Virus record (IMG/VR): IMGVR_UViG_3300022074_000015
Coordinates: 22,371-86,370 of that record
Strand: one strand, 5' to 3'
DNA from: a virus
Length of the DNA stretch: 64,000 nt
In this document: piece by piece, positions 1 to 64,000 of the stretch
Layout: each line of letters starts with the position of its first letter
Numbering within the stretch: position 1 is the first letter of the stretch
Position numbers and translations under genes: made by a program
The notes under the pieces: generated by a model
What the model was told of the DNA's origin: nothing
Databases searched by the model: none
Seen by the model: the letters and a program-made list of their open reading frames with translations, nothing else

Positions 1-2
1 AT

Positions 3-3000
3 AATTATTCTACAGACCACACTTATCCTAGAACAACTGACCCAATTTATGATACAGCAGTGCCTATCACTGTCGTTGATGGTGATACTTTTACTGTTGC
101 TACTGGTCGTTCTATTGGTGGTGCGATTTCATCTAACAATGAAATCATCTATAACTTTGCCGATAATGCTAAGGGTGGTTCAACATATTATGATCCGTCT
201 GTAGATGAAACAACATTAACACTTAAATACGATACTTCTCACTTAGATCCTTTAGATCAACTTCAAATCTTCATTGACATCCAAGAAGATAAGATTAATT
301 TTTCAGAAACCTTTACTGATCCTGTAAGTAAGTTAAGAGTTTCAAACCCACAAAACCTTATTGATACTGACTTTGAATATGGTCTACAACCAACTAAGTG
401 GGAAACGGTAGAACTAGTTAACAATATTCCGTCTTTCTTTGCTGACGCAAGTAATTATTCTATTTCCGATGTAACGTCAGTTACCTCAACTGCTAATAGT
501 GAAAACATCACTGTATCAACACTAGAGGATCATGGTCTGACTGTAGGATCTCCAATTGATGTTCAGGGTCTTACTTCAAGAACTGCTGAAGGAAAGTATC
601 TTGTTACAGCAATTATAAGTAACACGCAGTTTGTTTATAAAGCAAAAGCAGTTCAGGAATCCTCAAAAACAATCAACGGAACTTATACGGTTATAACTCC
701 TGGTGAATTCTATTCTGGTTCAGATATTAACATAAAACCAGAAACTGGTATTGAAACTGATGGTGTAACGCCATCTGCTCTAAAAATTAATACTGACTAC
801 CATCATGGATTTGAGCGTGGTTCGAGTTTGTATCTTACAAATACAGTTGGTTCAAGAAGATTAACTATTGAAGACACAACAACAGATACTGCTCCTGATG
901 GAAGACCTTATGTTGATTATGTAGACACTCTATCAACAACTTTGACAGTTGATTCCTCTTTGACTGAAACTAGACAAATGACAGGAACTTATGCGCATAA
1001 GTTTGTGTCTAGTGATGTTAACATTGCCAATAATACAATTTTTTGGAATAATCATAAGCTTCAAGCAGGTGATGTTCTCCTTTATTCTGCTCCCTCTTCA
1101 GGAACTGCTATTGGTGGTCTCAATAATTTTGATATCTATTATGTAAAGTCAACACCAACCACAAACACCGTCACTTTATGTGAAGTTAGCGGCGGCAACT
1201 ATACTGGTAATGCTACCATTAACTTCAATAGTGCTGGTGATACAACTTACGGCAGGCATGAATTAGTTCTAGGATACGAACTATATTATGCTAATAAGCA
1301 ATATAGAAGTTATTATATTAATTATCGGACCAGAGCTTATGGTTATGGATCTGGTTCTGGTCGTGACATGAATACACGCTCTACAGATTCTAGCGGAAAT
1401 AGTGGTTATTGGGGTCTTGGTGGTGAGAAACCAGAAAGATTCTTATTCGCATCTAAGAGTGGATATATTAGTTCTACTTACGTAAATGCATCATATTATG
1501 GAACAAGTAGAAATGGTAACTTCCAATTTGGAAGTCCCAATCTCGGATATAATTTCTTAGAAGACTTTGAACGATTTAACTCTACAAGTTCTTATGAGAG
1601 ATATTGTACTGGAAATGGCAGCTCTTACAATAGTAATTTTAGTTTCCAACAAAGATATTTCCAAGGATATTTTACTGGTAGCACATACTACTGGGGATCT
1701 TATGCAACTTCGTTCTCTCTTGGAACTACTTTCTATTTCCCACTAAAAACAGATCCTGAAGCAGATAGTCTATACATACCCAATCATGGAGTACAAACTG
1801 GTTCATCGGGAACATTGACAACCACGTCTGGTTCTAATATTGTTCGTAGAACTGATACAAGTAAAGCATATAATGTAACTCCAACAACTACTAGCTTTAC
1901 TGGAGGAACAACAACACTCACCAGAGTTTCAACTAACAGAATTAGATTGAATGATGCCTCAAGACTTCATACAGTTGCTGGTGAATATCAAATTGCCGCT
2001 AACGTTACCAATCCAACTAAGAATAGTTTCTACTTTGATTCTCATGAATTATTTAATAATCAAGAAGTAACTATTAGTAGTAGCACGGGTTCTGTCCCTA
2101 CATCGAGTAGTGGTCCTGTTGCTTTATCTGATAGTCTTTTACAACCAATTTATGATGCTGTCAAGACTGCCATGGATAGTATTAAAACTGTCATGGGATC
2201 TGATTCTGGAAGAATATTATTTAATGGAAGTTCTCATTATTATCCAATTAGAAGTAGCAGTAATTACTTTGATAATGCTTATCAGTATTTTATCTGGTAC
2301 ATGCAATATATGAGAGTTAATGGACCTGCTAGTGTTAGAAGCTCATACTTTGGAAGCACTAATTTTGCTACAGGAACCCCATGGGATCCATTTGCTTCAA
2401 CTTCACTCGCTGGAAAGGGTTATTATCATATATGTACACCGTATATAAGTAATTCATATACTCCATATCATATTAATATGTGGCAGATTCCTAATCCACA
2501 GGATGAAGGTGCTACCACAACTCAGATGTATGTTGATAGTAGATTTGCTTACCACTATGCTAGAAATGGTCAACCAGGATATGAGAATAATAATTATAGT
2601 AACTGGATAAACCTCTCTGATGGTTGGCAATATACTTATGAAACAAACTATTTTTCCCCTACTAGTTCTTATCATGGATATCTGCACATGTATATCATCC
2701 TGAGCAATACAGGATGGGATGGGCATCAAGCTTCATGGTCAACTAATCTTTATTATCCAAGCAGTCGTTACTTATATGCTTATACTACTGGATATGGCGG
2801 AACAAGATATGCCATTGAAGTTATACTTCCTATTAAAGGTTCGGCAAGTAGCAGTGGGTATGGTGTTAATGGATCGGTTATAAACAATGCTACTGTGGCA
2901 TCTACCATAGTAAATCAAATCAAGAATGACTTAACAAATCCAGCTCTGGCTCCTAATTCAATCGTCCGTGTTAATCCAATTAACAATAATAGATTTTCTA

Positions 3001-5981
3001 TTAAGACTCCTGGTGAAGTTGAATATGATTTAACTAGCTCTGGAACGGCACCAATCGCATTCCAAACTGGTGAAATTACTGGTGGTTTAGATGGGTACTT
3101 TACAATTGATGCTAAAGATGCCACTTCATTAACTCATTTTTCCTCTTCTGAGATTCCCAAGAGAACTCTAGATCTCACTGATACAAACATAGTTGATATT
3201 GGTGGTATCGTCTACATTAATAAAGGAAACTTCAAAATGAAGAATCAGCAGAAGTTTGAATACACTGCTTCTTCTGGTACAATCCCTGGACTAACATCTG
3301 GTCAAACATACTATACTGTTTCTAACGGTCCAGATCACTTTAGAGTTGCGGCATCTGCTGCAGATGCTGAATCTGGATCTGTCATTTCAATTGGAACGAC
3401 CACATCTGGTAGCTTTACTTTTACTGTTCCATCTATCTCTGGTATTTCTTCTGCGACTGGAACTATTGGCATCACATCAGATTCAAAAACTATTACCGGA
3501 ACTAATACACTCTTTAAGAGATTCTTTAGAACAGGTGACAATTTTAGAATAAAAGATGAGCAAACACCTCCAGCATATAGAGATTTTGAAATTGCTTCGG
3601 TTATTGATGACACTGAACTAACAATTACCGAGACACCTGGTATTGAAGTTATTGATGGAAATTACTACGTAGAGACGAAAATTAACACAAGACCTGACGG
3701 TACATTTATTCATAGACCATTTGATGGTGGTGTAGAGATTACTGCTGGTACTTCACCTAACAGTTCTATTGTTAGACAGACTCGTAAGTATTTCCGTTAT
3801 CAGTCTGGTAAAGGTATTCAGTGTTCTGTTGCTATTAACTTTAATCCATCACGTATTATCAATAACATTGTTGGAACTGGTAATACTGAATTAAGTGTTA
3901 AAACTTTTATTGTTAATGTTAATAACAATGAGTTAACTTCATATAATATTTCAGGTAATGATAGAGATGGTAGAATCCTTGGAGAAAACAGTGATATTTC
4001 AATCACTAAAGGTGATACTCTTAATTTGATTGTTAATGCTCCATCTCATCCTCTTTGGATTAAAACAGATCAATCTGTAGGAATGGGAAATAGCGTTACT
4101 ACAGGCATAACAAATAATGGAGCTGATCTTTCTACCATAGTATGGGATACAAGCAGTGTTACACCTGGAACATATTATTATAATTGTCAGAATCATGAGA
4201 CAATGAGAGGATCTATTCTTGTTGAGACTGCGGGTATTACAACTTCCATTGCTAAAGCAACCACTTCATATCCTCATGGTTTAACGAGAAGGAATAGTGT
4301 TACTATTAGAGGTTCTAGTGATGCTGCTTATAATGGCACACATCAAGTTCGAGCATCTGATGATTTCACTTTTGAATATTTCGTAGATGGAGAGAATGAT
4401 TCTGTCCCTAATGGTGTTATAGAATATAATATTGATGCTTGGAGTAATAGTGCTGTTCGCACAGGTCTATTTGACTATCAGAATGGAATGTTCTTTGAGT
4501 TTGATGGAACTACTTTATATGCTGTTAGAAGATCCTCGGTGCAGCAGTTAAGTGGTACTGTTTCTGTTCAACCTAATAGTAATATTGTTACTGGTGCGGA
4601 TACTAATTTATCGGGTCAATTATCAATAGGTGATTTTGTAGTAATCAGAGGATCTAGTTATAGAGTAACAAATGTTCCAGACAAGACTACGATTCACATT
4701 CAACCTGCTTATAAAGGTGTAGCATCTTCTGGTGTTATTGTCACTAAGACTATTGATGTAAGAGTTCCACAAAATAATTGGAACATCGATAAGGCGGACG
4801 GATCGGGACCTTCTGGATTTGTCTTGGATATAACTAAGATTCAGATGGCATATATTGACTACTCTTGGTATGGTGCTGGTAAGATTCGCTTCGGATTTAA
4901 GGATGCTAAAGGTCATGTCAAGTACATGCATGAGTTCCTTCATAATAATGTTCTTGAAGAAGCATACATGAGATCTGGTAATATGCCAGGTCGATATGAA
5001 ATTGAAAATACATCTGACGTTCTTCCATCGTTTGTGCCATCATTGTTCCACTGGGGAACTTCTGTTATCATGGACGGTAAGTTTGATGATGACAAAGCAT
5101 ATCTGTTCAGTGCTTCATCAAATTCACTTTCGTTTACAAACGGTGACTCCAACTCAGTAAACGCAAGCAGTGGTTCTTCATTGATAAGAAATTATGATTA
5201 TGGTTTGAGACAATATAAGTGGTATACTAGAATTCCATTCGCAAGTGCTAACGCTAATAAGTTCTCTTCAGGAACTCCACTTTATACTGATGATGGTGGA
5301 TTGAATGGTGAACTGGTTGATTATCTGAGTTATTCTGGTAATACAGTTTATGTTCATATCTTTGTTGGAACCTCCAGATATTATTATCAAACACCAGCTT
5401 CCTATCCAACAGTTTCTAGTGCGGAAGAGGTATTCATTGGTGCTCCATCATCTGGTGGAGATTTGGTAAATCTTCAGGAAGAAGTCCCTCTTATCTCTAT
5501 CCGTCTAGCACCTTCCGTTGATAATAACCTAACAGGTTCTCTTGGACAAAGAGAAATCATTAACCGAATGCAGTTACAGTTGAAGCAGTTGGGTATTACT
5601 TTATCTCATGACTGTACGGTTGATCTGATTCTTAATGGTGCTATCAGTAATAGAAATTTTGTTAACGCAACTACACCATCTCTTTCAGAACTCGTTACAC
5701 ACGTTACTGGGGATAAAGTTATTGGAGGCACAAAGATCTTTTCCTTAAGAGCATCTGGTGGTTCTGAGAACGCGGCAGGTAAGAGATTATCTGCTACTAA
5801 TGACTTTGACATCTCACAGATCACTGACTTAGGTAATTCAATTCTTGGTGGTGATGGAACATTCCCCAATGGTCCTGACTTATTAACGATTGCGATTCGC
5901 CCTATTGACACTGCTGAAATTAACGCTACTTCTCCTCTGGCAGTCTCTGCCAGGGTTACTTGGACCGAATCTCAGGCATAA
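3..5981 (+). CDS. Very large virion structural protein, 5' end outside window, with cupredoxin-like segment
   Basis: The frame is open from the window edge, so the true start lies upstream; the GTG at 60 is only an internal codon. About 1990 residues are visible (numbering below from that GTG). Repeated small beta modules of the form H-G-L-x2-G-x2-V occur near residues 160 and 1400 and resemble the E1-FCCH-like modules of phage fibres. Tyr/Asn/Gly-rich stretches lie at about 420-570 and 740-950. A cupredoxin-like copper site is seen as SHPLW (His1330) and C1376-x2-H1379-x2-M1382. A C-terminal segment with DYSWYGAGKIRFGF is, as I recall, conserved in cyanophage virion proteins. The stop overlaps a late promoter for the next gene. 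It is probably a baseplate-attached or fibre protein; the exact role is unknown. Confidence 0.75.
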   Translation, partial: NYSTDHTYPRTTDPIYDTAVPITVVDGDTFTVATGRSIGGAISSNNEIIYNFADNAKGGSTYYDPSVDETTLTLKYDTSHLDPLDQLQIFIDIQEDKINFSETFTDPVSKLRVSNPQNLIDTDFEYGLQPTKWETVELVNNIPSFFADASNYSISDVTSVTSTANSENITVSTLEDHGLTVGSPIDVQGLTSRTAEGKYLVTAIISNTQFVYKAKAVQESSKTINGTYTVITPGEFYSGSDINIKPETGIETDGVTPSALKINTDYHHGFERGSSLYLTNTVGSRRLTIEDTTTDTAPDGRPYVDYVDTLSTTLTVDSSLTETRQMTGTYAHKFVSSDVNIANNTIFWNNHKLQAGDVLLYSAPSSGTAIGGLNNFDIYYVKSTPTTNTVTLCEVSGGNYTGNATINFNSAGDTTYGRHELVLGYELYYANKQYRSYYINYRTRAYGYGSGSGRDMNTRSTDSSGNSGYWGLGGEKPERFLFASKSGYISSTYVNASYYGTSRNGNFQFGSPNLGYNFLEDFERFNSTSSYERYCTGNGSSYNSNFSFQQRYFQGYFTGSTYYWGSYATSFSLGTTFYFPLKTDPEADSLYIPNHGVQTGSSGTLTTTSGSNIVRRTDTSKAYNVTPTTTSFTGGTTTLTRVSTNRIRLNDASRLHTVAGEYQIAANVTNPTKNSFYFDSHELFNNQEVTISSSTGSVPTSSSGPVALSDSLLQPIYDAVKTAMDSIKTVMGSDSGRILFNGSSHYYPIRSSSNYFDNAYQYFIWYMQYMRVNGPASVRSSYFGSTNFATGTPWDPFASTSLAGKGYYHICTPYISNSYTPYHINMWQIPNPQDEGATTTQMYVDSRFAYHYARNGQPGYENNNYSNWINLSDGWQYTYETNYFSPTSSYHGYLHMYIILSNTGWDGHQASWSTNLYYPSSRYLYAYTTGYGGTRYAIEVILPIKGSASSSGYGVNGSVINNATVASTIVNQIKNDLTNPALAPNSIVRVNPINNNRFSIKTPGEVEYDLTSSGTAPIAFQTGEITGGLDGYFTIDAKDATSLTHFSSSEIPKRTLDLTDTNIVDIGGIVYINKGNFKMKNQQKFEYTASSGTIPGLTSGQTYYTVSNGPDHFRVAASAADAESGSVISIGTTTSGSFTFTVPSISGISSATGTIGITSDSKTITGTNTLFKRFFRTGDNFRIKDEQTPPAYRDFEIASVIDDTELTITETPGIEVIDGNYYVETKINTRPDGTFIHRPFDGGVEITAGTSPNSSIVRQTRKYFRYQSGKGIQCSVAINFNPSRIINNIVGTGNTELSVKTFIVNVNNNELTSYNISGNDRDGRILGENSDISITKGDTLNLIVNAPSHPLWIKTDQSVGMGNSVTTGITNNGADLSTIVWDTSSVTPGTYYYNCQNHETMRGSILVETAGITTSIAKATTSYPHGLTRRNSVTIRGSSDAAYNGTHQVRASDDFTFEYFVDGENDSVPNGVIEYNIDAWSNSAVRTGLFDYQNGMFFEFDGTTLYAVRRSSVQQLSGTVSVQPNSNIVTGADTNLSGQLSIGDFVVIRGSSYRVTNVPDKTTIHIQPAYKGVASSGVIVTKTIDVRVPQNNWNIDKADGSGPSGFVLDITKIQMAYIDYSWYGAGKIRFGFKDAKGHVKYMHEFLHNNVLEEAYMRSGNMPGRYEIENTSDVLPSFVPSLFHWGTSVIMDGKFDDDKAYLFSASSNSLSFTNGDSNSVNASSGSSLIRNYDYGLRQYKWYTRIPFASANANKFSSGTPLYTDDGGLNGELVDYLSYSGNTVYVHIFVGTSRYYYQTPASYPTVSSAEEVFIGAPSSGGDLVNLQEEVPLISIRLAPSVDNNLTGSLGQREIINRMQLQLKQLGITLSHDCTVDLILNGAISNRNFVNATTPSLSELVTHVTGDKVIGGTKIFSLRASGGSENAAGKRLSATNDFDISQITDLGNSILGGDGTFPNGPDLLTIAIRPIDTAEINATSPLAVSARVTWTESQA

Positions 5982-5984
5982 ATA
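5977..5984 (+). promoter_or_regulatory. T4-type late promoter CATAAATA
   Basis: CATAAATA matches the T4 late consensus TATAAATA in seven of eight positions. It overlaps the stop codon of the preceding gene and lies 20 nt before the ATG at 6005, so it would be read by the phage gp55-type sigma factor. Confidence 0.6.
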
Positions 5985-6004
5985 AGTAAAAACGTGATAA
6001 AATA

Positions 6005-6754
6005 ATGTCAAAAGTAAGGGCAGACAATTTTACCGACAGATCTGGAGGTGGAGCACCAAATTTTCCTTTTGGACTGCAAACTGTTGGCATTTTAACAGCC
6101 ACTGGGTTTAGTGGAAACTTAATTGGTGATGCTGGGGGACTAACTGGCACTCCAAACATTTTTGTTGGATCAATTAATGCCACTGATGGAACCTTCAGTA
6201 ATAATGTTTCAATTGGCGGCACTTTAACTTATGAAGATGTAACTAATATAGATTCTGTTGGTATTGTAACCGCAAGACATGGAGCAGTATTGGGTGTAAC
6301 TGCGGATCCTACTAAAAGAAATAAGTTAAGAGAAACTTATTTTGATAGTAGTGGTTCCCATGGATCGTTTTTGAAGCAGTCAACTTACTTAACTACAAGT
6401 GCTGCCTCTGGTAATGTAATTCTTAATTTAGAAGATGGAAATGTTTTTTATTATGGTTCAACCAGTAATGCTAACAGTGCATTCTCTATTAACTTTAGAT
6501 ATGATGGCACTACCGCACTATCAACTCAAACAAACACTGGTGATGTAGTTACTGTCACCATATTCTGGTGCTCAACTGGAACGTCATCTTACATTAATGC
6601 TGTAGATATTGATGGTGTAACGCAAACTGTGAATTGGGTTGGTGGTTCTGCTCCGTCCGATGGTTCAGGTAGTAATAAATTTGATATTTACACTTTCACA
6701 ATTTTTGATACGGGAAGTGGTTATTCTGTCTTTGGCAATCAAACAAAATGTTGA
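6005..6754 (+). CDS. Small fibre protein with LTYEDVTNIDSVGIVTAR module
   Basis: 249 residues. The N-terminus MSKVRADNF is nearly shared with the gene at 7953, and a mid-protein module LTYEDVTNIDSVGIVTAR recurs in the genes at 8399, 11957 and 26587. The C-terminal part (NWVGGSAPSDG) matches the C-terminal part of the 8399 product (NWIGGSAPSDG). It is followed 3 nt later by a glycine-rich gene, making a two-gene cassette that is repeated twice more downstream. The protein is most likely a trimeric fibre segment; no enzymatic motif is visible. It has its own late promoter, at 5977. The family is assigned from repeated low-complexity fibre modules, so the precise position in the virion cannot be given. 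Confidence 0.7.
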   Translation: MSKVRADNFTDRSGGGAPNFPFGLQTVGILTATGFSGNLIGDAGGLTGTPNIFVGSINATDGTFSNNVSIGGTLTYEDVTNIDSVGIVTARHGAVLGVTADPTKRNKLRETYFDSSGSHGSFLKQSTYLTTSAASGNVILNLEDGNVFYYGSTSNANSAFSINFRYDGTTALSTQTNTGDVVTVTIFWCSTGTSSYINAVDIDGVTQTVNWVGGSAPSDGSGSNKFDIYTFTIFDTGSGYSVFGNQTKC

Positions 6755-6757
6755 TTT

Positions 6758-7921
6758 ATGATATATCCTAATTACGTAAAGCAAAGTCCTGTTCTTGGTT
6801 TAACAAGTGGTGCTGGTAGTGGTGGAGGTCTAAGTTATTTTACACATTCTGGTGGTGGTGGTGATTCTCTTTATGACTTTAGTTCTTTCTCATTTACAAC
6901 ATCTGGTTTAACTGGAAGAACTGGACCTAACTTGAGCCAATTAAGAACTGCATATGATACTTCAACTTATAGTTGGTTAACTGATACTTCGTTTTTTGAT
7001 GTAGATAGTAGTGCTCAAGGAGTGCAAATGTGGACTGTGCCTGTAGATGGTACTTATAGAATTCAAGTTGCCGGTGCTTCTGGTGGATATAGTTATGATA
7101 CCACAAAACAGAATAGGGTTGGAAAAGGAGCTATTGTAAGAGGTGATTTTTTACTCACTCAAGGGACAATTTTAAGAATAGTTGTTGGTCAAAAAGGTCG
7201 TCCAGTCTCAACATCAAATCCCGATGGACCTCTCACTGGAGAGTCATATAACTCTGGTGGTGGAGGTGGTTCTTTTGTATTTTTCACACTTTCAGATACT
7301 GAACCCTTAATAGTTGCTGGTGGAGGTGGAGGTGGATCATATGATGGATCAGATAGTTATGCTCCTCATGCTTCAATAGACCTAACAGGAAATCCAGGCA
7401 CTGGTGTAAATAATGATGGTTTTAGCTTGTATAGTGGTCTACTTAGTGGTCAGAATTTAGGATATGGTGGCATCAATAACATCTCAAATAACCATAAAGC
7501 AGGTGGTGGTGCTGGATGGAAAGGAAATGGTTTAGGAGGTCATACTAATTGTACCGTGCAATCTCCTTATCATGTTCAAGGAGGATGGTCTAAATCAAAA
7601 TCTACAGATTCCAGTGGTTCGACAACTAATGGTGGAGCATTTGTAGGAGGATGGGGAGGAAATAATCAAGCAGGTGGTGGTTCTCAGCAAGGTGGATTTG
7701 GTGGTGGGGGTGGAGGAACTGGTAGATGTGGTAGTTGTCAGGCAGGTGGAGGAGGTGGATATACTGGCGGTGGAATGGCGTCCAGTAGTAATAGTTCACC
7801 TACCAAGGAGGCGTTAGCTGGTGGTGGAAATTATATTATTTCTTCAGCATCTAATAGAACACATATCGGACTTTCATCCGCAGGTGCTGATGGTTACGTC
7901 AATATAACTAAGTTATCCTAA
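6758..7921 (+). CDS. Glycine-rich adhesin-like protein (ALK-type Gly-rich fold), paralogue of the 10770 gene
   Basis: 387 residues. It has the pattern of the Gly_rich family: VPVDGTYRIQVAGASGG, then a GQKGRPVSTSNPDGPLTG segment, GGGGGSFVFFTLSDTEPL and several (G)5-6 runs, with a CGSCQAGGGGGY motif near residue 325. The gene at 10770 encodes a close paralogue with long stretches of near-identical DNA, pointing to a recent duplication. The N-terminus MIYPNYVKQSPVLGL resembles that of the 8987 product, which would fit a shared attachment sequence. The role is inferred: a distal fibre adhesin in which poly-glycine helices present variable loops to the host surface. Confidence 0.7.
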   Translation: MIYPNYVKQSPVLGLTSGAGSGGGLSYFTHSGGGGDSLYDFSSFSFTTSGLTGRTGPNLSQLRTAYDTSTYSWLTDTSFFDVDSSAQGVQMWTVPVDGTYRIQVAGASGGYSYDTTKQNRVGKGAIVRGDFLLTQGTILRIVVGQKGRPVSTSNPDGPLTGESYNSGGGGGSFVFFTLSDTEPLIVAGGGGGGSYDGSDSYAPHASIDLTGNPGTGVNNDGFSLYSGLLSGQNLGYGGINNISNNHKAGGGAGWKGNGLGGHTNCTVQSPYHVQGGWSKSKSTDSSGSTTNGGAFVGGWGGNNQAGGGSQQGGFGGGGGGTGRCGSCQAGGGGGYTGGGMASSSNSSPTKEALAGGGNYIISSASNRTHIGLSSAGADGYVNITKLS

Positions 7922-7927
7922 TCCCCT

Positions 7928-7935
7928 GATAAATA
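7928..7935 (+). promoter_or_regulatory. T4-type late promoter GATAAATA
   Basis: GATAAATA, seven of eight matches to TATAAATA, 17 nt before the ATG at 7953. Confidence 0.55.
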
Positions 7936-7952
7936 ATTAAAAAAGTAATACA

Positions 7953-8363
7953 ATGTCTAAGGTTAGGGCAGAACAATTTACTAATAAAGCAGGTAACAAT
8001 GGTCCAAACTTTCCGTTTGGTCTAAGTGGTATTGGTATTCATTCTGCTGGAACCACAGTTCATACTGGTATTATTACAGCATTAAATTTTGTTGGTGCCG
8101 GTAACACTTTTTCTGTAACTGGTAGTAGAGTAGATATTAGTATTGCTGGTGGAGGAGGGGGTTTAGGTGAAAGTGCTGTTTCTGGAACTGATGACTTAAT
8201 TGTATCTGTAAGCAACCAGGCAGAAATAACTTCAAATGTAGTTTTAGAATCAACTGAAGATGACACCTTTATGACAAAAAGAAGAGCATTAGTTATTTCT
8301 TCAGGTGGTAGTATTGATGTTGGTAGTGGTGAAGTTATGATTATCAACCCATTTGATATCTAA
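7953..8363 (+). CDS. Small fibre protein
   Basis: 136 residues. The N-terminus MSKVRAEQFTNKAG is homologous to the start of the 6005 product, which suggests a common docking or trimerisation sequence. The central part (GIITALNFVGAGNTFSVTGS, then a short Gly run) is the GIxTAxxFVGxG module seen in most fibre genes of this window. The C-terminus, ending MIINPFDI, matches nothing I recognise. It stands alone between two late promoters. It is probably a short fibre or fibre-tip subunit; no catalytic residues are seen. Confidence 0.6.
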   Translation: MSKVRAEQFTNKAGNNGPNFPFGLSGIGIHSAGTTVHTGIITALNFVGAGNTFSVTGSRVDISIAGGGGGLGESAVSGTDDLIVSVSNQAEITSNVVLESTEDDTFMTKRRALVISSGGSIDVGSGEVMIINPFDI

Positions 8364-8366
8364 ACA

Positions 8367-8374
8367 TATAAATA
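8367..8374 (+). promoter_or_regulatory. Perfect T4-type late promoter TATAAATA
   Basis: Exact TATAAATA between two structural genes, 24 nt before the ATG at 8399. Confidence 0.65.
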
Positions 8375-8398
8375 CAAATAAATTGATCCAAGTAAGTA

Positions 8399-8974
8399 AT
8401 GTCCATACTTAGAGTAGATAGTATTCGTGATAGAGCAGGAACTGGTGCTCCAGATTTTCCTAATGGTCTTACAGTCACTGGTAATGTTGATATTGGTGGT
8501 GTTCTTACTTATGAAGATGTAACTAATATAGATTCTGTCGGTATTGTTACTGCAAGGGGTGGATTAGTCACCCAAAAAATGTTGAAAGAAGAAGTTAATG
8601 TAACTGCTGGTAAGTTAAGTGATAATACAAACATCTATCTTGAGAATGGATGCGTTCATATTTTCACATCGGCGGAATCAACAACATCTACTCCAGCCAT
8701 TAAATATAATGGATCTACAGATCTTAAAGATAAGATGTCTGTGGGTGAATCAGTGGTAGTAACTCTTATCACTACAGCAAATGCATCAGCGTATTCGGCA
8801 AATATTACTATTGATGGTGATGCAGTAACAGAGAATTGGATAGGTGGTAGTGCTCCAAGTGATGGAGGAGGTTCTGGTGTAGATATTCATTCATTTACAA
8901 TCATTAAAGTTGCATCATCTGGTACAACTGATCAACAATTAACCGTCATTGCAAATCACAGCAAGACTTCTTGA
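8399..8974 (+). CDS. Small fibre protein, first gene of the second fibre/partner cassette
   Basis: 191 residues. The LTYEDVTNIDSVGIVTARGG module sits at about residues 39-58, almost identical in DNA to positions 6227-6277. The C-terminal domain, with NWIGGSAPSDGGG and a following beta-strand segment, is homologous to that of the 6005 product. The gene is followed 12 nt later by the 8987 gene. The repetition of the same small-fibre/partner arrangement three times (6005/6758, 8399/8987, 10198/10770) indicates duplication of a cassette followed by divergence. It is probably a fibre shaft segment. Confidence 0.65.
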   Translation: MSILRVDSIRDRAGTGAPDFPNGLTVTGNVDIGGVLTYEDVTNIDSVGIVTARGGLVTQKMLKEEVNVTAGKLSDNTNIYLENGCVHIFTSAESTTSTPAIKYNGSTDLKDKMSVGESVVVTLITTANASAYSANITIDGDAVTENWIGGSAPSDGGGSGVDIHSFTIIKVASSGTTDQQLTVIANHSKTS

Positions 8975-8986
8975 GGAAGAGTACAG

Positions 8987-10168
8987 ATGTCTTTTTTAAT
9001 ATATCCAACTATCAAAGAATCTCCTTTTCTTTCCATGCTTGGAATGGGTGGAGGAGGAACGGGCACTGCTCTAGGTGGTGGTGCTCTTAATATGAAAGAA
9101 GATTATAATACCAACACGTATTATGTAATAATTCCATATTATTCATCAGCCGCTCCTGGTAGCAAGAATAGAATGGCATTATTTAATCCTACCACAGGAA
9201 AATATGCTGCTGATTTTGAAACTTCTACTAGTTCTGGAAAAATATACAGATTTACGGATACTATTGTAGTAACATCAAATGGTTCTAATTGGTTTAAAAC
9301 TTATAGTTACAGTAATAATTGGGCTGAATCATCTAGCAACTTTTATAGTGGTTACATTGGCGATGAAGTTAAGATCTCTTCTAATACGTTATTCACAGTT
9401 AGTTGGGCATCAAGTGGAAGCTCAACTGCTAATATCAGAGTTTTTTCGGTTGGTCCAAGTGGTCTGACTAATACACATGTTTATTCTCAGAGTAACATAG
9501 GCACTCGTAATAGCGTTTATGGTATGATTAATAATCCAGTAATTGGTGCTCAGGCAAATGTTACTGCTTCAACTGGAATACTCAGTTCTTTATCCAGGAT
9601 ACATGGGAAAGCGCCGCATGATAATAGTTCCAACGCATATGAAAGGAGGTTCGTACTTTCAATTAGTAATACTAGCACTGGTCAGCATTCTGTTTCAGGA
9701 CAGACGTCTAATTCTGGCAATTATTCTCGACCGATTGCTGGTACTGGGTGGGATGGATATTGTTATACATCGGGAATGGATGGTGCAAGAACCTACATTA
9801 CGAATGGAGGCAGTGCTAGCGGGTGGTCTGGGACACAGGTCACACCACCAAGTGATGGATTCCATGGTGTTGGCACTTTAGGAACTAGTGGCAGATTTCT
9901 AACTATCGCGTCATCTGGTGGTACTAGGTATTTTTCTTTTTTGTCATCTGGTGGTAGTTTAAGTTACCAATATACTATTGGTACAAATACTGGCGCAACA
10001 GTTCAGCAATATCCTAATGGCGCAGCAACTTGTGATTATGATGGTTCAGCGGGAAATATTAGGGTTAGAATATTAAATGGAAATTCGTGGTCAACAATGT
10101 ATGCTGCTACCGAATATCCACCGGATCATATGTTTAATTATAATTATAGAAAGATTATAACCTATTAG
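8987..10168 (+). CDS. Putative fibre-tip protein with Ser/Gly/Asn-rich beta repeats
   Basis: 393 residues. The start MSFLIYPTIKESPFLSMLGMGGGG parallels the start of the 6758 product, so both may dock the same way. The rest is rich in Ser, Gly, Asn and Tyr and appears as short beta-strand repeats, with a propeller-like look, ending NYRKIITY. Unlike the other two cassette partners (6758 and 10770) it lacks the long poly-Gly runs, so the C-terminal domain seems to have been replaced by an unrelated one. Its place after a small fibre gene supports a receptor-binding role. No catalytic motif is recognised. Confidence 0.55.
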   Translation: MSFLIYPTIKESPFLSMLGMGGGGTGTALGGGALNMKEDYNTNTYYVIIPYYSSAAPGSKNRMALFNPTTGKYAADFETSTSSGKIYRFTDTIVVTSNGSNWFKTYSYSNNWAESSSNFYSGYIGDEVKISSNTLFTVSWASSGSSTANIRVFSVGPSGLTNTHVYSQSNIGTRNSVYGMINNPVIGAQANVTASTGILSSLSRIHGKAPHDNSSNAYERRFVLSISNTSTGQHSVSGQTSNSGNYSRPIAGTGWDGYCYTSGMDGARTYITNGGSASGWSGTQVTPPSDGFHGVGTLGTSGRFLTIASSGGTRYFSFLSSGGSLSYQYTIGTNTGATVQQYPNGAATCDYDGSAGNIRVRILNGNSWSTMYAATEYPPDHMFNYNYRKIITY

Positions 10169-10176
10169 ATCTTATT

Positions 10177-10184
10177 AATAAATA
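10177..10184 (+). promoter_or_regulatory. T4-type late promoter AATAAATA
   Basis: AATAAATA, seven of eight matches to TATAAATA, 13 nt before the ATG at 10198. Confidence 0.5.
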
Positions 10185-10197
10185 ACTAAAAATTCCA

Positions 10198-10773
10198 ATG
10201 GGTTTTACAAAAGTACTTGGAGCGGGTATATCAACAACTACTAATGTACGTGTCGGAGTTATAACTGCCACAAAATTTGTTGGAGATGGTTCTGGACTGA
10301 ATAATTTACCTAGTAGTGGAATATCTGAAGTGGTTAACGACACCACTCCACAACTTGGTGGAAATTTAGATTTAAATTCAAGTGATGTAACTGGAACAGG
10401 AAATATTAATATTACCGGTAATTACACCGGAACAGGATCTGTTAGTGATTCAATGGGACCTGTTAGAAGACTTGGAACTAACACTCAAAGCACTTCATAC
10501 ACTCTTGTTGCTGGTGATGCTGGAAAGGCAATAATTAGAACTGGAGGAGATATAACTGTCCCTAGTTCTGTTTTTACTGCCGGTGATATGGTCACAATTA
10601 TCAATGATGCAGCAACTAGTGCTAGTGTAAATCAGGGTTCTGGTCTTACAATGTATACTACTTCCGAAGCTGCTACAGGAAATAGAACTTTATCTCAAAG
10701 AGGAGCAGCAACTATTTTATTCACTTCTGCCTCTGTAGCGTACATTTCTGGTTCGGGGATGTCTGGCGTATGA
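10198..10773 (+). CDS. Small fibre protein, first gene of the third cassette
   Basis: 191 residues. It carries the GVITATKFVGDGSGLNNL module near residue 20 and DTTPQLGGNLDLNSSDVTGTG at about 48-68, which is also present in the 14424 product. The C-terminal 100 residues (YTLVAGDAGKAIIRTGG...) look like a compact beta domain found in phage fibres. The TGA stop overlaps the ATG of the glycine-rich gene at 10770 (ATGA), implying translational coupling of the two cassette partners. The function is inferred as fibre shaft or adapter. Confidence 0.65.
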   Translation: MGFTKVLGAGISTTTNVRVGVITATKFVGDGSGLNNLPSSGISEVVNDTTPQLGGNLDLNSSDVTGTGNINITGNYTGTGSVSDSMGPVRRLGTNTQSTSYTLVAGDAGKAIIRTGGDITVPSSVFTAGDMVTIINDAATSASVNQGSGLTMYTTSEAATGNRTLSQRGAATILFTSASVAYISGSGMSGV

Positions 10774-11882
10774 TGCAGCAATTTCTATTTGGTTTGGGTG
10801 ATAATGGTGGAAGTGGTGGAGGTGGGAATCTTTTTAACTTCACGAGTTTTACGTTTCAGACTGCTAACTTGACAGGAAGAACGGGACCTACTAAAACTCA
10901 ACTTTTGAGTCACTATAATACTAGTTCATTTGCTTGGTTAAATAACTCTTCATATTTTGATGTAGACAGCAATGCTCTGGGAGTGCAGATGTTTACAGTT
11001 CCTTCTGATGGAAATTATAGAATTATTTGTGCTGGTGCTTCTGGTGGATATAGTTATGATACCACAAGAGAGAATAGAGTTGGAAGAGGTGCTGAAGTTT
11101 ATGGTGAGTTTTCACTTACTCAAGGGACAATTTTAAGAATAGTTGTAGGTCAGAAAGGTCGTCCAGTCTCAACATCAAATCCTGATGGACCTCTCACTGG
11201 ACAGGCATATAACTCTGGTGGTGGCGGTGGATCTTTTGTATTCTATACATTATCGGATACAGAACCATTAGTCGCGGCAGGAGGTGGAGGTGGTGGTGCC
11301 TATGCTGGACAGAGTGGATATCGTCCTGATGCGGCAACAGACCTAACAGGAAATCCAGGAACTGGTGTAAATAATGAGGGCAATAATACTTTTTCTGGAT
11401 TACTTTCGGGTCAAAATTTAGGATATGGTGGCATTAATATTGTCAGTGGATTGAATCATAGGGGAGGTGGTGGTGCTGGATGGAAAGGTAATGGTTTTGG
11501 AGGACACTCTTTATGTTCCGTCCAGTCTCCTTATCATGTTCAAGGAGGATGGTCTAAATCAAAATCTTTAGACACCAGTAGTTCGACATCTAATGGCGGT
11601 CCATTTATGGGTGGATGGGGAGGAAATAATCAAGCTGGCAATGGTTCTCAGCAAGGCGGATTTGGTGGAGGCGGCGGCGGAACAGGTAGATGTGGTAGTT
11701 GTCAAGCAGGTGGAGGAGGTGGATATACTGGTGGTGGAATTAATACCAGCACAGATAACTCACCTACAAAAGAGGCACTAGCTGGTGGCGGAAATTATGT
11801 TATTTCTTCAGCGTCTAATAGAACATATTCTGGTCTTAGAAATGCAGGTGAGTCTGGATTTGTAAGTATCACTAAATTATAG
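10770..11882 (+). CDS. Glycine-rich adhesin-like protein, paralogue of the 6758 gene
   Basis: 370 residues. From about residue 20 onward it aligns with the 6758 product with few gaps: FTFQTANLTGRTGPTKTQ, VPSDGNYRIICAGASGGY, GQKGRPVSTSNPDGPLTG, GTGRCGSCQAGGGGGYTGGG. The DNA at about 11120-11200 and 7159-7240 differs at only a few, mostly synonymous, positions. Only the extreme N-terminus differs (MMQQFLFGLG versus MIYPNYVKQ), consistent with re-joining of the adhesin to another docking sequence. It starts inside the stop of the preceding gene. The role as a host-binding adhesin is inferred. Confidence 0.7.
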   Translation: MMQQFLFGLGDNGGSGGGGNLFNFTSFTFQTANLTGRTGPTKTQLLSHYNTSSFAWLNNSSYFDVDSNALGVQMFTVPSDGNYRIICAGASGGYSYDTTRENRVGRGAEVYGEFSLTQGTILRIVVGQKGRPVSTSNPDGPLTGQAYNSGGGGGSFVFYTLSDTEPLVAAGGGGGGAYAGQSGYRPDAATDLTGNPGTGVNNEGNNTFSGLLSGQNLGYGGINIVSGLNHRGGGGAGWKGNGFGGHSLCSVQSPYHVQGGWSKSKSLDTSSSTSNGGPFMGGWGGNNQAGNGSQQGGFGGGGGGTGRCGSCQAGGGGGYTGGGINTSTDNSPTKEALAGGGNYVISSASNRTYSGLRNAGESGFVSITKL

Positions 11883-11920
11883 AAACGTCATTATTAAAGA
11901 AATTGGACCATCTTAAACCT

Positions 11921-11928
11921 GATAAATA
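11921..11928 (+). promoter_or_regulatory. T4-type late promoter GATAAATA
   Basis: GATAAATA, seven of eight matches to TATAAATA, 28 nt before the ATG at 11957. Confidence 0.5.
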
Positions 11929-11956
11929 GTCTTAACGAAGGTAATCTTATAATCAG

Positions 11957-13924
11957 ATGCCCCTTATTGGAAATCCCTATGTTATAGGGGACACTACAGG
12001 CAACTTTAAATTACTTGATGATGTATCGTCGTATACTCTGGCGTTTAACCCAGCTTCGGCGTTATCCATTGGTGCAGATACTTTAACCTTTAATGACCAT
12101 AGATTTATTACTGGGCAGAGGGTTGTATATAATAATGGTGGCGGAAATAATATTGGAGGTCTCACTTCTGGAACTGCTTATTTTGTAATTAATAATGATC
12201 TAGATTCAATTAAGTTAGCGGCATCACATAATGATGCACTCAGTAGTACCTCTATAAATCTTACAACAGGTAGTTCTGGAACTAATCATTCTTTATCTTT
12301 GGGATTTGATGGTTTCAATACCAAGTTTAGAGCAACTTTTAATGATGGTATAAAGGCAAAAATAAATGCTGCCGCTCAGATAATAATAAGTATTAATGGT
12401 GTTTTACAAAAACCGTATGCAACCTCAACTCCACCTGATGGATATGCGGTAGAACACCCAAGTGTTATTGTATTTTCAACAGCACCAGTAAGCTCTGATG
12501 TTTTCTGGGGAAATATAATTGCTAATAGTTTCCCAACTTATGATGTTACCGATCATCGTATTGATAACTTTGTTGGCAATAACACACTTACTGATTTTAA
12601 TCTTTCTGCTTCACCACCTAACAATCAAAGTCTTTTAGTTACCATTGATGGTGTAGTTCAGTCTCCATCTGATACTACTACAACAAGAGATTATCAAGTT
12701 ATTGGTAGTGTATTAGTATTCAATACACCACCTTCAAATAGCGTTAAAATAGAAGTTAGGCACCTTGGATTTGTTGGTGCAGTATCCAGTAATGTTACTG
12801 GTTTCTACGGAAGAACTGGTAATGTAGGACTGAATACCTCAGATAACATTGAGGTATTAACCGCCAAGATTGGCACCGGAACTACATTTACTGAAGATCT
12901 TGTAGTTCAAGGTGATGCTAGAGTAACTGGTATATTAACTATTGGAACAGGAACTATTGTTCTTGATGGTGACAATAATAATATAAATGTTGGAACAGCA
13001 CTTACATTATCACACTCTAATGGAGTTTTAGTTGGTAGTTCTAATCTTCACACCACTGGTCTTGAGATTCAGGATCTAAACGTTGGTGGCACTGCCAATT
13101 TCAATGGTCCTACAAACTTTAATAATTCTGTTAATCTTGATGATGTAGATATTGATGGTCAGTTAGATGTCGACCACATTAGTGTTTCTGGTGTATCTAC
13201 ATTTACTGGACTTGCTGAATTTAGTAGTGGTATATCAGTAACAGGAAACGCATCATTTGCCAATAATGTTAATATTGCTGGTGTATTAACTTACGAAGAT
13301 GTTACCAACATTGATGCTGTTGGTGTTATCACTGCTCGAAGTGACTTGATTGTTGGTGGTAATTTTTCATCTGTCGGTATATCTACACTAGCATCTTCTG
13401 GTGGTATTACTACAACTGGTGGTGATTTATTTGTAGGCGGTAATGTTTCTACAGCCGGAACTGTAACTGCTTTTGAGTATAGAAAATCTGATGGTTCATT
13501 AGTAAGTGGTTCGATTGGTATACAATCAGCAGGACAACTTATAGGAACAGGCGTTACAACGTTAAACTTTATTGGCGTAGGTAACACATTCAAATTTAAT
13601 GAAGCAACAAAAACACTTGATGTAAGTATTTCTGGTGGCGGTGGTGGTGGTTCAATTAGTATCAGCACTGAAGCACCTCAAACTCCAGAGGCTGGTGATT
13701 TATGGTATAGTCCTGATTATGGTAGAATTTTTATATATTATGATGAAAGTGAAGTTGGATATGGAACAGATGCTCAATGGATTGATGCCGCACCATTTAA
13801 TATGCCACCGCCTGATGGTAGAAATTTAACTATCGGCAGACGTACTGGTGCCAAAGTTATAAGTGTTGTTGGTATAGGTCTTTCTATCTTCACACGCATT
13901 GGTATTGGCACTGCTAGCTTCTAA
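11957..13924 (+). CDS. Multi-module long fibre protein
   Basis: 655 residues. An H-x-F-x-T-G-Q-x-V module lies near residue 52, then two copies of an F-x-G-N-x-T-x-F...I-x-G-V-x-Q-x-P domain (about 115-270) that is also found at the N-termini of the 14424 and 26587 products. A middle shaft of GxIxTGT repeats follows and includes LTYEDVTNIDAVGVITAR. The C-terminus has a GGGGGGS run, a GDLWYSPDYGRIFIYYDE segment and ends LTIGRRTGAKVISVV, similar to the end of the 24933 product. It is a mosaic of modules used by several neighbours, and is inferred to be a long or side tail fibre. Confidence 0.65.
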   Translation: MPLIGNPYVIGDTTGNFKLLDDVSSYTLAFNPASALSIGADTLTFNDHRFITGQRVVYNNGGGNNIGGLTSGTAYFVINNDLDSIKLAASHNDALSSTSINLTTGSSGTNHSLSLGFDGFNTKFRATFNDGIKAKINAAAQIIISINGVLQKPYATSTPPDGYAVEHPSVIVFSTAPVSSDVFWGNIIANSFPTYDVTDHRIDNFVGNNTLTDFNLSASPPNNQSLLVTIDGVVQSPSDTTTTRDYQVIGSVLVFNTPPSNSVKIEVRHLGFVGAVSSNVTGFYGRTGNVGLNTSDNIEVLTAKIGTGTTFTEDLVVQGDARVTGILTIGTGTIVLDGDNNNINVGTALTLSHSNGVLVGSSNLHTTGLEIQDLNVGGTANFNGPTNFNNSVNLDDVDIDGQLDVDHISVSGVSTFTGLAEFSSGISVTGNASFANNVNIAGVLTYEDVTNIDAVGVITARSDLIVGGNFSSVGISTLASSGGITTTGGDLFVGGNVSTAGTVTAFEYRKSDGSLVSGSIGIQSAGQLIGTGVTTLNFIGVGNTFKFNEATKTLDVSISGGGGGGSISISTEAPQTPEAGDLWYSPDYGRIFIYYDESEVGYGTDAQWIDAAPFNMPPPDGRNLTIGRRTGAKVISVVGIGLSIFTRIGIGTASF

Positions 13925-13927
13925 ATA
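13920..13927 (+). promoter_or_regulatory. T4-type late promoter TCTAAATA
   Basis: TCTAAATA, overlapping the stop of the preceding gene and 21 nt before the ATG at 13949; the CTAAATA variant recurs before several structural genes here. Confidence 0.45.
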
Positions 13928-13948
13928 AATCATAAGGTAACGTAGAAA

Positions 13949-14380
13949 ATGGCGAATCAAATCCCTCTGGTTTTTAATAATACAGTTAATCAGATACAAG
14001 AGCTTCCTGCACTGGACAATCTTGACTTGACTGGTTGTGGGATTAGTGGTGCAACCAATATCGCTGCTAGTGGAACCATAACTGCTGGTGATTTTAATAC
14101 TACATCTGATGAAAAGTTAAAGGATGATGTAAAGATTATAGAAGGATCATTAGATAAAGTAATTCAGATAAATGGAGTTTCATTTAAGTGGAAAGATAAT
14201 GGTGAAGAGTGTTTAGGTGTTATCGCTCAGAATATAGAAGAGGTATTTCCACAACTTGTAAAAGAAGGTGAGGATCACAAGACTGTAAATTATAATGGAT
14301 TGATTGGTGTGTTGATTGAAGCAGTAAAAGAACTTTCTGATGAGGTTAAAGAACTCAAAGAAAGATTGGATGAAAAATAA
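13949..14380 (+). CDS. Short fibre protein with S74 intramolecular chaperone domain
   Basis: 143 residues. A short N-terminal leader (MANQIPLVFNNTVNQIQEL, shared in form with the 25511 product) is followed by a few fibre residues and then a full peptidase S74 domain. It has TSDEKLKDD at residues 52-60, GVSFKWKD, LGVIAQNIEEVFPQLV, VNYNGLIGVLIEAVKEL and a C-terminal coiled coil. In this family the chaperone helps fibre trimers fold and often cleaves itself just before the Ser (Ser53 here). The mature part would then be only about 52 residues, unusually small. It may supply the chaperone in trans or cap a fibre; that is inference. Confidence 0.8.
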   Translation: MANQIPLVFNNTVNQIQELPALDNLDLTGCGISGATNIAASGTITAGDFNTTSDEKLKDDVKIIEGSLDKVIQINGVSFKWKDNGEECLGVIAQNIEEVFPQLVKEGEDHKTVNYNGLIGVLIEAVKELSDEVKELKERLDEK

Positions 14381-14389
14381 TCATCTAAT

Positions 14390-14397
14390 CATAAATA
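14390..14397 (+). promoter_or_regulatory. T4-type late promoter CATAAATA
   Basis: CATAAATA, seven of eight matches to TATAAATA, 26 nt before the GTG start at 14424. Confidence 0.55.
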
Positions 14398-14423
14398 CCG
14401 AAATAAGGGGGTAGTATAATACT

Positions 14424-15503
14424 GTGGCTCTAAATTTTCCCACCAGTCCAACTGTAGATCAAGTATATCACGATAGCGGTTCTGGTTTCGCTTACAAGTG
14501 GAATGGCACAGTATGGCAAAGCCATAACCCATTTAATAAGGTACAAATAAAAAAGATAGATGATATTTCATCTCAATTTGACGGTAATACCACATCATTT
14601 ACTATATTATCTTCAGGAAATGCTGTAGCAGCATCTTCTGAATCAATAAGAGTGGTCCTTGGCGGTATTGTTCAAGATCCTGGAGCAGATTATAGTGCCT
14701 CTGGATCAACAATAACTTTTGCCACAGCTCCAATATTTGGATTAACTTTTTCTGCTGTATTAAATTCTAGTCCAGTTACTTTTGAAACATATACTGATGG
14801 TTCAATAGCACCATCTAAACTTTCAACCGGCAGACCGAACTGGAATACTAACGGTGATCTCCAAGTTTACGCTGGATTAACTGCAGGATCGATTACAGTT
14901 AGTACCGGTGCCACCATCAATGGATTGACTTACCCTACAACTGATGGAACACCAAACCAAATATTATTCACTGATGGATCTGGAAATTTAAATTTTGGAG
15001 AAGTATCTGGTGCATTCCTTTCATCAATTGTTGGTGATACTACACCACAACTTGGTGGAAATTTGGATGTTAATGGTAATGATATTACTGGAACTGGTAA
15101 TGTATCCATAACAGGTGATATTACATTAACCGGTGATGCCAGTATTTCTGGTGATGCTAGTATTTCTGGTGGAGTCAATATTACAGGTGTTGTTACTGCC
15201 ACTGATTTTAACAGTTCATCAGATATTAATTTAAAGGATAATGTTTCTCCAATTGATGATCCATTGATGAAGATTATGTCTATAAGTGGTGTTACTTTTG
15301 ATTGGAAGGATACTGGAAAGTCTTCAGTTGGAGTTATTGCTCAAGAAGTTGAGGGTATACTTCCACAATTAATTGGAGAGTCTGATGGAAATAAAACAGT
15401 AAATTATAATGGACTGGTTGGATTGCTAGTAGAAGCAGTTAAGAATCTGACAATGGAAGTTGAACATCTACGAGAAGAATTAAGGGACAGTATAAATAAA
15501 TAA
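14424..15503 (+). CDS. Fibre protein with C-terminal S74 chaperone domain, GTG start
   Basis: 359 residues from a GTG start; the N-terminus ALNFPTSPTVDQVYHDSGSGFAYKWNGTVWQS is a common fibre opening. Next comes the DDISSQFDG...VVLGGIVQDPGADY domain shared with the 26587 and 11957 products, then a shaft with DTTPQLGGNLDVNGNDITGTG and short SGDASISGDASISGG repeats. The S74 domain starts near SSDINLKDN (probable cleavage Ser266), with GVTFDWKD and GVIAQEVEGILPQLI. It is inferred to be a trimeric tail fibre matured by its own chaperone domain. Confidence 0.8.
   Translation: MALNFPTSPTVDQVYHDSGSGFAYKWNGTVWQSHNPFNKVQIKKIDDISSQFDGNTTSFTILSSGNAVAASSESIRVVLGGIVQDPGADYSASGSTITFATAPIFGLTFSAVLNSSPVTFETYTDGSIAPSKLSTGRPNWNTNGDLQVYAGLTAGSITVSTGATINGLTYPTTDGTPNQILFTDGSGNLNFGEVSGAFLSSIVGDTTPQLGGNLDVNGNDITGTGNVSITGDITLTGDASISGDASISGGVNITGVVTATDFNSSSDINLKDNVSPIDDPLMKIMSISGVTFDWKDTGKSSVGVIAQEVEGILPQLIGESDGNKTVNYNGLVGLLVEAVKNLTMEVEHLREELRDSINK
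15491..15498 (+). promoter_or_regulatory. Perfect T4-type late promoter TATAAATA
   Basis: Exact TATAAATA inside the last codons of the 14424 gene, 32 nt before the ATG at 15530. Confidence 0.65.
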
Positions 15504-15529
15504 AATAACCGCCGAGTGTATTCACGAAG

Positions 15530-15928
15530 ATGGCAATTAAAGTAGGAGGAGTTACCGTCATTGATGACGGTAAAAATATATCCAACATAGCTGGTGGTGC
15601 TATCACAGGTATTCAGTCTGGAGGGACTGCTATCGGTGCTGGTGCCACCACTTTAAATTTTACTGGAAGTGGTAACGAAGTTACTTACAATTCTGGAACA
15701 AATACTATTGACATCACCATCGCTGGAAGCGGTGGAGGTGGTGGCGGCGGAGGTGGCGGCGGTGCTGCCGGAATACGCACTGAAGTTGCCTATTCAAACG
15801 CAGCAACTATCACCTCTGATTTAGATTTAAGTGTAAATGATACTAATTACTTTATGGCTGGACCAATTAATATTGCTAGTGGGGTCCAGATAAATGTTGG
15901 TGCTGGAAGCACATTTAGAATTGTCTGA
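15530..15928 (+). CDS. Small fibre protein with poly-Gly linker
   Basis: 132 residues. The start MAIKVGGVTVIDDGKNISNI is a widespread phage fibre opening. A beta segment ending NTIDITIAGSGGGGG leads into a run of about ten Gly (roughly residues 64-77), then TEVAYSNAATITSDLDLSVNDTNYFMAGPINIASGV, a compact C-terminal strand-rich domain. The overall plan resembles the 7953 product (module, Gly run, small C-terminal domain). Probably a short fibre or adapter; nothing catalytic is visible. Only about 20 nt separate it from the first gene of the four-paralogue array. Confidence 0.6.
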   Translation: MAIKVGGVTVIDDGKNISNIAGGAITGIQSGGTAIGAGATTLNFTGSGNEVTYNSGTNTIDITIAGSGGGGGGGGGGGAAGIRTEVAYSNAATITSDLDLSVNDTNYFMAGPINIASGVQINVGAGSTFRIV

Positions 15929-15949
15929 AAAAAATTATTAAAAAGAAAA

Positions 15950-17584
15950 ATGTCAAGAATTAACGTAAATACTATTTCTGGTATTGGTGGAACATTTGTT
16001 ACCCTTCTTCATGGTGCGACAGGTGATGCATCTCGACTTACTTTCCCACCTACCACCATCGCATTCACCCCCGATATTTTAAGCACTAGTGCTGAAATTA
16101 ATACAAATATCGTCTTCACTTTTAATCAAAACATTGAGTTTTTTGGGACACCAGGAGATATTGAAATTAGACAAGGTTCCGCTAGTGGATCATTAATTGA
16201 AACTTTTGAAACAGGAACATCATCCAGACTTTCTATTTCTGCCAATACTCTTACTATAGATCCAACGAGTAACTTATTGCATGAAACAACTTATTATGTG
16301 ATTTTACCTCCTGTTGGTATTGCTAATACTCTTAATGCTTTATATTCTGGTAGTGAAAGTTATAATTTTACAACTAAAGTAAACGAGTATACAGTTACCG
16401 GTGCCCAAAATTCATTCTCTAGATTAGATCCCGGTTCACCAACCGGATACTACAAGTATCATGTATTTACAGGTACAACAACATTTACAGTTAACAAACC
16501 AGCAGCTGAGGCTGTTGATTTATCGTGGATGTTGATTGGTGGTGGTGGTTCAGGTGGAGCCGGTTACAGTCCTTCGAATGTAGGTGGCGGCGGCGGCGGT
16601 GCCGGTGGTGTCAAAAATGGAACCGGACCAACACTCAACCTTCCTGGACCAGCTACTTATATATTCACCCAAGGTGGTGGTGGTTCTATGACTACCAATA
16701 ATCCAACTCCATCAACTGATGGTACTGGTAGCACATTAGCAACCCCTGGTGGATCAGTAAAAGAATCTGTTCTTGGTGGTGGAGGTGGAGGTGGATATCC
16801 TTTCCCTAGCCCCACATATGTAAATGGAAGACCTGGTGCTTCTGGAGGTGGTTCTGGAGGCGGCGATCACCCTCAAGATGGACCACAAATTCATCCACAA
16901 TGGCCTGGGAGAGGGTTCTCAAGTCCACCATCGGTAGCAGGTGGCAGCGGAACATCTGGTCAAGGTAATAGTGGTGGAAAAGGAGCAACAGGATATTGTC
17001 CAAATTTAAGTTCTCCTCGGTGGTTCTCTGGCGGCGGCGGTGGAGGCGCTGGTGGTTCAGGTAATAATGCAACTTTTCCATCTAGGTATCAACCAACGCA
17101 GTGGCCTAGCTACAGCCAACCACCACAGTATCCTGGTTGGAAATGTTTTGGTGGAGATGGTGGAGCTGGTAAACCAATTCCTGCGTTTAATGGTCCTAAT
17201 TTATTAGGGAGTATGCCAATACCAGCGTTCCCATTAGATTTTCTTTTGAATACTCACAATACTGGTGTTGGACCTAGCGGATATTATGGTGGCGGAGGTG
17301 GCGGTGGGTCTTGTAGTCCTACCTATTTGTCAAATGCCGGTAACGGCGGATATGGTGGCGGCGGACATGGTTCTTACATAAGAACTCCTGGTAATTATGT
17401 ACCTACACCATTTTTACCTAGTTGGCCAACTCCATCTCCAACTAACAATACTTCTAGACCCGGATACCAGTATTCTGGCGGTGGAGGAGGAGGCGGTCCA
17501 TCTCCAAACAATTATCAATATGTTGGAAATGGTGGATCTGGTGTTTTCATGATTCGTCATGCTGTGCCTGAATCTTTAAGTTGA
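15950..17584 (+). CDS. Ig-like plus glycine-rich adhesin, array member 1 of 4
   Basis: 544 residues. The N-terminal tag is MSRINVNTISGIGGTFV. Residues about 35-140 form an SbsA/Big_5-type Ig-like domain (IAFTPDI...INTNIVFTFNQNIEFFG, TLTIDPTSNLLHETTYYVILP, YNFTTK). A TGYYKYHVFTGTTTFTV strand leads into a long region of (G)5-7 runs alternating with Pro/Asn/Tyr-rich loops. The C-terminus GGSGVFMIRHAVP is the signature end of Gly_rich_2-type proteins. Three further paralogues follow directly. The probable role is a surface-exposed virion adhesin built on packed poly-glycine helices, by analogy with glycine-rich adhesins of some T4-like phages. The function is inferred. Confidence 0.7.
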   Translation: MSRINVNTISGIGGTFVTLLHGATGDASRLTFPPTTIAFTPDILSTSAEINTNIVFTFNQNIEFFGTPGDIEIRQGSASGSLIETFETGTSSRLSISANTLTIDPTSNLLHETTYYVILPPVGIANTLNALYSGSESYNFTTKVNEYTVTGAQNSFSRLDPGSPTGYYKYHVFTGTTTFTVNKPAAEAVDLSWMLIGGGGSGGAGYSPSNVGGGGGGAGGVKNGTGPTLNLPGPATYIFTQGGGGSMTTNNPTPSTDGTGSTLATPGGSVKESVLGGGGGGGYPFPSPTYVNGRPGASGGGSGGGDHPQDGPQIHPQWPGRGFSSPPSVAGGSGTSGQGNSGGKGATGYCPNLSSPRWFSGGGGGGAGGSGNNATFPSRYQPTQWPSYSQPPQYPGWKCFGGDGGAGKPIPAFNGPNLLGSMPIPAFPLDFLLNTHNTGVGPSGYYGGGGGGGSCSPTYLSNAGNGGYGGGGHGSYIRTPGNYVPTPFLPSWPTPSPTNNTSRPGYQYSGGGGGGGPSPNNYQYVGNGGSGVFMIRHAVPESLS

Positions 17585-17594
17585 GGTATAATTT

Positions 17595-19205
17595 ATGTCT
17601 AATATAACTGTAACTAATATTTCTGGACTTAGCAGTTCATCTGTTTACTTTGAGCATGGTATCGCTGGTGATGGATTTGCTTTGTCTTTTTCTCCGGAGG
17701 TCTTAAGTTTTTCTCCGGTACCAAATTCTATTGATCAAAATCAACTTACAAATATTAATATAGTTTTTGATCAACCTATTCAATTTTCATTAACAGATCC
17801 TGGAGTAATTCAATTAAGGAGTAATAGTGCTAATGGATCTTTAATTGAATCTTTCAATACACAAAATCCTGGATCTCAACTTACTATTACACAAACTAAT
17901 GTTGCTGATGATACTCTTACAATCAATCCAATAAGTCAATTACCAGATGATACCAACGTATTTGTTGTAATACCTAACGTTGGTATTGCTAATACATTTG
18001 GTGGTTTGTATAAGGGTACAGACAAGTATTCATTTAAGACTTTACAGGCACCTTTAAACGCAACTGGTGGAACATACGCATTTAGTCAATCCAATGGTTC
18101 ATCACCAACCGGATACTTTAAGTATCATGTATTTGTAGGGACTGGTTCATTGAATATGAATGTTCCTATGAAATCATGTCCAACTTTTAATTTAATATGT
18201 GTTGCTGGTGGTGGATCTGGTGGTCCCGGATACAGTCCCACTAATGTCGGCGGTGGCGGCGGTGGAGCTGGTGGTGTTATTTCCGGTAGTAAACCTCAAT
18301 TAGCTGAAATTCCTGCTGGTAATCATATAATCACTATTGGTGGTGGTGGATCAAATAGTCCAGCCACTGAATCATATCCAGGCAATCCATCATCTTTTGG
18401 TGATATATTTGAATCTATAGGTGGTGGTGCTGGTGGAAATGGACCCACCCCATATCGTAGGCTCGTAGGTGGTGATGGTGGATCTGGTGGTGGAGGAGCT
18501 GGATCATATCAATATGAATGGGCACAACAATATAATCCTCCTCAACCTTTTCCTCAAAGAGGTCATGCGGTTTTTGCTGGTGGAAAAGGTGGTACTGGTC
18601 AAGGATATCCTGGTGGACATGGGTGGAAAGGACATACACAACCTCAACCCCAGATGGGTGCTGGCGGCGGCGGTGGAGGCGCTGGCTATCAGGGTACTAA
18701 CGCATCAGGTCCAAGCTATGGACCCTCCAATGGATATCCATATCCAAACTATGGTTTCCATCCACTTTGGCATGGACAAGGTGGACCTGGTGGTCAGGGT
18801 AGAGCTGAGCCTGTGTTTAACTCTCCTAATATAATGCCAGGAGCAACAGGATTACCTACCAAGTGGTCAAGTGAAGTAGGTCCATCAGGTTATTATGGTG
18901 GAGGAGGTGGAGGAGGATGCCCCAATAATGCTAATTATCTTCATGCTGGTAACGGTGGCGCTGGTGGTGGTGGACATGGTAGCGCGAACCACTATCCATA
19001 TCCAAACTATCCTCCCACTTCATATCATGGCAACAATTTTGCTCCCGAATTTCCAAATAACAGAGAACAAACTGAAAGTGGCACAGAGCACACTGGTGGT
19101 GGTGGCGGTGGATCTGGAGCCACACATTATTCCAATTATTCTGGTGGTTCTGGTGGATCTGGTATTGTTATCATTAGATATTCAATCCCTTCAACTTTAG
19201 CTTAA
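17595..19205 (+). CDS. Ig-like plus glycine-rich adhesin, array member 2 of 4
   Basis: 536 residues with the same order as member 1: tag MSNITVTNISGLSSSSV, Ig-like domain (FSPVPNSIDQNQLTNINIVFDQPIQF, LTINPISQLPDDTNVFVVIP, YSFKT), TGYFKYHVFVGTGSL, glycine-rich region and the end GGSGIVIIRYSIPSTLA. Loop sequences between Gly runs (PYPNYGFHPLWHGQGG, PYPNYPPTSYHG) differ from the paralogues, as expected for a diversified binding surface. It starts 10 nt after member 1 with no late promoter of its own, so it is probably co-transcribed. Confidence 0.7.
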   Translation: MSNITVTNISGLSSSSVYFEHGIAGDGFALSFSPEVLSFSPVPNSIDQNQLTNINIVFDQPIQFSLTDPGVIQLRSNSANGSLIESFNTQNPGSQLTITQTNVADDTLTINPISQLPDDTNVFVVIPNVGIANTFGGLYKGTDKYSFKTLQAPLNATGGTYAFSQSNGSSPTGYFKYHVFVGTGSLNMNVPMKSCPTFNLICVAGGGSGGPGYSPTNVGGGGGGAGGVISGSKPQLAEIPAGNHIITIGGGGSNSPATESYPGNPSSFGDIFESIGGGAGGNGPTPYRRLVGGDGGSGGGGAGSYQYEWAQQYNPPQPFPQRGHAVFAGGKGGTGQGYPGGHGWKGHTQPQPQMGAGGGGGGAGYQGTNASGPSYGPSNGYPYPNYGFHPLWHGQGGPGGQGRAEPVFNSPNIMPGATGLPTKWSSEVGPSGYYGGGGGGGCPNNANYLHAGNGGAGGGGHGSANHYPYPNYPPTSYHGNNFAPEFPNNREQTESGTEHTGGGGGGSGATHYSNYSGGSGGSGIVIIRYSIPSTLA

Positions 19206-19212
19206 TTTAAAA

Positions 19213-20748
19213 ATGTCAGAAATAAGAGTTAACAGTATTATTGGTGCTGATGGTGTAGGTTCGGTTGATCTTCCAAAAGGGAGTAGTGGTATTGGTACAG
19301 ATTTAAAGTTTGCTCCACTTATCATAGACTATAATCCTGAGGGTGGGTCTGATGGTATTGCTAATACACAAGATGTTGAATTTACATTTGATCAACCTAT
19401 TCAATTTTCTGCTACAGCAGGAAACATACAAATATGGCAGAATCAAATTGGATCTCCGGGAATTTTATTAGAAACAATAGCTGTTGGTGGTAGTAATAAT
19501 CCCAGCAACGCAACGATTAGTGGTAATGTATTGACAATCAATCCTACGTCTATTCTACCAAACAGTAGTAAAATATTTGTTAAAATAGACACTGTTGGTG
19601 TTGCTAGCACTTTAGGATCTGAATTTGTAGGTGAAGATAGATATGGATTCACTACAGCATCTGGTGCCTTCCAAATGACTGGTGGAAATGAATTTACCAC
19701 TGGTGGATACAAATATCATATTTTTGATGCCACAGGACCTCTTGTTGTATCTTCTCCTGGTGCTTCTGCCGTAAATGCTGCTATTATGGTAGTTGCTGGT
19801 GGTGGCGGTGGTGGATCTTATCCTGGGGGTGAACGATCTGGTGGTGGCGGTGGTGGCGGTGGTGTTATTCATTACGATGATATATCAAGATTTTCATCTG
19901 GATCATATACTGTAACGATTGGTGGTGGTGGTAATGGTCATAAACCATCAAGCACTGTTGTGGGTCAACGTGGAAATGATACTTATATCACAGACATTTC
20001 TACATCTTCCGATCTATACAGAGCGTTTGGTGGTGGAGGGGGATATTACGAAAACGCACCATGGCCTCAGACTTCACCCCTTAATCCGTGGAATCCTGGA
20101 ATTAGACCATCTGATGGAGGATCTGGTGGTGGACGTAATTCCTATGCTCCTACTCCGAATGCACAAACTCAAGGATTAAATTTTGGTGGTTTTGGCACTA
20201 AGGGTCAGGGAAGTAGGGGTATGGGTAAAGGAAGTTCTCCATACAACAATAAGTATTACATGACCAGTGGAGGAGGTGGAGGAGCGAATGGTGAAGGTTT
20301 ACCAGGATCCGAATATACTTCTCCACCAGCACCACAAAATATTGGAATGAGGGGTGGTGCCGGTGGACAAGGAAGGGCAGTCCCCGAATTCCAAGGTCCA
20401 GTAATGGCACCACATATTCCTACTGTTTCAGTACCTACTTTTGCTCCTCGTGTGGGTCCACAAGGTTATTATGGTGGAGGAGGTGGAGGAGGTGCAGGTT
20501 ATTTTCCCACTTATTCCGGTTACCGCTTTCACGGCGGTGCTCCTGGACAAGGTGGTGGTGGACATGGCGGATTCTATGATCCAACTCAACCAAGTCCACA
20601 TTCTTTTAATGCTCCAAGCCCTAATTATGCTGAGCATGGAGTATATGGTACCGGTGGCGGTGGTGGAGGTAATCGGGGTCCCTACACTTCCTATTATGCT
20701 GGCAACGGTGCATCTGGTATTGTTATGATTAGATACTCATACCCTTAA
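19213..20748 (+). CDS. Ig-like plus glycine-rich adhesin, array member 3 of 4
   Basis: 511 residues: tag MSEIRVNSIIGADGVGSV, Ig-like domain (IDYNPEGGSDGIANTQDVEFTFDQPIQFSA, LTINPTSILPNSSKIFVKI, YGFTTA), TGGYKYHIFDATGPL, then VVAGGGGGGSYPGG and further Gly runs, ending NGASGIVMIRYSYP. It begins 7 nt after member 2. The glycine-rich core GPQGYYGGGGGGG is common to members 1-3 (GPSGYYGGGGGGG in 1 and 2), while flanking loops vary. It lacks an own promoter. Function inferred from the array. Confidence 0.7.
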   Translation: MSEIRVNSIIGADGVGSVDLPKGSSGIGTDLKFAPLIIDYNPEGGSDGIANTQDVEFTFDQPIQFSATAGNIQIWQNQIGSPGILLETIAVGGSNNPSNATISGNVLTINPTSILPNSSKIFVKIDTVGVASTLGSEFVGEDRYGFTTASGAFQMTGGNEFTTGGYKYHIFDATGPLVVSSPGASAVNAAIMVVAGGGGGGSYPGGERSGGGGGGGGVIHYDDISRFSSGSYTVTIGGGGNGHKPSSTVVGQRGNDTYITDISTSSDLYRAFGGGGGYYENAPWPQTSPLNPWNPGIRPSDGGSGGGRNSYAPTPNAQTQGLNFGGFGTKGQGSRGMGKGSSPYNNKYYMTSGGGGGANGEGLPGSEYTSPPAPQNIGMRGGAGGQGRAVPEFQGPVMAPHIPTVSVPTFAPRVGPQGYYGGGGGGGAGYFPTYSGYRFHGGAPGQGGGGHGGFYDPTQPSPHSFNAPSPNYAEHGVYGTGGGGGGNRGPYTSYYAGNGASGIVMIRYSYP

Positions 20749-20750
20749 AT

Positions 20751-20758
20751 ACTAAATA
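20751..20758 (+). promoter_or_regulatory. T4-type late promoter ACTAAATA
   Basis: ACTAAATA, six of eight matches to TATAAATA, in the 32-nt gap before the ATG at 20781; the only promoter-like site inside the four-gene array. Confidence 0.45.
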
Positions 20759-20780
20759 GTCAAACGATAGGTTCAGATAA

Positions 20781-22376
20781 ATGTCATCTACTTTAAGAGT
20801 AAATACAATCACTAATAGCACCGGTGACGGAGCTGTTGATTTTCCTAGGGGAATAACTGGTGATGGATCTAATTTGAACTTTGATCCAAAGATTATCGGT
20901 CATACCCCTACTTTCTTTGGCACTGATGTACCAATTGAAACAAATATCACAATTACTTTCAATCAGAATGTTAAATTTTGGGGATCTGGGACTATTGAAA
21001 TAAGAGAGGGATCATCTTCAGGAACTGTTGCTTTCTCTTTTTCTATTACTAATAATACTGGCGGATCTGGACTGCAGATTGTAAATGAAAAATTAATAAT
21101 CACACCATCATCAAACTTATCGTATAATAAAACATATTTCGTAGTAATCCCATCAAACGGTATTGCTGGTCAAACTAGTGAAATCTATTTTGCTGGAGAT
21201 AATACATATTCGTTCCAGACTTTAACAGCTGCATTTTTAATGTCTGGTGGATCACAGGAATTTATTGTATATAATTCTTCATCGCCTACAAATTATTACA
21301 AATATCATATATTTACAGGAACATCGTCATTTACTTTAGCAAATCCATCGTCTAGTGCTACAGGATTTGCATTGATGATGGTAGCAGGAGGCGGCGGTGG
21401 TGGTGGATATCCTAGTAGCTATCGTGGTGGTGGTGGAGGTGGAGCAGGAGGTCTAATAACAAGAACTGGACCTTCGTTAGGATTATCTGCCGGAACTTAT
21501 AATATGACTATTGGTGCTGGTGGATATGGATATTATACTCCAAATCCAAATCCATCATATAGCAATCAACAATACTCCCAGCAAGGATTTGATACTCACA
21601 TAACACCACCAACGTCACCAACCTCATATAACTTAAGAGCATATGGTGGTGGAGCAGGAGGTACCTATAGTGGATATTATACTAATACCGGTAATCTTGT
21701 TCCTGAGCCTTCTGGTGCTGGAACTGGTGGTCCTGGTGGATCTGGTGGTGGATCATATTCGCACTATAATATTTCTGCTACTCAACCGAACGTTCACCCC
21801 GGTGGTTCTGGTGTCAGTGGACAGGGACATCCTGGAGGTGGTAATACATACTATCAGCCACCTGGAAATGGTTCTGTAGGTGGCGGCGGTGGCGGCGCGG
21901 GAGGTGCCGGAGGAAGAGCAAATTCTAATGGTAGTTCCACTCCAAACTCTAATTATTGGTATGCTGGTCATGGTGGACCTGGACTTTCTGTACCTAGTTT
22001 CCCATTCATTGATGTATTTTCTGGTGGAATAATTCCAGCACCCGATTTCCCTATGGAATCTCAGGAAAGAACTAACGGAACCTTTGCCGGTGGTGGAGGA
22101 GGTGGTGCTGGTCCTAGCAGTGGAAGTAGTGGAACCTATCGTGGATTGGGCGGCAGTGGCGGTGGCGGAACAGGTGGTGGAACTCAAAATCCTTCAGAAC
22201 CAGATTATCCATCTCCTCCCGGAAATCCTCAAAGCAGTTCTTACGGTGATAATGGTGCCAAATGCAGTGGTGGCGGTGGAGGTGGCGCACGAGAGTCTGC
22301 TACTTCATACTATGCAGGAAATGGTGGTTCGGGTCTTGCTATGATTAGATATGCATACCCAGCAGCATTGCTGTAA
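20781..22376 (+). CDS. Ig-like plus glycine-rich adhesin, array member 4 of 4
   Basis: 531 residues: tag MSSTLRVNTITNSTGDGAVDFPRG, Ig-like domain (IGHTPTFFGTDVPIETNITITFNQNVKFWG, LIITPSSNLSYNKTYFVVIP, YSFQTL), TNYYKYHIFTGTSSFTL, MMVAGGGGGGGYPSSYRGG, many Gly runs, and the end NGGSGLAMIRYAYPAALL. It is preceded by its own late promoter variant. It is the most divergent of the four in the Gly-rich region but keeps the FTGTSSF and IRY landmarks. Inferred to be a host-recognition protein. Confidence 0.7.
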   Translation: MSSTLRVNTITNSTGDGAVDFPRGITGDGSNLNFDPKIIGHTPTFFGTDVPIETNITITFNQNVKFWGSGTIEIREGSSSGTVAFSFSITNNTGGSGLQIVNEKLIITPSSNLSYNKTYFVVIPSNGIAGQTSEIYFAGDNTYSFQTLTAAFLMSGGSQEFIVYNSSSPTNYYKYHIFTGTSSFTLANPSSSATGFALMMVAGGGGGGGYPSSYRGGGGGGAGGLITRTGPSLGLSAGTYNMTIGAGGYGYYTPNPNPSYSNQQYSQQGFDTHITPPTSPTSYNLRAYGGGAGGTYSGYYTNTGNLVPEPSGAGTGGPGGSGGGSYSHYNISATQPNVHPGGSGVSGQGHPGGGNTYYQPPGNGSVGGGGGGAGGAGGRANSNGSSTPNSNYWYAGHGGPGLSVPSFPFIDVFSGGIIPAPDFPMESQERTNGTFAGGGGGGAGPSSGSSGTYRGLGGSGGGGTGGGTQNPSEPDYPSPPGNPQSSSYGDNGAKCSGGGGGGARESATSYYAGNGGSGLAMIRYAYPAALL

Positions 22377-22382
22377 TAAATA
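22375..22382 (+). promoter_or_regulatory. T4-type late promoter AATAAATA
   Basis: AATAAATA overlapping the stop of the preceding gene, 25 nt before the ATG at 22408. Confidence 0.5.
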
Positions 22383-22407
22383 ACAAAGAAAGAGGTATTA
22401 AATTAAA

Positions 22408-22830
22408 ATGGCTCATTTTGCTGAATTAGATTCAAATAACGTTGTGACGAGAGTTATTGTCGTCGCAGACGCTGACACTACTGATGAAAACGGTACTGAA
22501 ACTGAAGCAGTTGGTGTCGCTTACCTAAAAGGACTTTTTGGTGAAAATACCAAATGGGCAAAAACATCATACAATGCTAACATCAGACTCAGATATGCTG
22601 GTCCTGGATCCATATTTGATGCTGAAAAGGATTGTTTTCTTGCTCCAAAACCATTTGATTCTTGGACTTTGAATAGTGCCACGCCTTACGAATGGGAAGC
22701 ACCTGTAACGATGCCAACTACGACTGGGGAAATGGATGAGCATGGTATAGTTTGGGAGTGGAATGAATCTTCTTATAAGGCAGATTCTACTAAAGGATGG
22801 GTGTTAAGTAGTCCAATTCCAACAGAATAA
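22408..22830 (+). CDS. Conserved marine-phage protein of unknown function
   Basis: 140 residues. The pattern MAHFAELDSNNVVTRVIVV, NIRLRYAGPGSIFDAEKDCFLAPKPFDSWTLN and WEAPVTMPTTTG is one I recognise from many marine T4-like and other phages, usually beside tail fibre genes, without an established function. Many charged and aromatic residues and no membrane segment suggest a soluble protein, possibly a fibre-associated or assembly protein. It is the last late-promoter gene before the oxygenase operon. Confidence 0.6.
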   Translation: MAHFAELDSNNVVTRVIVVADADTTDENGTETEAVGVAYLKGLFGENTKWAKTSYNANIRLRYAGPGSIFDAEKDCFLAPKPFDSWTLNSATPYEWEAPVTMPTTTGEMDEHGIVWEWNESSYKADSTKGWVLSSPIPTE

Positions 22831-22833
22831 TAT

Positions 22834-22862
22834 TTGACATTACATCATAATTGAACTATAAT
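22834..22862 (+). promoter_or_regulatory. Consensus sigma-70 type (early) promoter, TTGACA-17-TATAAT
   Basis: TTGACA at 22834-22839, a 17-nt spacer and TATAAT at 22857-22862, a full match to the bacterial housekeeping consensus. It lies right after the last fibre-block gene and about 28 nt before the TTG start at 22890, and would let the host polymerase read the three oxygenase-like genes early in infection, unlike the surrounding late genes. Confidence 0.85.
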
Positions 22863-22889
22863 TTAAATTGAACAATAGGAGTGTGAAAA

Positions 22890-23510
22890 TTGGCATTTCA
22901 AAGTGTTTGGTACTTCAGTGATATTCCTGAAGACGTTGTCACTATTTTAGAAAAAGATCTTGTAGATAAGTTTGACCATGAAATGGGTGATTCTCGTCTT
23001 ATGGGTGATGCTCTGAATAAAGATAAGCGCAACTCAAAAAATGCATGGGTTCCATCCTCTCATTGGTTGGGAGGATTCATGTGGCATTATATTGAACGTG
23101 CAAATCGTGAAAACTTTTTGTATAATCTTCATTGTATTGATGGAGAATCCATGCAGTACACACAGTATGGACCCGGACAATTTTATGGTTGGCACAATGA
23201 CTCAGGTCTTGCCTGTCATTACAAACCAGCAAGTGTTGGCAACAGAATGGAAGGTAGAGCACAAGACTTTGTTAACGAGAATACCGAACTAGTTCGTAAA
23301 CTTTCATTTGTTCTTCAACTTTCTGATCCTGATGATTATGAAGGTGGAAATCTTCAATTACTTGATGAGGCAGGTAAGTCATACTTTGCCCCCAGAAAAC
23401 GTGGTTGTGTAATTCTTTTTGATTCTCGTACTCAACATCGTGTTCTTCCTGTTAAGTCTGGTCTCCGTAAGTCTATCGTTGGGTGGACTGTTGGTCCTCG
23501 TTGGAAGTGA
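22890..23510 (+). CDS. 2OG-Fe(II) oxygenase, PKHD/PiuC-like hydroxylase
   Basis: 206 residues from a TTG start with an AATAGGAG site upstream. The double-stranded beta-helix iron site is complete: H102-x-D104 in GQFYGWHNDSG, distal H183 in TQHRVLPV and the 2-oxoglutarate-binding Arg193 in LRKSIVGWTVGPRWK. The latter ending is typical of PKHD-type hydroxylases. It would hydroxylate a protein or small-molecule substrate using oxygen and 2-oxoglutarate; the substrate is unknown. It is the first gene of a three-gene unit with a consensus early promoter and intrinsic terminator. Cyanophages commonly carry such genes. Confidence 0.85.
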   Translation: MAFQSVWYFSDIPEDVVTILEKDLVDKFDHEMGDSRLMGDALNKDKRNSKNAWVPSSHWLGGFMWHYIERANRENFLYNLHCIDGESMQYTQYGPGQFYGWHNDSGLACHYKPASVGNRMEGRAQDFVNENTELVRKLSFVLQLSDPDDYEGGNLQLLDEAGKSYFAPRKRGCVILFDSRTQHRVLPVKSGLRKSIVGWTVGPRWK

Positions 23511-23518
23511 GGTAAATC

Positions 23519-24244
23519 ATGGCAGAAGGAATGAATCATGAGCAAATTCAGCATCAAGAAAGAATTAATAGTGGAACCTCCTGGACAAATAATGAACAAT
23601 TTGACAAGGATGGATATATTGTTGTAAAAGATTTGTGGGATCCTAAAGAATTATTTGTTCCTGTTCCAGAAATTAGAGGACAAATAAATTATTGGGGTAA
23701 AAGAGAAGATCAATACAATCATACACCTCTAGAAGGACAAGTAGAAGGTTCTTTGGCTTGTTATACACGCCCACAATATAAAAGTATTCACTCGGGTATA
23801 AGACTTAAGTTAGAGAAGATCATTGGCAGGAAGTTATCTAATACTTACTACTATGATCGTTTTTATTTTGCTGGTCAAGGATTGGCACTTCATGCCGACA
23901 GACCTGCTTGTGAAATATCTGTTAGTGTTCACATCAGCACTAATTTTGAGGAGTGTTGGCCACTTTGGATTAAAACTCCAGATACTTATACCGATAAGCA
24001 CAAAAATATAGTTAAAGAATCTGGTGAATCGCGTTCTGTATGTTTAAACGCTGGTGATGGTATGATCTATAAAGGTTGTGAACGACCACATTGGAGAGAT
24101 CCACTTCCATCTAGGCATACTGGAAATTATTTCATCCGAAAACTTGGACAAAAAGACGATACTTTTTATCATCAAGTATTCTTTCATTATGTTCTTACTG
24201 ATGGAGAACGTGCTCAATGTGCTAATGATATGGCGAGGGAATGA
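23519..24244 (+). CDS. 2OG-Fe(II) oxygenase-like protein
   Basis: 241 residues. A probable iron site is H125-x-D127 in LALHADRPACEISVSVHIS with a distal His191 in CERPHWRDPLP; the family is, to my knowledge, found in cyanophages. The N-terminal part has FDKDGYIVVKDLWDP, like the start of phytanoyl-CoA dioxygenase-type proteins. It begins 8 nt after the first oxygenase gene, and its TGA stop overlaps the ATG of the next (ATGA), so the three are translated together. The substrate is unknown. Confidence 0.75.
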   Translation: MAEGMNHEQIQHQERINSGTSWTNNEQFDKDGYIVVKDLWDPKELFVPVPEIRGQINYWGKREDQYNHTPLEGQVEGSLACYTRPQYKSIHSGIRLKLEKIIGRKLSNTYYYDRFYFAGQGLALHADRPACEISVSVHISTNFEECWPLWIKTPDTYTDKHKNIVKESGESRSVCLNAGDGMIYKGCERPHWRDPLPSRHTGNYFIRKLGQKDDTFYHQVFFHYVLTDGERAQCANDMARE

Positions 24245-24876
24245 TGAAAACATTAGAACAAATTTTTGATAATGTGGAGTTGATTGGACAAACTCCAAAT
24301 ATGATCATGAAGGTTCAATTGCCAGACTTCATCTTTGATGAAGTTAAATCTTGGATTGAACCATGTAGGTCAATTAAAGACAATGAATATGCTGAGTTAC
24401 TTAATCATCGTAACGTAGGTACCGGTCACAATTCATATCAAACTGGAATTGCCAAGAAGTATATCGACAACACTTATTTTCTTGGTTATGTTATTAACAT
24501 TGCTGAACTGTATTTGAAAACGATCAACCATCAAGGTGTAAATCCGGATGGTAGTTTCTATCGAAAAGTAGTAATGCGTGATAGTTCAGGTCATTATGAT
24601 GGTTATGATATTTGGATGAATTTCACTTATAAAGGGGATGATAATCCAATACACAATCATGCTGGTAGTCTTTCATCTATCATTTACGTTAAAGATGAAG
24701 ATAGTCAACCAACAATTTTTCCATCACTGAATTATATTCATCAACCAAAAGAGGGAGAAATGTTGTTGTTCCCGAATCATCTTGAACACATGGTTGAAGA
24801 AAAACAAACAGAATCTGAAAGGATTTCTATTTCATATAATTTAAATATACTTCAATCACAGGAACAAAGGTATTGA
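24241..24876 (+). CDS. Putative 2OG-Fe(II) oxygenase (H-x-H variant)
   Basis: 211 residues. The C-terminal half follows the pattern of the 2OG-FeII_Oxy_5 family: IWMNFTYKGDDNPIHNHAGSLSSIIYV with H138 and H140, then GEMLLFPNHLEHMV with H183 and the ERISISYNL strand with the likely 2OG-binding Arg. The usual Asp of H-x-D is replaced by His, which may alter iron binding or activity. Two ATG codons (24241 and 24244) could start it; the first overlaps the upstream stop. It ends just before an intrinsic terminator. Confidence 0.7.
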   Translation: MMKTLEQIFDNVELIGQTPNMIMKVQLPDFIFDEVKSWIEPCRSIKDNEYAELLNHRNVGTGHNSYQTGIAKKYIDNTYFLGYVINIAELYLKTINHQGVNPDGSFYRKVVMRDSSGHYDGYDIWMNFTYKGDDNPIHNHAGSLSSIIYVKDEDSQPTIFPSLNYIHQPKEGEMLLFPNHLEHMVEEKQTESERISISYNLNILQSQEQRY

Positions 24877-24881
24877 TATTA

Positions 24882-24908
24882 CCGAGCAGTAAAATGCTCG
24901 GTTTTTTT
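24882..24908 (+). terminator. Intrinsic terminator of the oxygenase operon
   Basis: Perfect 7-bp stem CCGAGCA (24882-24888) / TGCTCGG (24895-24901) with a GTAAAA loop and a run of seven T (24902-24908). It lies 6 nt after the stop of the third oxygenase gene. The last T of the tract is the first base of the next late promoter. Confidence 0.9.
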
Positions 24909-24915
24909 ATAAATA
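24908..24915 (+). promoter_or_regulatory. Perfect T4-type late promoter TATAAATA fused to a terminator
   Basis: Exact TATAAATA starting on the last base of the terminator T-tract, 17 nt before the ATG at 24933. It restarts late transcription for the second fibre block. Confidence 0.7.
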
Positions 24916-24932
24916 TCTAAAAAGCACATATA

Positions 24933-25481
24933 ATGTCCCAGACAAGAGCACAATTATTATCTCCTGTTGGTATTTTTACTGGTACAGGTATCAGTATAAA
25001 TGGCATTATTACTGCTACTAGCTTCGTAGGAGATGGTTCTGGTCTTATAAATGTCGCTGGTGGTGGAGGCGGAGCAGGATCTCTTATTGTAAAAGATAGT
25101 GGAACCTTAGTCGGAACTATCGGAACGATAGATTTTGGTGCTGGTATGAATGTTACTGATGCTATTGCTGGCATCGTAACCGTAACTGCTGCAGATTCAA
25201 ATACCACTTATACTCAAGATTCAGTTGCCTCTGGTGATAATGTAAATCTAAGATTGAGTGGTAACGATTCATCTACGGATGATATTTTAGTAACAGCAGG
25301 TAATAATATAACTATTACATCTGTAACCTCTAATGGTTTTACCATCAACAGCACATCTGTGGAAGCAACTAAAGTTTTAACAATTGGTGTTAGGACAGGT
25401 GCTGCTGTTTCATTTGCACTACCTTCCAGCACATTTAATGTTATTGGAAGAAGTGGGAATAACATTCCTATCACAGTATAA
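24933..25481 (+). CDS. Small fibre protein
   Basis: 182 residues. It opens MSQTRAQLLSPVGIFTGTGIS and has the GIITATSFVGDGSGLINV module with a short Gly run, like the small fibre genes of the first block. The middle contains Asn/Thr-rich strands and the end LTIGVRTGAAVSFALPSSTFNVIG is similar to the end of the 11957 product. Preceded by a perfect late promoter. Inferred to be a fibre subunit; no enzymatic motif. Confidence 0.65.
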   Translation: MSQTRAQLLSPVGIFTGTGISINGIITATSFVGDGSGLINVAGGGGGAGSLIVKDSGTLVGTIGTIDFGAGMNVTDAIAGIVTVTAADSNTTYTQDSVASGDNVNLRLSGNDSSTDDILVTAGNNITITSVTSNGFTINSTSVEATKVLTIGVRTGAAVSFALPSSTFNVIGRSGNNIPITV

Positions 25482-25482
25482 T

Positions 25483-25490
25483 ACTAAATA
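25483..25490 (+). promoter_or_regulatory. T4-type late promoter ACTAAATA
   Basis: ACTAAATA, 20 nt before the ATG at 25511, in a 29-nt intergenic gap. Confidence 0.45.
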
Positions 25491-25510
25491 GATAAAAATA
25501 GTTCTTTAAA

Positions 25511-26578
25511 ATGGCTGATAGGTTTCCACTAATTGCCAATACTAGTGCTAACCAGATACAAGAGATTGGGTCTGGAGATAACTTAGACTTAACGGGAAAT
25601 AATATAACAGGTGTTTCAAACGTTGATGCTACCAACATCAGCCTTACTGAAAACATTAATGTTACTGGAGTATCAACTTTTGCTGGGCAAACTTTTATTC
25701 CTAATGTTACTGGAGTATCTACGTTTGCTTCTGATGTAGATTTAAGTGCTGATCTTGCTGTTGGTGGAGCAACTAATCTTACTCATCTTTCGGTGAGTGG
25801 TATTTCAACATTAGCATCACTTACATTTGCTTCTGTCGGTAATGATACTGAACTTACTGAAGATGGTGGATCTATTGTTATAAATTCTGCCGAACTTCAT
25901 CACAGTGGATCAAAAAAACTTGAGACTACTAACTCTGGAGTTATCGTAACTGGTGGTGTAACGGCAAGTTTATTTACTGGTAATGGTTCTGGATTGACAG
26001 ATGTTGTTGGTCAAGGATCTGGTGTTCAGGTTAAAGATAATGGTAGCACTGTAGGTGTTGCCGCAACAATTAATTTCGGTGGTAATTTATATGTTAGTGG
26101 TTTATCTAATGGTTCTGTAACAGTATCATCTGGTGGTATTGATTCTGGATATTTTGAACTCAATAGTGTAGGTATTCACACTCTATCTCGTGTTGGTGTC
26201 GGAACTGATAATCCAACTGTTCCTTTAGAAGTTCTTGGAAATATTAAATCAAGTGCTACAATAGCAGCACAAGATTTTAACACGACGTCAGATTTAAATC
26301 TGAAAGAAAACGTAGAAGATATTGTTGGAGCACTTGATAAATTAAGTAGGATTAGGGGTGTAAGTTTTGATTGGGTTGGACGTGAAGAATCGTCTTTGGG
26401 AGTGATCGCACAGGAAGTTGAATCTGAATTCCCAGAAATAGTTTCAAGCACGGAACCAAAACAAGTAAATTATAATGGATTAATTGGTGTTTTAGTTGAG
26501 GCAGTCAAGGAGTTGAAGTTGGAAAATGAATTATTGAGAGCACAAATTCACGATATTATGAACACAATAAATAGCTAA
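25511..26578 (+). CDS. Fibre protein with C-terminal S74 chaperone domain
   Basis: 355 residues. The opening MADRFPLIANTSANQIQEIGSGDNLDLTG is closely related to that of the 13949 product. The shaft contains repeated NVTGVSTFA units (about 55-80) and a SLFTGNGSGLTDV module. The S74 domain begins at TSDLNLKEN (Ser260), with GVSFDWVG, LGVIAQEVESEFPEIV, VNYNGLIGVLVEAVKEL and a short coiled-coil tail. It is likely a trimeric fibre processed by its chaperone domain; compared with 13949 it is the same design with a longer shaft. Confidence 0.8.
   Translation: MADRFPLIANTSANQIQEIGSGDNLDLTGNNITGVSNVDATNISLTENINVTGVSTFAGQTFIPNVTGVSTFASDVDLSADLAVGGATNLTHLSVSGISTLASLTFASVGNDTELTEDGGSIVINSAELHHSGSKKLETTNSGVIVTGGVTASLFTGNGSGLTDVVGQGSGVQVKDNGSTVGVAATINFGGNLYVSGLSNGSVTVSSGGIDSGYFELNSVGIHTLSRVGVGTDNPTVPLEVLGNIKSSATIAAQDFNTTSDLNLKENVEDIVGALDKLSRIRGVSFDWVGREESSLGVIAQEVESEFPEIVSSTEPKQVNYNGLIGVLVEAVKELKLENELLRAQIHDIMNTINS
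26566..26573 (+). promoter_or_regulatory. T4-type late promoter AATAAATA
   Basis: AATAAATA within the last codons of the preceding gene, 13 nt before the ATG at 26587. Confidence 0.5.
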
Positions 26579-26586
26579 AAATTCCA

Positions 26587-27978
26587 ATGTATATCGGAAG
26601 ACCCCAAAAGACTGGACCCTATATTACACTGGATGATATTTCAAGCCAGTTCAATGGTGTAGATGTAACATTTAATCTTACCACTGGCGGTAGTCCTTTC
26701 TTTGCTGATAATCCATATACAGTATTCTTATCACTAAATGGTGTCATTCAAGAACCAGTTAGTGCTTTTACAATTGTTGGTGATCAGGTTACATTTGCTA
26801 ATCCACCATTATCGAATGCTAATTTCTTTGCCACTGTTCTTGGATCAACATTTAATAGAGAAATAAGAAACGCAACAAGTCTTGCTACTGGTGTTAACGT
26901 AACTGCTGGTGATATTTCTTGTAATGCTCTTTCGTCTTCCGGAACTGTATCTGCTACTTCTTTCGTAGGTGATGGATCTCAACTTAGTGGTATTGATGCC
27001 ACTTCACTTATAGATCAAAACGGCACAGTAAGAGCACAAGCAAATTCTGCTGGTCTTGTCGTTACTGGTATTCTTACTGCCACTCAGTTTGATGGTGTAG
27101 ATGTTACTGCTCTACGTGATAGTGCCGGTGGTAATATTATAGTTCAGGCAAATCCTGGCGGTGTTGTTATTAATGGTATTGCTACAGCAACTACCTTTGT
27201 TGGTAACCTGACAGGTAGTGTAACAGGTAACACCTCTGGAACTGCTGGTGGACTTACGGGTACTCCAAACATCACCGTTGGTTCTGTAACAGCTGCTTCT
27301 GGATCCTTTAGTGGTGATGTCAATATTGGCGGGGTCCTCACTTACGAAGATGTCACTAATATTGATTCTGTTGGACTTATTACCGCCAGAAGTGGTATTC
27401 ATGTTGGAACTGGTGTTACATATACCGAAGACCTTGTTGTTGATGGTGATGCCAGAATCACTGGGATTTTAACAATTGGCACTGGTACGGTTACCATTGA
27501 TGGTAATAATAACTCTGTTAATATTGGTGCTGGCGTAACATTACATACTATTACGTCATCAGTTAATCAATTAGAAGTTACTGGTGTTTCTACCTTTGTA
27601 GGAGTTACTACTTTTGTAAATAGTATATACATTGGTGATACATTAAATGTACCAAATGTTATCATATCCGGTAATACTTTTGGTGAAGATGTAGATACCA
27701 GAAACATAAATGCTTCTGGTATTATTACTGCCACAAATGGATTTAATCTTGGAATTAGTTCTACTGGAACTAGTATAACTAATAGTGGTGCAGTAACTAC
27801 ATTAAACTTTGTCGGTGCTGGTAACAGTATTTCATATGATTCCGGAACAAAAACAGTTGATATTAGTATTTCAAGTGGTTCTGATTCTGGTATTGTAATT
27901 GTTGACGGTGGAGATTTTAATTCATCCAGTTCTATTGCTGGTGCTGGTTCAGAAATAAACGGAGGAGAATTTACCTAA
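26587..27978 (+). CDS. Multi-module fibre protein
   Basis: 463 residues. The N-terminal DDISSQFNG...LSLNGVIQEPVSAF domain (about 15-95) is shared with the 14424 and 11957 products. The shaft is a chain of GxxTATxFxG units, with LTGTPNITVGSVTAASG also in the 6005 product, LTYEDVTNIDSVGLITAR near residue 253, and GTGVTYTEDLVVDGDARITGILTIGTG, which recurs nearly unchanged in the 11957 product. It ends AGSEINGGEFT, and its TAA overlaps the ATG of the next gene. A mosaic long-fibre component; role inferred. Confidence 0.65.
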   Translation: MYIGRPQKTGPYITLDDISSQFNGVDVTFNLTTGGSPFFADNPYTVFLSLNGVIQEPVSAFTIVGDQVTFANPPLSNANFFATVLGSTFNREIRNATSLATGVNVTAGDISCNALSSSGTVSATSFVGDGSQLSGIDATSLIDQNGTVRAQANSAGLVVTGILTATQFDGVDVTALRDSAGGNIIVQANPGGVVINGIATATTFVGNLTGSVTGNTSGTAGGLTGTPNITVGSVTAASGSFSGDVNIGGVLTYEDVTNIDSVGLITARSGIHVGTGVTYTEDLVVDGDARITGILTIGTGTVTIDGNNNSVNIGAGVTLHTITSSVNQLEVTGVSTFVGVTTFVNSIYIGDTLNVPNVIISGNTFGEDVDTRNINASGIITATNGFNLGISSTGTSITNSGAVTTLNFVGAGNSISYDSGTKTVDISISSGSDSGIVIVDGGDFNSSSSIAGAGSEINGGEFT

Positions 27979-30527
27979 TGGGCGTTCCATCTACTCGTAC
28001 ACCTGTAAGAATTGCTAGGGGTACATACGCAAACTTAAACACAGTTGATGCACTTGCTGCTCTGCAAGAAGGCGAGATATGCTTTGCAACTGACCAGGAT
28101 CGACTTTATGTCAAAGAGGGATCTGGACTTACTAGCATCTCTGCATCTTCTACAGCTTCACCAACACCTTCTAACATCACTGCATCCCCTGCTTTTGTTA
28201 GTGGTACTGGTACTCAAGCTGATCCATTTGTGGTTACTAGCACTGCTGTCCCTTTTAGTGGTGGTACTACTGAAAGTGCTCAAGAAATTACACTGACTGG
28301 CACTGCTGGTGACTTTGTTATCTTTACTGACAACAGTGTTTCTGCATCTGGCAATCGTTTTTCTGGACAGGTTGTCGGTAACGTAGATAGCGGTGGTACT
28401 TTTAAGTTCAAACTTAAGTACGAAGATACACCAGGCACTACTGTTAATAATACTACTTACAACGGGTTAGTACAAATTGGTACTGCTCACTTCTCATTTA
28501 CTGTTGTTCAGTCAAATCTGACCGCACTATCTCAATCATCTGCTTCTTCTATTGCTGGAACTGGTGGTGTTGGCAACGTTTTGACTTGCACTCCAGGCAC
28601 TGCAACTGGTGGCACTGGTACAATTACTTATGCTACTAGATGGCAAAGATCTTTTACTGGTATTGATGGATTCTTTGATATTAACGGTGCTACTGGTAAC
28701 ACATATACTCAAACAAACAGTGACGCAGGTTATTACGTCCGTGCTGTTACAACTGCAACAGATGCGTCGCCTTCTGGTCAAGGTGGTCCTTTGACTTTAG
28801 AGCTTCCTAGTGGTGTGTCTGCTCAGGTCCCTACTGGCGCTGCTCCTGTTATTAATAACCTTGTTCTCTCTGAAGATGATACAACTGGTGCCCGTTTTAC
28901 CAGTAAAGTCTTTTCGGCTGACTTTACTATGGGTAACGACGGCACACCTACAAGCCAAAAGTCTGTTAAAGGGACAGTTACTGCTAACTTTGAAAACTTC
29001 CCATCAACTGACTCCGTAAGTAGTACATCTAATAATATACAATATGACCTTTTAGCAAGTAGCAGACAGTACGGAGGTGCTCATACACTATCGTCAACAT
29101 GGTATTCACCACTAGGTATTCTATTACAAGACCTTGGCACATCCCTGAAGGTTGCTTTTTTCCATGCTACCGGTAGTGGTTCTAGTAATAATATTTTTGA
29201 AAAGGAGGTGAATCTTCTAAACGCTAATCTTACACAAGTTGACCAAGTTAATTGGTCTTATTCTGGTGAAGCACGATGGCCTGGAACTTTTACTGCAGGC
29301 GTAGACCCTGATGGCCGTCAATATATTAATTGGCCTCATCATAACAACAACAATTACGGCACAACATTCTATTGGGGTGATTCAAATAACCCTAGATACA
29401 ACCAAAGAGCCTTTGAGTTTACTACTTCAAATGGCACCCATTTTTATATGCCTACAGGTGGTAATTCAAATCGTTTGTACCGTCGTAAGTCAAGCGAGTC
29501 TTCGTATTCTTACAAATATACGTTTACAAGTTCTGGTGACAAATATTACACCGTTGCCTGTGAGTTTAATGGAGATTTGTTCCTAATTTGGTATGATAGT
29601 AGTTACAACTACGTTCGTTGGGACACAATATCTACAACCAGTTCAAGCTTTTCTGGGCAAATTAATGGGAGTAATTATTCGCCAGGTAGCCTCTTTTCAA
29701 CGCCACAGCACGTATTTGTACATAAAAACACCCTTTTTATAGCAGCGGATAGTCAGCTCTTTAAACTCAACAACAATACATGGACTCAACTTACAAGCTC
29801 TAACTTCTCTGGAAACAGTGTTTATGGTACATTTAGCGATGATACTTATATTTACGCCCAATCTAAATCTGGTAATTCTACACAATGGTGGAGAAGTAAC
29901 AATTTAGGAGTTACTTGGGTAGCAGATTTTTCCGGTAATTATTACGGTCCTAGTGCGTACTCTAAACAGGGCGGCCAGGAAGGATTAGGTGGTGTTCGTC
30001 TAAGAGCTTTTGGATGGGATTTTTACCAGAGTCACTATAATTCTAATTGGGGTTATGCGTTCCATTATAGACAATTTAACCAAGTTGTTGTCACATTTGC
30101 CAGCAATAGCCAGTTATCGAGTATAAATATTGGTGACTTCATGCGTGTAAGTGGTGAAACTGATCGTAGAGAATACGCTTATGTTGCTGGTGTGAATGCT
30201 TCTTCTAACCAGCTAACTTTAAATATGAACACGAATCCAACAGCTGGGCAGACAATGGAAACCCTTGCTTCGACTGGATCTTCTAGTGCTACTAAGTATT
30301 TGGTTATCAACTCTACAGGAAATGTCACAGGATATCAAGGTTCTGATCCAGGTTTTGTTGAAATCAGCCCCGGCACAGCAATTGACCTTACTTTCCCAGC
30401 TACATTCCCATCAGGAAATGCTCCTGACGACGAATTTGCTGCAGGCACTGTAATGCAAGTAACGGGTAAGGCTACTAATGCTTCTGCGTCAGATACCTTC
30501 AATAGCAACCAAGTAACACCTTCCTAA
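27978..30527 (+). CDS. Large fibre/adhesin with Ig-like and propeller-like regions
   Basis: 849 residues. Residues about 11-48 (RIARGTYANL...EGEICFATDQDRLYV) match the opening found in phage tropism-determinant and hyaluronidase-type fibres. Around 190-280 there is an Ig-like domain (LTCTPGTATGGTGTITYATRWQRS...DAGYYVRAVT). Residues about 330-740 are Tyr/Trp/Asn-rich strands with an Asp-box-like S-N-N-L-G-V-T-W near 640, suggesting a beta-propeller related to BNR repeats, though the Asp is replaced by Asn. Translationally coupled to the previous gene and followed 1 nt later by an assembly chaperone. Probably a receptor-binding fibre. Confidence 0.6.
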   Translation: MGVPSTRTPVRIARGTYANLNTVDALAALQEGEICFATDQDRLYVKEGSGLTSISASSTASPTPSNITASPAFVSGTGTQADPFVVTSTAVPFSGGTTESAQEITLTGTAGDFVIFTDNSVSASGNRFSGQVVGNVDSGGTFKFKLKYEDTPGTTVNNTTYNGLVQIGTAHFSFTVVQSNLTALSQSSASSIAGTGGVGNVLTCTPGTATGGTGTITYATRWQRSFTGIDGFFDINGATGNTYTQTNSDAGYYVRAVTTATDASPSGQGGPLTLELPSGVSAQVPTGAAPVINNLVLSEDDTTGARFTSKVFSADFTMGNDGTPTSQKSVKGTVTANFENFPSTDSVSSTSNNIQYDLLASSRQYGGAHTLSSTWYSPLGILLQDLGTSLKVAFFHATGSGSSNNIFEKEVNLLNANLTQVDQVNWSYSGEARWPGTFTAGVDPDGRQYINWPHHNNNNYGTTFYWGDSNNPRYNQRAFEFTTSNGTHFYMPTGGNSNRLYRRKSSESSYSYKYTFTSSGDKYYTVACEFNGDLFLIWYDSSYNYVRWDTISTTSSSFSGQINGSNYSPGSLFSTPQHVFVHKNTLFIAADSQLFKLNNNTWTQLTSSNFSGNSVYGTFSDDTYIYAQSKSGNSTQWWRSNNLGVTWVADFSGNYYGPSAYSKQGGQEGLGGVRLRAFGWDFYQSHYNSNWGYAFHYRQFNQVVVTFASNSQLSSINIGDFMRVSGETDRREYAYVAGVNASSNQLTLNMNTNPTAGQTMETLASTGSSSATKYLVINSTGNVTGYQGSDPGFVEISPGTAIDLTFPATFPSGNAPDDEFAAGTVMQVTGKATNASASDTFNSNQVTPS

Positions 30528-30528
30528 T

Positions 30529-30828
30529 ATGGCATTTACTAACTACGAAGATTTTCTTGCTGCCAAGAAAAAAATGGATACTTACGAGATCCGTGTTGCT
30601 GATAATAGCTTGACAGTTGATCAGGCTTATGACAAACTTATAGCAATAGATGTTCGTAAAGAGAGAGACGCAAAACTTGCCGCATCTGATTGGACACAAA
30701 TGGCAGATAGTCCTTTAGCAGCAGACAAAAAAACTGAATGGGCGGCGTACAGAACAAGTCTTCGAGATCTTCCCTCTGCTACTGGATTCCCGCACACACA
30801 TTCCTGGCCTACAGAACCAAGCACTTAA
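30529..30828 (+). CDS. Tail fibre assembly chaperone-like protein
   Basis: 99 residues. The C-terminal half has the signature of the phage tail assembly chaperone family: DVRKERDAKLAASDWTQMAD, then DKKTEWAAYRTSLRDLPS and a FPHTHSWPTEP ending. Proteins of this type are usually encoded directly after the fibre gene they help assemble, and here the 849-residue adhesin gene ends one base upstream. The N-terminal half is more acidic and less typical. It is the last gene of the fibre block. Confidence 0.75.
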   Translation: MAFTNYEDFLAAKKKMDTYEIRVADNSLTVDQAYDKLIAIDVRKERDAKLAASDWTQMADSPLAADKKTEWAAYRTSLRDLPSATGFPHTHSWPTEPST

Positions 30829-30838
30829 TAGATATCTG

Positions 30839-30847
30839 TGCTATAAT
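30839..30847 (+). promoter_or_regulatory. Extended -10 early promoter TGCTATAAT
   Basis: TGC followed by a perfect TATAAT (30842-30847), with the flank TGTGCTATAATATCT repeated at 34331. No good -35 is present, as expected for an extended -10 promoter. It would drive the glutaredoxin gene about 23 nt downstream and the small genes after it. Confidence 0.65.
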
Positions 30848-30869
30848 ATCTGAGTGCGACTAATTCAAT

Positions 30870-31106
30870 ATGAAATTTTTAGTATATTCAAAAGATGGTT
30901 GTCCATATTGCTATAAGGTGACCCAGGTGTTACAATTAACCGGTGAAAAGTATGTCGAGTATAAACTTGGCAGAGATTTTGCTAAGGAAGAATTTTATGA
31001 ACTGTTTGGAGAAGGTTCAACATTTCCACAGATTCTTTGTGATGATAAAAAATTAGGAGGATGCGTTGACACCATTCAGTTTCTCAGAGAAAAAAAAGTT
31101 ATCTGA
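30870..31106 (+). CDS. Glutaredoxin
   Basis: 78 residues, the size of T4-phage and bacterial mini-glutaredoxins. The redox motif CPYC is at residues 11-14, the cis-Pro is in TFPQILCDD and the GG motif in KLGGCVD, all expected for a glutathione-dependent thiol reductase. T4-like phages use such proteins as electron donors to ribonucleotide reductase, so a role in nucleotide synthesis is likely. It is the first gene after an extended -10 early promoter. The gene at 31066 begins inside its 3' end. Confidence 0.9.
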   Translation: MKFLVYSKDGCPYCYKVTQVLQLTGEKYVEYKLGRDFAKEEFYELFGEGSTFPQILCDDKKLGGCVDTIQFLREKKVI

Positions 31107-31287
31107 TCGGGGCATAAATAAAATCAGTAACCGTGAAGTAAATCGCGGAGTTGATCTTATACTTAATGGAGGAAAGAAGAAGCAATCTAAACCATTCCAC
31201 ATAATCTTTGAAAAGATGGTTTGCTTCTTTAAAAGGGAAGTAACTATCTACTTTGAGTTTTCCTTAGAGACTAGGAAAAAAAGTTAG
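31066..31287 (+). CDS. Small basic conserved phage protein, TTG start inside glutaredoxin gene
   Basis: 73 residues. The only start codon in frame before the conserved region is TTG at 31066, and it is preceded by a full AGGAGG (31055-31060) 5 nt upstream, both lying within the glutaredoxin gene in another frame. The conserved body (NKISNREVNRGVDLILNGGKKKQSKPFHIIFEKMVCFFKREV) resembles a small protein of cyanophages whose function is unknown to me. It is basic and aromatic at the C-terminus. A CATAAATA site lies inside its coding region. Confidence 0.6.
   Translation: MTPFSFSEKKKLSDRGINKISNREVNRGVDLILNGGKKKQSKPFHIIFEKMVCFFKREVTIYFEFSLETRKKS
31113..31120 (+). promoter_or_regulatory. Possible late promoter CATAAATA
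   Basis: CATAAATA just after the glutaredoxin stop, inside the 31066 gene. It could drive the 31306 gene and gp-like genes after it late in infection, but chance occurrence in AT-rich DNA is possible. Confidence 0.3.
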
Positions 31288-31305
31288 TTCCCAGAGGTAA
31301 GAACA

Positions 31306-31536
31306 ATGTTAGCAGTAAGTTTAGTCTTCGGTTCATTTTTGACGATTCTGTTTCTTGTAGTGGGATTGATAGGAGGTTGGACTGCTAGAGAGTATATGAT
31401 GAACTATCGGGAAGTACCCAGACCTCACCCCGAGATGTTTGATAATCAGGGTAACCTGATTCCTGATGAGGTTATTGCATTTAATTTTGAAAACTATTAT
31501 GACGACAGCGAAGAAAGCGACGACAACGAGAGCTAA
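31306..31536 (+). CDS. Small single-pass membrane protein with acidic tail
   Basis: 76 residues. Residues 4-26 (SLVFGSFLTILFLVVGLIGGW) form one clear transmembrane helix, followed by AREYMMNYREVPRPHPEMF and a strongly acidic C-terminus (DDSEESDDNES). The form suggests an inner-membrane protein with a short exported N-terminus and cytoplasmic tail, or the reverse. A GAGGTAAG site precedes the ATG. The next gene starts within its 3' end. The function is unknown; similar small membrane proteins are common in cyanophages near these loci. Confidence 0.65.
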   Translation: MLAVSLVFGSFLTILFLVVGLIGGWTAREYMMNYREVPRPHPEMFDNQGNLIPDEVIAFNFENYYDDSEESDDNES

Positions 31537-32113
31537 AAAACCTACCACTACCCGTAAGAAAGCAGTACCTGCTTCACCTATTCCAGATCTACCCAGAAAT
31601 CCATTTATTTACGAGGTTCTGGATGTAATTTCAAAGCAACGTAGTAAGGTGAAAAAGATTGAGGCACTCAAAAAGTATGAAGCACCAGTTCTGAAAGCAC
31701 TATTCATCTGGAATTTTGATGAAAGTATAATTTCGGCACTTCCTGAGGGTGATGTTCCATATGCGGCACTTGATAAAGAAAGTGGATTTGGTGGAACTCT
31801 ATCAGAAAAGATCGCTGATGCAGTCAATAAAATGGAAGAATTAGATACTCGATCTCTTGGTGCTAATGATCAGGGGAAGACCACCATTCGTGCTGAGTAT
31901 AAGAAATTTTATAACTTTATCAAAGGTGGTAATGATTCTCTAAGCATGTTGCGTAGAGAGACCATGTTTATTAATGTTCTTTCTGGACTTCATCCTCTTG
32001 AAGCAGAAATTCTTTGCCTCTGTAAGGATAAGAAGTTAGATACAAAATACAGTCTCACAAAAGAGATTGTTGCTGAAGCATACACTGACATCAACTGGGG
32101 AGGACGTTCCTAA
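31499..32113 (+). CDS. Conserved T4-like phage protein (DUF6433-like), unknown function
   Basis: 204 residues from the ATG at 31499, overlapping the previous gene by 38 nt. The N-terminus is a Thr/Lys/Ala-rich basic tail (MTTAKKATTTRAKKPTTTRK) that could bind nucleic acid. The body, with NPFIYEVLDVISKQRSKVKKIEALKKYE, KKFYNFIKGGNDSLSMLRRETMFINVLSGLHPLEAEILCL and a C-terminal DINWGG, is a family I recognise as conserved in T4-like phages without a proven role. Mostly helical. The DUF number is given from memory. An earlier in-frame start at 31466 is less likely because the basic tail begins naturally at MTT. Confidence 0.6.
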   Translation: MTTAKKATTTRAKKPTTTRKKAVPASPIPDLPRNPFIYEVLDVISKQRSKVKKIEALKKYEAPVLKALFIWNFDESIISALPEGDVPYAALDKESGFGGTLSEKIADAVNKMEELDTRSLGANDQGKTTIRAEYKKFYNFIKGGNDSLSMLRRETMFINVLSGLHPLEAEILCLCKDKKLDTKYSLTKEIVAEAYTDINWGGRS

Positions 32114-32117
32114 GATT

Positions 32118-32372
32118 ATGAAAATTATCCATGAAAATTGTGATCAAGAATTGGCAAACGATAAGACACTGCCAAACAATGCATTTATAATTGAATATAA
32201 AGTTGATGACGTATCCTACTATGACATTGTTGTAGCAGCAAAGCAGTCAGAAATATTCGACCACTATTATGATAAGTATAAGAGTGGTTTCATTACCATG
32301 AAGCAAGCAGAAGGTAGAATTAGTCCTAAACTTTGGGGCAACGAGCCTCCAAAAAGCAAAAAGAAAAAATGA
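32118..32372 (+). CDS. Small conserved phage protein
   Basis: 84 residues from ATG 32118, 4 nt after the previous stop. The sequence includes NNAFIIEYKVDDVSYYDIVVAAKQSEIFDHYYDKY and ends with a basic tail (PKSKKKK). It is conserved in form with small proteins next to the 31499 homologue in other cyanophages, as far as I recall, but no function is known. Its stop overlaps the ATG of the oxygenase-like gene at 32369, so translation is coupled. Confidence 0.55.
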   Translation: MKIIHENCDQELANDKTLPNNAFIIEYKVDDVSYYDIVVAAKQSEIFDHYYDKYKSGFITMKQAEGRISPKLWGNEPPKSKKKK

Positions 32373-32908
32373 TTGATGTAATATCCATCAAAGATTTCTA
32401 CCATCCTGATAAAGACCAGAAAGAATCAGTAATTAGTGTCTTAGAACAGAATCGTAAATATGCTAATTATGATTTAGGATTTAATTTTCCTATTATAGAT
32501 ACCAAAGATTTATTTTTTGCCAACTTATATGATCAATTTTTTCTAAAATGTCAGTCTATTTTTGGTAATTTTAAATTATCACTTAGAAATAGTAGAACAT
32601 GTTATTGTTACCTTGATCGAAAAAAGTATTATTTACCATCAGTATACCATAATCATATTTCAACCTCTACGATTAACGGAGTTTACTACTTAGATGTAGG
32701 TGAGGGTGATGGTATTTCTTTCATAGATGATGAATATGATAAAGAAGAAGTTTATAATGTATCCACAGGTGAATTATTAATCTTTGCGAATCATTTGGTT
32801 CATAAACCAAATAGACCAACTCACGACGGAATTAGATACTCATTGAACATGGAAATAAAGACTGATGAGTCTGCGGAAGAAATTTTTAGTAGGGATAGGT
32901 CTATATAA
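32369..32908 (+). CDS. Putative 2OG-Fe(II) oxygenase-like protein (H-x-H variant)
   Basis: 179 residues. The C-terminal half follows the same plan as the 24241 product: SVYHNHISTSTINGVYYL with H94 and H96, GELLIFANHLVHKPN with distal H145 (second His of the motif), and the GIRYSLNMEI strand carrying the probable 2OG-binding Arg. This is the pattern of the 2OG-FeII_Oxy_5 family with His in place of Asp. The N-terminal part is unassigned. Substrate unknown. It ends the operon that began with glutaredoxin. Confidence 0.65.
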   Translation: MIDVISIKDFYHPDKDQKESVISVLEQNRKYANYDLGFNFPIIDTKDLFFANLYDQFFLKCQSIFGNFKLSLRNSRTCYCYLDRKKYYLPSVYHNHISTSTINGVYYLDVGEGDGISFIDDEYDKEEVYNVSTGELLIFANHLVHKPNRPTHDGIRYSLNMEIKTDESAEEIFSRDRSI

Positions 32909-33019
32909 CCATCTCAAATCAAAATTGAGAAGTAATTTCCAAAATCGGCGGAAAAAAAATCGCCAAAATTTTTTGATTTCTAAGATTTTATAAAATTGTA
33001 ACACAAGTTACATAACTAC
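32909..33019. other. Intergenic region with three inverted repeats
   Basis: This 159-nt gap before the micro-gene cluster has no ORF. It holds TCTCAA/TTGAGA around 32913-32931, GGCG/CGCC around 32946-32967 with an A-rich loop and a T-run ten bases later (a weak terminator candidate), and a perfect TGTAAC-acaa-GTTACA at about 32997-33012 directly before the early promoter, which could be an operator. Confidence 0.4.
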
Positions 33020-33048
33020 TTGACTACATAGAGTATAGGAGTTATACT
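33020..33048 (+). promoter_or_regulatory. Early promoter TTGACT-17-TATACT
   Basis: TTGACT at 33020-33025, a 17-nt spacer and TATACT at 33043-33048. It lies 20 nt before the ATG at 33068 and opens the micro-gene cluster, which ends at the terminator at 33971. Confidence 0.75.
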
Positions 33049-33067
33049 ACTCTAGTACGTTCATCCC

Positions 33068-33268
33068 ATGCTCAGCATACTGCTGGCATTAACCCTTGCC
33101 CATCATAATGATGCGTCACCTTACGGGTGGCACATAAGTTGTGAAAGGTTTCTACAGAGAAGAATTGAAATCCTTATGGATGACAATTTTGATCGAAGAA
33201 CTAAGTATAACTTAATAAGTTATCTTAGATCGAAGTTAGAAGGTCAATGCAATCAGACGCTGACATAG
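33068..33268 (+). CDS. Small protein with hydrophobic N-terminus
   Basis: 66 residues. The start MLSILLALTLAHHNDASPYGW looks like a short signal peptide or membrane anchor, followed by a mature region with two Cys (HISCERFLQ and EGQCNQT) that could form a disulfide. The start context CGTTCATCCCATG is repeated exactly at the next gene (33294-33306). It is the first gene after the 33020 promoter. I recall similar small proteins in cyanophages; the function is unknown. An exported or periplasmic location is inferred. Confidence 0.6.
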   Translation: MLSILLALTLAHHNDASPYGWHISCERFLQRRIEILMDDNFDRRTKYNLISYLRSKLEGQCNQTLT

Positions 33269-33303
33269 GACGCAAGTAAGTCGCGGAACGGAGCGTTCAT
33301 CCC

Positions 33304-33465
33304 ATGTTTGAATTTTTACTTTACTCTGGTATTCACTGCACCGATGCTAAGGATATGATCCGACGTATTAATGCGAATAAAAGTGTAGATGTTATTATCA
33401 GAACTGAGGTGATTGAGACCATAAAGGGATCAACACCTGAGTGTAAATGGGACGCAAACGACTGA
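33304..33465 (+). CDS. Small conserved cyanophage protein
   Basis: 53 residues: MFEFLLYSGIHCTDAKDMIRR at the start and STPECKWDAND at the end, a pair of landmarks I recognise from small proteins in cyanophages and cyanobacteria. Two Cys are present. The 13-nt start context CGTTCATCCCATG is identical to that of the previous gene, and no Shine-Dalgarno sequence is evident. The upstream stretch GGACGCAAGTAAGTCGCGGAACGGAG is unusually GC-rich for this genome, and GGACGCAA recurs at the end of this gene. Function unknown. Confidence 0.6.
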   Translation: MFEFLLYSGIHCTDAKDMIRRINANKSVDVIIRTEVIETIKGSTPECKWDAND

Positions 33466-33534
33466 AGGAACGGGAAACTCGGATCACCCGAAAGGGTTAA
33501 AGGAGAAAAATCACCCAACTTCAGGAGTAAACAA

Positions 33535-33702
33535 ATGAACACACTCACTCTCATCAAAAAGCAAATCGATAAGCAGTCTGCCCTGCGCGATGCACAACTT
33601 ACTCACACTGCATATCGTGGTGTTAAGTATAATGCTAATCGTGTAGAGTCCAAAGAGACTCACGGCACCTTCTGCTATCGTGGTCGTACTTACACCAAAT
33701 GA
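33535..33702 (+). CDS. DUF4278-like micro-protein
   Basis: 55 residues. HTAYRGVKYNANRV and FCYRGRTYTK are two copies of the YRGxxY motif that marks the DUF4278 family, known from cyanobacteria and their phages and of unknown function. The protein is basic. A CAGGAG site lies 7 nt before the ATG. Codon choice is somewhat more GC-rich than in the structural genes. It is part of a run of five micro-genes on one early transcript. Confidence 0.65.
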   Translation: MNTLTLIKKQIDKQSALRDAQLTHTAYRGVKYNANRVESKETHGTFCYRGRTYTK

Positions 33703-33709
33703 GGCAATC

Positions 33710-33805
33710 ATGGAAGCACTACAAATCACAAGTGTAATCACATTGGCATGTATTGCTGGAATGTCTTTAATCTATGGTGAAATCCTTCTACTACAAAAAG
33801 GTTGA
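33710..33805 (+). CDS. Possible 31-residue single-pass membrane peptide
   Basis: 31 residues. After MEALQITS comes a hydrophobic stretch of about 18 residues (VITLACIAGMSLIYGEIL) sufficient for one membrane helix, then LLQKG. It lies 7 nt after the previous stop and 10 nt before the next start, in line with a compact operon. The length makes the call uncertain, but the spacing, the membrane helix and the continuous operon support it. Function unknown. Confidence 0.4.
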   Translation: MEALQITSVITLACIAGMSLIYGEILLLQKG

Positions 33806-33815
33806 GGGATATTAA

Positions 33816-33980
33816 ATGCTGAAGATCAAACTTTATTATGATCTTCCAGAATACGATCCAGAGATTCACGAGCCTGATAGGGTCTTTAGACTACTAACAT
33901 ATCGTGGAGTGACATATGCTAAATGGGTTTTTCTTAAATCCAGAGGCATTCAAAATTGGAAAGTTTTCAAGAGAGGTTAA
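33816..33980 (+). CDS. DUF4278-like micro-protein, second copy
   Basis: 54 residues. The central LLTYRGVTYAKW contains the YRGxxY motif also found twice in the 33535 product, so the two are probably related. The start MLKIKLYYDLPEYDPEIHEPDRVF is acidic and the end WKVFKRG basic. A GAGGGATATTAA precedes the ATG. The last codons and stop form the left arm of the intrinsic terminator at 33971, so the gene closes the early transcript. Function unknown. Confidence 0.6.
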   Translation: MLKIKLYYDLPEYDPEIHEPDRVFRLLTYRGVTYAKWVFLKSRGIQNWKVFKRG

Positions 33981-33998
33981 GAAACCTCTCTTTTTTTT
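33971..33998 (+). terminator. Intrinsic terminator of the micro-gene operon
   Basis: Perfect 8-bp stem GAGAGGTT (33971-33978) / AACCTCTC (33983-33990), AAGA loop, followed by eight T (33991-33998). The left arm contains the end of the 33816 gene. Confidence 0.9.
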
Positions 33999-34032
33999 GT
34001 CTTTATGTAACAACTATACAAATGTTAGTGAA

Positions 34033-34051
34033 TTAACACAAACAGTGTTAA
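34033..34051. repeat. Perfect inverted repeat TTAACAC-N5-GTGTTAA
   Basis: TTAACAC (34033-34039), AAACA, GTGTTAA (34045-34051). No T-run follows, so it is more likely an operator or a 5' hairpin for the 34137 gene than a terminator. Its form is like the TGTAAC-GTTACA repeat before the 33020 promoter. Confidence 0.4.
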
Positions 34052-34136
34052 ATATTACAGAATTAAGGAATTCGCTTATGTTTTGAAATTTCTGCCATAT
34101 TATATTTACATTATTTCAAAAATGCGTGGAGGTTTG

Positions 34137-34313
34137 ATGCACAATCTTATTTCTCGCAATCAATTAGCAGAATGGATTCATTTTGAGAACACGATAGACC
34201 GATGTAATGACGAATTAGATCTGGTAAACGACTATTTTGACTGCTTAATTGAATGCGATGAAGACCAGTCTACATGTAAGCGAATCTGCAGAATTCTTTT
34301 AGATGAGGGTTGA
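34137..34313 (+). CDS. Small acidic cysteine-containing protein
   Basis: 58 residues from ATG 34137, chosen because GGAGG lies 4 nt upstream; an in-frame ATG at 34122 lacks a ribosome site. The body NQLAEWIHFENTIDRCNDELDLVNDYFDCLIECDEDQSTCKRICRIL is helical, with five Cys spaced as C-x11-13-C-x3-C-x6-C-x3-C, which may bind a metal or form disulfides. The stop codon lies in the loop of an intrinsic terminator. Function unknown. Confidence 0.55.
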   Translation: MHNLISRNQLAEWIHFENTIDRCNDELDLVNDYFDCLIECDEDQSTCKRICRILLDEG

Positions 34314-34328
34314 TCACCCTCTTTTTTT
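34305..34328 (+). terminator. Intrinsic terminator
   Basis: Stem GAGGGT (34305-34310) / ACCCTC (34316-34321), loop TGATC containing the stop of the 34137 gene, then seven T (34322-34328). An extended -10 promoter begins 4 nt later. Confidence 0.85.
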
Positions 34329-34331
34329 ATG

Positions 34332-34340
34332 TGCTATAAT
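34332..34340 (+). promoter_or_regulatory. Extended -10 early promoter TGCTATAAT
   Basis: TGC followed by TATAAT (34335-34340), in the same TGTGCTATAATATCT context as the promoter before glutaredoxin. A weak TTGATC -35 (34310-34315, 19-nt spacer) would overlap the terminator loop. It precedes the ATG at 34362 and probably also serves thyX. Confidence 0.7.
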
Positions 34341-34361
34341 ATCTTCAGTGTATACACTATT

Positions 34362-34544
34362 ATGGACAAAGAACGATTAAAACTCATCGTCCGTAACTTA
34401 GAACTTTTGGTTGATGGGTTGAAAGCAGAGGTGTATTCGGATCCAAGTGCTTATATAGATAAGCGCGATAATTTCGACGATCCTCCACATCATTACAGCG
34501 ATTACGACGAGGTGTTTAACGATGACGATGGGTATCCCGACTGA
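34362..34544 (+). CDS. Small acidic conserved cyanophage protein
   Basis: 60 residues from ATG 34362. The helical start MDKERLKLIVRNLELLVDGLKAEVYSDPSAY is followed by a strongly acidic tail (DYDEVFNDDDGYPD). I recognise this pattern from small proteins encoded upstream of thyX in cyanophages; no function is known. The acidic tail might mimic DNA or contact a host protein, which is speculation. Its 3' end overlaps the 34528 gene. Confidence 0.65.
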   Translation: MDKERLKLIVRNLELLVDGLKAEVYSDPSAYIDKRDNFDDPPHHYSDYDEVFNDDDGYPD

Positions 34545-34698
34545 CAGGGCTAGAAAATATATGAAATTGCTTCGCAGATTAGTGAAGCAAGAACATCTCT
34601 ACACAGAAGAAAAACTTATAGAGATGAAGAAACAATTGCGAGTTCTAGAAAAAGAACTTGCTATACTGGAGAAAAAAGTATCTAAGGGATTTAAATGA
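34528..34698 (+). CDS. Small basic coiled-coil protein
   Basis: 56 residues (58 if the in-frame ATG at 34522 is used). After MGIPTDRARKYMKLLRRLVKQEHLYTEEKL comes a heptad pattern (IEMKKQLRVLEKELAILEKKV) indicating a coiled coil. It overlaps the acidic gene upstream and its TGA overlaps the ATG of thyX (ATGA), supporting real translation. The charge is opposite to that of the preceding acidic protein, so the two could interact; that is inference. Function unknown. Confidence 0.6.
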   Translation: MGIPTDRARKYMKLLRRLVKQEHLYTEEKLIEMKKQLRVLEKELAILEKKVSKGFK

Positions 34699-35330
34699 GC
34701 GTAAAATTTATCAGTGTGACTCCTGATGCGGAGAAGATGATGGCATATGTTGCCCGCGTCTCAAACCCCAATAATCAAGAAAATCCTAACTACGCCAAAT
34801 TGTTGGGTTACTGTATTAAGCACAACCACTGGTCTGTGTTTGAACAGGCATTTATGACTCTGGAACTTGAAACTACCAGAGGATTAGCGGCTCAAGTGCT
34901 TCGTCACCGTAGTTTCACATATCAAGAATTTTCGCAACGCTACGCTGATAGTTCAATGCTTGCGGACACTATTCCTATTCCTGAACTTCGTCGTCAGGAT
35001 ACCAAGAATCGTCAGAATTCTATTGATGATATTGATCCTTTTGTCAAGCAAGAGTTTGAAATCAAAATTCGTCGTCACTTTGATGAAGCAATGACACTGT
35101 ATCAATCTATGCTTGATATGGGGATCGCAAAGGAATGTTCACGTTTTGTGCTTCCCCTTGCCACGCCTACTAGAATCTACATGTCCGGTTCATGCCGTTC
35201 ATGGATTCATTATATCAATCTGCGTACCGCTAACGGTACTCAGAAAGAGCATATGGATCTCGCAGAAGGTTGTAAGAAAGTCTTTATTGAGCAATTTCCA
35301 ACCTGTGCTGAGGCACTAGAATGGAAGTAA
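34695..35330 (+). CDS. thyX: Flavin-dependent thymidylate synthase ThyX
   Basis: 211 residues, the usual length. The ThyX signature RHRx7S is present at residues 70-80 (RHRSFTYQEFS), together with QRYADSS and a C-terminal SCRSWIHYINLRTANGTQKEH segment. The enzyme makes dTMP from dUMP using methylene-tetrahydrofolate and FAD/NADPH, feeding phage DNA synthesis. Cyanophages commonly carry thyX in place of the T4 td gene. It is coupled to the upstream 34528 gene by an ATGA overlap and overlaps the start of the oxygenase gene at 35321. Confidence 0.95.
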   Translation: MSVKFISVTPDAEKMMAYVARVSNPNNQENPNYAKLLGYCIKHNHWSVFEQAFMTLELETTRGLAAQVLRHRSFTYQEFSQRYADSSMLADTIPIPELRRQDTKNRQNSIDDIDPFVKQEFEIKIRRHFDEAMTLYQSMLDMGIAKECSRFVLPLATPTRIYMSGSCRSWIHYINLRTANGTQKEHMDLAEGCKKVFIEQFPTCAEALEWK

Positions 35331-35851
35331 AGATTATTGATGATGCCCTTCCTATTCAAACCTTTGAACTCGTTAAGAGAAATTTATTCTTTAATCCAAA
35401 ACTAAATCTTTATGTTCAAGGTGAAGTTTCGGGTCATGGTATTGATGATAAAAACAGTTTAGATAATTGGTGTTTATATCATTCTTTTTATAATGAAGGA
35501 AAACCCAATAATGATGAATTTTATGATTTACTGAATATTTTTGGTAAGTTTTTGACATTCAAATTAAATGGTAAAACTTATTCGCATAAAGCAATTTTGA
35601 GAATAAAATTAAATCATTTTCCTAGAACACAAACTCTATACAAACATCCTTATCATTCGGATACACCATTTGATCATCATTCTGGCATTTATTGTCTTAA
35701 TACTTGTGATGGTTACACTGAGTTTGAAGATGGCACTAAAATTAATAGTATTGGGAATAGATTTTATACATTTAACGGAAGTGTTAAACACAGATCAACC
35801 ACCACAACAAATGCCAAGGGTAGAGTCAATTTGAACTTCAATTGGTTATAA
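35321..35851 (+). CDS. 2OG-Fe(II) oxygenase, prolyl-4-hydroxylase-like
   Basis: 176 residues. The iron site is H112-x-D114 in HPYHSDTPFDHHSGIYCLNTCDG, with distal H157 in SVKHRSTT and the 2OG-binding Arg in GRVNLNFNW. The strand GYTEFEDGTKINSIGNRFYTF is typical of P4H-type double-stranded beta-helix enzymes. The ATG lies inside the 3' end of thyX. The substrate is unknown; cyanophage homologues have been suggested to act on proteins or DNA-related targets without proof. Confidence 0.8.
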   Translation: MEVKIIDDALPIQTFELVKRNLFFNPKLNLYVQGEVSGHGIDDKNSLDNWCLYHSFYNEGKPNNDEFYDLLNIFGKFLTFKLNGKTYSHKAILRIKLNHFPRTQTLYKHPYHSDTPFDHHSGIYCLNTCDGYTEFEDGTKINSIGNRFYTFNGSVKHRSTTTTNAKGRVNLNFNWL

Positions 35852-35857
35852 TAAATA
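35850..35857 (+). promoter_or_regulatory. T4-type late promoter AATAAATA
   Basis: AATAAATA overlapping the stop of the oxygenase gene, 20 nt before the ATG at 35878. Confidence 0.45.
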
Positions 35858-35877
35858 AAACACTTGAATTTAGTATC

Positions 35878-36120
35878 ATGCCCATATATCCTGTTAAACA
35901 CAAAGAAACCGGGGAAGAAAAGGAATTAAACTTGACAATTTCTGATTATGAGAAATGGAGGAAAGAAAATCCCGATTGGGATAAGGATTGGTCAAAGGGA
36001 GTAGCATCTGCTCAGGAAGTTGGAGATTGGCAAAATAAACTTGTTTCCAGAAATCCTGGATGGAATGATGTCCTTGGTAAAGCAGCAAAAGCACCTGGTT
36101 CTAGAGTAAAGAAAATTTAG
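35878..36120 (+). CDS. Small conserved T4-like phage protein related to FmdB-type zinc ribbons
   Basis: 80 residues from ATG 35878. MPIYPVKHKETGEEKELNLTISDYEKWRKENPDWDKDWSKG, with a GWNDVLGKAAKAPGSRVKKI end, is a family widespread in T4-like phages. The start MPIYP and the layout recall FmdB/CxxC zinc ribbons, but the metal-binding Cys residues are absent, so it is probably a derived, metal-free form. Function unknown. It precedes phoH by 1 nt. Confidence 0.65.
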   Translation: MPIYPVKHKETGEEKELNLTISDYEKWRKENPDWDKDWSKGVASAQEVGDWQNKLVSRNPGWNDVLGKAAKAPGSRVKKI

Positions 36121-36121
36121 T

Positions 36122-36880
36122 ATGGCAAGAAGAAAAAGAGCATCTGCAGAGCAACCTATTGGGGTTGGACTCACTACAAAACAGATGAAAAGAAAAAAAC
36201 CACTCAGCCAGGAATACTTGGTTGGTATTGATCCACTATCTGATAATCAGAAGCAACTGTTTGATTCTTATCAAGAAGGAAAACATATCGTTGCCTATGG
36301 ATGCGCAGGAACAGGTAAAACCTTTATAACCCTCTACAACGCGCTTCGTGACGTTTTAAGTGAAAATACTCCTTACGAAAGAATCTATCTTGTACGCTCT
36401 CTTGTAGCAACCAGAGAGATAGGATTTTTGCCAGGTTCCCATGAAGACAAGGCAGACATTTACCAAATTCCATATAAGAATATGGTGAAGTATATGTTCC
36501 AGATGCCTAGTGATGCAGACTTTGAGATGCTATATGGAAACCTGAAGTCTCAAGAGTCCATTAAATTCTGGTCTACTTCATTCTTACGTGGAACTACTCT
36601 TGATAACGCTATTGTTATTGTGGATGAGTTCCAGAATCTGAACTTCCATGAACTTGATAGTATCATCACTCGTGTTGGTGAGAATACTAAGATCTGCTTC
36701 TGTGGTGATGCACGTCAATCTGATCTACAAAAAGATAAGGAAAAGAATGGTATTGTTGATTTTCTAAGTATATTGCGTAAAATGGAATCTTTTGATATAA
36801 TTGAGTTTGGTGTTGATGACATTGTTCGTTCAGGACTTGTTAAAGAATACATCATCGCAAAAATGGAATCGGGTTTTTAA
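36122..36880 (+). CDS. phoH: PhoH-like P-loop ATPase
   Basis: 252 residues. Walker A G60-C-A-G-T-G-K-T67, then YLVRSLVATREIGFLPG, and Walker B AIVIVDEFQN with D168-E169, the order found in the PhoH family. The N-terminal 40 residues are basic (MARRKRASAEQ...KRKK) and may contact nucleic acid. phoH is one of the most common cyanophage accessory genes; the biochemical role is unresolved, with links to phosphate stress and RNA metabolism. It is translationally coupled to the exonuclease gene (TAATG overlap). Confidence 0.92.
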   Translation: MARRKRASAEQPIGVGLTTKQMKRKKPLSQEYLVGIDPLSDNQKQLFDSYQEGKHIVAYGCAGTGKTFITLYNALRDVLSENTPYERIYLVRSLVATREIGFLPGSHEDKADIYQIPYKNMVKYMFQMPSDADFEMLYGNLKSQESIKFWSTSFLRGTTLDNAIVIVDEFQNLNFHELDSIITRVGENTKICFCGDARQSDLQKDKEKNGIVDFLSILRKMESFDIIEFGVDDIVRSGLVKEYIIAKMESGF

Positions 36881-37557
36881 TGTTTAATCATGTTGATGTT
36901 AATCTTCCCAGTCTGGAACGTGAAACTATTGATGGTGTAAGATACTATAAAGTTCCAGATGATGAAGAACTCCTAAGACTGGTCTCCATTACATCGGTGA
37001 CCAGTCATTTTAATAAGGAGATATTTGTTAATTGGAGAAAAAAAGTTGGTAATGAAGAAGCAGATCGTATCACTAAACGCGCTACTAGCCGTGGAACTGA
37101 TATGCATACTCTTGTAGAATATCATCTTAAAAATGAAGGTCTTCCAAAGGTTCAACCAATATCTGACTTTCTATTCAAGATTTCCAAAGAAAAGCTAAAA
37201 CTTATAAATAATATTTACGCCCTTGAAGGGTCTCTGTATAGTAAACAACTGGGTGTAGCAGGGACTGTAGATTGTATTGCTGAATATGACGGCGAGTTAG
37301 CTATAATCGACTTTAAAACATCAGCAAAACCAAAACCACGAGAGTGGATCGACCACTATTTTGTCCAATGTATGGCATATGGTTGTATGCTATATGAATT
37401 GACTGGTATTTCAGTCAAAAAACTTGTAATCATTATGGCTTGTGAAAATGGAGAATGTGTCGTCTATGAAGAGCGTGACAAATCAAAGTACATCAAACTA
37501 CTCACCGAGTACATTAGAAAGTTTGTTAGAGATAAATTGGAACTCTATGGAACCTAA
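36880..37557 (+). CDS. PD-(D/E)XK exonuclease (Cas4/MGME1-like)
   Basis: 225 residues. The nuclease core is visible as H99-region RGTDMHTLVEYHL, D131 in GTVDCIAEYDG and D144-F-K146 in LAIIDFKTS, followed by a YFVQCMAYGCML helix: the arrangement of RecB-like and MGME1-type single-strand exonucleases. No Fe-S cluster Cys set of Cas4 is seen. Standing between phoH and gp33/gp59, it likely trims DNA ends in replication or recombination. The gp33 gene starts 11 nt before its end. Confidence 0.8.
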   Translation: MFNHVDVNLPSLERETIDGVRYYKVPDDEELLRLVSITSVTSHFNKEIFVNWRKKVGNEEADRITKRATSRGTDMHTLVEYHLKNEGLPKVQPISDFLFKISKEKLKLINNIYALEGSLYSKQLGVAGTVDCIAEYDGELAIIDFKTSAKPKPREWIDHYFVQCMAYGCMLYELTGISVKKLVIIMACENGECVVYEERDKSKYIKLLTEYIRKFVRDKLELYGT

Positions 37558-37807
37558 TAAAGAACTAGAAAAGGCAATTGAGAGTAAATTTTTGACTCCA
37601 TCAAAATTTGCTATAGAAATTGAGAAGATTGTTTCTAACGAGAGACTTAATTACATTGATGCTATCGTTCACTATTGCGAAATCAATGAACTTGAGGTAG
37701 ACTCTATTACTAAGTTGGTCTCCAAACCTCTTAAAGAAAAACTGAAGTGGGATGCTACCCGTCTCAACTTCATGAAGCGTACCTCAAGAGCAAAACTTCC
37801 TCTATGA
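37547..37807 (+). CDS. gp33: gp33-like late transcription coactivator
   Basis: 86 residues from ATG 37547 (T4 gp33 is about 112). SKFAIEIEKIVSNERLNYIDAIVHYCEINELEVDSITKLVSKPLKEKLKWDATRLN parallels the T4 gp33 core of an F-x3-IEK-x-V segment followed by a Tyr-x-x-Ala helix and an acidic/Asn patch. In T4, gp33 binds the RNA polymerase beta-flap and links the gp45 clamp to late transcription. Its place beside gp59 and gp32 matches T4 gene order. The many late promoters in this window require such a factor. Sequence similarity is modest. Confidence 0.7.
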   Translation: MEPNKELEKAIESKFLTPSKFAIEIEKIVSNERLNYIDAIVHYCEINELEVDSITKLVSKPLKEKLKWDATRLNFMKRTSRAKLPL

Positions 37808-38400
37808 TCGTGACACCCTTTGAAACTTATCAACATTATTTGTCACTAAAAAATCATTTCACTAATCCCAAATACGACTTCTTTAAATACGGAGCAAAGA
37901 CCCGTGCTAGTTTGACCTCTTTTAACAAGAGGAAAGACAAGTATTGGTTTGAAAAGACTTCTCGTAAGTATTCCGATGAAGAGGTCGTTGATTTTTTGGT
38001 GTCTAATTTTTCTGCTGCCGAAAATCCACAAAGTTTATGGATAGGAGAAATCATCAACTCTGGTGAAAGAACTTACGCGGAGTGGATGAAACGTAGGCAG
38101 AGTTCAACATATCTTTTTAAAGAACAAAGTAATGATCTACTTTCAGAGAATGAATTACAAGATTTACTTGAGTGTTCTAGGGGGCATCCTAAAATTTTGA
38201 AAGCATATCTAGGTGGTAAAATTTCACTAGAAAACTTTGTGATTTGGGATAAGATCTTCAATTTTTCCAAAGACTTTGATAAAAAGTTGAGTGATCCCGT
38301 ATGGGAAACCGTAAGTCTGAAATTAAAAAAATATGGACCCTTCATAAATATTGATGTGTTCAAATACAAAAAAATTCTAAGGGAATTAGTGCATGAGTGA
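37804..38400 (+). CDS. gp59: gp59-like loader of replicative helicase
   Basis: 198 residues from ATG 37804 (T4 gp59: 217). Clear T4-like landmarks: YQHYLSLKNHFTNPKYDFFKYGAKTRAS, KRKDKYWFEKTSRKYSDEEVVDFLVSNF, LWIGEI, LLECSRGHPKILKAYLGGKISLENFVIWDKI and the C-terminal VWETVSLKLKKYGPFINID. It loads the gp41 helicase on gp32-coated forks during recombination-dependent replication. Its start overlaps the gp33 stop (ATGA) and its end overlaps the DUF1825-like gene. Confidence 0.88.
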   Translation: MIVTPFETYQHYLSLKNHFTNPKYDFFKYGAKTRASLTSFNKRKDKYWFEKTSRKYSDEEVVDFLVSNFSAAENPQSLWIGEIINSGERTYAEWMKRRQSSTYLFKEQSNDLLSENELQDLLECSRGHPKILKAYLGGKISLENFVIWDKIFNFSKDFDKKLSDPVWETVSLKLKKYGPFINIDVFKYKKILRELVHE

Positions 38401-38725
38401 CTTTTTTGATTCTGATATCATTCAGGAAGAACTGAATGAGATTAATAAACTCCAAGAGAAAATCTACGGTTCTCTCTTTGGATTTGGCATGATGGACAAG
38501 GAAGAGAAACTTGAGCACATTGAAATTCTTCAGGACTTGCTAGAAAAGCAGAAAGTGATGTATACTAGACTATCTCTTTCAGATGATCCTAAAGCGATTG
38601 AGATGAAAGAGAATTTGAGAAAATCAGTAGCAATGATGGGATTCCCACCTGAGACTGATATGACTATGCTTTTTAGAAGTATGAACGCAACTATTGAGGC
38701 ACTCAAAAAATACGTTGACGCCTGA
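38393..38725 (+). CDS. DUF1825-like protein of cyanobacterial type
   Basis: 110 residues. MSDFFDSDIIQEELNEINKLQEKIYGSLFGFGMMDKEEKLEHIEILQDLLEKQKVMYTRLSLSDDPKAIEMKENLR is the hallmark of DUF1825, a family otherwise confined, as far as I know, to cyanobacteria and cyanophages. It is helical with a coiled-coil centre. The function is unknown. It lies between gp59 and gp32, where T4 has no counterpart, so it probably came from a host and may act in replication or transcription; this is inference from position. It supports a cyanobacterial host. Confidence 0.8.
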   Translation: MSDFFDSDIIQEELNEINKLQEKIYGSLFGFGMMDKEEKLEHIEILQDLLEKQKVMYTRLSLSDDPKAIEMKENLRKSVAMMGFPPETDMTMLFRSMNATIEALKKYVDA

Positions 38726-38743
38726 TAGTTTTCTTGCTATACT
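38715..38743 (+). promoter_or_regulatory. Early/middle promoter TTGACG-17-TATACT with extended -10
   Basis: TTGACG at 38715-38720, a 17-nt spacer, TATACT at 38738-38743 with a TGC extension (38735-38737). It overlaps the end of the DUF1825-like gene and lies 41 nt before the gp32 ATG, giving gp32 its own transcript. Confidence 0.75.
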
Positions 38744-38784
38744 ATCTAAGTAAATCCAAACATCCAATTTATCCGAGGTATCTA

Positions 38785-39714
38785 ATGTCTTTCGCAGACC
38801 TTAAAAAGCAATCCAAACTTGGTTCCCTGACCCAAAAACTGGTCAAGGAAGTCGAAAAAATGAATAACAATGGCGGTGGTTCTTCTGATGACCGTCTCTG
38901 GAAACTAGAGTGTGATAAGAGCGGCAATGGTTATGCCGTTATCCGTTTCCTGCCCGCACCCGATGGTGAAGATCTGCCTTTCGTGAAACTGTACTCTCAC
39001 GCCTTCCAAGGTCCTGGTGGTTGGTACATTGAAAACTCTCTGACCACTTTGGGTCAGAAAGATCCTGTATCTGAGTGTAACTCTCTGCTGTGGAACAATG
39101 GCACTGATGCAGGTAAAGATGCTGCTCGTAAGCAGAAGCGTAAACTGACTTATATCAGCAACATCTATGTTGTGAAAGACCCTGCTAACCCTCAGAATGA
39201 AGGCAGAGTCATGCTGTATAAGTATGGCAAGAAAATCTTCGACAAACTCACCGCTGCTATGCAACCTGAGTTTGAGGATGAAGAGGCAATTGATCCGTTC
39301 GACTTCTGGCAAGGTGCCAACTTTAAACTGAAAGCAAAGAACGTTGCAGGTTATCGTAACTACGATTCTTCTGAGTTCGCCGCTCAAGGCGCACTCTTGG
39401 ACGACGATGACGCAATGGAAGCAATTTGGAAGAAGCAATTCTCTCTTCAAGAGTTTGTTGCTGCCGATCAGTTCAAAGATTATGATACTCTGAAGAAGCG
39501 TCTTGATTATGTTCTTGGTAACAAGGGCACTCCTCGCTTCCAAGATGAAGAGTCAGTGAATGAAGAAGAAGAGTTCCGACGTGAAAACCGTGGTGCTACT
39601 CCTACGGTAACTTCCACTCCTGGTGACTTCAACGCAGAGGATATCGTGACCTCCAGTTCTTCATCTGATGATGATGACGCACTTTCATACTTCGCCAAAC
39701 TTGCTGAAGATTGA
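38785..39714 (+). CDS. gp32: gp32 single-stranded DNA-binding protein
   Basis: 309 residues from ATG 38785, preceded by CCGAGGT. The start MSFADLKKQSKLGSLTQKLVKE is the LAST-type N-terminal cooperativity region; the core holds FLPAPDGEDLPFVKLYSHAF, GGWYIEN, ISNIYVVKDPANPQNEGRVMLYKYGKKIFDKL and FWQGANFKLKAKNVAGYRNYDSS. The acidic Ser/Asp-rich tail (SSSSSDDDDALSYFAKLAED) recruits replication proteins in T4. The T4 zinc site is not kept: only one Cys (DPVSECNSLLW) remains where T4 has the C-x2-C pair. It coats ssDNA at forks and recombination intermediates. Codon use is GC-richer than in neighbours, as for a highly expressed gene. Confidence 0.95.
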   Translation: MSFADLKKQSKLGSLTQKLVKEVEKMNNNGGGSSDDRLWKLECDKSGNGYAVIRFLPAPDGEDLPFVKLYSHAFQGPGGWYIENSLTTLGQKDPVSECNSLLWNNGTDAGKDAARKQKRKLTYISNIYVVKDPANPQNEGRVMLYKYGKKIFDKLTAAMQPEFEDEEAIDPFDFWQGANFKLKAKNVAGYRNYDSSEFAAQGALLDDDDAMEAIWKKQFSLQEFVAADQFKDYDTLKKRLDYVLGNKGTPRFQDEESVNEEEEFRRENRGATPTVTSTPGDFNAEDIVTSSSSSDDDDALSYFAKLAED

Positions 39715-39732
39715 TAGTGAAATATAATCAAA

Positions 39733-39763
39733 TATGCCTTACACTTTTAGTGATTGCGGCATA
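39733..39763. terminator. Weak hairpin between convergent gp32 and gp53
   Basis: TATGCC (39733-39738) and GGCATA (39758-39763) can pair over a 19-nt loop in the 63-nt gap between the two convergent genes, with AT-rich flanks but no clean T-run. It may be a weak bidirectional terminator. Confidence 0.3.
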
Positions 39764-39777
39764 CTTTAATTTGTTAT

Positions 39778-40488
39778 TTAAGTGATGAGTCTTGTGTTCT
39801 CTGTAGTCATTAGTTTCTTATTGATTGTCAGAGAACTCTCATCATAGTTCATCAAGGTTCTCATATCATTTAAAAACTGCTGAAGGTAAGAAGGTTTCAT
39901 CAGATCGATGTTCCTTTTACCTTCATTTTTTATGGTTTCATACTCAAAGTTTGATATACCTACAACAGGACTAATATTATTGCTGACTGAGGTGTATTTT
40001 ATATTATCTGTTTGTGGTCTTACACCAACGTAGTATGTTGAATTTAAAGTAGCATCATACGGTGGCGGAATGCTAAAGTCTGCTTGAACCTTTTGTCCAG
40101 CAGGCACAATAAGTCTTCCTCTACGGTCTCTTACTTCAAACGTTTCATAATGATGAACAGAATTTAATTCAGTTCCGTACTTATCTTCAGAGTAGCGATA
40201 TAAATCATAATTACTCAGTGGCCATTCATCTTTGATATTTGTTATTCCTGATGATAGAACAACTATCCAATCACGATCGGGTGATCCATAAAGTTTATCT
40301 GCTATCACATCTGGTCTCTCACCATCTTGAATTGTGTACTTTGAGAAAAAGGCAACACTGTCCAATACATCATCTTTCAATTTTACTCTACGAAAGAGAT
40401 TCTTGATTCTTATATACTCCTGTGATGAAGTCTTATGTAATAAGTTTGACTGATATAGAATATCAGGTAGTTCTCTAAAATATGACAT
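39778..40488 (-). CDS. gp53: gp53 baseplate wedge protein
   Basis: 236 residues on the - strand. The LysM-like N-terminal part KYTIQDGERPDVIADKLYGSPDRDWIVVLSSGITNIKDEWPLSNYDLYRY is typical of T4-like gp53; the C-terminal half ends SYLQQFLNDMRTLMNYDESS. In T4, gp53 completes the baseplate wedge and is needed for wedges to join around the hub. Its start overlaps the gp48 stop, forming an operon gp4-41564 gene-gp48-gp53 transcribed leftwards toward gp32. Confidence 0.88.
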   Translation of the reverse strand: MSYFRELPDILYQSNLLHKTSSQEYIRIKNLFRRVKLKDDVLDSVAFFSKYTIQDGERPDVIADKLYGSPDRDWIVVLSSGITNIKDEWPLSNYDLYRYSEDKYGTELNSVHHYETFEVRDRRGRLIVPAGQKVQADFSIPPPYDATLNSTYYVGVRPQTDNIKYTSVSNNISPVVGISNFEYETIKNEGKRNIDLMKPSYLQQFLNDMRTLMNYDESSLTINKKLMTTENTRLIT

Positions 40489-41549
40489 CAGAAACCTACT
40501 CCATCTGGATGGTCTGCGTAATCTTCCATATAAATTGGATTGATTTCTTTTAGTATTAAAGACATTCTTATGTGAACAGGAGTTCCATCCTGATAGGTAG
40601 CATAAGTTCCGGATGCGGTGTAGTCGATGCTTACATTTTCAAGAACACCAAGTTTGAAATTATGAAGAAATGGATGTTTGTTTTCCCCACCAGAAACGTA
40701 TTCAAATTGGAATACATCTGGTGAATTGATGAAGACACCATTACCTTTTTTGGCAACAGTTGCCATTTTAATAGTTCTGATTATTCTCCTAACCATGTCT
40801 CCTTCTTTAGGATCTCTAGGAGTAAAATCAAAAACAAATGGAAAAGATCTTAATGTTACGCTGTTGAAGAGCAACTCCAGATTAGATTGAAGAATTTGAC
40901 CAGAGGAACGAGTAATAAGTGATTGTGGATTTACGTTAGCACCAAGTTGATTGATAGCGGTAGCACTTAAAATTGACTTAATAGCATTCATTGTGCCAGA
41001 ACCAACTCGATCTGCTGATCTAAAGATAGAACTTGCTATTTCTGTAGTATTCTTCAATGCTTTCGCTGGATCTTTAATAGCAGCATCTGCTAATGCTAAT
41101 CCTGCCGCTTGTAATGGATTTAAAGTGTCTTCCGAATATCCTACAGTTAATGAATCTGAGATCTGTTGTGGTATTGGAAGCCAAATATATTTGGAATCTT
41201 TTTTCAGTGAATTAGCTTCTGGATCTGATAGTTTTTTATGAAATCGTTCATCTTTCTCCAGCACAGGATCTATACTTGTAACCCCGATTTTATTTCCTTT
41301 TGAATCTGTTTGAAATTTTACTATACCTTTATCGCCGGTCAAATTTAATGGATTTTCTATTTGCTTGAAAATTCTTATAAGCAGCATATCTTGATGGTCA
41401 ACCTCAACATCTAAGGGATATTGAAGGACATCAGCAGGTTTTACCTGTGTTGGATCTGGCGATACATTCAAACCATCCTTGAGGACTGATACATAATCTC
41501 TACCCAGGTCTAAAGTGTCACCAAGATCTGTATTATAATTGATAGCCAT
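40488..41549 (-). CDS. gp48: gp48 baseplate tail-tube cap protein
   Basis: 353 residues, close to T4 gp48 (364). The start MAINYNTDLGDTLDLGRDYVSVLKDGLNV, a central AGLALADAAIKDPAKAL helix, and a C-terminal tube-like domain (FVFDFTPRDPKEGDMVRRIIRTIKMATVAKKG, FVYVSGG-type loops and DYTASGTYATYQDGTPVHIRMSLILKEINPIYMEDY) fit the gp48 family, which caps the central baseplate and, with gp54, starts tail-tube growth. A TCTAAATA late promoter on the - strand lies 20 nt upstream. Confidence 0.88.
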   Translation of the reverse strand: MAINYNTDLGDTLDLGRDYVSVLKDGLNVSPDPTQVKPADVLQYPLDVEVDHQDMLLIRIFKQIENPLNLTGDKGIVKFQTDSKGNKIGVTSIDPVLEKDERFHKKLSDPEANSLKKDSKYIWLPIPQQISDSLTVGYSEDTLNPLQAAGLALADAAIKDPAKALKNTTEIASSIFRSADRVGSGTMNAIKSILSATAINQLGANVNPQSLITRSSGQILQSNLELLFNSVTLRSFPFVFDFTPRDPKEGDMVRRIIRTIKMATVAKKGNGVFINSPDVFQFEYVSGGENKHPFLHNFKLGVLENVSIDYTASGTYATYQDGTPVHIRMSLILKEINPIYMEDYADHPDGVGF

Positions 41550-41563
41550 CTATAGATAGATTT

Positions 41564-41947
41564 TTAATTATTTAGACGCTTATTCATAAGTGATAACCTA
41601 AGTATATCTCTTACCTCAGATTTGTATATTTCATAAACATCACTTCCCACCTCACTCCATGTATATTGACGTGGTTCACGCCAATGAGCACTTAATCCTC
41701 TGAATCCCCACTGAAATACATCAGTGACAGCAATGAATGGATTTGAATCGTAAAGAATATTTGGTGTTTTTGCGTTGTATATAAACAAATATATTTTTCC
41801 AGGAATTACTTCTCTAGCAGAAGATGGTGTCAAAAGTTCAAGAACTCCCAGCATCCTATCATCAGGATCAGCAAGTCCTGTCATTTCATCAACAGCAGAA
41901 CGGATTCTATTAACGTTAGTATCTGTATCTGTTGGTCTCTTTGCCAT
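41564..41947 (-). CDS. Conserved cyanophage protein between gp48 and gp4
   Basis: 127 residues. The sequence includes RMLGVLELLTPSSAREVIPGKIYLFIYNAKTPNILYDSNPFIAVTDVFQWGFRGLSAHWREPRQYTWSEV. I recognise it as a protein regularly found beside gp48/gp4 in cyanophages, but know no T4 counterpart. It is soluble, mixed alpha/beta. Its ATG overlaps the gp4 stop. Position suggests a role in tail or head completion. Confidence 0.55.
   Translation of the reverse strand: MAKRPTDTDTNVNRIRSAVDEMTGLADPDDRMLGVLELLTPSSAREVIPGKIYLFIYNAKTPNILYDSNPFIAVTDVFQWGFRGLSAHWREPRQYTWSEVGSDVYEIYKSEVRDILRLSLMNKRLNN
41569..41576 (-). promoter_or_regulatory. T4-type late promoter TCTAAATA (- strand)
   Basis: On the - strand the sequence reads TCTAAATA, six of eight matches, 20 nt before the gp48 ATG and inside the last codons of the 41564 gene. 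Confidence 0.45.
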
Positions 41948-42384
41948 TATTTGATACCTAATTCTTTCTCCGTCATTACTTTAAATTCCCATCTTCTATC
42001 TCTACAAAATTCTTGCGCTGCTTTCCACTTTGCTTGATTTTTGGCATATTCATATGCCTCACTAAGATATTTTTTAGTTTGCCTCTTTGGTTTAGATGGT
42101 GGAGAACACTGTCTCAGTGGTTTAATTTCTATCAGTGATGATCTGATTTTACCATCTGTATCTTTATACTTGATAAAGAAATCTGGAAAGTATCGATGTA
42201 TTTTATTATCAACAGGAGACCTATATGGAATAAAAAATTCCTCAGATTGCCACTCTAAAACACTTAAGTTATTATCACAGTAAACCATAAACTTACGCTC
42301 CCATAGGGATCTATAAACAATATTAGTAGGATCTCCTTTATATTTTTTGGGATATGATGGTTTGTATTTTCCCCTATATGACAT
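41947..42384 (-). CDS. gp4: gp4 head completion protein
   Basis: 145 residues, near T4 gp4 (150). MSYRGKYKPSYPKKYKGDPTNIVYRSLWERKFMVYCD, then RYFPDFFIKYKD...SLIEIKPLRQ, a TnsA/PD-(D/E)XK nuclease-like arrangement (P-D-F and E-I-K), and a helical YEYAKNQAKWKAAQEFC segment. In T4, gp4 joins the filled head after DNA packaging and is needed for infectious particles. It diverges from gp54 across a 35-nt region with back-to-back late promoters. Confidence 0.9.
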   Translation of the reverse strand: MSYRGKYKPSYPKKYKGDPTNIVYRSLWERKFMVYCDNNLSVLEWQSEEFFIPYRSPVDNKIHRYFPDFFIKYKDTDGKIRSSLIEIKPLRQCSPPSKPKRQTKKYLSEAYEYAKNQAKWKAAQEFCRDRRWEFKVMTEKELGIK

Positions 42385-42391
42385 CTAAATA
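42384..42391 (+). promoter_or_regulatory. T4-type late promoter TCTAAATA for gp54 (+ strand)
   Basis: TCTAAATA on the + strand, starting on the last base of the gp4 start codon; it would initiate around 42397 and read gp54. Confidence 0.5.
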
Positions 42392-42411
42392 ACTAAACAA
42401 TCACCTATTGG

Positions 42412-42419
42412 TATTTAGA
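42412..42419 (-). promoter_or_regulatory. T4-type late promoter TCTAAATA for gp4 (- strand)
   Basis: TATTTAGA on the + strand reads TCTAAATA on the - strand; it would initiate around 42405 and read gp4, whose ATG is at 42384. It mirrors the + strand site at 42384. Confidence 0.5.
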
Positions 42420-43298
42420 GTGCCTAGACCATTCCCAAAGAAAATATCGCAAATATCACCAGTTTTATCTCAAGTTGCTCAGAGTTCACACTTTGTATTT
42501 GAATTTGGCGGTCTCGCTGCAAACTTAAGAAAGCACTTGAGTGATAGGGGAATGGACTATAGATTTATTAATGATAATCTATCACTATTATGTTGTAGAG
42601 CATCCTTACCTGGAAGTGGATTTGCTACTGCAGATGTCATTGGTAACTATCAAGGGGTGGCAGAAAAATTTGCTCATACAAGAACCTTTGTTCAAATTGA
42701 TTTGGATTTTTATGTTGATACCGCATATAGATCTCTTAAGTTCCTAGAACACTGGATGGAGTTTATTAGTAGTGGCACAGAAACTTCTGCTGGTGGTGTA
42801 TCTCCGCTTCGTAAAGGGTATTACTATAAAATGAGATATCCAAGTGAATATAAGTGTGATGAAACGAGGATTATAAAATTTGAGAGAGATTACAAAAGAT
42901 ACATTGAATATAGATTTTTTGGTCTTTTTCCAATATCATTAAATTCTACTCCAGTATCATATGAAGGATCAACAATATTAAAAGCAACAGCATCCTTTCA
43001 TTACGATAGATATTACTCTGGTCAATCACGATCAATAAACGAATTGTTTAGAACTGAAGGAAATAAGGAGGAAAGAGCAGAATCAAATTTTGCTCCTTCT
43101 CTATTATCTGGATTAACTCCAGGTGCTGTTTTTAGTACTGGTAATCCTTTTGGAACACTACTTAATCCTTCAGCAGCATCAAAAGCATTTAATAATGATT
43201 TGTTTGATGCGGGAACAACAATTTTATCATCATCTCAAATATACAATTCTAACTTTGTAAGTAGTAGTGGTGATGGTTTAGCTAACAGCACTAAATAA
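42420..43298 (+). CDS. gp54: gp54 baseplate tail-tube initiator
   Basis: 292 residues from GTG 42420 (a TTG at 42408 would add four residues; neither has a strong ribosome site). PRPFPKKISQISPVLSQVAQSSHFVFEFGGL, YRFINDNLSLLCCRASLPGSGFATADVIGNYQGVAEKFAHTRTFVQIDLDFYVDTAY and KATASFHYDRYYSGQS are typical of gp54, a relative of the tail-tube protein gp19 that nucleates the tube on the gp48-capped baseplate. The C-terminus is a Ser/Asn-rich extension. First gene of the long rightward tail operon. Confidence 0.88.
   Translation: MPRPFPKKISQISPVLSQVAQSSHFVFEFGGLAANLRKHLSDRGMDYRFINDNLSLLCCRASLPGSGFATADVIGNYQGVAEKFAHTRTFVQIDLDFYVDTAYRSLKFLEHWMEFISSGTETSAGGVSPLRKGYYYKMRYPSEYKCDETRIIKFERDYKRYIEYRFFGLFPISLNSTPVSYEGSTILKATASFHYDRYYSGQSRSINELFRTEGNKEERAESNFAPSLLSGLTPGAVFSTGNPFGTLLNPSAASKAFNNDLFDAGTTILSSSQIYNSNFVSSSGDGLANSTK
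43290..43297 (+). promoter_or_regulatory. T4-type late promoter ACTAAATA
   Basis: ACTAAATA at the very end of gp54, 25 nt before the ATG of gp26. Confidence 0.45.
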
Positions 43299-43322
43299 TT
43301 TTACTGAATTGTTTAGGATATT

Positions 43323-44039
43323 ATGCCTTTACCAAAAATTGCCACACCAACTTATGAGTTGGTGATACCTTCGACTAAAAAAAAGATAAAGTATAGACCA
43401 TTTTTAGTCAAGGAAGAGAAAGTTCTGATTCTTGCTATGGAGAGTGAGGATACAAAGCAGATTGCCAGTGCTGTAAAAGATGTAATCAAAAACTGCATCA
43501 TCACTAGAGGAGTTAAAGTAGAAGAATTATCCACATTCGATATTGAATATCTATTCTTAAATATTCGTGGTAAATCTGTCGGGGAAGAAGTAGAAGTTCT
43601 AATTACATGTCCAGATGATGGCACTACAAAAGTTCCAACAGTAATCGATTTAGATTCAATACAAGTTCAATATGATGAAGAACATTCCAGAGATATAAAA
43701 CTAGATGATAGTTTGACTCTAAGAATGAGATATCCCTCTATGAATGAATTTATTCAAAACAACTTCGTAGTTAGTGATGTCAATCTTGATAATACTTTTG
43801 ATATTATTACGTCATGTGTTGAACAGATTTATAGTGAAGAAGAATCTTGGTCTTCAGCAGACTGTACTGAGAAAGAACTTAAAGAATTTATTGAGCAATT
43901 AAATTCTAAACAATTTAAAGAAGTTGAAACTTTCTTCTCTACTATGCCCAAACTTTCTCATAAGTTAATTGTAACAAATCCAAATACTGGTGTTGATAAT
44001 GAGATTATTTTGGAGGGGTTAGCAAGTTTTTTCGGGTAG
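43323..44039 (+). CDS. gp26: gp26-like baseplate hub / tail assembly chaperone protein
   Basis: 238 residues (T4 gp26: 208). MPLPKIATPTYELVIPSTKKKIKYRPFLVKEEKVLILAMESEDTKQI is the signature of the T4 baseplate (gp26) family; the middle has a Cys pair-free beta part and the C-terminus a helical chaperone-like half (SADCTEKELKEFIEQLNSKQFKEVETFFSTMPKLSH). Just before the TAG stop the mRNA reads T_TTT_TTC, a -1 slippery heptamer, and the next ORF is in the -1 frame. It precedes the tape-measure-like gene, the standard position of tail assembly chaperones. Confidence 0.85.
   Translation: MPLPKIATPTYELVIPSTKKKIKYRPFLVKEEKVLILAMESEDTKQIASAVKDVIKNCIITRGVKVEELSTFDIEYLFLNIRGKSVGEEVEVLITCPDDGTTKVPTVIDLDSIQVQYDEEHSRDIKLDDSLTLRMRYPSMNEFIQNNFVVSDVNLDNTFDIITSCVEQIYSEEESWSSADCTEKELKEFIEQLNSKQFKEVETFFSTMPKLSHKLIVTNPNTGVDNEIILEGLASFFG
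44027..44033 (+). promoter_or_regulatory. Putative -1 programmed ribosomal frameshift site TTTTTTC
   Basis: The gp26 codons AGT TTT TTC GGG TAG present the heptamer T_TTT_TTC (X XXY YYZ type) at 44027-44033, 3 nt before the stop. A -1 slip gives CGG GTA GGT and continues straight into the 44042 ORF, producing a fusion of about 298 residues. This reproduces the G/GT arrangement of tail assembly chaperones in many long-tailed phages. Confidence 0.6.
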
Positions 44040-44041
44040 GT

Positions 44042-44218
44042 ATGGCTCATACAGATCTTGAGTCATACTTTAGAATTAACTTTGCTTTGATGCAACACCA
44101 TAAATACAGTTTGACAGAACTAGAAAATATGATACCTTGGGAGAAAGAAATATATCTTGCTTTCCTCCAACAATACATTGAAGAAGAAAACTTAAAGGCA
44201 CAACAGCAGAATGGTTGA
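44042..44218 (+). CDS. Short -1-frame partner of gp26 (position of T4 gp51)
   Basis: 58 residues: MAHTDLESYFRINFALMQHHKYSLTELENMIPWEKEIYLAFLQQYIEEENLK. It begins 2 nt after the gp26 stop, in the -1 frame, and overlaps the tape-measure-like gene at 44211. The form (E-x-M-I-PWE-x-E-I-Y, then a short helical tail) resembles the T part of G/GT tail chaperones. It may be made only, or mainly, as a C-terminal extension of gp26 through the TTTTTTC site. By position it corresponds to gp51 of T4, although much shorter. Confidence 0.65.
   Translation: MAHTDLESYFRINFALMQHHKYSLTELENMIPWEKEIYLAFLQQYIEEENLKAQQQNG
44099..44106 (+). promoter_or_regulatory. Possible internal late promoter CATAAATA
   Basis: CATAAATA inside the 44042 ORF, 105 nt before the tape-measure-like gene; it could raise transcription of the downstream tail genes, or be a chance match. 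Confidence 0.25.
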
Positions 44219-45731
44219 GATTTCTCCAATATTTGGTAGAGGACCTAGGATTTCTGCCTCCGCTTACACGGGCAGAGCAGTCGCTCCTATGGCGGTAGAT
44301 GCTGCTGAGACGAACACGTTAATAACAAAGAATTCATTACAACTTGGTATTGTAGCAAATCAAATTCAAGGTATGACTGTTCAAATGCAGTCATTAGCAG
44401 GATCTCTTTCAGTTATTGCTAGAAATTTTCAAGTATCACAAACACTTCAGAGACAGAAAGAACAACAAGAGATTGATTTAGAAAGAAGATTATCTGAGCA
44501 GAAATTAAGAGAAGGAAAAGAAAGCACGATTGAAAAGAAGATACAAGCAGCAGCACTAGCACCCGCACAAAGACTTGCTACAAAGGCACAATTCACTTTG
44601 GGGAGACTTCAGAATTTCTTTGTCTCCATTTTTGGTGGATGGTTATTAAATCAAGGTATTCAAACTTTACAAGCTTTGAGTGGCAATAATAAAGAAAAAC
44701 TTGAAGAAATTAAAAATAATGTGTTGAAAAATCTTGTTATTATAGGTGGAACTATGGCAGCAATTAAGTTAGGAGTTGCTGCCATACTTGGAACATTCTC
44801 ATTGCTTGGTGTTAAATTATTAGCAATAGCGGCAGTTGGTTTATTTACAAGACCTGGTAGACAATTATTGGCGTTTGTATCTGATGCTCTGAAGATTGCT
44901 GCTAATGGTATCGCTTCATTTATTGGTAGAGAACCACCATTTCCGGATGCTGGAAAATTAAAAAGTGATGATGATCCAACTTCAGCACCAAATACAAATG
45001 ATAATTCGGAACCCTCTAATGAATTAAATACTGACCCTGCATCTAATTCAAATCCAGAAATGGACGGAAAAAGCACCAATCAATGGTGGGACTTTATGGA
45101 TTTATTTTTAGATCCTGGTGAAGAAAATCCTCCTGAAACATCATCAACTACAGAAAACGGAGATCAATCAGGGAATTTAGAAGGAAAGGGTGGATCTTCA
45201 TCCTCAATCGAATCCCTTCAAAATTCTGCCAATCTTTCAGCTAATATCGCTACTAATATTATGAGTAGTATGGTTCCAAAGGATGATAAATCTGAAGGAC
45301 CAGAACCACCAGGTCCAACCAAAGAAGCAGAATCTGGTTTAGTAAAAATGACCGCTGATTTTGGCAGTGGGGAAGTTGATTTGAATAAACCAGTAGGTTC
45401 TGAAGGAAAAATTGGTAAGAAAGTTCTCGATCCTGAAACAACAGAATTTATTGAGCAAGAAAAGTATATTGGCAAATACGGAAAACTTCCACCATCTATG
45501 CTACAGTCTAATGCAAAAAGTCAAGAAGTAGCAAAGAGAGTTTCCCAACCACCACAAGAACCTGGAGTAACTGTAGTTCCATTAGCAACGGGCAGTGGGG
45601 AATCAAAACAAAGTGCCGCAACTCCTGCTGCTACTGGTTCTATTGCTTCTGTTAAAATGTATCCAACTAATAATAGTGATAATATGTACACCCTGGGTGC
45701 TATGTCTAACTTTAATGTGGTATCAGTCTGA
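44211..45731 (+). CDS. Tape-measure-like tail protein
   Basis: 506 residues. N-terminal coiled coil (about 60-115: QTLQRQKEQQEIDLERRLSEQKLREGK), then FFVSIFGGWLLNQGIQTLQAL and hydrophobic helices at about 170-235 (LVIIGGTMAAIKLGVAAILGTF, LLAIAAVGLF), and a long Pro/Ser/Asn/Glu-rich tail. Hydrophobic segments plus a coiled coil right after the tail chaperone genes fit a tape-measure component. The 45731 product has the same N-terminal plan, so the tape measure may be made of two proteins. Translational overlaps (ATG inside the preceding gene, TGATG at the end) link the operon. Confidence 0.6.
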   Translation: MVEISPIFGRGPRISASAYTGRAVAPMAVDAAETNTLITKNSLQLGIVANQIQGMTVQMQSLAGSLSVIARNFQVSQTLQRQKEQQEIDLERRLSEQKLREGKESTIEKKIQAAALAPAQRLATKAQFTLGRLQNFFVSIFGGWLLNQGIQTLQALSGNNKEKLEEIKNNVLKNLVIIGGTMAAIKLGVAAILGTFSLLGVKLLAIAAVGLFTRPGRQLLAFVSDALKIAANGIASFIGREPPFPDAGKLKSDDDPTSAPNTNDNSEPSNELNTDPASNSNPEMDGKSTNQWWDFMDLFLDPGEENPPETSSTTENGDQSGNLEGKGGSSSSIESLQNSANLSANIATNIMSSMVPKDDKSEGPEPPGPTKEAESGLVKMTADFGSGEVDLNKPVGSEGKIGKKVLDPETTEFIEQEKYIGKYGKLPPSMLQSNAKSQEVAKRVSQPPQEPGVTVVPLATGSGESKQSAATPAATGSIASVKMYPTNNSDNMYTLGAMSNFNVVSV

Positions 45732-47614
45732 TGGCAATAAAAAAATCTCTTCTTGGTAATAGTAACACTATTGAAACCATTCAAAATTCTATTAATGCTT
45801 TTGGCGTGAGTTTACGTGCTGCCAATGCCACTTCCTCTCAAATAATTCGTGGATTCACCGAAGGCAATAGACAGAGAAGAAACTCAATAATAAAAAGAAG
45901 AGAATTATTCTCAAAAAGAAGAGAAGCAGTTAGAAGAAGGGAAAAAGAAGATCAAATAGAAGCATCTAGAGTAGGTGGTATTTTTAGAAGAACCGCTAAA
46001 GTTATAGGCAGCAGCACAAAAGGGTTCCTTGGTAGGATCATGGATTTTATCGGGACAATTTTGGTTGGATGGATTGTTACTAATCTACCAGTTATAATCG
46101 ATACAGTCCAAGATCTTATTGGTAGAATACAAAAAGCTGCTGGAATATTAAAGAATTGGTTTGAAGGAACAATAAACTTTTTTACAGGATTTACATCTAA
46201 TCTTGGTGATATAGCAACAAGAGCATTTAGTTTTGATTTCTTAGGTCAAAAGAAACAAATTGAAGAAGCATCTGATAAAGCAAAATCTGGTGCTCAAGCA
46301 GTTACTAGAGACTTTTTAGGATTTGAACAAGCACTGAGGAATTTTGATTTATTCAAGATTCTTGGTGATACTGCTAAAAAAATATTGGGATTTGAGGTTG
46401 AAGATCCTGAGACTCCTAGCTCTGGACAACAGGGACAAGGACAAGGACAACAGGGGCAAGGACAGCAAGGATCAGACCCGATTCCTTCAGGTGGTAAAGC
46501 AAGTCCTGAACAAATAGCAAGAATTGCTAAAACGGCAGGTATTCCAGAAAAGAACATTCCAACAATGGTTTCAATTGCGTTGGCAGAGTCTGGTGGTAAT
46601 ATTGGTGCAAGATACAATCCTGATGGAAATACTGGAGAGGATTCTTATGGATTATGGCAAATCAACATGGATCCTAGATATGCTGATGAGAGATTAAAAT
46701 TATTTGGTATAGATAGCAAGAAAGAATTATTTAATCCCGTCACAAATGCTAAGGCTGCTTATGAAATATTTAAACAACAGGGGTTTGATGCTTGGACTGT
46801 TTATCGCACTGGTAAGTATCGAGACTTTTTGCCTGCTGCCAAAAAAGCAGCAAGTGCTAGCACTCAACCAACCATTTCCAGAGATGTTGAAGATAGCACT
46901 AGATACAAAGTAAATGATGATGTTACTCAATTACTTGGTGGTCAATCTCAAGCAATAATTACCTCAACGAAAGGTATGCAGGAAAGTTTTAGAACAAAAC
47001 CACATGGAGGTATTGATATTGCTTGTGCTGCAGGATTGTTTATTTCACTCACCGCCGATGCTGAAGCAGTTGGAACTAAGAGCGGTGGGGGATATGGTAA
47101 TGTTATAGATGTTTGGGTTCCATCCCTTGGTGTTCAACTGAGATTTGCACATAATAGTAGAATACTTATATCATCAGGTAAAATTCCAGCAGGAACTTCA
47201 TTTGCAATCACTGGTTCTACGGGTCGTTCCACTGGACCACATATCCATTTGGAGGCATCTTCTGAAAGAGGTTCGACAAATTATGGTGGCAATATGGTTC
47301 CGGCACCTTATGTTTCTCTGATACGTCTAACAAAGGCAAAGATTGAAGGTAAAAAATCTACCACACCAGAAATGTCTAATGGAAGCGGTGGACAATCATT
47401 AAACATTGAAGGTGGTGCGAGTAGAAGAGAGGTTGCTCAGGAAGTTACACCAGAAAAGAAAGGATCTATTATCACTGTTCCAATTCCATCAGGATCCTCT
47501 CCTTCCGCACCAATGACTCAATCCAGTAGTGGAGAATCTATTTCCATTCCTAGCGGAAATACGTTAAATAGTTTTATTACAAAGACACTTCTTAGAGAGT
47601 TAGAATACGTATAA
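45731..47614 (+). CDS. Tape-measure-like tail lysin with SLT transglycosylase and M23 peptidase domains
   Basis: 627 residues. The N-terminal Arg/Glu-rich coiled coil (RRRNSIIKRRELFSKRREAVRRREKE) and FIGTILVGWIVTNLPVIID helix mirror the preceding gene. A QGQGQQGQGQQG linker (about 230-247) leads to a lytic transglycosylase domain with catalytic Glu286 (ALAESGGN) and YGLWQIN at 306-312. A Zn endopeptidase M23 domain follows, with H425-x3-D429 (HGGID), H474 and H504-x-H506 (GPHIHLE). Together they would cut both glycan and peptide bonds of the peptidoglycan during DNA entry. T4 uses the gp5 lysozyme instead. Confidence 0.85.
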   Translation: MAIKKSLLGNSNTIETIQNSINAFGVSLRAANATSSQIIRGFTEGNRQRRNSIIKRRELFSKRREAVRRREKEDQIEASRVGGIFRRTAKVIGSSTKGFLGRIMDFIGTILVGWIVTNLPVIIDTVQDLIGRIQKAAGILKNWFEGTINFFTGFTSNLGDIATRAFSFDFLGQKKQIEEASDKAKSGAQAVTRDFLGFEQALRNFDLFKILGDTAKKILGFEVEDPETPSSGQQGQGQGQQGQGQQGSDPIPSGGKASPEQIARIAKTAGIPEKNIPTMVSIALAESGGNIGARYNPDGNTGEDSYGLWQINMDPRYADERLKLFGIDSKKELFNPVTNAKAAYEIFKQQGFDAWTVYRTGKYRDFLPAAKKAASASTQPTISRDVEDSTRYKVNDDVTQLLGGQSQAIITSTKGMQESFRTKPHGGIDIACAAGLFISLTADAEAVGTKSGGGYGNVIDVWVPSLGVQLRFAHNSRILISSGKIPAGTSFAITGSTGRSTGPHIHLEASSERGSTNYGGNMVPAPYVSLIRLTKAKIEGKKSTTPEMSNGSGGQSLNIEGGASRREVAQEVTPEKKGSIITVPIPSGSSPSAPMTQSSSGESISIPSGNTLNSFITKTLLRELEYV

Positions 47615-48888
47615 TGTCCCTGTCAGATCCTTCAATATATGAAGAAATAGTTATAGAGTCTAACGATGGGTCAACAACTGTTGATCTAAGACTTGGTATT
47701 CAATCTATTGACTATTACGAAGATATTTTTTCACCCACAATCACCGTTAAGATACTTGTAACAAATACTGGTAATACAATTAACGGTAAAGGAATATATC
47801 AAGGATTACCCTTAAGAGGTGGTGAAAGAGTAACGATGAAGATTAAGGATAGAATGGATATGTCATTCTATGTTTCAAGTATTTCAAATGTTATAACTGA
47901 TAGTAAAACTGAAAACTTTGTATTAAATCTCTGCTCTAGAGAAGCAATTACTAATGAAACTGCTAGAGTTCCAGTAAAATTCCCAACATCTTCACCAATA
48001 TCAGCTTCTGCTGAACAAATAATTATAAAATATCTACAGACAAGTAAAAATGTTGAGATAGACCAGTCAATGAACAAGTATGGTTTTATTGGTAATATGA
48101 GAAAACCATTTACTGTATTGACTTGGTTGGCATCCAAGGCAGTACCTGAAATGGAAGGTGATGGAACTGCTGGATATTTGTTTTTTGAAACTCAAAGTGG
48201 ATACAAATTCAAATCTATTGATAAACTTATTTCATCAGAATCTGTTGAAACTTATACATCAACAGAAGTTGTTCCATCTAACAAAGACTTTGAAGATTTT
48301 ACTATTGTAAGTTATGTAACCAATAGGAATCAAAATTTATCTGAAAATTTAAGATTAGGTGTGTATGCTAGTATGAGAAGTTTTTTTAATCCACTTAATG
48401 GCACATTTACACATCCGGAGAAAGGAACTTTTAAGCAAGATGATTACATTGACAAATCTAGAAATTTAGGTGATAAAATAATTCTACCCAAGATTAGTGA
48501 TACGTCAGAATTAACCCTAGGGGATACTCCAACACGTTTGATTACTGGAGTAATTGATTTAGGAACACAAGAGATTGGTGTTTCAACTGAGGTCAACGCA
48601 GATCCATTATTATATCAATCACAAGCACTGTTTAGATATAATAGTTTGATGACACAGACGCTGACACTCACTGTTCCAGGTAATACTAAATTAGAAGCAG
48701 GTAATGTAATCGAGTGTTTATTTCCTACAAATACAACTGGTGATGTATCTGAGTTTGACCAGGAGCAAAGTGGTCTATATATGATTAAAGAGTTATGTCA
48801 TCATTTTGACACTGAGGGAACTTGGACCTCAATGAAACTTGTTAGAGATACTTTCGGACAGCACAATCCAAATAATAAAGAAAAATAA
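47614..48888 (+). CDS. gp27: gp27-like baseplate hub protein
   Basis: 424 residues (T4 gp27: 391). The N-terminal beta domain (IVIESNDGSTTVDLRLGIQSIDYYEDIFSPTITVKILVTNTGN), a middle NKYGFIGNMRKPFTVLTWLASKAVPE segment and C-terminal TLTVPGNTKLEAGNVIECLFP are typical of gp27/hub proteins of contractile tails, which form the trimeric ring connecting the tail tube to the gp5 spike. Overlapping start with the lysin gene and TAATG link to gp5 support the operon. The assignment rests on order and pattern more than on close similarity to T4. Confidence 0.7.
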   Translation: MSLSDPSIYEEIVIESNDGSTTVDLRLGIQSIDYYEDIFSPTITVKILVTNTGNTINGKGIYQGLPLRGGERVTMKIKDRMDMSFYVSSISNVITDSKTENFVLNLCSREAITNETARVPVKFPTSSPISASAEQIIIKYLQTSKNVEIDQSMNKYGFIGNMRKPFTVLTWLASKAVPEMEGDGTAGYLFFETQSGYKFKSIDKLISSESVETYTSTEVVPSNKDFEDFTIVSYVTNRNQNLSENLRLGVYASMRSFFNPLNGTFTHPEKGTFKQDDYIDKSRNLGDKIILPKISDTSELTLGDTPTRLITGVIDLGTQEIGVSTEVNADPLLYQSQALFRYNSLMTQTLTLTVPGNTKLEAGNVIECLFPTNTTGDVSEFDQEQSGLYMIKELCHHFDTEGTWTSMKLVRDTFGQHNPNNKEK

Positions 48889-51494
48889 TGTTAGAGGAGT
48901 CTTTACTAAAAACTAATTTTATTGGAAGGGATGGTTTCCGTTGGTGGATTGGTCAGATACCACCAGAAGAGGAGGAGTATGCTCAACAAAATGATGGCGG
49001 CGGATGGGGTAATAGAGTAAAAGTTCGTATTATGGGGTACCACCCATATAGTCTAAATGATCTTCCAAATAAAGATTTGCCCTGGGCAATTGTTCTTTTA
49101 GGAACCACAGATGGTTCTGGAGCAGCTAATAGAGCAAAAACAATAGCAGTATCTCCAGGTGATACTGTTTTTGGATTCTTCTTGGATGGCGATAATGCTC
49201 AGGTTCCTGTAATTGTTGGAGTTTTTGGTAGAACAAGTCAGGTTCCATCTGATAATTATTTAAGTCCATTTGTACCATTTACTGGAAGAACTGGATCGAT
49301 AAACAATGATGGTTCTTTTATCGCGTCAAGTGAATCTAATGAGCAGAATACAACTAGTCAACCATCACCGCCTGCCGTAGATAAGAAAACTGCTGACAAA
49401 ATTAATTCGGAAGTAAATCCAGAAAATGATCCTAGAAAAAAGGTAAATGCTGCATCAAATGTTATTGGTCAAAAAGTAACCGTAGCGTCTACAGATAGAG
49501 ATAGTGCTCCTCAGAAAATTAAGAATGAAACTGAAAACTTTGTAACAAGAATACAGGAGATCATATCAAGTGTTCAAGGTGGTTTTGATGCTATCAATGT
49601 TGGCATTAACAGTATTACTAGTGCCGTTGATGGAGTAAAACAAAGAATCTTTGAAGAAATTGATGGCGTAACTGCTGGAATTCAGAAAAGTGCCACTAAG
49701 ATGGTTCAGGATATGACAAAGAATCTATCTGAAGCCATGGTTCCTGTCTTGAATGGTGGTCTACAGGTTTTATATGATACTGTTTACGCTACAGTTCTTG
49801 CTGCCACTGGCAATCCTATTGCCGCTGATAAAGCAGGCACCATTGCCCAAGCACTGTTTATTTCCCCTGTTAAAGAATTATCTGATGCCATACCATGTGT
49901 AGCAAATAATGTTATTAATGGTCTTGGTGATATGATAAAAGGTGTTCTACAAAGTGTTGCTGAAAATGTAAATAATTTTGTATCATGTATTGGAGACCAA
50001 GTCATTGGTTCAATAATGAATCATATTATTGGAGGAGTTACTAAATTCTTACAACCATTAATGGGTGGATTGGATAAAATTTTGATGGGATTCAGTCCTC
50101 TTGACTTCTTAAGAAGTACTGCTGATGCCATTTTAGGTTTAGCAGATAAACTTGGATGTAATGAAATAGCACCAGAGTTTGATTTAGCTTCTAATGAATG
50201 GGTGATAGGAAAGGGAACAACAGATAAAGTTGGAGTACCAGTAGAAGACATTTTAAGAACTGCCAATGAGGCACAAAATTTAGCAGAATTGGCAATCAAT
50301 ACAGTTCAAGATATTGCTGGTGCTACTGGATCTCTTGGAGTATTTGATTTTGCTAATCCTAGTGTCTCTGTTCCTGGATTCAAAAGTCCTCTTGGAGAAT
50401 GTTTTGCCGGTCCACCAGAACTTGGTGGATGTGGTGGAACAAAAGTTAAAATCTTTGGTGGTGGTATCAATGGAGTCGGTGGTGTTGCTAAAGCAATCCT
50501 TCAACTTTCAGATGCTGGCAGAGGTGTTACTGGTAGTTTAATTGGTGTTGATTTAGTTAATGGTGGTGGAGGATACACATTCCCACCATTTGTCGAAGTT
50601 GTTGATGAATGTAAAAGTGGATATGGTGCCGCTGCTAGAGCTGTGATTGATTATAATCCAGACTCACCAACGTATCAAGAAATAATTGATATCTATGTTG
50701 AATCACCAGGAACTGATTATACCCCTGGTGATGATGAAGAGGATTACATTACTGATGATGAAAATGGTCCTATAATCGTTAAATCTGGAGGTGGATACGA
50801 TCCTGATGATGATAAAGTTATTGATACTAATGGTAATGAATATGAAATAGAAACAGATGATGATGGTAGAATTACAAAATTAATTAAGATACCTAAAAAG
50901 ACTGAAGGAGTTGATGATGATCTTGATATTCCATCCATTGAAGAAGGATTAGAATACTTTATTACTTCTAAGAAAGGAATTGGTGCCATCTTACGTCCAC
51001 GTCTTATCACTAGACCAAAAGATCCTCAAGGTGAGATCAAGACAGTTGTTGATTGTATTTCATCAGATGATCTGCTTGTTGGATATGTTGATGGTAAAGA
51101 ATACTATGGTCCATTCCATATACACCCATCAAATGGTAGAAAGATGGTAGGTATAATTCATTCCTCCACAAAACACAAATTCATCTATGATACTAAAGAG
51201 GAAAGTCTTGGTTCAACATCATATAGTACAGAGACTGGAGGATCAGTTTCAAATGTTACCACTACAGATAGTGTAGATACACCAACTGCTACACCATCAC
51301 CAACTCCTGCTCCAGAGCCAACTCCAACTCCAACTCCAGCACCATCTCCACCATCACAACAATCTTATGGTAGTGGTGGCGCAGGTGGATCTTCCCCAAC
51401 ACCTTCACCTACTCCTCCATCACCATCACCACCACCATCACCACCAACTCCTCCACCATCCTCTGGTGGTGGTGGCGGATATGGCGGATACTAA
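48888..51494 (+). CDS. gp5: gp5-like baseplate hub OB-fold protein lacking lysozyme
   Basis: 868 residues. Residues 1-125 form the gp5 OB-fold (GRDGFRWWIGQIP, NRVKVRIMGYHPYSLNDLPNKDLPWAIVLLGTT, SPGDTVFGFFLDGDNAQVPVIVGVFGR). T4 gp5 next has a lysozyme domain; none is seen here. Instead there is a long helical middle (about 220-460), a GGGYTFPPFVEVVDECKSG beta module, an acidic DDDDK-type region, and a Pro/Thr/Ser-rich tail ending in GGGGGYGGY. It probably anchors the spike encoded by the next gene. Confidence 0.8.
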   Translation: MLEESLLKTNFIGRDGFRWWIGQIPPEEEEYAQQNDGGGWGNRVKVRIMGYHPYSLNDLPNKDLPWAIVLLGTTDGSGAANRAKTIAVSPGDTVFGFFLDGDNAQVPVIVGVFGRTSQVPSDNYLSPFVPFTGRTGSINNDGSFIASSESNEQNTTSQPSPPAVDKKTADKINSEVNPENDPRKKVNAASNVIGQKVTVASTDRDSAPQKIKNETENFVTRIQEIISSVQGGFDAINVGINSITSAVDGVKQRIFEEIDGVTAGIQKSATKMVQDMTKNLSEAMVPVLNGGLQVLYDTVYATVLAATGNPIAADKAGTIAQALFISPVKELSDAIPCVANNVINGLGDMIKGVLQSVAENVNNFVSCIGDQVIGSIMNHIIGGVTKFLQPLMGGLDKILMGFSPLDFLRSTADAILGLADKLGCNEIAPEFDLASNEWVIGKGTTDKVGVPVEDILRTANEAQNLAELAINTVQDIAGATGSLGVFDFANPSVSVPGFKSPLGECFAGPPELGGCGGTKVKIFGGGINGVGGVAKAILQLSDAGRGVTGSLIGVDLVNGGGGYTFPPFVEVVDECKSGYGAAARAVIDYNPDSPTYQEIIDIYVESPGTDYTPGDDEEDYITDDENGPIIVKSGGGYDPDDDKVIDTNGNEYEIETDDDGRITKLIKIPKKTEGVDDDLDIPSIEEGLEYFITSKKGIGAILRPRLITRPKDPQGEIKTVVDCISSDDLLVGYVDGKEYYGPFHIHPSNGRKMVGIIHSSTKHKFIYDTKEESLGSTSYSTETGGSVSNVTTTDSVDTPTATPSPTPAPEPTPTPTPAPSPPSQQSYGSGGAGGSSPTPSPTPPSPSPPPSPPTPPPSSGGGGGYGGY
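51287..51491 (+). repeat. Low-complexity Pro/Ser/Thr and Gly coding repeat
   Basis: The 3' end of the gp5-like gene is made of repeated CCA/TCA/ACT triplets (PTPSPTPAPEPTPTP, PSPSPPPSPPTPPP) ending in GGT/GGC runs. It is a flexible, proline-rich tail and prone to slippage. Confidence 0.75.
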
Positions 51495-51500
51495 TAAATA
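51493..51500 (+). promoter_or_regulatory. T4-type late promoter AATAAATA
   Basis: AATAAATA just after the gp5-like stop, 17 nt before the ATG at 51518. Confidence 0.5.
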
Positions 51501-51517
51501 TCACAAACGAGGTATCC

Positions 51518-52117
51518 ATGTCCCATAAGTTTTCAAAAAGAAGAGTAGAGTCATACAGTCCTGATTTTAGACTTGAAACCGCAAATCCGCAGATGGGTTT
51601 CAATGGTTCAGGTGTGTATGATTTTTATGGGAGAACAGATAATGGTGACGTATCACTACAGGGGTTATGTCAAGGTGGAATTTACCATTTTTATAATGAC
51701 AGAACTATTGAAATTGTAGCAGGAGCAAAAAATAATAGAGGAAGTGTTGATGTCTGTATCACCGGGATGAAGGGTAGCATTGTCATAAGTGCACTAGAGA
51801 ATGGTGATGTTAGAGTTTCTGGTAAAGATATTATATTCGATGCTAAAAATAATATAAAATTTAAGTGTGGTGAGAATTTTACAATTGATGCTGGTAATAA
51901 ATTTGATATTAATGCTAAAGAAGCATATTGTGACGCACCACACTCCTATGGTCCAGATTGTATCGCAACTGAATTTAATGCAAATTCTTTCATGGGACAG
52001 GTTTTTTCGGGTCTTGCTGCAGAGGGTATTGCCAGAGCAGCTATCACTGGAGCAGGTGGACCAGGTTTAGTTGGTGTTACAGAAATCGCAAATGGAGCAA
52101 TTAAGGCACTATCATAA
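51518..52117 (+). CDS. Beta-helical central spike protein (detached gp5 C-terminal needle)
   Basis: 199 residues. The centre (about 70-145) has short repeats of the kind found in gp5 and VgrG triple-stranded beta-helices: SIVISALENGDVRVSGKDIIFDAKNNIKFKCGENFTIDAGNKFDINAKEAYCD. The C-terminus is Ala/Gly-rich. In T4 this needle is the C-terminal part of gp5; here it follows the OB-fold protein as a separate gene, as in other phages with a separate spike. It would puncture the outer membrane. Overlaps the next gene (TAATGG). Confidence 0.7.
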   Translation: MSHKFSKRRVESYSPDFRLETANPQMGFNGSGVYDFYGRTDNGDVSLQGLCQGGIYHFYNDRTIEIVAGAKNNRGSVDVCITGMKGSIVISALENGDVRVSGKDIIFDAKNNIKFKCGENFTIDAGNKFDINAKEAYCDAPHSYGPDCIATEFNANSFMGQVFSGLAAEGIARAAITGAGGPGLVGVTEIANGAIKALS

Positions 52118-53718
52118 TGGATAACAAAGTATTTTTCGATTCTACATTTTATGCTCCGGCATCTTTTTATAGTGATGTATCTGTTGATAAAAATGTAAAT
52201 ATTGGTGCAGCAAGTATTTCATATGGTTCAACTGATAAATCAATAATTATTTTAAATAATGGTAACGAAAAGGTTCGTATTGGAATTGATGGAGAAATTG
52301 GTGTTGGTGGTGCTAATTATGGTAATACAGGTCAAGTATTAACCTCTAATGGTTCTGGAAGTGCTCCTACATGGCAAAATAATTCTGGTTCTGGAGGAAT
52401 TATTTCTGTTAAAGATTACGGTGCTGTAGGAAACGGTAGCACGGATGACACTAGTGCTATTCAATCAGTTCTTGATGATCCCGCCAATCACAAAGCCATT
52501 TACTTCCCTGCTGGAGATTATGTTATTACCGCACCTCTAACTTCATCTTTAAATGGACGTAAAATCTATGGTGAGGGTACTATCACTACTACTGCTGCTG
52601 CCCTCGCTGCTGCTTCTGGAAGTCCTGAAGTGCTGTTGAAAGCTTTTGTATTTACGGAAGCTGAATATGTTGATTTCTCTTTGGACTGTAACGGTAACAA
52701 CTTAATTGAGATTTTTGCACAGTTTAATCGTTGTTTAGATCCACACATTCACCATTGTAGAGTTAGAGATCTGGAATCACCTGTTCATCCGACAGGTGGT
52801 AAAGCTATTGCATTTGAATTGTTCAACAAATCTGATACTAATAATAATCCTCCATTATTTACTTCCATTGACACTGGAGCAAAAATTACTGATAATTACA
52901 TTACCAATCTAATTGCCCATGATCATCCAACTATCCAAGGAAGAGGAATGGCAAGAGCAGTTGCTTTTGATACTGATAGAATACTTAGTAAACCTATTTT
53001 AATTGCTGATAATATTATCGACACTGTTGCAGGTAATGAGGGTGATGCAATCTCAGTTATGAGTGTAGCACCTGACGATGGTAATAGCCAAACTCTTCCT
53101 GTTTATTACAATGCCAACGTATTCATAACTGGTAATCATATTAAAGACTTTAACCGTCGTGGATGTAAAATTAAGTTCAACTCCGCAGTAATTTCTAACA
53201 ATACTTTCTATAATACCTGGACTTCATCTCCTGTTAATGATCAAGGTGTATCTGTTGTTCAAGGTGTAGTTGATCTGGTCAACGGATCTGACCATATCGT
53301 TAGTGGTAACAAATTCGTTAACACTGAATATATGGCTCAGATTAGAATTGCAACTGAACAGGCTGATGATGGTGGAAATCCACCAACTGTTTATGAGTAT
53401 GAAAAAGTAAATAACTGCGTTATTAGAGATAACGTTTTTACTCAAATTAGTGGTGAAACTACTGGTACTTTAATTTTTGTTTCATCCTCTAATTCTGCTG
53501 ATACTGCTAATCAAGGAACAAATTTAACTATTAAAGGTAATTCCTTTGATGTTCCTGGATATAGTGGATTATGTATTAGAGTAATTCGTACAAAAAATGT
53601 AATTGTTGTAGACAACGCTGGTATAATTGGTAGTAGTGCAACTGGAGTTCATATACCATCTTCCGGTCTTGTTACCAATAGTATCATCGATAATAATAAT
53701 TTCTTAGTGTCTCAGTAA
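52117..53718 (+). CDS. Pectate-lyase-like tailspike
   Basis: 533 residues. After a short fibre-like head (residues 1-90, NIGAASISYGSTDKSIIILNNGNEKVRIG and GQVLTSNGSGSAPTW) comes the classic opening of right-handed beta-helix tailspikes, ISVKDYGAVGNGSTDDTSAIQSVLDDPANHKAIYFPAGDYVIT, followed by coils such as KITDNYITNLIAHDHP, ILIADNIIDTVAGNEGDAISV, VFITGNHIKDFNRRGCKI and CVIRDNVFTQISG. Such proteins bind and often cut surface polysaccharide. Catalytic residues cannot be named from sequence. It ends the rightward tail operon. Confidence 0.8.
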   Translation: MDNKVFFDSTFYAPASFYSDVSVDKNVNIGAASISYGSTDKSIIILNNGNEKVRIGIDGEIGVGGANYGNTGQVLTSNGSGSAPTWQNNSGSGGIISVKDYGAVGNGSTDDTSAIQSVLDDPANHKAIYFPAGDYVITAPLTSSLNGRKIYGEGTITTTAAALAAASGSPEVLLKAFVFTEAEYVDFSLDCNGNNLIEIFAQFNRCLDPHIHHCRVRDLESPVHPTGGKAIAFELFNKSDTNNNPPLFTSIDTGAKITDNYITNLIAHDHPTIQGRGMARAVAFDTDRILSKPILIADNIIDTVAGNEGDAISVMSVAPDDGNSQTLPVYYNANVFITGNHIKDFNRRGCKIKFNSAVISNNTFYNTWTSSPVNDQGVSVVQGVVDLVNGSDHIVSGNKFVNTEYMAQIRIATEQADDGGNPPTVYEYEKVNNCVIRDNVFTQISGETTGTLIFVSSSNSADTANQGTNLTIKGNSFDVPGYSGLCIRVIRTKNVIVVDNAGIIGSSATGVHIPSSGLVTNSIIDNNNFLVSQ

Positions 53719-53723
53719 CACCC

Positions 53724-53752
53724 TTGACTCTCCGACCCAAATGGGTTATAAT
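53724..53752 (+). promoter_or_regulatory. Early promoter TTGACT-17-TATAAT
   Basis: TTGACT at 53724-53729, a 17-nt spacer and TATAAT at 53747-53752, directly after the tailspike stop. It would transcribe the two small genes and the tRNA cluster early. Confidence 0.8.
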
Positions 53753-53777
53753 ATTGAGGTATTCAACGGAACACACA

Positions 53778-53969
53778 ATGAACGAAACTTATGTTTCAGG
53801 TGTGATAATTGACATTTGTACCCGCACATTTTTTCTTTACAGTGATGATGGAGACTCTGAAATTGTAGAGTGTGAAAATGCCATTCAATTTATGAATGTG
53901 TTAGAAAAATGCACGACACATTTGAATGCAGATCAAATTGAATATGCAGATTTATCGTTGAAGGAATGA
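53778..53969 (+). CDS. Small hypothetical protein before the tRNAs
   Basis: 63 residues from ATG 53778 (upstream in-frame codons overlap the promoter and are unlikely to be translated). MNETYVSGVIIDICTRTFFLYSDDGDSEIVECENAIQFMNVLEKCTTHLNADQIEYADLSLKE: a beta-rich N-terminal part then a helix, with three Cys and net negative charge. I do not recognise a family. It is the first gene after the 53724 promoter and its stop overlaps the start of the Phd-like gene. Confidence 0.55.
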   Translation: MNETYVSGVIIDICTRTFFLYSDDGDSEIVECENAIQFMNVLEKCTTHLNADQIEYADLSLKE

Positions 53970-54142
53970 TGGAAATTTTTACTTTGAAAGAATGGCAAGA
54001 GAATTTTGATGAACTCTTCGCAAGAGTTGAAAATGGAGAGCACATAGGTATTGTGCGAGAAGATGGTACAGCAGCAGTATTCGTGCCAGCAGATGATGAA
54101 CTGCTGCGAATATACAAGGATGATAACAACGAAGCACAGTAA
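53966..54142 (+). CDS. Phd/YefM-like antitoxin-type protein without a toxin partner
   Basis: 58 residues. FTLKEWQENFDELFARVENGEHIGIVREDGTAAVFVPADDELLRI follows the Phd/YefM pattern: an N-terminal LxExxxNxxELxxRVExGExIxIxRxGxxxAVxVPxD segment that forms the DNA-binding fold. In toxin-antitoxin modules a RelE or Doc toxin gene follows; here three tRNAs follow and no toxin is visible. It may repress its own promoter or neutralise a host toxin; both are inference. Two possible ATG starts lie at 53966 and 53969. Confidence 0.65.
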   Translation: MMEIFTLKEWQENFDELFARVENGEHIGIVREDGTAAVFVPADDELLRIYKDDNNEAQ

Positions 54143-54155
54143 TCACGAATCATCC

Positions 54156-54227
54156 GGGACTGTCGCCTAAAGGTAAAGGCCCTCTGCTTATAACGGAGTG
54201 ATCTGGGTTCAAGTCCCAGCAGTCCTA
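54156..54227 (+). tRNA. tRNA-Ile (anticodon UAU)
   Basis: Cloverleaf by eye: acceptor GGGACTG with CAGTCCT plus discriminator A, D stem GCC/GGC, anticodon stem CTCTG/CGGAG with loop CTTATAA giving anticodon TAT, T arm CTGGG-TTCAAGT-CCCAG. It reads AUA, an isoleucine codon rare in GC-richer hosts. CCA is not encoded. Confidence 0.85.
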
Positions 54228-54230
54228 TTT

Positions 54231-54303
54231 GCTTCCTTAGCAATCTGGTGAATGCAGCAAACTCATAATTTGCCTAAGGAGAGTTCGATCCTCTCAGGAA
54301 GCA
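54231..54303 (+). tRNA. tRNA with CAU anticodon (Met or lysidine-type Ile2)
   Basis: Acceptor GCTTCCT/AGGAAGC plus A, D stem GCA/TGC, anticodon stem GCAAA/TTTGC with loop CTCATAA (anticodon CAT), T arm GAGAG-TTCGATC-CTCTC. It begins 3 nt after the Ile tRNA. Whether it is elongator Met or Ile2 cannot be decided by eye. CCA is not encoded. Confidence 0.85.
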
Positions 54304-54447
54304 TTCGACGGGGAATGAGTTCGCCCGCGACGGTGCTAACCACACTGTGATCTAGAGAGTTGGTTACTTTCTTTTTGCTCCGCTACAGACTGTCAGTATG
54401 TTGGGTGTAGTGCCCCATAGCAAGCATACTGATAAGTGTAGTGTTCT
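54304..54447 (+). ncRNA. Structured 144-nt spacer between tRNA genes
   Basis: No ORF of note. It can fold into TAACCA (54337-54342)/TGGTTA (54361-54366) and a longer TCAGTATG (54393-54400)/CATACTGA (54425-54432) stem enclosing TGGG/CCCA. It would be transcribed with the tRNAs. It may be a decayed tRNA or an unknown small RNA; no family is recognised. Confidence 0.35.
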
Positions 54448-54532
54448 GCGAGTATGGTGGAATCGGTAGACACACCAGACTTAAAATCTGTTGAGCATTA
54501 CGCTCGTGGGAGTTCAAGTCTCCCTACTCGCA
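54448..54532 (+). tRNA. tRNA-Leu (anticodon UAA)
   Basis: Class II tRNA of 85 nt: acceptor GCGAGTA/TACTCGC plus A, anticodon loop CTTAAAA (anticodon TAA), a long variable arm GAGC-ATTAC-GCTC, T arm GGGAG-TTCAAGT-CTCCC. It reads UUA, a common codon in AT-rich phage genes. Confidence 0.9.
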
Positions 54533-54539
54533 CTAAATA
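54532..54539 (+). promoter_or_regulatory. T4-type late promoter ACTAAATA
   Basis: ACTAAATA starting on the last base of tRNA-Leu, 16 nt before the ATG at 54556. Confidence 0.45.
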
Positions 54540-54555
54540 CCTAAAAAGAGGTATC

Positions 54556-54867
54556 ATGAAGAACGTTTTTGAGGTTAGCTCGTCTCTAGTTTGGTATAAC
54601 GATGAGAGAATGATCGTCAAGATGTACTTCTTAAATGATATCCCATTTACTTTTGATGAATTGCCTGTTGGTCATCTTTGGGATCAAGACTTGGTTAAAG
54701 AAGCAAATGGAAATAAGAGTTTTGACGTAGATGATGTTTACAGAGGATCTAATTATTTGATGCAAGAAGCATGTCATCCATGCTTTGATTCAATTGAGAT
54801 TTCAAACCCAGAAGTATTGCCAGAAGATCTAGTATCTTATTTTGACGAGGAAGATTTAAGGGGATAA
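54556..54867 (+). CDS. Small acidic hypothetical protein
   Basis: 103 residues from ATG 54556, with AAAGAGGT upstream; a longer reading frame runs back through the tRNA-Leu gene and is not used. MKNVFEVSSSLVWYNDERMIVKMYFLNDIPFTFDELPVGHLWDQDLVKEANGNKSFDVDDVYRGSNYLMQEACHPCFDSIEISNPEVLPEDL: mixed alpha/beta, acidic, with a C-H-P-C motif near residue 75. No family recognised. It lies between the tRNAs and a giant fibre gene and has its own late promoter. Confidence 0.6.
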   Translation: MKNVFEVSSSLVWYNDERMIVKMYFLNDIPFTFDELPVGHLWDQDLVKEANGNKSFDVDDVYRGSNYLMQEACHPCFDSIEISNPEVLPEDLVSYFDEEDLRG

Positions 54868-54870
54868 ATA
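54863..54870 (+). promoter_or_regulatory. T4-type late promoter GATAAATA
   Basis: GATAAATA overlapping the stop of the 54556 gene, 32 nt before the ATG at 54903. Confidence 0.55.
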
Positions 54871-54902
54871 AAACATAGAAATCTAACGGTTGTCAGAATA
54901 AG

Positions 54903-57900
54903 ATGCCTCTTAATAAGCTTGAGAATTTTATCAAGAATGCTGAAGGTCGCATTCTATATGTAAACCCTAATGACCTTGACTCTACTGATGGTATTGAAAA
55001 CCAAGGTAATTCATTAACAAAACCCTTCAAAACTATTCAGAGAGCACTGCTAGAGTCGGCAAGATTCTCATATTTAAGGGGTGATGATAATGACTTAGTA
55101 GAGAAAACTACTATTCTTGTGTTCCCTGGTGAGCATTTAATTGATAATAGACCCGGTTATGCAATAAAAGACGTTGCCAATAACGCTATTTCTGTTGCAC
55201 CAAATGGCGCAGAATCTGCTGCTCAAAATGAATTAACACTTACTCTTAATTCTAATTTTGATTTAACTCAAGAAAATAATATTCTCTATAAGTTTAACAG
55301 TATCAATGGTGGTATAATTATTCCCCGTGGTACCTCTATTGTTGGTCTAGATTTAAGAAAGACTAAAGTCAGACCAAAATATGTTCCAAATCCAACTGAT
55401 GATAACGTTCGTAGTTCTGCTATCTTCAGAATTACTGGTGCTTGTTATTTCTGGCAGTTCACTTTCTTTGATGGTGATGAGGCAGGATTAGTCTATACTG
55501 ATCCAATTGACTTCTCTACAAACAATAGATCTAAACCAACTTTCTCACACCACAAACTTACTTGTTTTGAGTATGCTGATGGTGTTAATATCCCAGGTGG
55601 ATATTCGCTTACAGACCTTGATATGTATTACAGCAAGGTTAGTAACGCATTTAATAGAGCCTCTGGAAGAGAGATTGATCAGAAGTATCCAGCGTCTCCA
55701 CTGTCTTTTGCCAAGCAACGCCCAGAATGGGAAATTGTTGGTGCTTTTGCCTCTGATCCAATCACTATCTCTGGTATTATTTCTGGTGATGGATCTACTC
55801 CATCCAACGTTGTTACGGTCGAGACTCAATCTGCTCATGGTCTCAATGCGGGAACACCAGTCAAAATTAAGGGTATCAATGTAGAAGATTATAATATCTC
55901 AACAAAAGTAGTTTCTGTTATTAGTGAGAGAAAATTCACATACTCTTTACCATCGGTAAGGGCTAATCTACCTGCTGGAGCTCCTGCGGGTCTGGCACCA
56001 GGAAACGGTGCCGCTGCTATTATTGAAACTGACACTGTTTCTGGTGCTTCACCATATATCTTCAATGTTTCTTTGCGATCTGTATATGGTATACAGGGAA
56101 TGCATGCTGATGGTTCCAAAGCGGATGGTTTCCGCTCTATGGTTGTTGCTCAGTTTACCGCCGTCTCTCTTCAAAAAGACGATCGTGCCTTTGTAAAATA
56201 CGATCCATCAAATAGAAGATGGAGTGGTATTGGATATGGAAGAGTCAATGGAGAAGCATTATCACAAGAATCGTCTTCAAGTAATGATGCCACAGTATTC
56301 CATCTAGATTCTGATGCTGTCTATAGGGATGGATGGACTTCAACCCATATTAAGATGTCAAACGATTCGGTCATTCAGATCGTTTCTGTGTTTGCTATTG
56401 GTTTCCATAAGCATTTTGAGTGTTTGAGTGGTGGTGACGCATCTATTACTAACTCTAACTCAAACTTTGGTCAATTCTCCTTAGCTGCTGATGGATTTAA
56501 GAGGGCAGCATTTGACAAAGATGATAGAGGTTATATAACTGGTGTTGTGACTCCTAGATCTCTTGGTAATAGTGAGGTAGAAATTGAATGGGCACAATTT
56601 GATCTTGCAAAACATGACGATACGGGATTTCCAGAAAGAGTTTATTTGCTGGGATATACTGTTGAATCAGAACCACCCCCAATTATTGCTCAAGGATTTA
56701 GAGTTGGTGCCAAAGTAAATGACACAGTATTCTTAAAGGATTCTAGCGGCGCTACATTTGAAGCCACGACTTTAATGACAGATACCATACCAGTAAATGG
56801 TGGTAGTAATACTGTTACTGGTTCTGATACTTCTGCTAAAGTTTTCACTGGAATTACTCTTGGAACTGTAAATGGTCAAACTGTTTATTCCTGTACTCAA
56901 GCTCACAATCTGTCTGATGGAGAATCTATCAGAATTTTCAGTGAAACTGGTGATTTACCTGAAGGATTAGAGAGTAATAAAGTTTATTACGCTGTTACTA
57001 AATCTACTTCAAATATTTCGTTATCTAATAATCAATTCCGTATTGCTTCATCGGTTACTAATGCTAACCTCGCTGAACCAATTACAATTAGAAGTTATGG
57101 CGGGGTTCAACTTAGAGTAGAGAGTAGAGTTTCTGATAAAAAAGCAGGTGAAATCGGTCATCCAATTCAATATGATTATAGTAAAGCAAACTGGTTTGTA
57201 TACGTATCCGGTTCTAATAATACACTGACTAGTAAACTTACTCAGTTGGAAGCAGATGGTGCCAATTCTAACCCAGTAATTACAGAAACCGAAATATCTT
57301 ACTTCCGAAGAATTGAGGATGGAAGAAGTATTGATGAAAAAATTTACAAATTGCGTTATGTTGTTCCAAAAGAACTTAACAATTCTAGAGATCCAGTAAC
57401 TGGTTTTGTCTTACAAGAATCTGCTACTGTTAATGTAAGAGATGCTAGTGATTTTAGCATCACAAGTATAACATCACAAGATTATGATTTTGATCGTAAT
57501 CCTAGATTTATTAGTAGTTGCACTTATACACCATCAACTGATACTATTAGAATCACAGCAGATAGATCTCATAGTCTCAAAGTAGGTGATTTTGTAAATC
57601 TCAATAATATCCCTAGTACAAATAATTCGGCAAGTAGAGATAAATTTGGATTTAACGGAAGTTTTGAGGTAGATACTATTGTTGATGGTAAGACATTTAC
57701 TGTAAAGGATACTGATGTTTTTGGAATTGCTCGTGATCCTGGAGATCCTATCATTGATGTTCAAACGAGAGACAAGAATCTACCAAACTTCTCTAGAAAT
57801 GATATAAGGAAAAATCATTACATCTATCGTGTAGAGACGGTTACTCCTTTTATAAAAGATGTACAGGATGGTGTTTACTATCTTTATGTTCTCAATGCTG

Positions 57901-60900
57901 ATAATAAAGTTTCACAAGCGAGTGGTGAATTCTCTAGTTTCAAATACAGTCAGAATATTACTGATCTTTATCCACAGTTAGACAGAGATAATGAGGAGGA
58001 TAATCCACCAGCAGCAGCATCCTACGCAAAGAGAACTCCTCTTGGAGAAGTTGTTACCAATGACTTAAAGAGAAGTTTGACCAGAGAAACTATTGACTCT
58101 TTCTTTGGAGCATATTCTCTAGGTAATAGAATTGTAGGTGTTACTGATAATGGTAACAATACTAGAACTTTAACTCTTCTTGAAGAGCATGGTTTGAATA
58201 GCATACACTTTGATGCTGATTCTACCAGTTTTGCTAATGCTGGATCTGGTCATACTCCTGGCACATATTATAATGTAAAATTATTCAATGATCCTTCTTC
58301 ACCATCAATAGCAATATGGGATGGTGCCACAGCAACTGTCACGATTGATAGTAATGGCGCTGCTAGCCAATATACTGTCATAGAACATGGATCTGGATAC
58401 ACTGCGAACGAAACTCTCTACTTTGATACAACAGTAATTGGTGGAACACCATCTGCCACTTCAGCATCCATTACAGTTGCCTCTACTAATATAAGTGATG
58501 GATCTGATAGTTATGTTCAAATAACCGGTATCGGAACTGCCACTGGTGGATATTATAGGATTGATGGAAGTAGTGGATCCTTACAAAACAAAAATCAAAT
58601 TGTTATTAAAACACATACTAGCTCTCCTGAAATAAATCCAGGAGAATATGTTACTGTAGTTGGTAAAGTTAAACAACTTACTTCTATTACTGGTTCTTCT
58701 GGCAGTGTCTTTACCGCCTTGTCGGCTGAAGAAAATAATTTATCAAACGGAAATTCAATTGAACTTTTAGATACTAATGATGTAAGTTTAGGTAATTTTG
58801 TTGTTAGTTCTATTGAAAAAAGTAGTGGGGACTGGTCTTATGGAATTTTCTCTGATGTCAATTTAACAGGTGCTAAGTATTACTTAAAACATGCATTATC
58901 TGCTAATGATGCTAGTGCTGATAATTTTGGTGAAAACATTGGAACTAGACTTCATACATTCTTTGATAATGAATCACTAAAAGTCGGTGGAACCACTGAT
59001 ATTGATATTACACAAACAAAAATTCCATATACAACAACCTTATCACATATTGGATCTAGATTCCCTCTCGGATGCTATATTCAAATTGATAATGAAATTA
59101 TGAGAGTCAGATCGTCGACGATCATAAACAATGAATTAGAAGTAATTCGTGGTTCTATGGGAACCATCGCTGAGAGGCACCAACCAAATTCTGAAATCAG
59201 GAAAATTAAATTACTTCCTATTGAACTTCGTAGACCATCTATTCTTCGTGCTTCCGGTCACACCTTTGAATATCTTGGATATGGTCCTGGTAACTACTCT
59301 ACAGGTCTTCCACAGGTTCAGGTTAAGACTCTTAGTGAAGATGAAGAGTTCTTGTCACAATCACAAGAAACTGCCGGTGGAACAGTTCTATACACTGGTA
59401 TGGATAGTGACGGTGACTTCTATATTGGAAATACTAAGTATTCTGCTCAATCTGGAGAGCAAAAAACATTTGATGTTCCAATTCCAACCATCACAGGTCA
59501 AGATCCAAATACACTGAGTGTTGTATTTGACGAAGTTATTGTTAAAGATAGAATTCTGGTTGAGGGTGGTAAGTCTAAACAATTACTTTCGCAATTTGAT
59601 GGTCCTGTAACATTCTCATCAACAGTTAGATTCAGTAAACCAATGACTCTAACTTCTGTTCCTAAGTCTCTTAGGACAAATGGATCAGTTGACATTGGTT
59701 CCGAAACTGACGCTAATAACTGCACTGATCAAAATGCAGCACTGAGAGTTTCTGGTGGTGCTGCTATTGGAAAGAGTTTACATGTTTGTGAAAGAGGGAC
59801 ATTTAATTCAACAAATAATATCAACAGCATAAGTAGTGGTGGTGGTACTCCTAGTGGGTTCTTTGGTGGTGGCGTACATGTTGGAAAAGATCTTTATGTT
59901 GGTGATGATTTGTGGGTTCAAGATCAGTTACAAGTTAATGATCGTGCTCTTGTAGAAACCCATATTAGGATAGGTGGTGATTCTAATTTAAGTGGACATT
60001 ATCCTTCATCTAACCTTCTAGGAGGAGTCTTAGACCAGGGTCTTCAACCTTCTGTAGATGCTTCTGATTCTGGTGGTTTTGGTGTTGGTATTGGTTGTAA
60101 AACCCATGCGTTTGCCGAAGCACATATTGGCAGAATAATGATAGGTTACTATGATTCTAATTCTCCAACTACTAGTGGTAACCAAACAATCACAACTAGA
60201 AGTGGTGAATTAAAGTTAAGTGCCGAGCAAGGATCCTCAGGTAGTAAAATTGAAGCTAACTCTAGATTCGAGGTTACTGTAACTGATAATTCTACCAGTA
60301 CTTCAACCGGTGCTCTGAGAGTTGAAGGTGGTGTTGGTATTAAAAAAGATGTTTTCGTTGGAGGTGATTTAGAGACTGCTTTTGTTAGAATTGACGGTAG
60401 AACAATTGAACCAAAATCTGGAAATTTATCTATTGGTAGTAATAGCAGTAATACCCAGGTAAAAGGTGATATAAGCGTAGCTAGTGCTGCTAACTTTGCT
60501 GGTAATACAGTTCAAATTACTAGTAATAAAGTCAAAGCAGCTACCTTTGAAGGTACCGTAGATATCGCAGAAACCGCAAATAAAGCAAAAGTTTTTGGTC
60601 CTGGCAGTGGCGGTGGAGAGGGTTATATGATGGTGGTTGATGGAGCTGGTCCCTCCAAAAATCTTGAAATGCATACCAATGCCCGATTTAATGGTAGTAC
60701 ATTTTCTATATCAAACTCTGACATTACCCAAACTAATCCCTCCCAATTTGTCAAGTTAATTGGTACTAACGGAAATATCGAAACTACTGGAAATATCGAT
60801 ATTGATGGAAATGTCAATTGTAATCAAGTTCGTGCTGCTGGTGACATTTTTGCTTTCTTAAGTTCTGATGAAAGATTGAAGGATAATATTTCTAAGATTG

Positions 60901-61151
60901 AAGATCCTTTAGCAAAAGTTGTTTCTCTGGGAGGATACACCTTTGATTGGAATGAAAAATCTGATAATGATGGAACTGAAACAGGTGTTATCGCTCAAGA
61001 GGTTGAATCACTTGGATTGCCAGGAATTGTCACAACTAGAAATAATGGATACAAAGCAGTTCGTTATGAAAAACTTGTTCCACTTTTAATTGAAGCTATT
61101 AAGGAACTAAATGATAAGGTTTCTTCTCTTGAAGATAAACTAAATAACTAG
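54903..61151 (+). CDS. Giant fibre protein: beta-helix head, repeated modules, S74 chaperone tail
   Basis: 2082 residues. The first 250 residues (ILYVNPNDLDSTDGIENQGNSLTKPFKTIQRAL, VFPGEHLIDNRPG, GGIIIPRGTSIVGLDLRKTKV, GACYFWQFTFFDGDEAG) form a pectin-lyase-like beta-helix. Several H-x-L-x2-G-x2-V modules follow (SAHGLNAGTPVKIKG, QAHNLSDGESIRIF, RSHSLKVGDFVNL). A late region with HIGSRFPLGCYIQIDNEIMRVRS and LRRPSILRASGHTFEYLGYGPGNYSTGLP is conserved in cyanophages as I recall. The S74 domain starts at SSDERLKDN (Ser1987-Ser1988), with GYTFDWNE and GVIAQEVESLGLPGIV. It is probably a long tail fibre or baseplate-attached structural protein matured by its chaperone. Confidence 0.78.
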   Translation: MPLNKLENFIKNAEGRILYVNPNDLDSTDGIENQGNSLTKPFKTIQRALLESARFSYLRGDDNDLVEKTTILVFPGEHLIDNRPGYAIKDVANNAISVAPNGAESAAQNELTLTLNSNFDLTQENNILYKFNSINGGIIIPRGTSIVGLDLRKTKVRPKYVPNPTDDNVRSSAIFRITGACYFWQFTFFDGDEAGLVYTDPIDFSTNNRSKPTFSHHKLTCFEYADGVNIPGGYSLTDLDMYYSKVSNAFNRASGREIDQKYPASPLSFAKQRPEWEIVGAFASDPITISGIISGDGSTPSNVVTVETQSAHGLNAGTPVKIKGINVEDYNISTKVVSVISERKFTYSLPSVRANLPAGAPAGLAPGNGAAAIIETDTVSGASPYIFNVSLRSVYGIQGMHADGSKADGFRSMVVAQFTAVSLQKDDRAFVKYDPSNRRWSGIGYGRVNGEALSQESSSSNDATVFHLDSDAVYRDGWTSTHIKMSNDSVIQIVSVFAIGFHKHFECLSGGDASITNSNSNFGQFSLAADGFKRAAFDKDDRGYITGVVTPRSLGNSEVEIEWAQFDLAKHDDTGFPERVYLLGYTVESEPPPIIAQGFRVGAKVNDTVFLKDSSGATFEATTLMTDTIPVNGGSNTVTGSDTSAKVFTGITLGTVNGQTVYSCTQAHNLSDGESIRIFSETGDLPEGLESNKVYYAVTKSTSNISLSNNQFRIASSVTNANLAEPITIRSYGGVQLRVESRVSDKKAGEIGHPIQYDYSKANWFVYVSGSNNTLTSKLTQLEADGANSNPVITETEISYFRRIEDGRSIDEKIYKLRYVVPKELNNSRDPVTGFVLQESATVNVRDASDFSITSITSQDYDFDRNPRFISSCTYTPSTDTIRITADRSHSLKVGDFVNLNNIPSTNNSASRDKFGFNGSFEVDTIVDGKTFTVKDTDVFGIARDPGDPIIDVQTRDKNLPNFSRNDIRKNHYIYRVETVTPFIKDVQDGVYYLYVLNADNKVSQASGEFSSFKYSQNITDLYPQLDRDNEEDNPPAAASYAKRTPLGEVVTNDLKRSLTRETIDSFFGAYSLGNRIVGVTDNGNNTRTLTLLEEHGLNSIHFDADSTSFANAGSGHTPGTYYNVKLFNDPSSPSIAIWDGATATVTIDSNGAASQYTVIEHGSGYTANETLYFDTTVIGGTPSATSASITVASTNISDGSDSYVQITGIGTATGGYYRIDGSSGSLQNKNQIVIKTHTSSPEINPGEYVTVVGKVKQLTSITGSSGSVFTALSAEENNLSNGNSIELLDTNDVSLGNFVVSSIEKSSGDWSYGIFSDVNLTGAKYYLKHALSANDASADNFGENIGTRLHTFFDNESLKVGGTTDIDITQTKIPYTTTLSHIGSRFPLGCYIQIDNEIMRVRSSTIINNELEVIRGSMGTIAERHQPNSEIRKIKLLPIELRRPSILRASGHTFEYLGYGPGNYSTGLPQVQVKTLSEDEEFLSQSQETAGGTVLYTGMDSDGDFYIGNTKYSAQSGEQKTFDVPIPTITGQDPNTLSVVFDEVIVKDRILVEGGKSKQLLSQFDGPVTFSSTVRFSKPMTLTSVPKSLRTNGSVDIGSETDANNCTDQNAALRVSGGAAIGKSLHVCERGTFNSTNNINSISSGGGTPSGFFGGGVHVGKDLYVGDDLWVQDQLQVNDRALVETHIRIGGDSNLSGHYPSSNLLGGVLDQGLQPSVDASDSGGFGVGIGCKTHAFAEAHIGRIMIGYYDSNSPTTSGNQTITTRSGELKLSAEQGSSGSKIEANSRFEVTVTDNSTSTSTGALRVEGGVGIKKDVFVGGDLETAFVRIDGRTIEPKSGNLSIGSNSSNTQVKGDISVASAANFAGNTVQITSNKVKAATFEGTVDIAETANKAKVFGPGSGGGEGYMMVVDGAGPSKNLEMHTNARFNGSTFSISNSDITQTNPSQFVKLIGTNGNIETTGNIDIDGNVNCNQVRAAGDIFAFLSSDERLKDNISKIEDPLAKVVSLGGYTFDWNEKSDNDGTETGVIAQEVESLGLPGIVTTRNNGYKAVRYEKLVPLLIEAIKELNDKVSSLEDKLNN

Positions 61152-61165
61152 AAAAGCATCCTGAG

Positions 61166-63337
61166 ATGGCGAATTATAACAAGCAGTTTAATTTTCGTAA
61201 TGGTGTTCAAGTTGATGATGATAATTTAGTAGTAAGTCCTACTGGTTTGGTTGGAATCGGCACTACGGTTCCAACTGAATTGCTAGATGTTCGTGGTGAT
61301 GCAAAAATCTCTGGATTTGCTACCGCAACTGAGTTAAGAGGACAATCTTTAGTTGTCTCTGGAATATCAACATTTAAAGAAATTAAATTACAATCTGATA
61401 GTATTATTGTTGGTAGTGGTGTAAGTATTGGTAGCGGTATTGTAACTGCTCCAGATCCAACCGGAATTGTTACTTACTATGGTGATGCTAGATACCTTCA
61501 AGGTATGCCAACTTCACAGTGGTTAGATGTTGATGCTGGATTGGGATTCATTAGCATCTATAATGTTGGAAATGTTGGTGTAGGCACCGATGACCCAAGA
61601 TTTATGCTTCAGATTGGTGGAAATACCGACACGTCTGTTGCTGGATTTGCCCCTGGTGTTGGGATTAGTTCCGAAGGGAATGTAATAGCAACAGGGATCG
61701 TAACTGCTTCAAGTTTTGTTGGCATAGGTTCATTACTAACTTTACTTAACGCTGATGAATTAGTATCTGGAACTATTGATAATGATCGACTGCCAGAGGA
61801 CATACAAATAACAGGTATTATAACTGCCAATACTTTTAAAGGTCAACAACTTAATGTAACTGGTCTAGCAACTGCTTCTAATTTTAATGGAGATTTAACT
61901 GGAGATGTCACTGGTAATTTGACAGGTGATGCGATAGTAGTTTCTGGTATTGTAACTGCTAATACTTTTAAAGGTCAACAACTTAATGTAACTGGTCTAG
62001 CAACTGCTACCACCTTCAATGGTCAACAACTTAATGTAACTGGTCTAGCAACTGCCTCTAGTTTTATTGGTAATTTAGAGGGCGATGAGATAGTAATTAC
62101 TGGAATTATTACAGCAACTTCATTAGACGGTGATGTAGTTGGAACTGCTTCAACTGCTCTTTCTTTAAGTGGAACCCCAGATATAGAAGTATCCAATGTC
62201 ATCTCTGGAATCATAACTGGAACTAGATTTGAAGGAGATGTAATCGGCACAGCTACTACAGCAACTGACTTAACTTTGAATGCTGATATAGAAATCGATA
62301 GAATTATTGTTGGAGTATCTAGCGTAAAATCCACACTTGGTATTGGAACTGATCCATTAACCGGAAGTATAACTGTTGGACTAACGACTTCAGGTATTGG
62401 TGCTGATATCTTAGTGGATAGATTTGCGGGAATCAATACCACTACCGGTGGATCTGCTTCTCTTAGATTATTATCGGATAAAGAAGAATCAGTTATAACT
62501 ATTGGGTCATCTGTACAACTTTTGGGAAGTAATGCTCAAATTAGATATGCCAATGACAGTATATCTTTTCCCTATAGTACACACAATTCTCTTGATTTTA
62601 TTAACTATGGTGATGGAAACATCAATTGTTACCTACAATCTGGCGCTCCTGGAATAGGAACTGGTGATTTCCATTGGCACAATAATGACAGTGTAATCAT
62701 GTCCCTCACATATGGGGGGAATCTGGGATTAGGTATTACTAATCCATCACAAAGATTGAATGTTCAAGGAATATCAACATTCAGTGAGGATGCTTTCTTT
62801 AGTAGTGATGTCTTTATTAGTGGAAATTTAACCATATCATCATTGAATGTATCTTCAATGAACACCAATTTATTTGGTAATGTAACTGGAGATGTCGTAT
62901 CTTCAGGAATATCCACATTTAATGATGTTTCAATAGGTAATACTGCATTTGTAGAATCACAAGCAATAGTTGGAACTGGAATTACAGTTCCTTCACATAT
63001 ACCATTTGCCGTTAATCCTGGTGAAGGACAATTCTTTATTGATGATGTCAGTCGTGTTGGAATTGGCACAAATATTGTTGGGGATGAATTTGTTCTTGAT
63101 GTATATGGTGGTATCTCTGGAACACAAGTTTCAGTTGGCACAACTATTCCACAATCATCAGTAGATTTTGCAAAGGCTGGTATTGGAACCAATACTGGAT
63201 TTATGATTCCTCCAAAAGTTTCTGATGCAGAAAGAGTTGGATTAGCAACAGTAACTGGTGCCTTCATTTACAACACAACATTTAATAAATTACAAGTTTA
63301 TACAGGTTCTTCCTGGGAAACAATTACTAGCGCATAA
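61166..63337 (+). CDS. Long fibre protein with GIGT and GQQLNVTGLATA repeats
   Basis: 723 residues. The start MANYNKQFNFRNGVQVDDDNLVVSPTGLVGIGTTVPTELLDVRG is a common cyanophage fibre opening; VGIGT(T/D)-x-P-x-x-L-x-V motifs recur (also VGVGTDDPRFMLQIGG and LGITNPSQRLNVQG), as in phage and bacterial tail-collar/adhesin shafts. Residues about 215-300 hold three copies of a GQQLNVTGLATA unit. The C-terminal part (GFMIPPKVSDAERVGLATVTGAFIYNTTFNKLQVYTGSSW) resembles the tip region of bacterial and phage fibres. Follows the giant fibre by 14 nt. No enzymatic motif. Confidence 0.7.
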   Translation: MANYNKQFNFRNGVQVDDDNLVVSPTGLVGIGTTVPTELLDVRGDAKISGFATATELRGQSLVVSGISTFKEIKLQSDSIIVGSGVSIGSGIVTAPDPTGIVTYYGDARYLQGMPTSQWLDVDAGLGFISIYNVGNVGVGTDDPRFMLQIGGNTDTSVAGFAPGVGISSEGNVIATGIVTASSFVGIGSLLTLLNADELVSGTIDNDRLPEDIQITGIITANTFKGQQLNVTGLATASNFNGDLTGDVTGNLTGDAIVVSGIVTANTFKGQQLNVTGLATATTFNGQQLNVTGLATASSFIGNLEGDEIVITGIITATSLDGDVVGTASTALSLSGTPDIEVSNVISGIITGTRFEGDVIGTATTATDLTLNADIEIDRIIVGVSSVKSTLGIGTDPLTGSITVGLTTSGIGADILVDRFAGINTTTGGSASLRLLSDKEESVITIGSSVQLLGSNAQIRYANDSISFPYSTHNSLDFINYGDGNINCYLQSGAPGIGTGDFHWHNNDSVIMSLTYGGNLGLGITNPSQRLNVQGISTFSEDAFFSSDVFISGNLTISSLNVSSMNTNLFGNVTGDVVSSGISTFNDVSIGNTAFVESQAIVGTGITVPSHIPFAVNPGEGQFFIDDVSRVGIGTNIVGDEFVLDVYGGISGTQVSVGTTIPQSSVDFAKAGIGTNTGFMIPPKVSDAERVGLATVTGAFIYNTTFNKLQVYTGSSWETITSA
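61820..62058 (+). repeat. Near-identical tandem DNA repeats inside a fibre gene
   Basis: GGTCAACAACTTAATGTAAC followed by TGGTCTAGCAACTGC occurs at about 61841, 61972 and 62021, the first two also sharing the upstream AATACTTTTAAA. The identity at DNA level, including silent positions, points to recent unequal recombination that changes shaft length. Confidence 0.8.
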
Positions 63338-63340
63338 CCC

Positions 63341-64000
63341 ATGATTAACAAAAATACTGGAGATCCAATTAGTTTCACAGATATAAAAAATGAGTTTGGT
63401 ATGCCACCAGGTAAAAATTTAGGTGCCTACCGTATTAGTCAGAATGTTGGTGGTTTAAGTAATTTGGGACTTGATAATGATGATGATACAGGTCAATCAC
63501 ATAGACCTCCAACATCAAGTATTCCACAATCTGGAACAATAAGATTTAGTGATTTTTATCAGAAAAGGTTAAATGTAGTTGTTGATTATTATAGTGGAGG
63601 CCCTGAAGTAGAAAGTAAGAACAATGTAAACATTAAGACTGGATATAAGCAATATAAAGCAGGAAAAGTTAAGATTTTAGGATTTAAGTCGTCCCCACCA
63701 TCAAATACCAGTGGGACTAAAATAATTATACATGTTAATAAAAGACTTTCAAGAAGTAGTTCCGGAGAAGATGGCAATAAAAAAATTACACTGAGAACTG
63801 GTGGTGCATGGGAAAGTGGCACACAACTTCGTGTTGATGTTGGGTCTGAAGGAAGAATTTTTGGTGCTGGTGGTAAAGGTGGACTTGGTGGAAAAGTAGG
63901 TATGGATGGAAAACCCGGAAAAGACGGTACTTCAGCATTAGGAATGGCATTTAATGGTGACGTTCACGTCTTTCCTAATGGTAAAATCATAGGCGGCGGA
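63341..64000 (+). CDS. Glycine-rich collagen-like structural protein, 3' end outside window
   Basis: 220 codons are visible and the frame is open to the window edge. MINKNTGDPISFTDIKNEFGMPPGKNLGAYRISQNVGG contains the ISFTDIKNEFG motif found at the start of many phage tail adhesin proteins, repeated in form as TIRFSDFYQKR. Residues about 185-215 (GRIFGAGGKGGLGGKVGMDGKPGKDGTSALG) are Gly-x-y repeats, collagen-like or poly-glycine helices. It starts 4 nt after the fibre gene at 61166. Probably a tail adhesin or fibre tip. Confidence 0.65.
   Translation, partial: MINKNTGDPISFTDIKNEFGMPPGKNLGAYRISQNVGGLSNLGLDNDDDTGQSHRPPTSSIPQSGTIRFSDFYQKRLNVVVDYYSGGPEVESKNNVNIKTGYKQYKAGKVKILGFKSSPPSNTSGTKIIIHVNKRLSRSSSGEDGNKKITLRTGGAWESGTQLRVDVGSEGRIFGAGGKGGLGGKVGMDGKPGKDGTSALGMAFNGDVHVFPNGKIIGGG

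Follow-up and report, generated by a model that had tools for sequence, protein, structure and literature searches.

Few genes of marine T4-like phages have been copied as often as those for 2OG-Fe(II) oxygenases. The locus described here raises the question of what three coupled oxygenase-like genes, placed behind an early-type promoter, do in the middle of a fibre gene cluster. It was analysed in a stretch of 64,000 nucleotides (the window), which is part of an 86,370-base IMG/VR record of a T4-like cyanophage. The genes of the locus (A, B and C, in this order) are already known and have been counted as auxiliary metabolic genes, for which roles in DNA repair, 2-oxoglutarate control and host metabolism were proposed in the literature. 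A and B correspond to the GC412-GC615 pair of T4-like cyanophages (S-SM2 SSM2_035-036; Bellamy gp46-47), which is joined by an oxygenase as the third gene and matches the present locus in its genes, their order, the promoter and the adjacent fibres. The literature labels this pair as auxiliary metabolic genes or 'ferrochelatase', whereas the present analysis links it to the fibres. In the literature searched (mostly non-subscription articles), no mention was found of the promoter conservation, of the linkage to fibres or of the association with Gly-rich fibres.

Operon layout and expression signals

The first-pass annotation had described a closed unit with a full consensus promoter and a strong terminator amid late-expressed fibre genes, and this description was borne out by the order of promoter, three open reading frames, terminator and late box of the next gene (Table 1). 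Scans of the 15-33 kb region, the 64-kb window and the 86-kb record all gave this promoter as the sole 12/12 match to TTGACA-17-TATAAT. A starts with TTG, its relatives with ATG, and an AGGAG site is located 5' of the gene. The gap between A and B comprises 8 nt, and C overlaps B by 4 nt (ATGA).

Table 1. Positions of the operon, its signals and the neighbouring fibre genes in the window; the last row refers to other loci.
Feature	Position	Strand	Evidence or remark
Four paralogous Gly/Pro-rich fibres (511-544 aa), candidate substrates	15950..22376	+	PF21722 and Big_5 in the two scanned
phrog_7759 protein, fibre-associated	22408..22830	+	phrog_7759 5e-41; directly upstream of the operon
Sigma-70 early-type promoter TTGACA-17-TATAAT	22834..22862	+	12/12 match
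A: 2OG-Fe(II) oxygenase by sequence, PF13640/phrog_61, prolyl-hydroxylase/PKHD-like	22890..23510	+	PF13640 7e-15, phrog_61 1e-38
B: phrog_2954, 'ferrochelatase' label, partner of A	23519..24244	+	phrog_2954 6e-54
C: PF13759/phrog_81 oxygenase, HxH motif, optional third gene	24241..24876	+	PF13759 1e-13
Intrinsic terminator of the operon	24881..24902	+	8-bp stem, 5 G-C, U tract
T4-type late box TATAAATA of the next fibre gene	24908..24915	+	25 nt before ATG 24933
Downstream fibre block, S74-chaperone fibre etc.	24933..30527	+	PF13884 in 25511-26578
Recurrent phrog_7759 cassettes	about 1500-4400		L115, L117, L138, L139, L153, L158, L162, L168, L179, L181, L187, L193

The promoter is a conserved feature of A loci. 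Matches of at least 11/12 were present within 100 nt upstream of 50/73 A genes, compared to 22/1165 other genes, and both S-SM2 and Bellamy carry an identical 12/12 promoter at about -52 with differing spacers. Its retention upstream of A in relatives indicates that the promoter in the window is not due to chance. Across 51 sites upstream of A, the hexamers contained approximately 1.5-2 bits at each position (0.8 at the final position of TTGACA), values that are inflated by the picking of sites at ≥10/12, while most spacer positions, some near -10 excepted, stayed below 0.7 bits; unlike the hexamer values, the fixed spacing and distance are no consequence of this picking. A good -35 element was absent in the divergent members S-MbCM6, P-RSM4, S-SSM5 and S-MS29. 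Sigma-70-like motifs were previously reported for early genes of S-PM2 and Syn9, and none were found in S-RSM4 (PMC2984593).

The terminator was the strongest in the region, with comparable structures in five related loci (L022, L023, L024, L026, L102). The late box TATAAATA follows it after 5 nt and is kept at a similar position in L024, L025, L026, L041 and L102, and the phrog_7759 gene upstream of the operon has its own late box, AATAAATA, at -33. The known late box of cyanomyoviruses is NATAAATA (PMC2984593). Of the 19 remaining gene starts of the fibre cluster, 10 had a NATAAAT box within 40 nt, compared to 5.4% of random positions (60-nt windows); the three operon genes had none, in agreement with the claimed late expression of the flanks. 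Since counts of TATAAATA across the whole window were not above chance, it is the position relative to the starts that matters.

The three gene products and the pairing of A with B

The coupling of the three genes was evident, as had been claimed, and A and C were recognized as oxygenases by profile; B had no Pfam hit of its own. A matched PF13640 with 56 bits (cut-off 27), and in 61 sequences H102-x-D104..H183 was invariant and R193, the 2OG-binding arginine, nearly so. On this sequence evidence A is classified as a 2OG-Fe(II) oxygenase, and among the three proteins it alone passes a classic oxygenase profile with an HxD motif. PKHD/PiuC hydroxylases were its closest solved relatives in a profile search of the PDB (PKHD hydroxylase, 3dkq, 5e-8); 5c5t was matched at 0.002, the match to a prolyl 4-hydroxylase entry was weak, and matches to capsid proteins (E ~0.1) were taken as chance. 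Members of phrog_61, the family of A, were reported to be structurally similar to the human prolyl hydroxylase EGLN3 (PMC12774648). Judged by its similarity to PKHD and prolyl hydroxylases, A is most likely prolyl-hydroxylase-like. It shares the HxD..H..R motif, the profile and the fold similarity reported for its family with the EGLN/PHD and PKHD-type hydroxylases (EGLN3, PiuC), but differs from them in having a constant partner, B. The A proteins encoded at fibre loci formed a single clade (support 97/89), apart from the uvsY-adjacent paralogue tested.

B is labelled 'ferrochelatase' in its family. This identity was rejected, as neither B nor 12 relatives matched PF00762 (HemH) at E≤1. H125-x-D127..H191 was invariant in 63 B sequences, and relatives of B matched PhyH (PF05721) or 2OG-FeII_Oxy_2 (PF13532) weakly (E 0.01-0.02); hhalign comparisons of B with A, C and PhyH-type profiles yielded nothing. 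B is a probable, divergent 2OG-Fe(II) oxygenase. It is closely preceded by A in 70/80 IMG/VR loci, and 5 of the remaining 10 end at a contig end. In two phages the proteins are naturally fused (ACG-2014f gp206, S-SCSM1 ORF248), with the B domain at the N terminus and the A domain at the C terminus (L111 6839-7927; L112 10803-12164). A few genes separate ORF248 from a gene for a short tail fibre, and gp206 lies near nrdB/cpeT, away from fibres. The adjacency of an oxygenase and a 'ferrochelatase' was noted earlier in pelagiphages and interpreted as haem chemistry (PMC9599517).

C matched PF13759 with 52 bits (cut-off 27). In eight C proteins HNH..H..R is kept, so that 8/8 have HxH at the usual place of HxD instead of the 2-His-1-carboxylate triad; HxH also occurs in related cyanophage oxygenases, and metal ligation in C and its relatives may depart from the classic triad.

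Linkage to fibre genes and candidate substrates

Synteny of A-B with fibre genes, proposed as a check on a fibre-related role, was found in at least ten Kyanoviridae genera. The pair follows or lies within the fibre block in S-SM2, Bellamy, S-MbCM6, ACG-2014g, S-CAM8, P-RSM4, S-RIM50, ACG-2014b, S-SSM5 and S-MS29, and a fibre-like gene was present at a distance of ≤5 kb in 68/82 loci, a conservative lower bound given that fibre-like genes were called from a small reference set. Another locus is used in Sf-CH11, where A-B is part of an oxygenase cluster between structural genes, and the same applies to B in S-RSM4. Related clusters of A-like genes and B are located beside neck/baseplate or tail genes in SAR11 phages (on the opposite strand in HTVC008M). 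This location of the clusters, being independent of the host, argues for a phage substrate. It does not extend to all 2OG oxygenases. In the whole genome of S-SSM5, oxygenases and paralogues also adjoin uvsY/uvsW, uvsX/gp41 and CP12, and the notion that every such protein is a fibre enzyme was rejected for this reason.

Oxygenases of the C type are linked to fibres in another context. In 29/80 phrog_7759 loci, a PF13759 oxygenase is the gene directly before phrog_7759, the gap between them usually being -1 to 4 nt; in 20 loci the oxygenase overlaps an ORF of ~85 aa by 4 nt. The recurrent cassette has the order large ORF, 85-aa ORF (phrog_21526), PF13759 oxygenase (ATGA overlap) and phrog_7759, and Pfam scans of three cassettes (L115, L153, L168) each identified the large ORF as a Gly_rich_2 fibre. 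These cassettes occur in diverse uncultured phages, their oxygenases fall into 10 clusters at 70% identity, and the record of the closest isolate gives a gammaproteobacterium as the host. Oxygenases thus form part of fibre cassettes outside the cyanophages as well.

The four paralogous fibres preceding the operon contain 21-23% G and 7.3-9.9% P, compared to 0.8-5.7% P in the other ORFs of the fibre cluster, so that the Pro-richest fibres are those that adjoin the operon. Additional PF21722 places were found elsewhere in their block. The collagen-like fibre mentioned in the first-pass annotation was not found in the cluster, the longest GXY run being 6 repeats in a Gly stretch. Gly-rich fibres also form the tip in other T4-like phages; the gp38 adhesins of S16 and PP01 are Gly-rich and folded as polyglycine-II sandwiches (PMC12892980). 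The window fibres differ by being Pro-rich (7-10%), and the likeness is one of Gly-richness.

The relationship between enzymes and fibre composition was analysed within one clade, for which a tail fibre gene served as the anchor and in which A is found in 11/41 loci and missing in 30/41. After dereplication to 28 loci, a Gly-rich fibre was present in 7/7 loci with A and in 8/21 without it (p 0.007), and the proline content of the Gly-rich fibre amounted to 5.7% with A and 3.9% without (p 0.02). Ordinary fibres showed no such difference (3.6 versus 3.7%, p 0.9), and no association was seen within the clade when loci with any oxygenase were compared to those with none (p 0.69). These tests are exploratory, small and post hoc, involve related sequences and correct only partly for kinship; they point to A, Gly-rich fibres and proline in particular. 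A pooled comparison, in which Gly-rich fibres near any oxygenase were Pro-richer (6.1 versus 3.2%, p 3e-7), was dropped as confounded, because the association disappeared inside the phrog_7759 set, where the values with and without C-type oxygenases were 3.2 and 3.2% (p 0.68).

A possible role in fibre maturation and its alternatives

The suggestion of the first-pass annotation that the enzymes modify fibre proteins now has better support than its original argument from position. It gained from the fibre linkage of A-B, the C-type cassettes, the structural neighbours in SAR11 phages and, within one clade, the tendency of A to accompany Gly-rich fibres with more proline; the part concerning a collagen-like fibre fell away, as did an extension to oxygenases generally. 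The following sequence of events is proposed. The host RNA polymerase with sigma-70 would transcribe A-B-C early from their own promoter and halt at the terminator, so that the enzymes would already be in place when late promoters begin to drive fibre synthesis. The prolyl-hydroxylase-like A, together with its constant partner B and often C, would then hydroxylate the neighbouring fibres rich in Gly and Pro, with proline as the most likely target; we regard this explanation as a whole as about as likely to be true as false. Polyglycine II resembles polyproline II in geometry, and the modification might, as the virion is assembled, make adhesin domains of the polyglycine-II/polyproline-II-like type more stable or more diverse, with prolyl hydroxylation stiffening the lattice or changing the tip loops. 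The broader proposal that several marine phage families possess dedicated fibre-maturation oxygenases, with the A-B pair and C-type enzymes hydroxylating polyglycine/polyproline-type adhesins and those of the window being made in advance from an early promoter, is put forward tentatively, at slightly less than an even chance. Such a post-translational chemistry of receptor-binding proteins was not found reported for phages in the literature searched. If it is true, a group of 'auxiliary metabolic' genes would become virion maturation machinery, fibre specificity would gain a chemical layer, and phage adhesion would be tied to the supply of oxygen, iron and 2-oxoglutarate.

The texts on the virion proteomes of the cyanophages S-SCSM1 and S-SZBM1 name no 2OG oxygenase, as would be expected of enzymes that do their work ahead of assembly or in the course of it. 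Several points were counted against a role in fibre modification: no modified fibre was reported in the literature searched, A paralogues adjoin recombination genes, the ACG-2014f fusion is encoded away from fibres, and C-type oxygenases show no relationship with the proline content of Gly-rich fibres. A further point is the sigma-70 timing, a typical trait of host-takeover genes.

The early promoter makes a host-directed function the main rival, in which A-B-C would hydroxylate a translation factor, ribosomal protein, RNA polymerase or other host protein and the fibre locus would be incidental. Hydroxylation of cellular proteins is a known activity of bacterial 2OG oxygenases (PMC4295552), and paralogues exist outside fibre loci, but the constant fibre neighbourhood, the coupled fibre-oxygenase cassettes of other phages and the tracking of Gly-rich fibres by A would all be left unexplained, and we consider this explanation unlikely. 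The operon also resembles morons in having its own promoter and terminator between late genes and in its variable presence, exemplified by the absence of A from most loci of the clade analysed. An autonomous early unit could be tolerated in a gene-exchanging fibre cluster, as a recombination hot spot, without any fibre function. Against this stand a composition that is not foreign (36.2% GC, compared to 36.8% in the rest of the window), the identical place in many genera, the old and conserved single clade formed by A with its tie to a fibre class and the gene-tight arrangement of the fibre-oxygenase cassettes, which make an ordinary moron rather improbable.

Two further readings were weighed. 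Hydroxylation of lipids, glycans or metabolites, for instance together with the NodU-like carbamoyltransferase that adjoins A in S-CAM8, P-RSM4, S-SSM5 and S-MS29, could alter the host surface, and one B relative shows a PhyH-like hint; given that the other isolates examined had no carbamoyltransferase beside A, and that A is similar to PKHD/prolyl hydroxylases, such envelope or small-molecule chemistry is very unlikely. Still less can be said for DNA repair or modification, or 2-oxoglutarate and haem metabolism. These roles have been proposed in the literature (Sullivan 2010) from uvsX/uvsY adjacency and the 'ferrochelatase' label, and are in keeping with the A paralogue beside uvsY/uvsW and the gene order in pelagiphages. 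They are opposed by the missing PF00762 match of B, by the separation of the fibre-locus A clade from the uvsY-type protein tested and by the observation of no repair gene immediately next to the cassette.

Additional observations concern genes in the vicinity of A and homologues elsewhere. A Trp-7-halogenase (weakly similar to QhpG/LodB) and a NodU-like carbamoyltransferase, possibly further modification enzymes, are located beside A in some phages (L016 6442-7998; L010 6352-7962). The Trp halogenase, a possible member of the island, adjoins it in Sf-CH11 and lies close to the neck locus of HTVC008M; in S-SSM5, by contrast, its neighbour is gp33. A-B-C, with A 73% identical, is present on a contig of the Anaerolineales MAG UBA832 (L194), which is probably a misbinned phage contig. 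Outside the fibre cluster, the window contains another phrog_81-type oxygenase-like ORF (32333-32908) and a match to phrog_274 ('DNA endonuclease V') at 35321-35851. C and PF13759 proteins match phrog_274 too; this profile appears to be related to 2OG oxygenases, and its label is probably wrong.

Follow-up and report, generated by a model that had tools for sequence, protein, structure and literature searches.

The stretch of DNA analysed here, referred to as the window (64,000 nucleotides), lies within an 86,370-base virus record (IMG/VR IMGVR_UViG_3300022074_000015) of a marine T4-like phage that is probably a cyanophage. It raises the question of how a 58-residue gp51-like ORF, placed just after gp26 and in its -1 frame, is expressed. 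The features that bear on this question are the following.

42408..43298, + strand: tail tube gene, directly upstream of gp26 (phrog_45, PF23849)
43323..44039, + strand: gp26, candidate short tail assembly chaperone (TAC-N), 238 aa (PF12322 / phrog_150)
44012..44018, + strand: Shine-Dalgarno (SD)-like GGAGGGG, with an 8-nt spacer to the heptamer (anti-SD pairing minimum across relatives)
44027..44033, + strand: slippery heptamer T_TTT_TTC, predicted -1 frameshift site (sequence, conservation, synonymous constraint)
44037..44039, + strand: gp26 stop codon TAG in the zero frame, its last two bases being the first two of the stem (sequence)
44038..44070, + strand: stem-loop of 12 bp with a 9-nt loop, arms 44038-44049 (5') and 44059-44070 (3') (folding, synonymous conservation)
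44042..44218, + strand: gp51-like ORF, 58 aa, -1 frame, candidate C-terminal domain of a long chaperone (TAC-C; phrog_634)
44211..45731, + strand: 506-aa ORF directly 3' of the gp51-like ORF, tape-measure-like by position only

The junction between the two frames reads ...TTG GAG GGG TTA GCA AGT TTT TTC GGG TAG G TATGG... An earlier note on this DNA had described gp26 as ending in AGT TTT TTC GGG TAG, with T_TTT_TTC one codon before the stop, and had placed the following ORF exactly in the -1 frame relative to gp26. Both observations were confirmed, with the heptamer mapping to 44027-44033, the single codon GGG lying between it and the stop, and the ORF spanning 44042-44218. Specifically, the -1 frame at the 3' end of gp26 is open from 44003, and in the fusion form the gp51-like part would start at the CGG codon 44033-44035; the fusion of about 298 residues that had been anticipated computes to 237 + RVG + 58 = 298 residues. 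Window ORFs of at least 150 codons contain 7 in-phase T_TTT_TTN sites in 17,670 codons, and the one at 44027-44033 is the sole site among the 7 that lies no more than 70 codons from a stop.

Both gp26 and the gp51-like ORF are homologous in sequence to the T4 gp26/gp51 family (PF12322, phrog_150, phrog_634). In addition, the gp51-like ORF matches phrog_150 at columns 239-278, which immediately follow the stretch that gp26 matches. The 86-kb record, itself a fragment, was searched for another PF12322 gene and none was found; gp26 is its single one. The structure model of gp26 (pLDDT 88.5) was built from the window and contig proteins, with one isolate row from the annotated collection left out. 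A PDB fold search with this model gave nothing significant, the HK97 chaperone 2ob9 being at rank 3 with E 0.72 and YqbN 3klu falling below significance; a profile of gp26 searched against PDB sequences gave chance matches only, and an Rfam search of the gp26/gp51 junction returned nothing. As for the downstream side, the -1 ORF had been said to precede a tape-measure-like gene directly. It does adjoin the 506-aa ORF, whose likeness to a tape measure is one of position only, with no PHROG match and only a weak Pfam match below the cut-off. Further downstream lies a transglycosylase/M23 peptidase ORF (45731-47614, 627 aa, SLT and M23 domains), which overlaps the 506-aa ORF end to start. In other cyanophages, one ORF comes straight after gp51 and is annotated as endolysin, peptidase or hypothetical.

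The locus was compared across 286 loci including the window (contigs, isolates and distant contigs), with 92 representatives at 80% identity. The partner domain is found downstream of gp26 in 276 of the 286 loci and lies in the -1 frame in 276/276, which rules out chance; related sequences are not independent, and these conservation counts were not converted to a probability. The check proposed in the earlier note, namely conservation of the heptamer and of the -1 register among relatives, gave a clear outcome: 274 of the 276 loci keep T_TTT_TTN, its spacing to the partner domain being constant, and the zero-frame gp26 stop floats 0-8 codons 3' of the heptamer. In contigs L181, L207, L226, L227, L229, L241 and L275 this stop is found 8 codons past the heptamer, with the heptamer-partner position unchanged. 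All of the 80 closest contigs carry TTTTTTCG before the gp26 stop, with the partner at -1 wherever it can be aligned. The heptamer and the -1 register span marine contigs, cyanophages and Aeromonas, Vibrio, Stenotrophomonas and Sinorhizobium phages, and among the 92 representatives the heptamer is absent from just T4, Vibrio D503 and Vibrio YC. An in-frame gp26-gp51 fusion at the same locus was sought in 280 loci and none was found. In Vibrio phages D503 (L091, ~2217) and YC (L092, ~2214) the partner is in the -1 frame yet the slippery heptamer is missing, and stop and start overlap as TAATG; this suggests a third expression mode (coupled initiation) or a non-standard slip.

The heptamer is flanked on both sides by candidate stimulatory elements. 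Upstream, the anti-SD pairing energy reaches its minimum exactly at the position of GGAGGGG, with a mean of -5.5 kcal/mol across representatives, and the Glu codon within this element is GAG in 60/67 clade sequences versus 29% elsewhere. Downstream, the stem-loop begins 4 nt 3' of the heptamer and encloses the ATG at 44042. Folding of this region gives a z of -4.3 in the window and a mean z of -2.4 over 88 representatives, versus -0.3 for a control region. Synonymous variation is absent from the stem codons GCT, GAG, TCA and TAC in the window clade, and the flanking and loop codons vary. The stem-loop is strong in some lineages only, and elsewhere different hairpins, or none, occupy the same position. 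By its sequence anatomy, the locus contains a dnaX-like three-element cassette made of an SD-like element, a heptamer and a downstream stem-loop. In E. coli dnaX these three elements are found with similar spacings, and the heptamer and the product differ from those considered here.

All together, these data argue strongly that gp26 and gp26-gp51 are very probably made by -1 slippage at T_TTT_TTC as the short and long tail assembly chaperones. From the sequence we infer that slippage occurs at a rate such that most ribosomes would pass the heptamer and end at TAG, yielding the 238-aa gp26. A minority would slip by -1, both tRNAs re-pairing on TTT/TTT, aided by pairing of the SD-like element with 16S rRNA 8 nt upstream of the heptamer and by the 12-bp stem-loop 4 nt downstream of it. 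The slipped ribosomes would then read on in the -1 frame to give the fusion of ~298 aa. As for lambda gpG/gpGT, the gp26 part is predicted to coat the tape-measure protein, and tail-tube subunits would be recruited by the C-terminal part of the long form.

Could the T-run and the register be explained otherwise? Two unrelated overlapping genes might keep both only through protein constraint, and the Phe-Phe at the end of gp26 is indeed conserved in the window clade. However, these residues are encoded by TTT TTC in 67/67 window-clade sequences, compared to 451 TTT:252 TTC at other Phe codons, and in relatives the second residue becomes Leu (TTA) with the heptamer still slippery, so that this explanation has a next to negligible probability. 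Moreover, among the last 80 gp26 codons of the window clade, only the two heptamer codons combine a conserved amino acid with a complete lack of synonymous variation. The codon preceding the heptamer is of 8 kinds (AGT, AAT, GAT, TCT, GCT, CGT, CAT, ACT) and ends in T in 89/89 representatives. In the same 89, the last heptamer base is C in 59, A in 20, T in 10 and G in none; elsewhere, TTG makes up a third of TTA+TTG. The absence of G also bears on transcriptional slippage at the T6 run, by which mRNAs one base short would be read normally into the fusion: polymerase slippage would allow G at this position. The 6-T run that it calls for is present (7 in some relatives), but six T is short for efficient polymerase slippage, and a T-run alone needs no X_XXY_YYZ phase, SD-like element or stem. 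We consider transcriptional slippage very improbable.

Translation of gp51 could instead depend on termination at TAG and a restart at the ATG 2 nt on, giving a separate, coupled product and no fusion. The ATG at 44042 is invariant in the window clade, and stop/start overlaps (TAATG, TGATG) occur in some Vibrio and Stenotrophomonas relatives. This ATG, however, sits in the 5' arm of the 12-bp stem, and the strong ribosome site of its own that the earlier note had counted against frameshifting is not seen: there is no well-spaced SD, and a weak SD-like GGTAGG ends just 1-2 nt upstream. In addition, the opening 16 codons of the -1 ORF lack an ATG in about half of the representatives (45/91), including isolates such as S-RSM4 and Aeromonas AsFcp_2, and many have no ATG, GTG or TTG at all; even where start codons are missing, the residues immediately following the slip (e.g. 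FFRIALSHDSLENYY) are conserved. Frameshifting is therefore the simplest route to the -1 ORF product. Reinitiation also leaves the invariant T_TTT_TTN and its silent sites unexplained, and as the sole mechanism it appears quite improbable. It may nonetheless add some free gp51, which in the window clade could also be made from the ATG at 44042. A composite scheme, in which normal reading gives gp26, the slip gives gp26-gp51, a restart at the hairpin-hidden ATG gives free gp51 and the hairpin sets the ratio of the three, is rather unlikely.

Returning to -1 slippage as the preferred reading, the comparison with T4 is informative. T4 gp26 and T4 gp51 both carry PF12322. In T4 gp51, PF12322 covers residues 2-200, the partner domain residues 200-246 and phrog_150 residues 3-247. 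The segment 200-246 matches the partner domain with E 1e-8 in a two-sequence search and an hhalign probability of 94%, and the match begins at the slip residue. Since, moreover, the T4 genes are separate, T4 encodes the long form directly. Judging from these alignments, T4 gp51 is itself a naturally occurring in-frame fusion, with the frameshift residue as the point at which the partner domain is gained. T4 thus has a separate gene for each form, the two being on opposite strands, and no frameshift, whereas here one locus carries a slip site; the gene layout of Stenotrophomonas phage IME13 is the same as that of T4.

As to other known systems, the earlier note's analogy with the G/GT tail-chaperone layout holds by gene order and two-form architecture: as in lambda, there is a candidate short chaperone gene, a predicted -1 slip site near its 3' end, a partner domain, and a position between the tail tube gene and a large ORF that, by its position, would be the next tail gene. 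The lambda slippery sequence differs from T_TTT_TTC, and a sequence relation to lambda G/GT is not demonstrated here. Lambda gpG/gpGT and the G/GT frameshifts of other long-tailed phages (Xu, Hendrix & Duda 2004) are reviewed in PMC5009743 (2016), which describes G-T frameshifting as conserved in long-tailed phages except T4. Marine vibriophage and cyanophage gp51 proteins were reported to be short of ~200 N-terminal residues (PMC3037559, 2010; Sullivan et al. 2010). Two articles cite Vladimirov, Gautam & Davidson (Virology 2022): PMC10885494 on some T4-like phages having the short and the fused form as separate genes, and PMC12846349 on poly-T slippery sequences in T4-like phage chaperone genes. 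The 2022 article is reported to have assigned these same genes as tail assembly chaperones and, as cited, shares with the present locus the idea of short and long forms and the poly-T slippery sequence. On the same basis the mechanism was therefore already known, and the hint of novelty for the gp26/gp51 pair in the earlier note is not supported, chaperone frameshifting with poly-T sites having been proposed for T4-like phages in 2022. The flanking elements and the clade analysed here may be additions to what was known. The abstract of the 2022 article is said to name T4 genes 26 and 51 and to present frameshifting as conserved in several T4-like groups.

The finding also has consequences for annotation, since gp51 is misannotated or unannotated in several deposited genomes. 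In metaG-MbCM1, S-CAM1, an ACG-2014d isolate and AsFcp_2 (L286, L287, L288 and L090) gp51 is unannotated and the -1 frame domain is present. In Syn1 (L083, 2268-2399) and S-RSM4 (L085, 2265-2399) the annotated gp51 starts only at a late ATG inside the ORF, and the conserved residues from the frameshift site up to that ATG are lost. Frameshifting would account for cyanophage gp51 having seemed truncated by ~200 residues (Sullivan et al. 2010). In conclusion, the locus represents a well-supported sequence case in which many T4-like phages, including cyanophages and Vibrio, Aeromonas, Sinorhizobium and Stenotrophomonas phages, would obtain their chaperone pair via frameshifting, and T4 via two genes.
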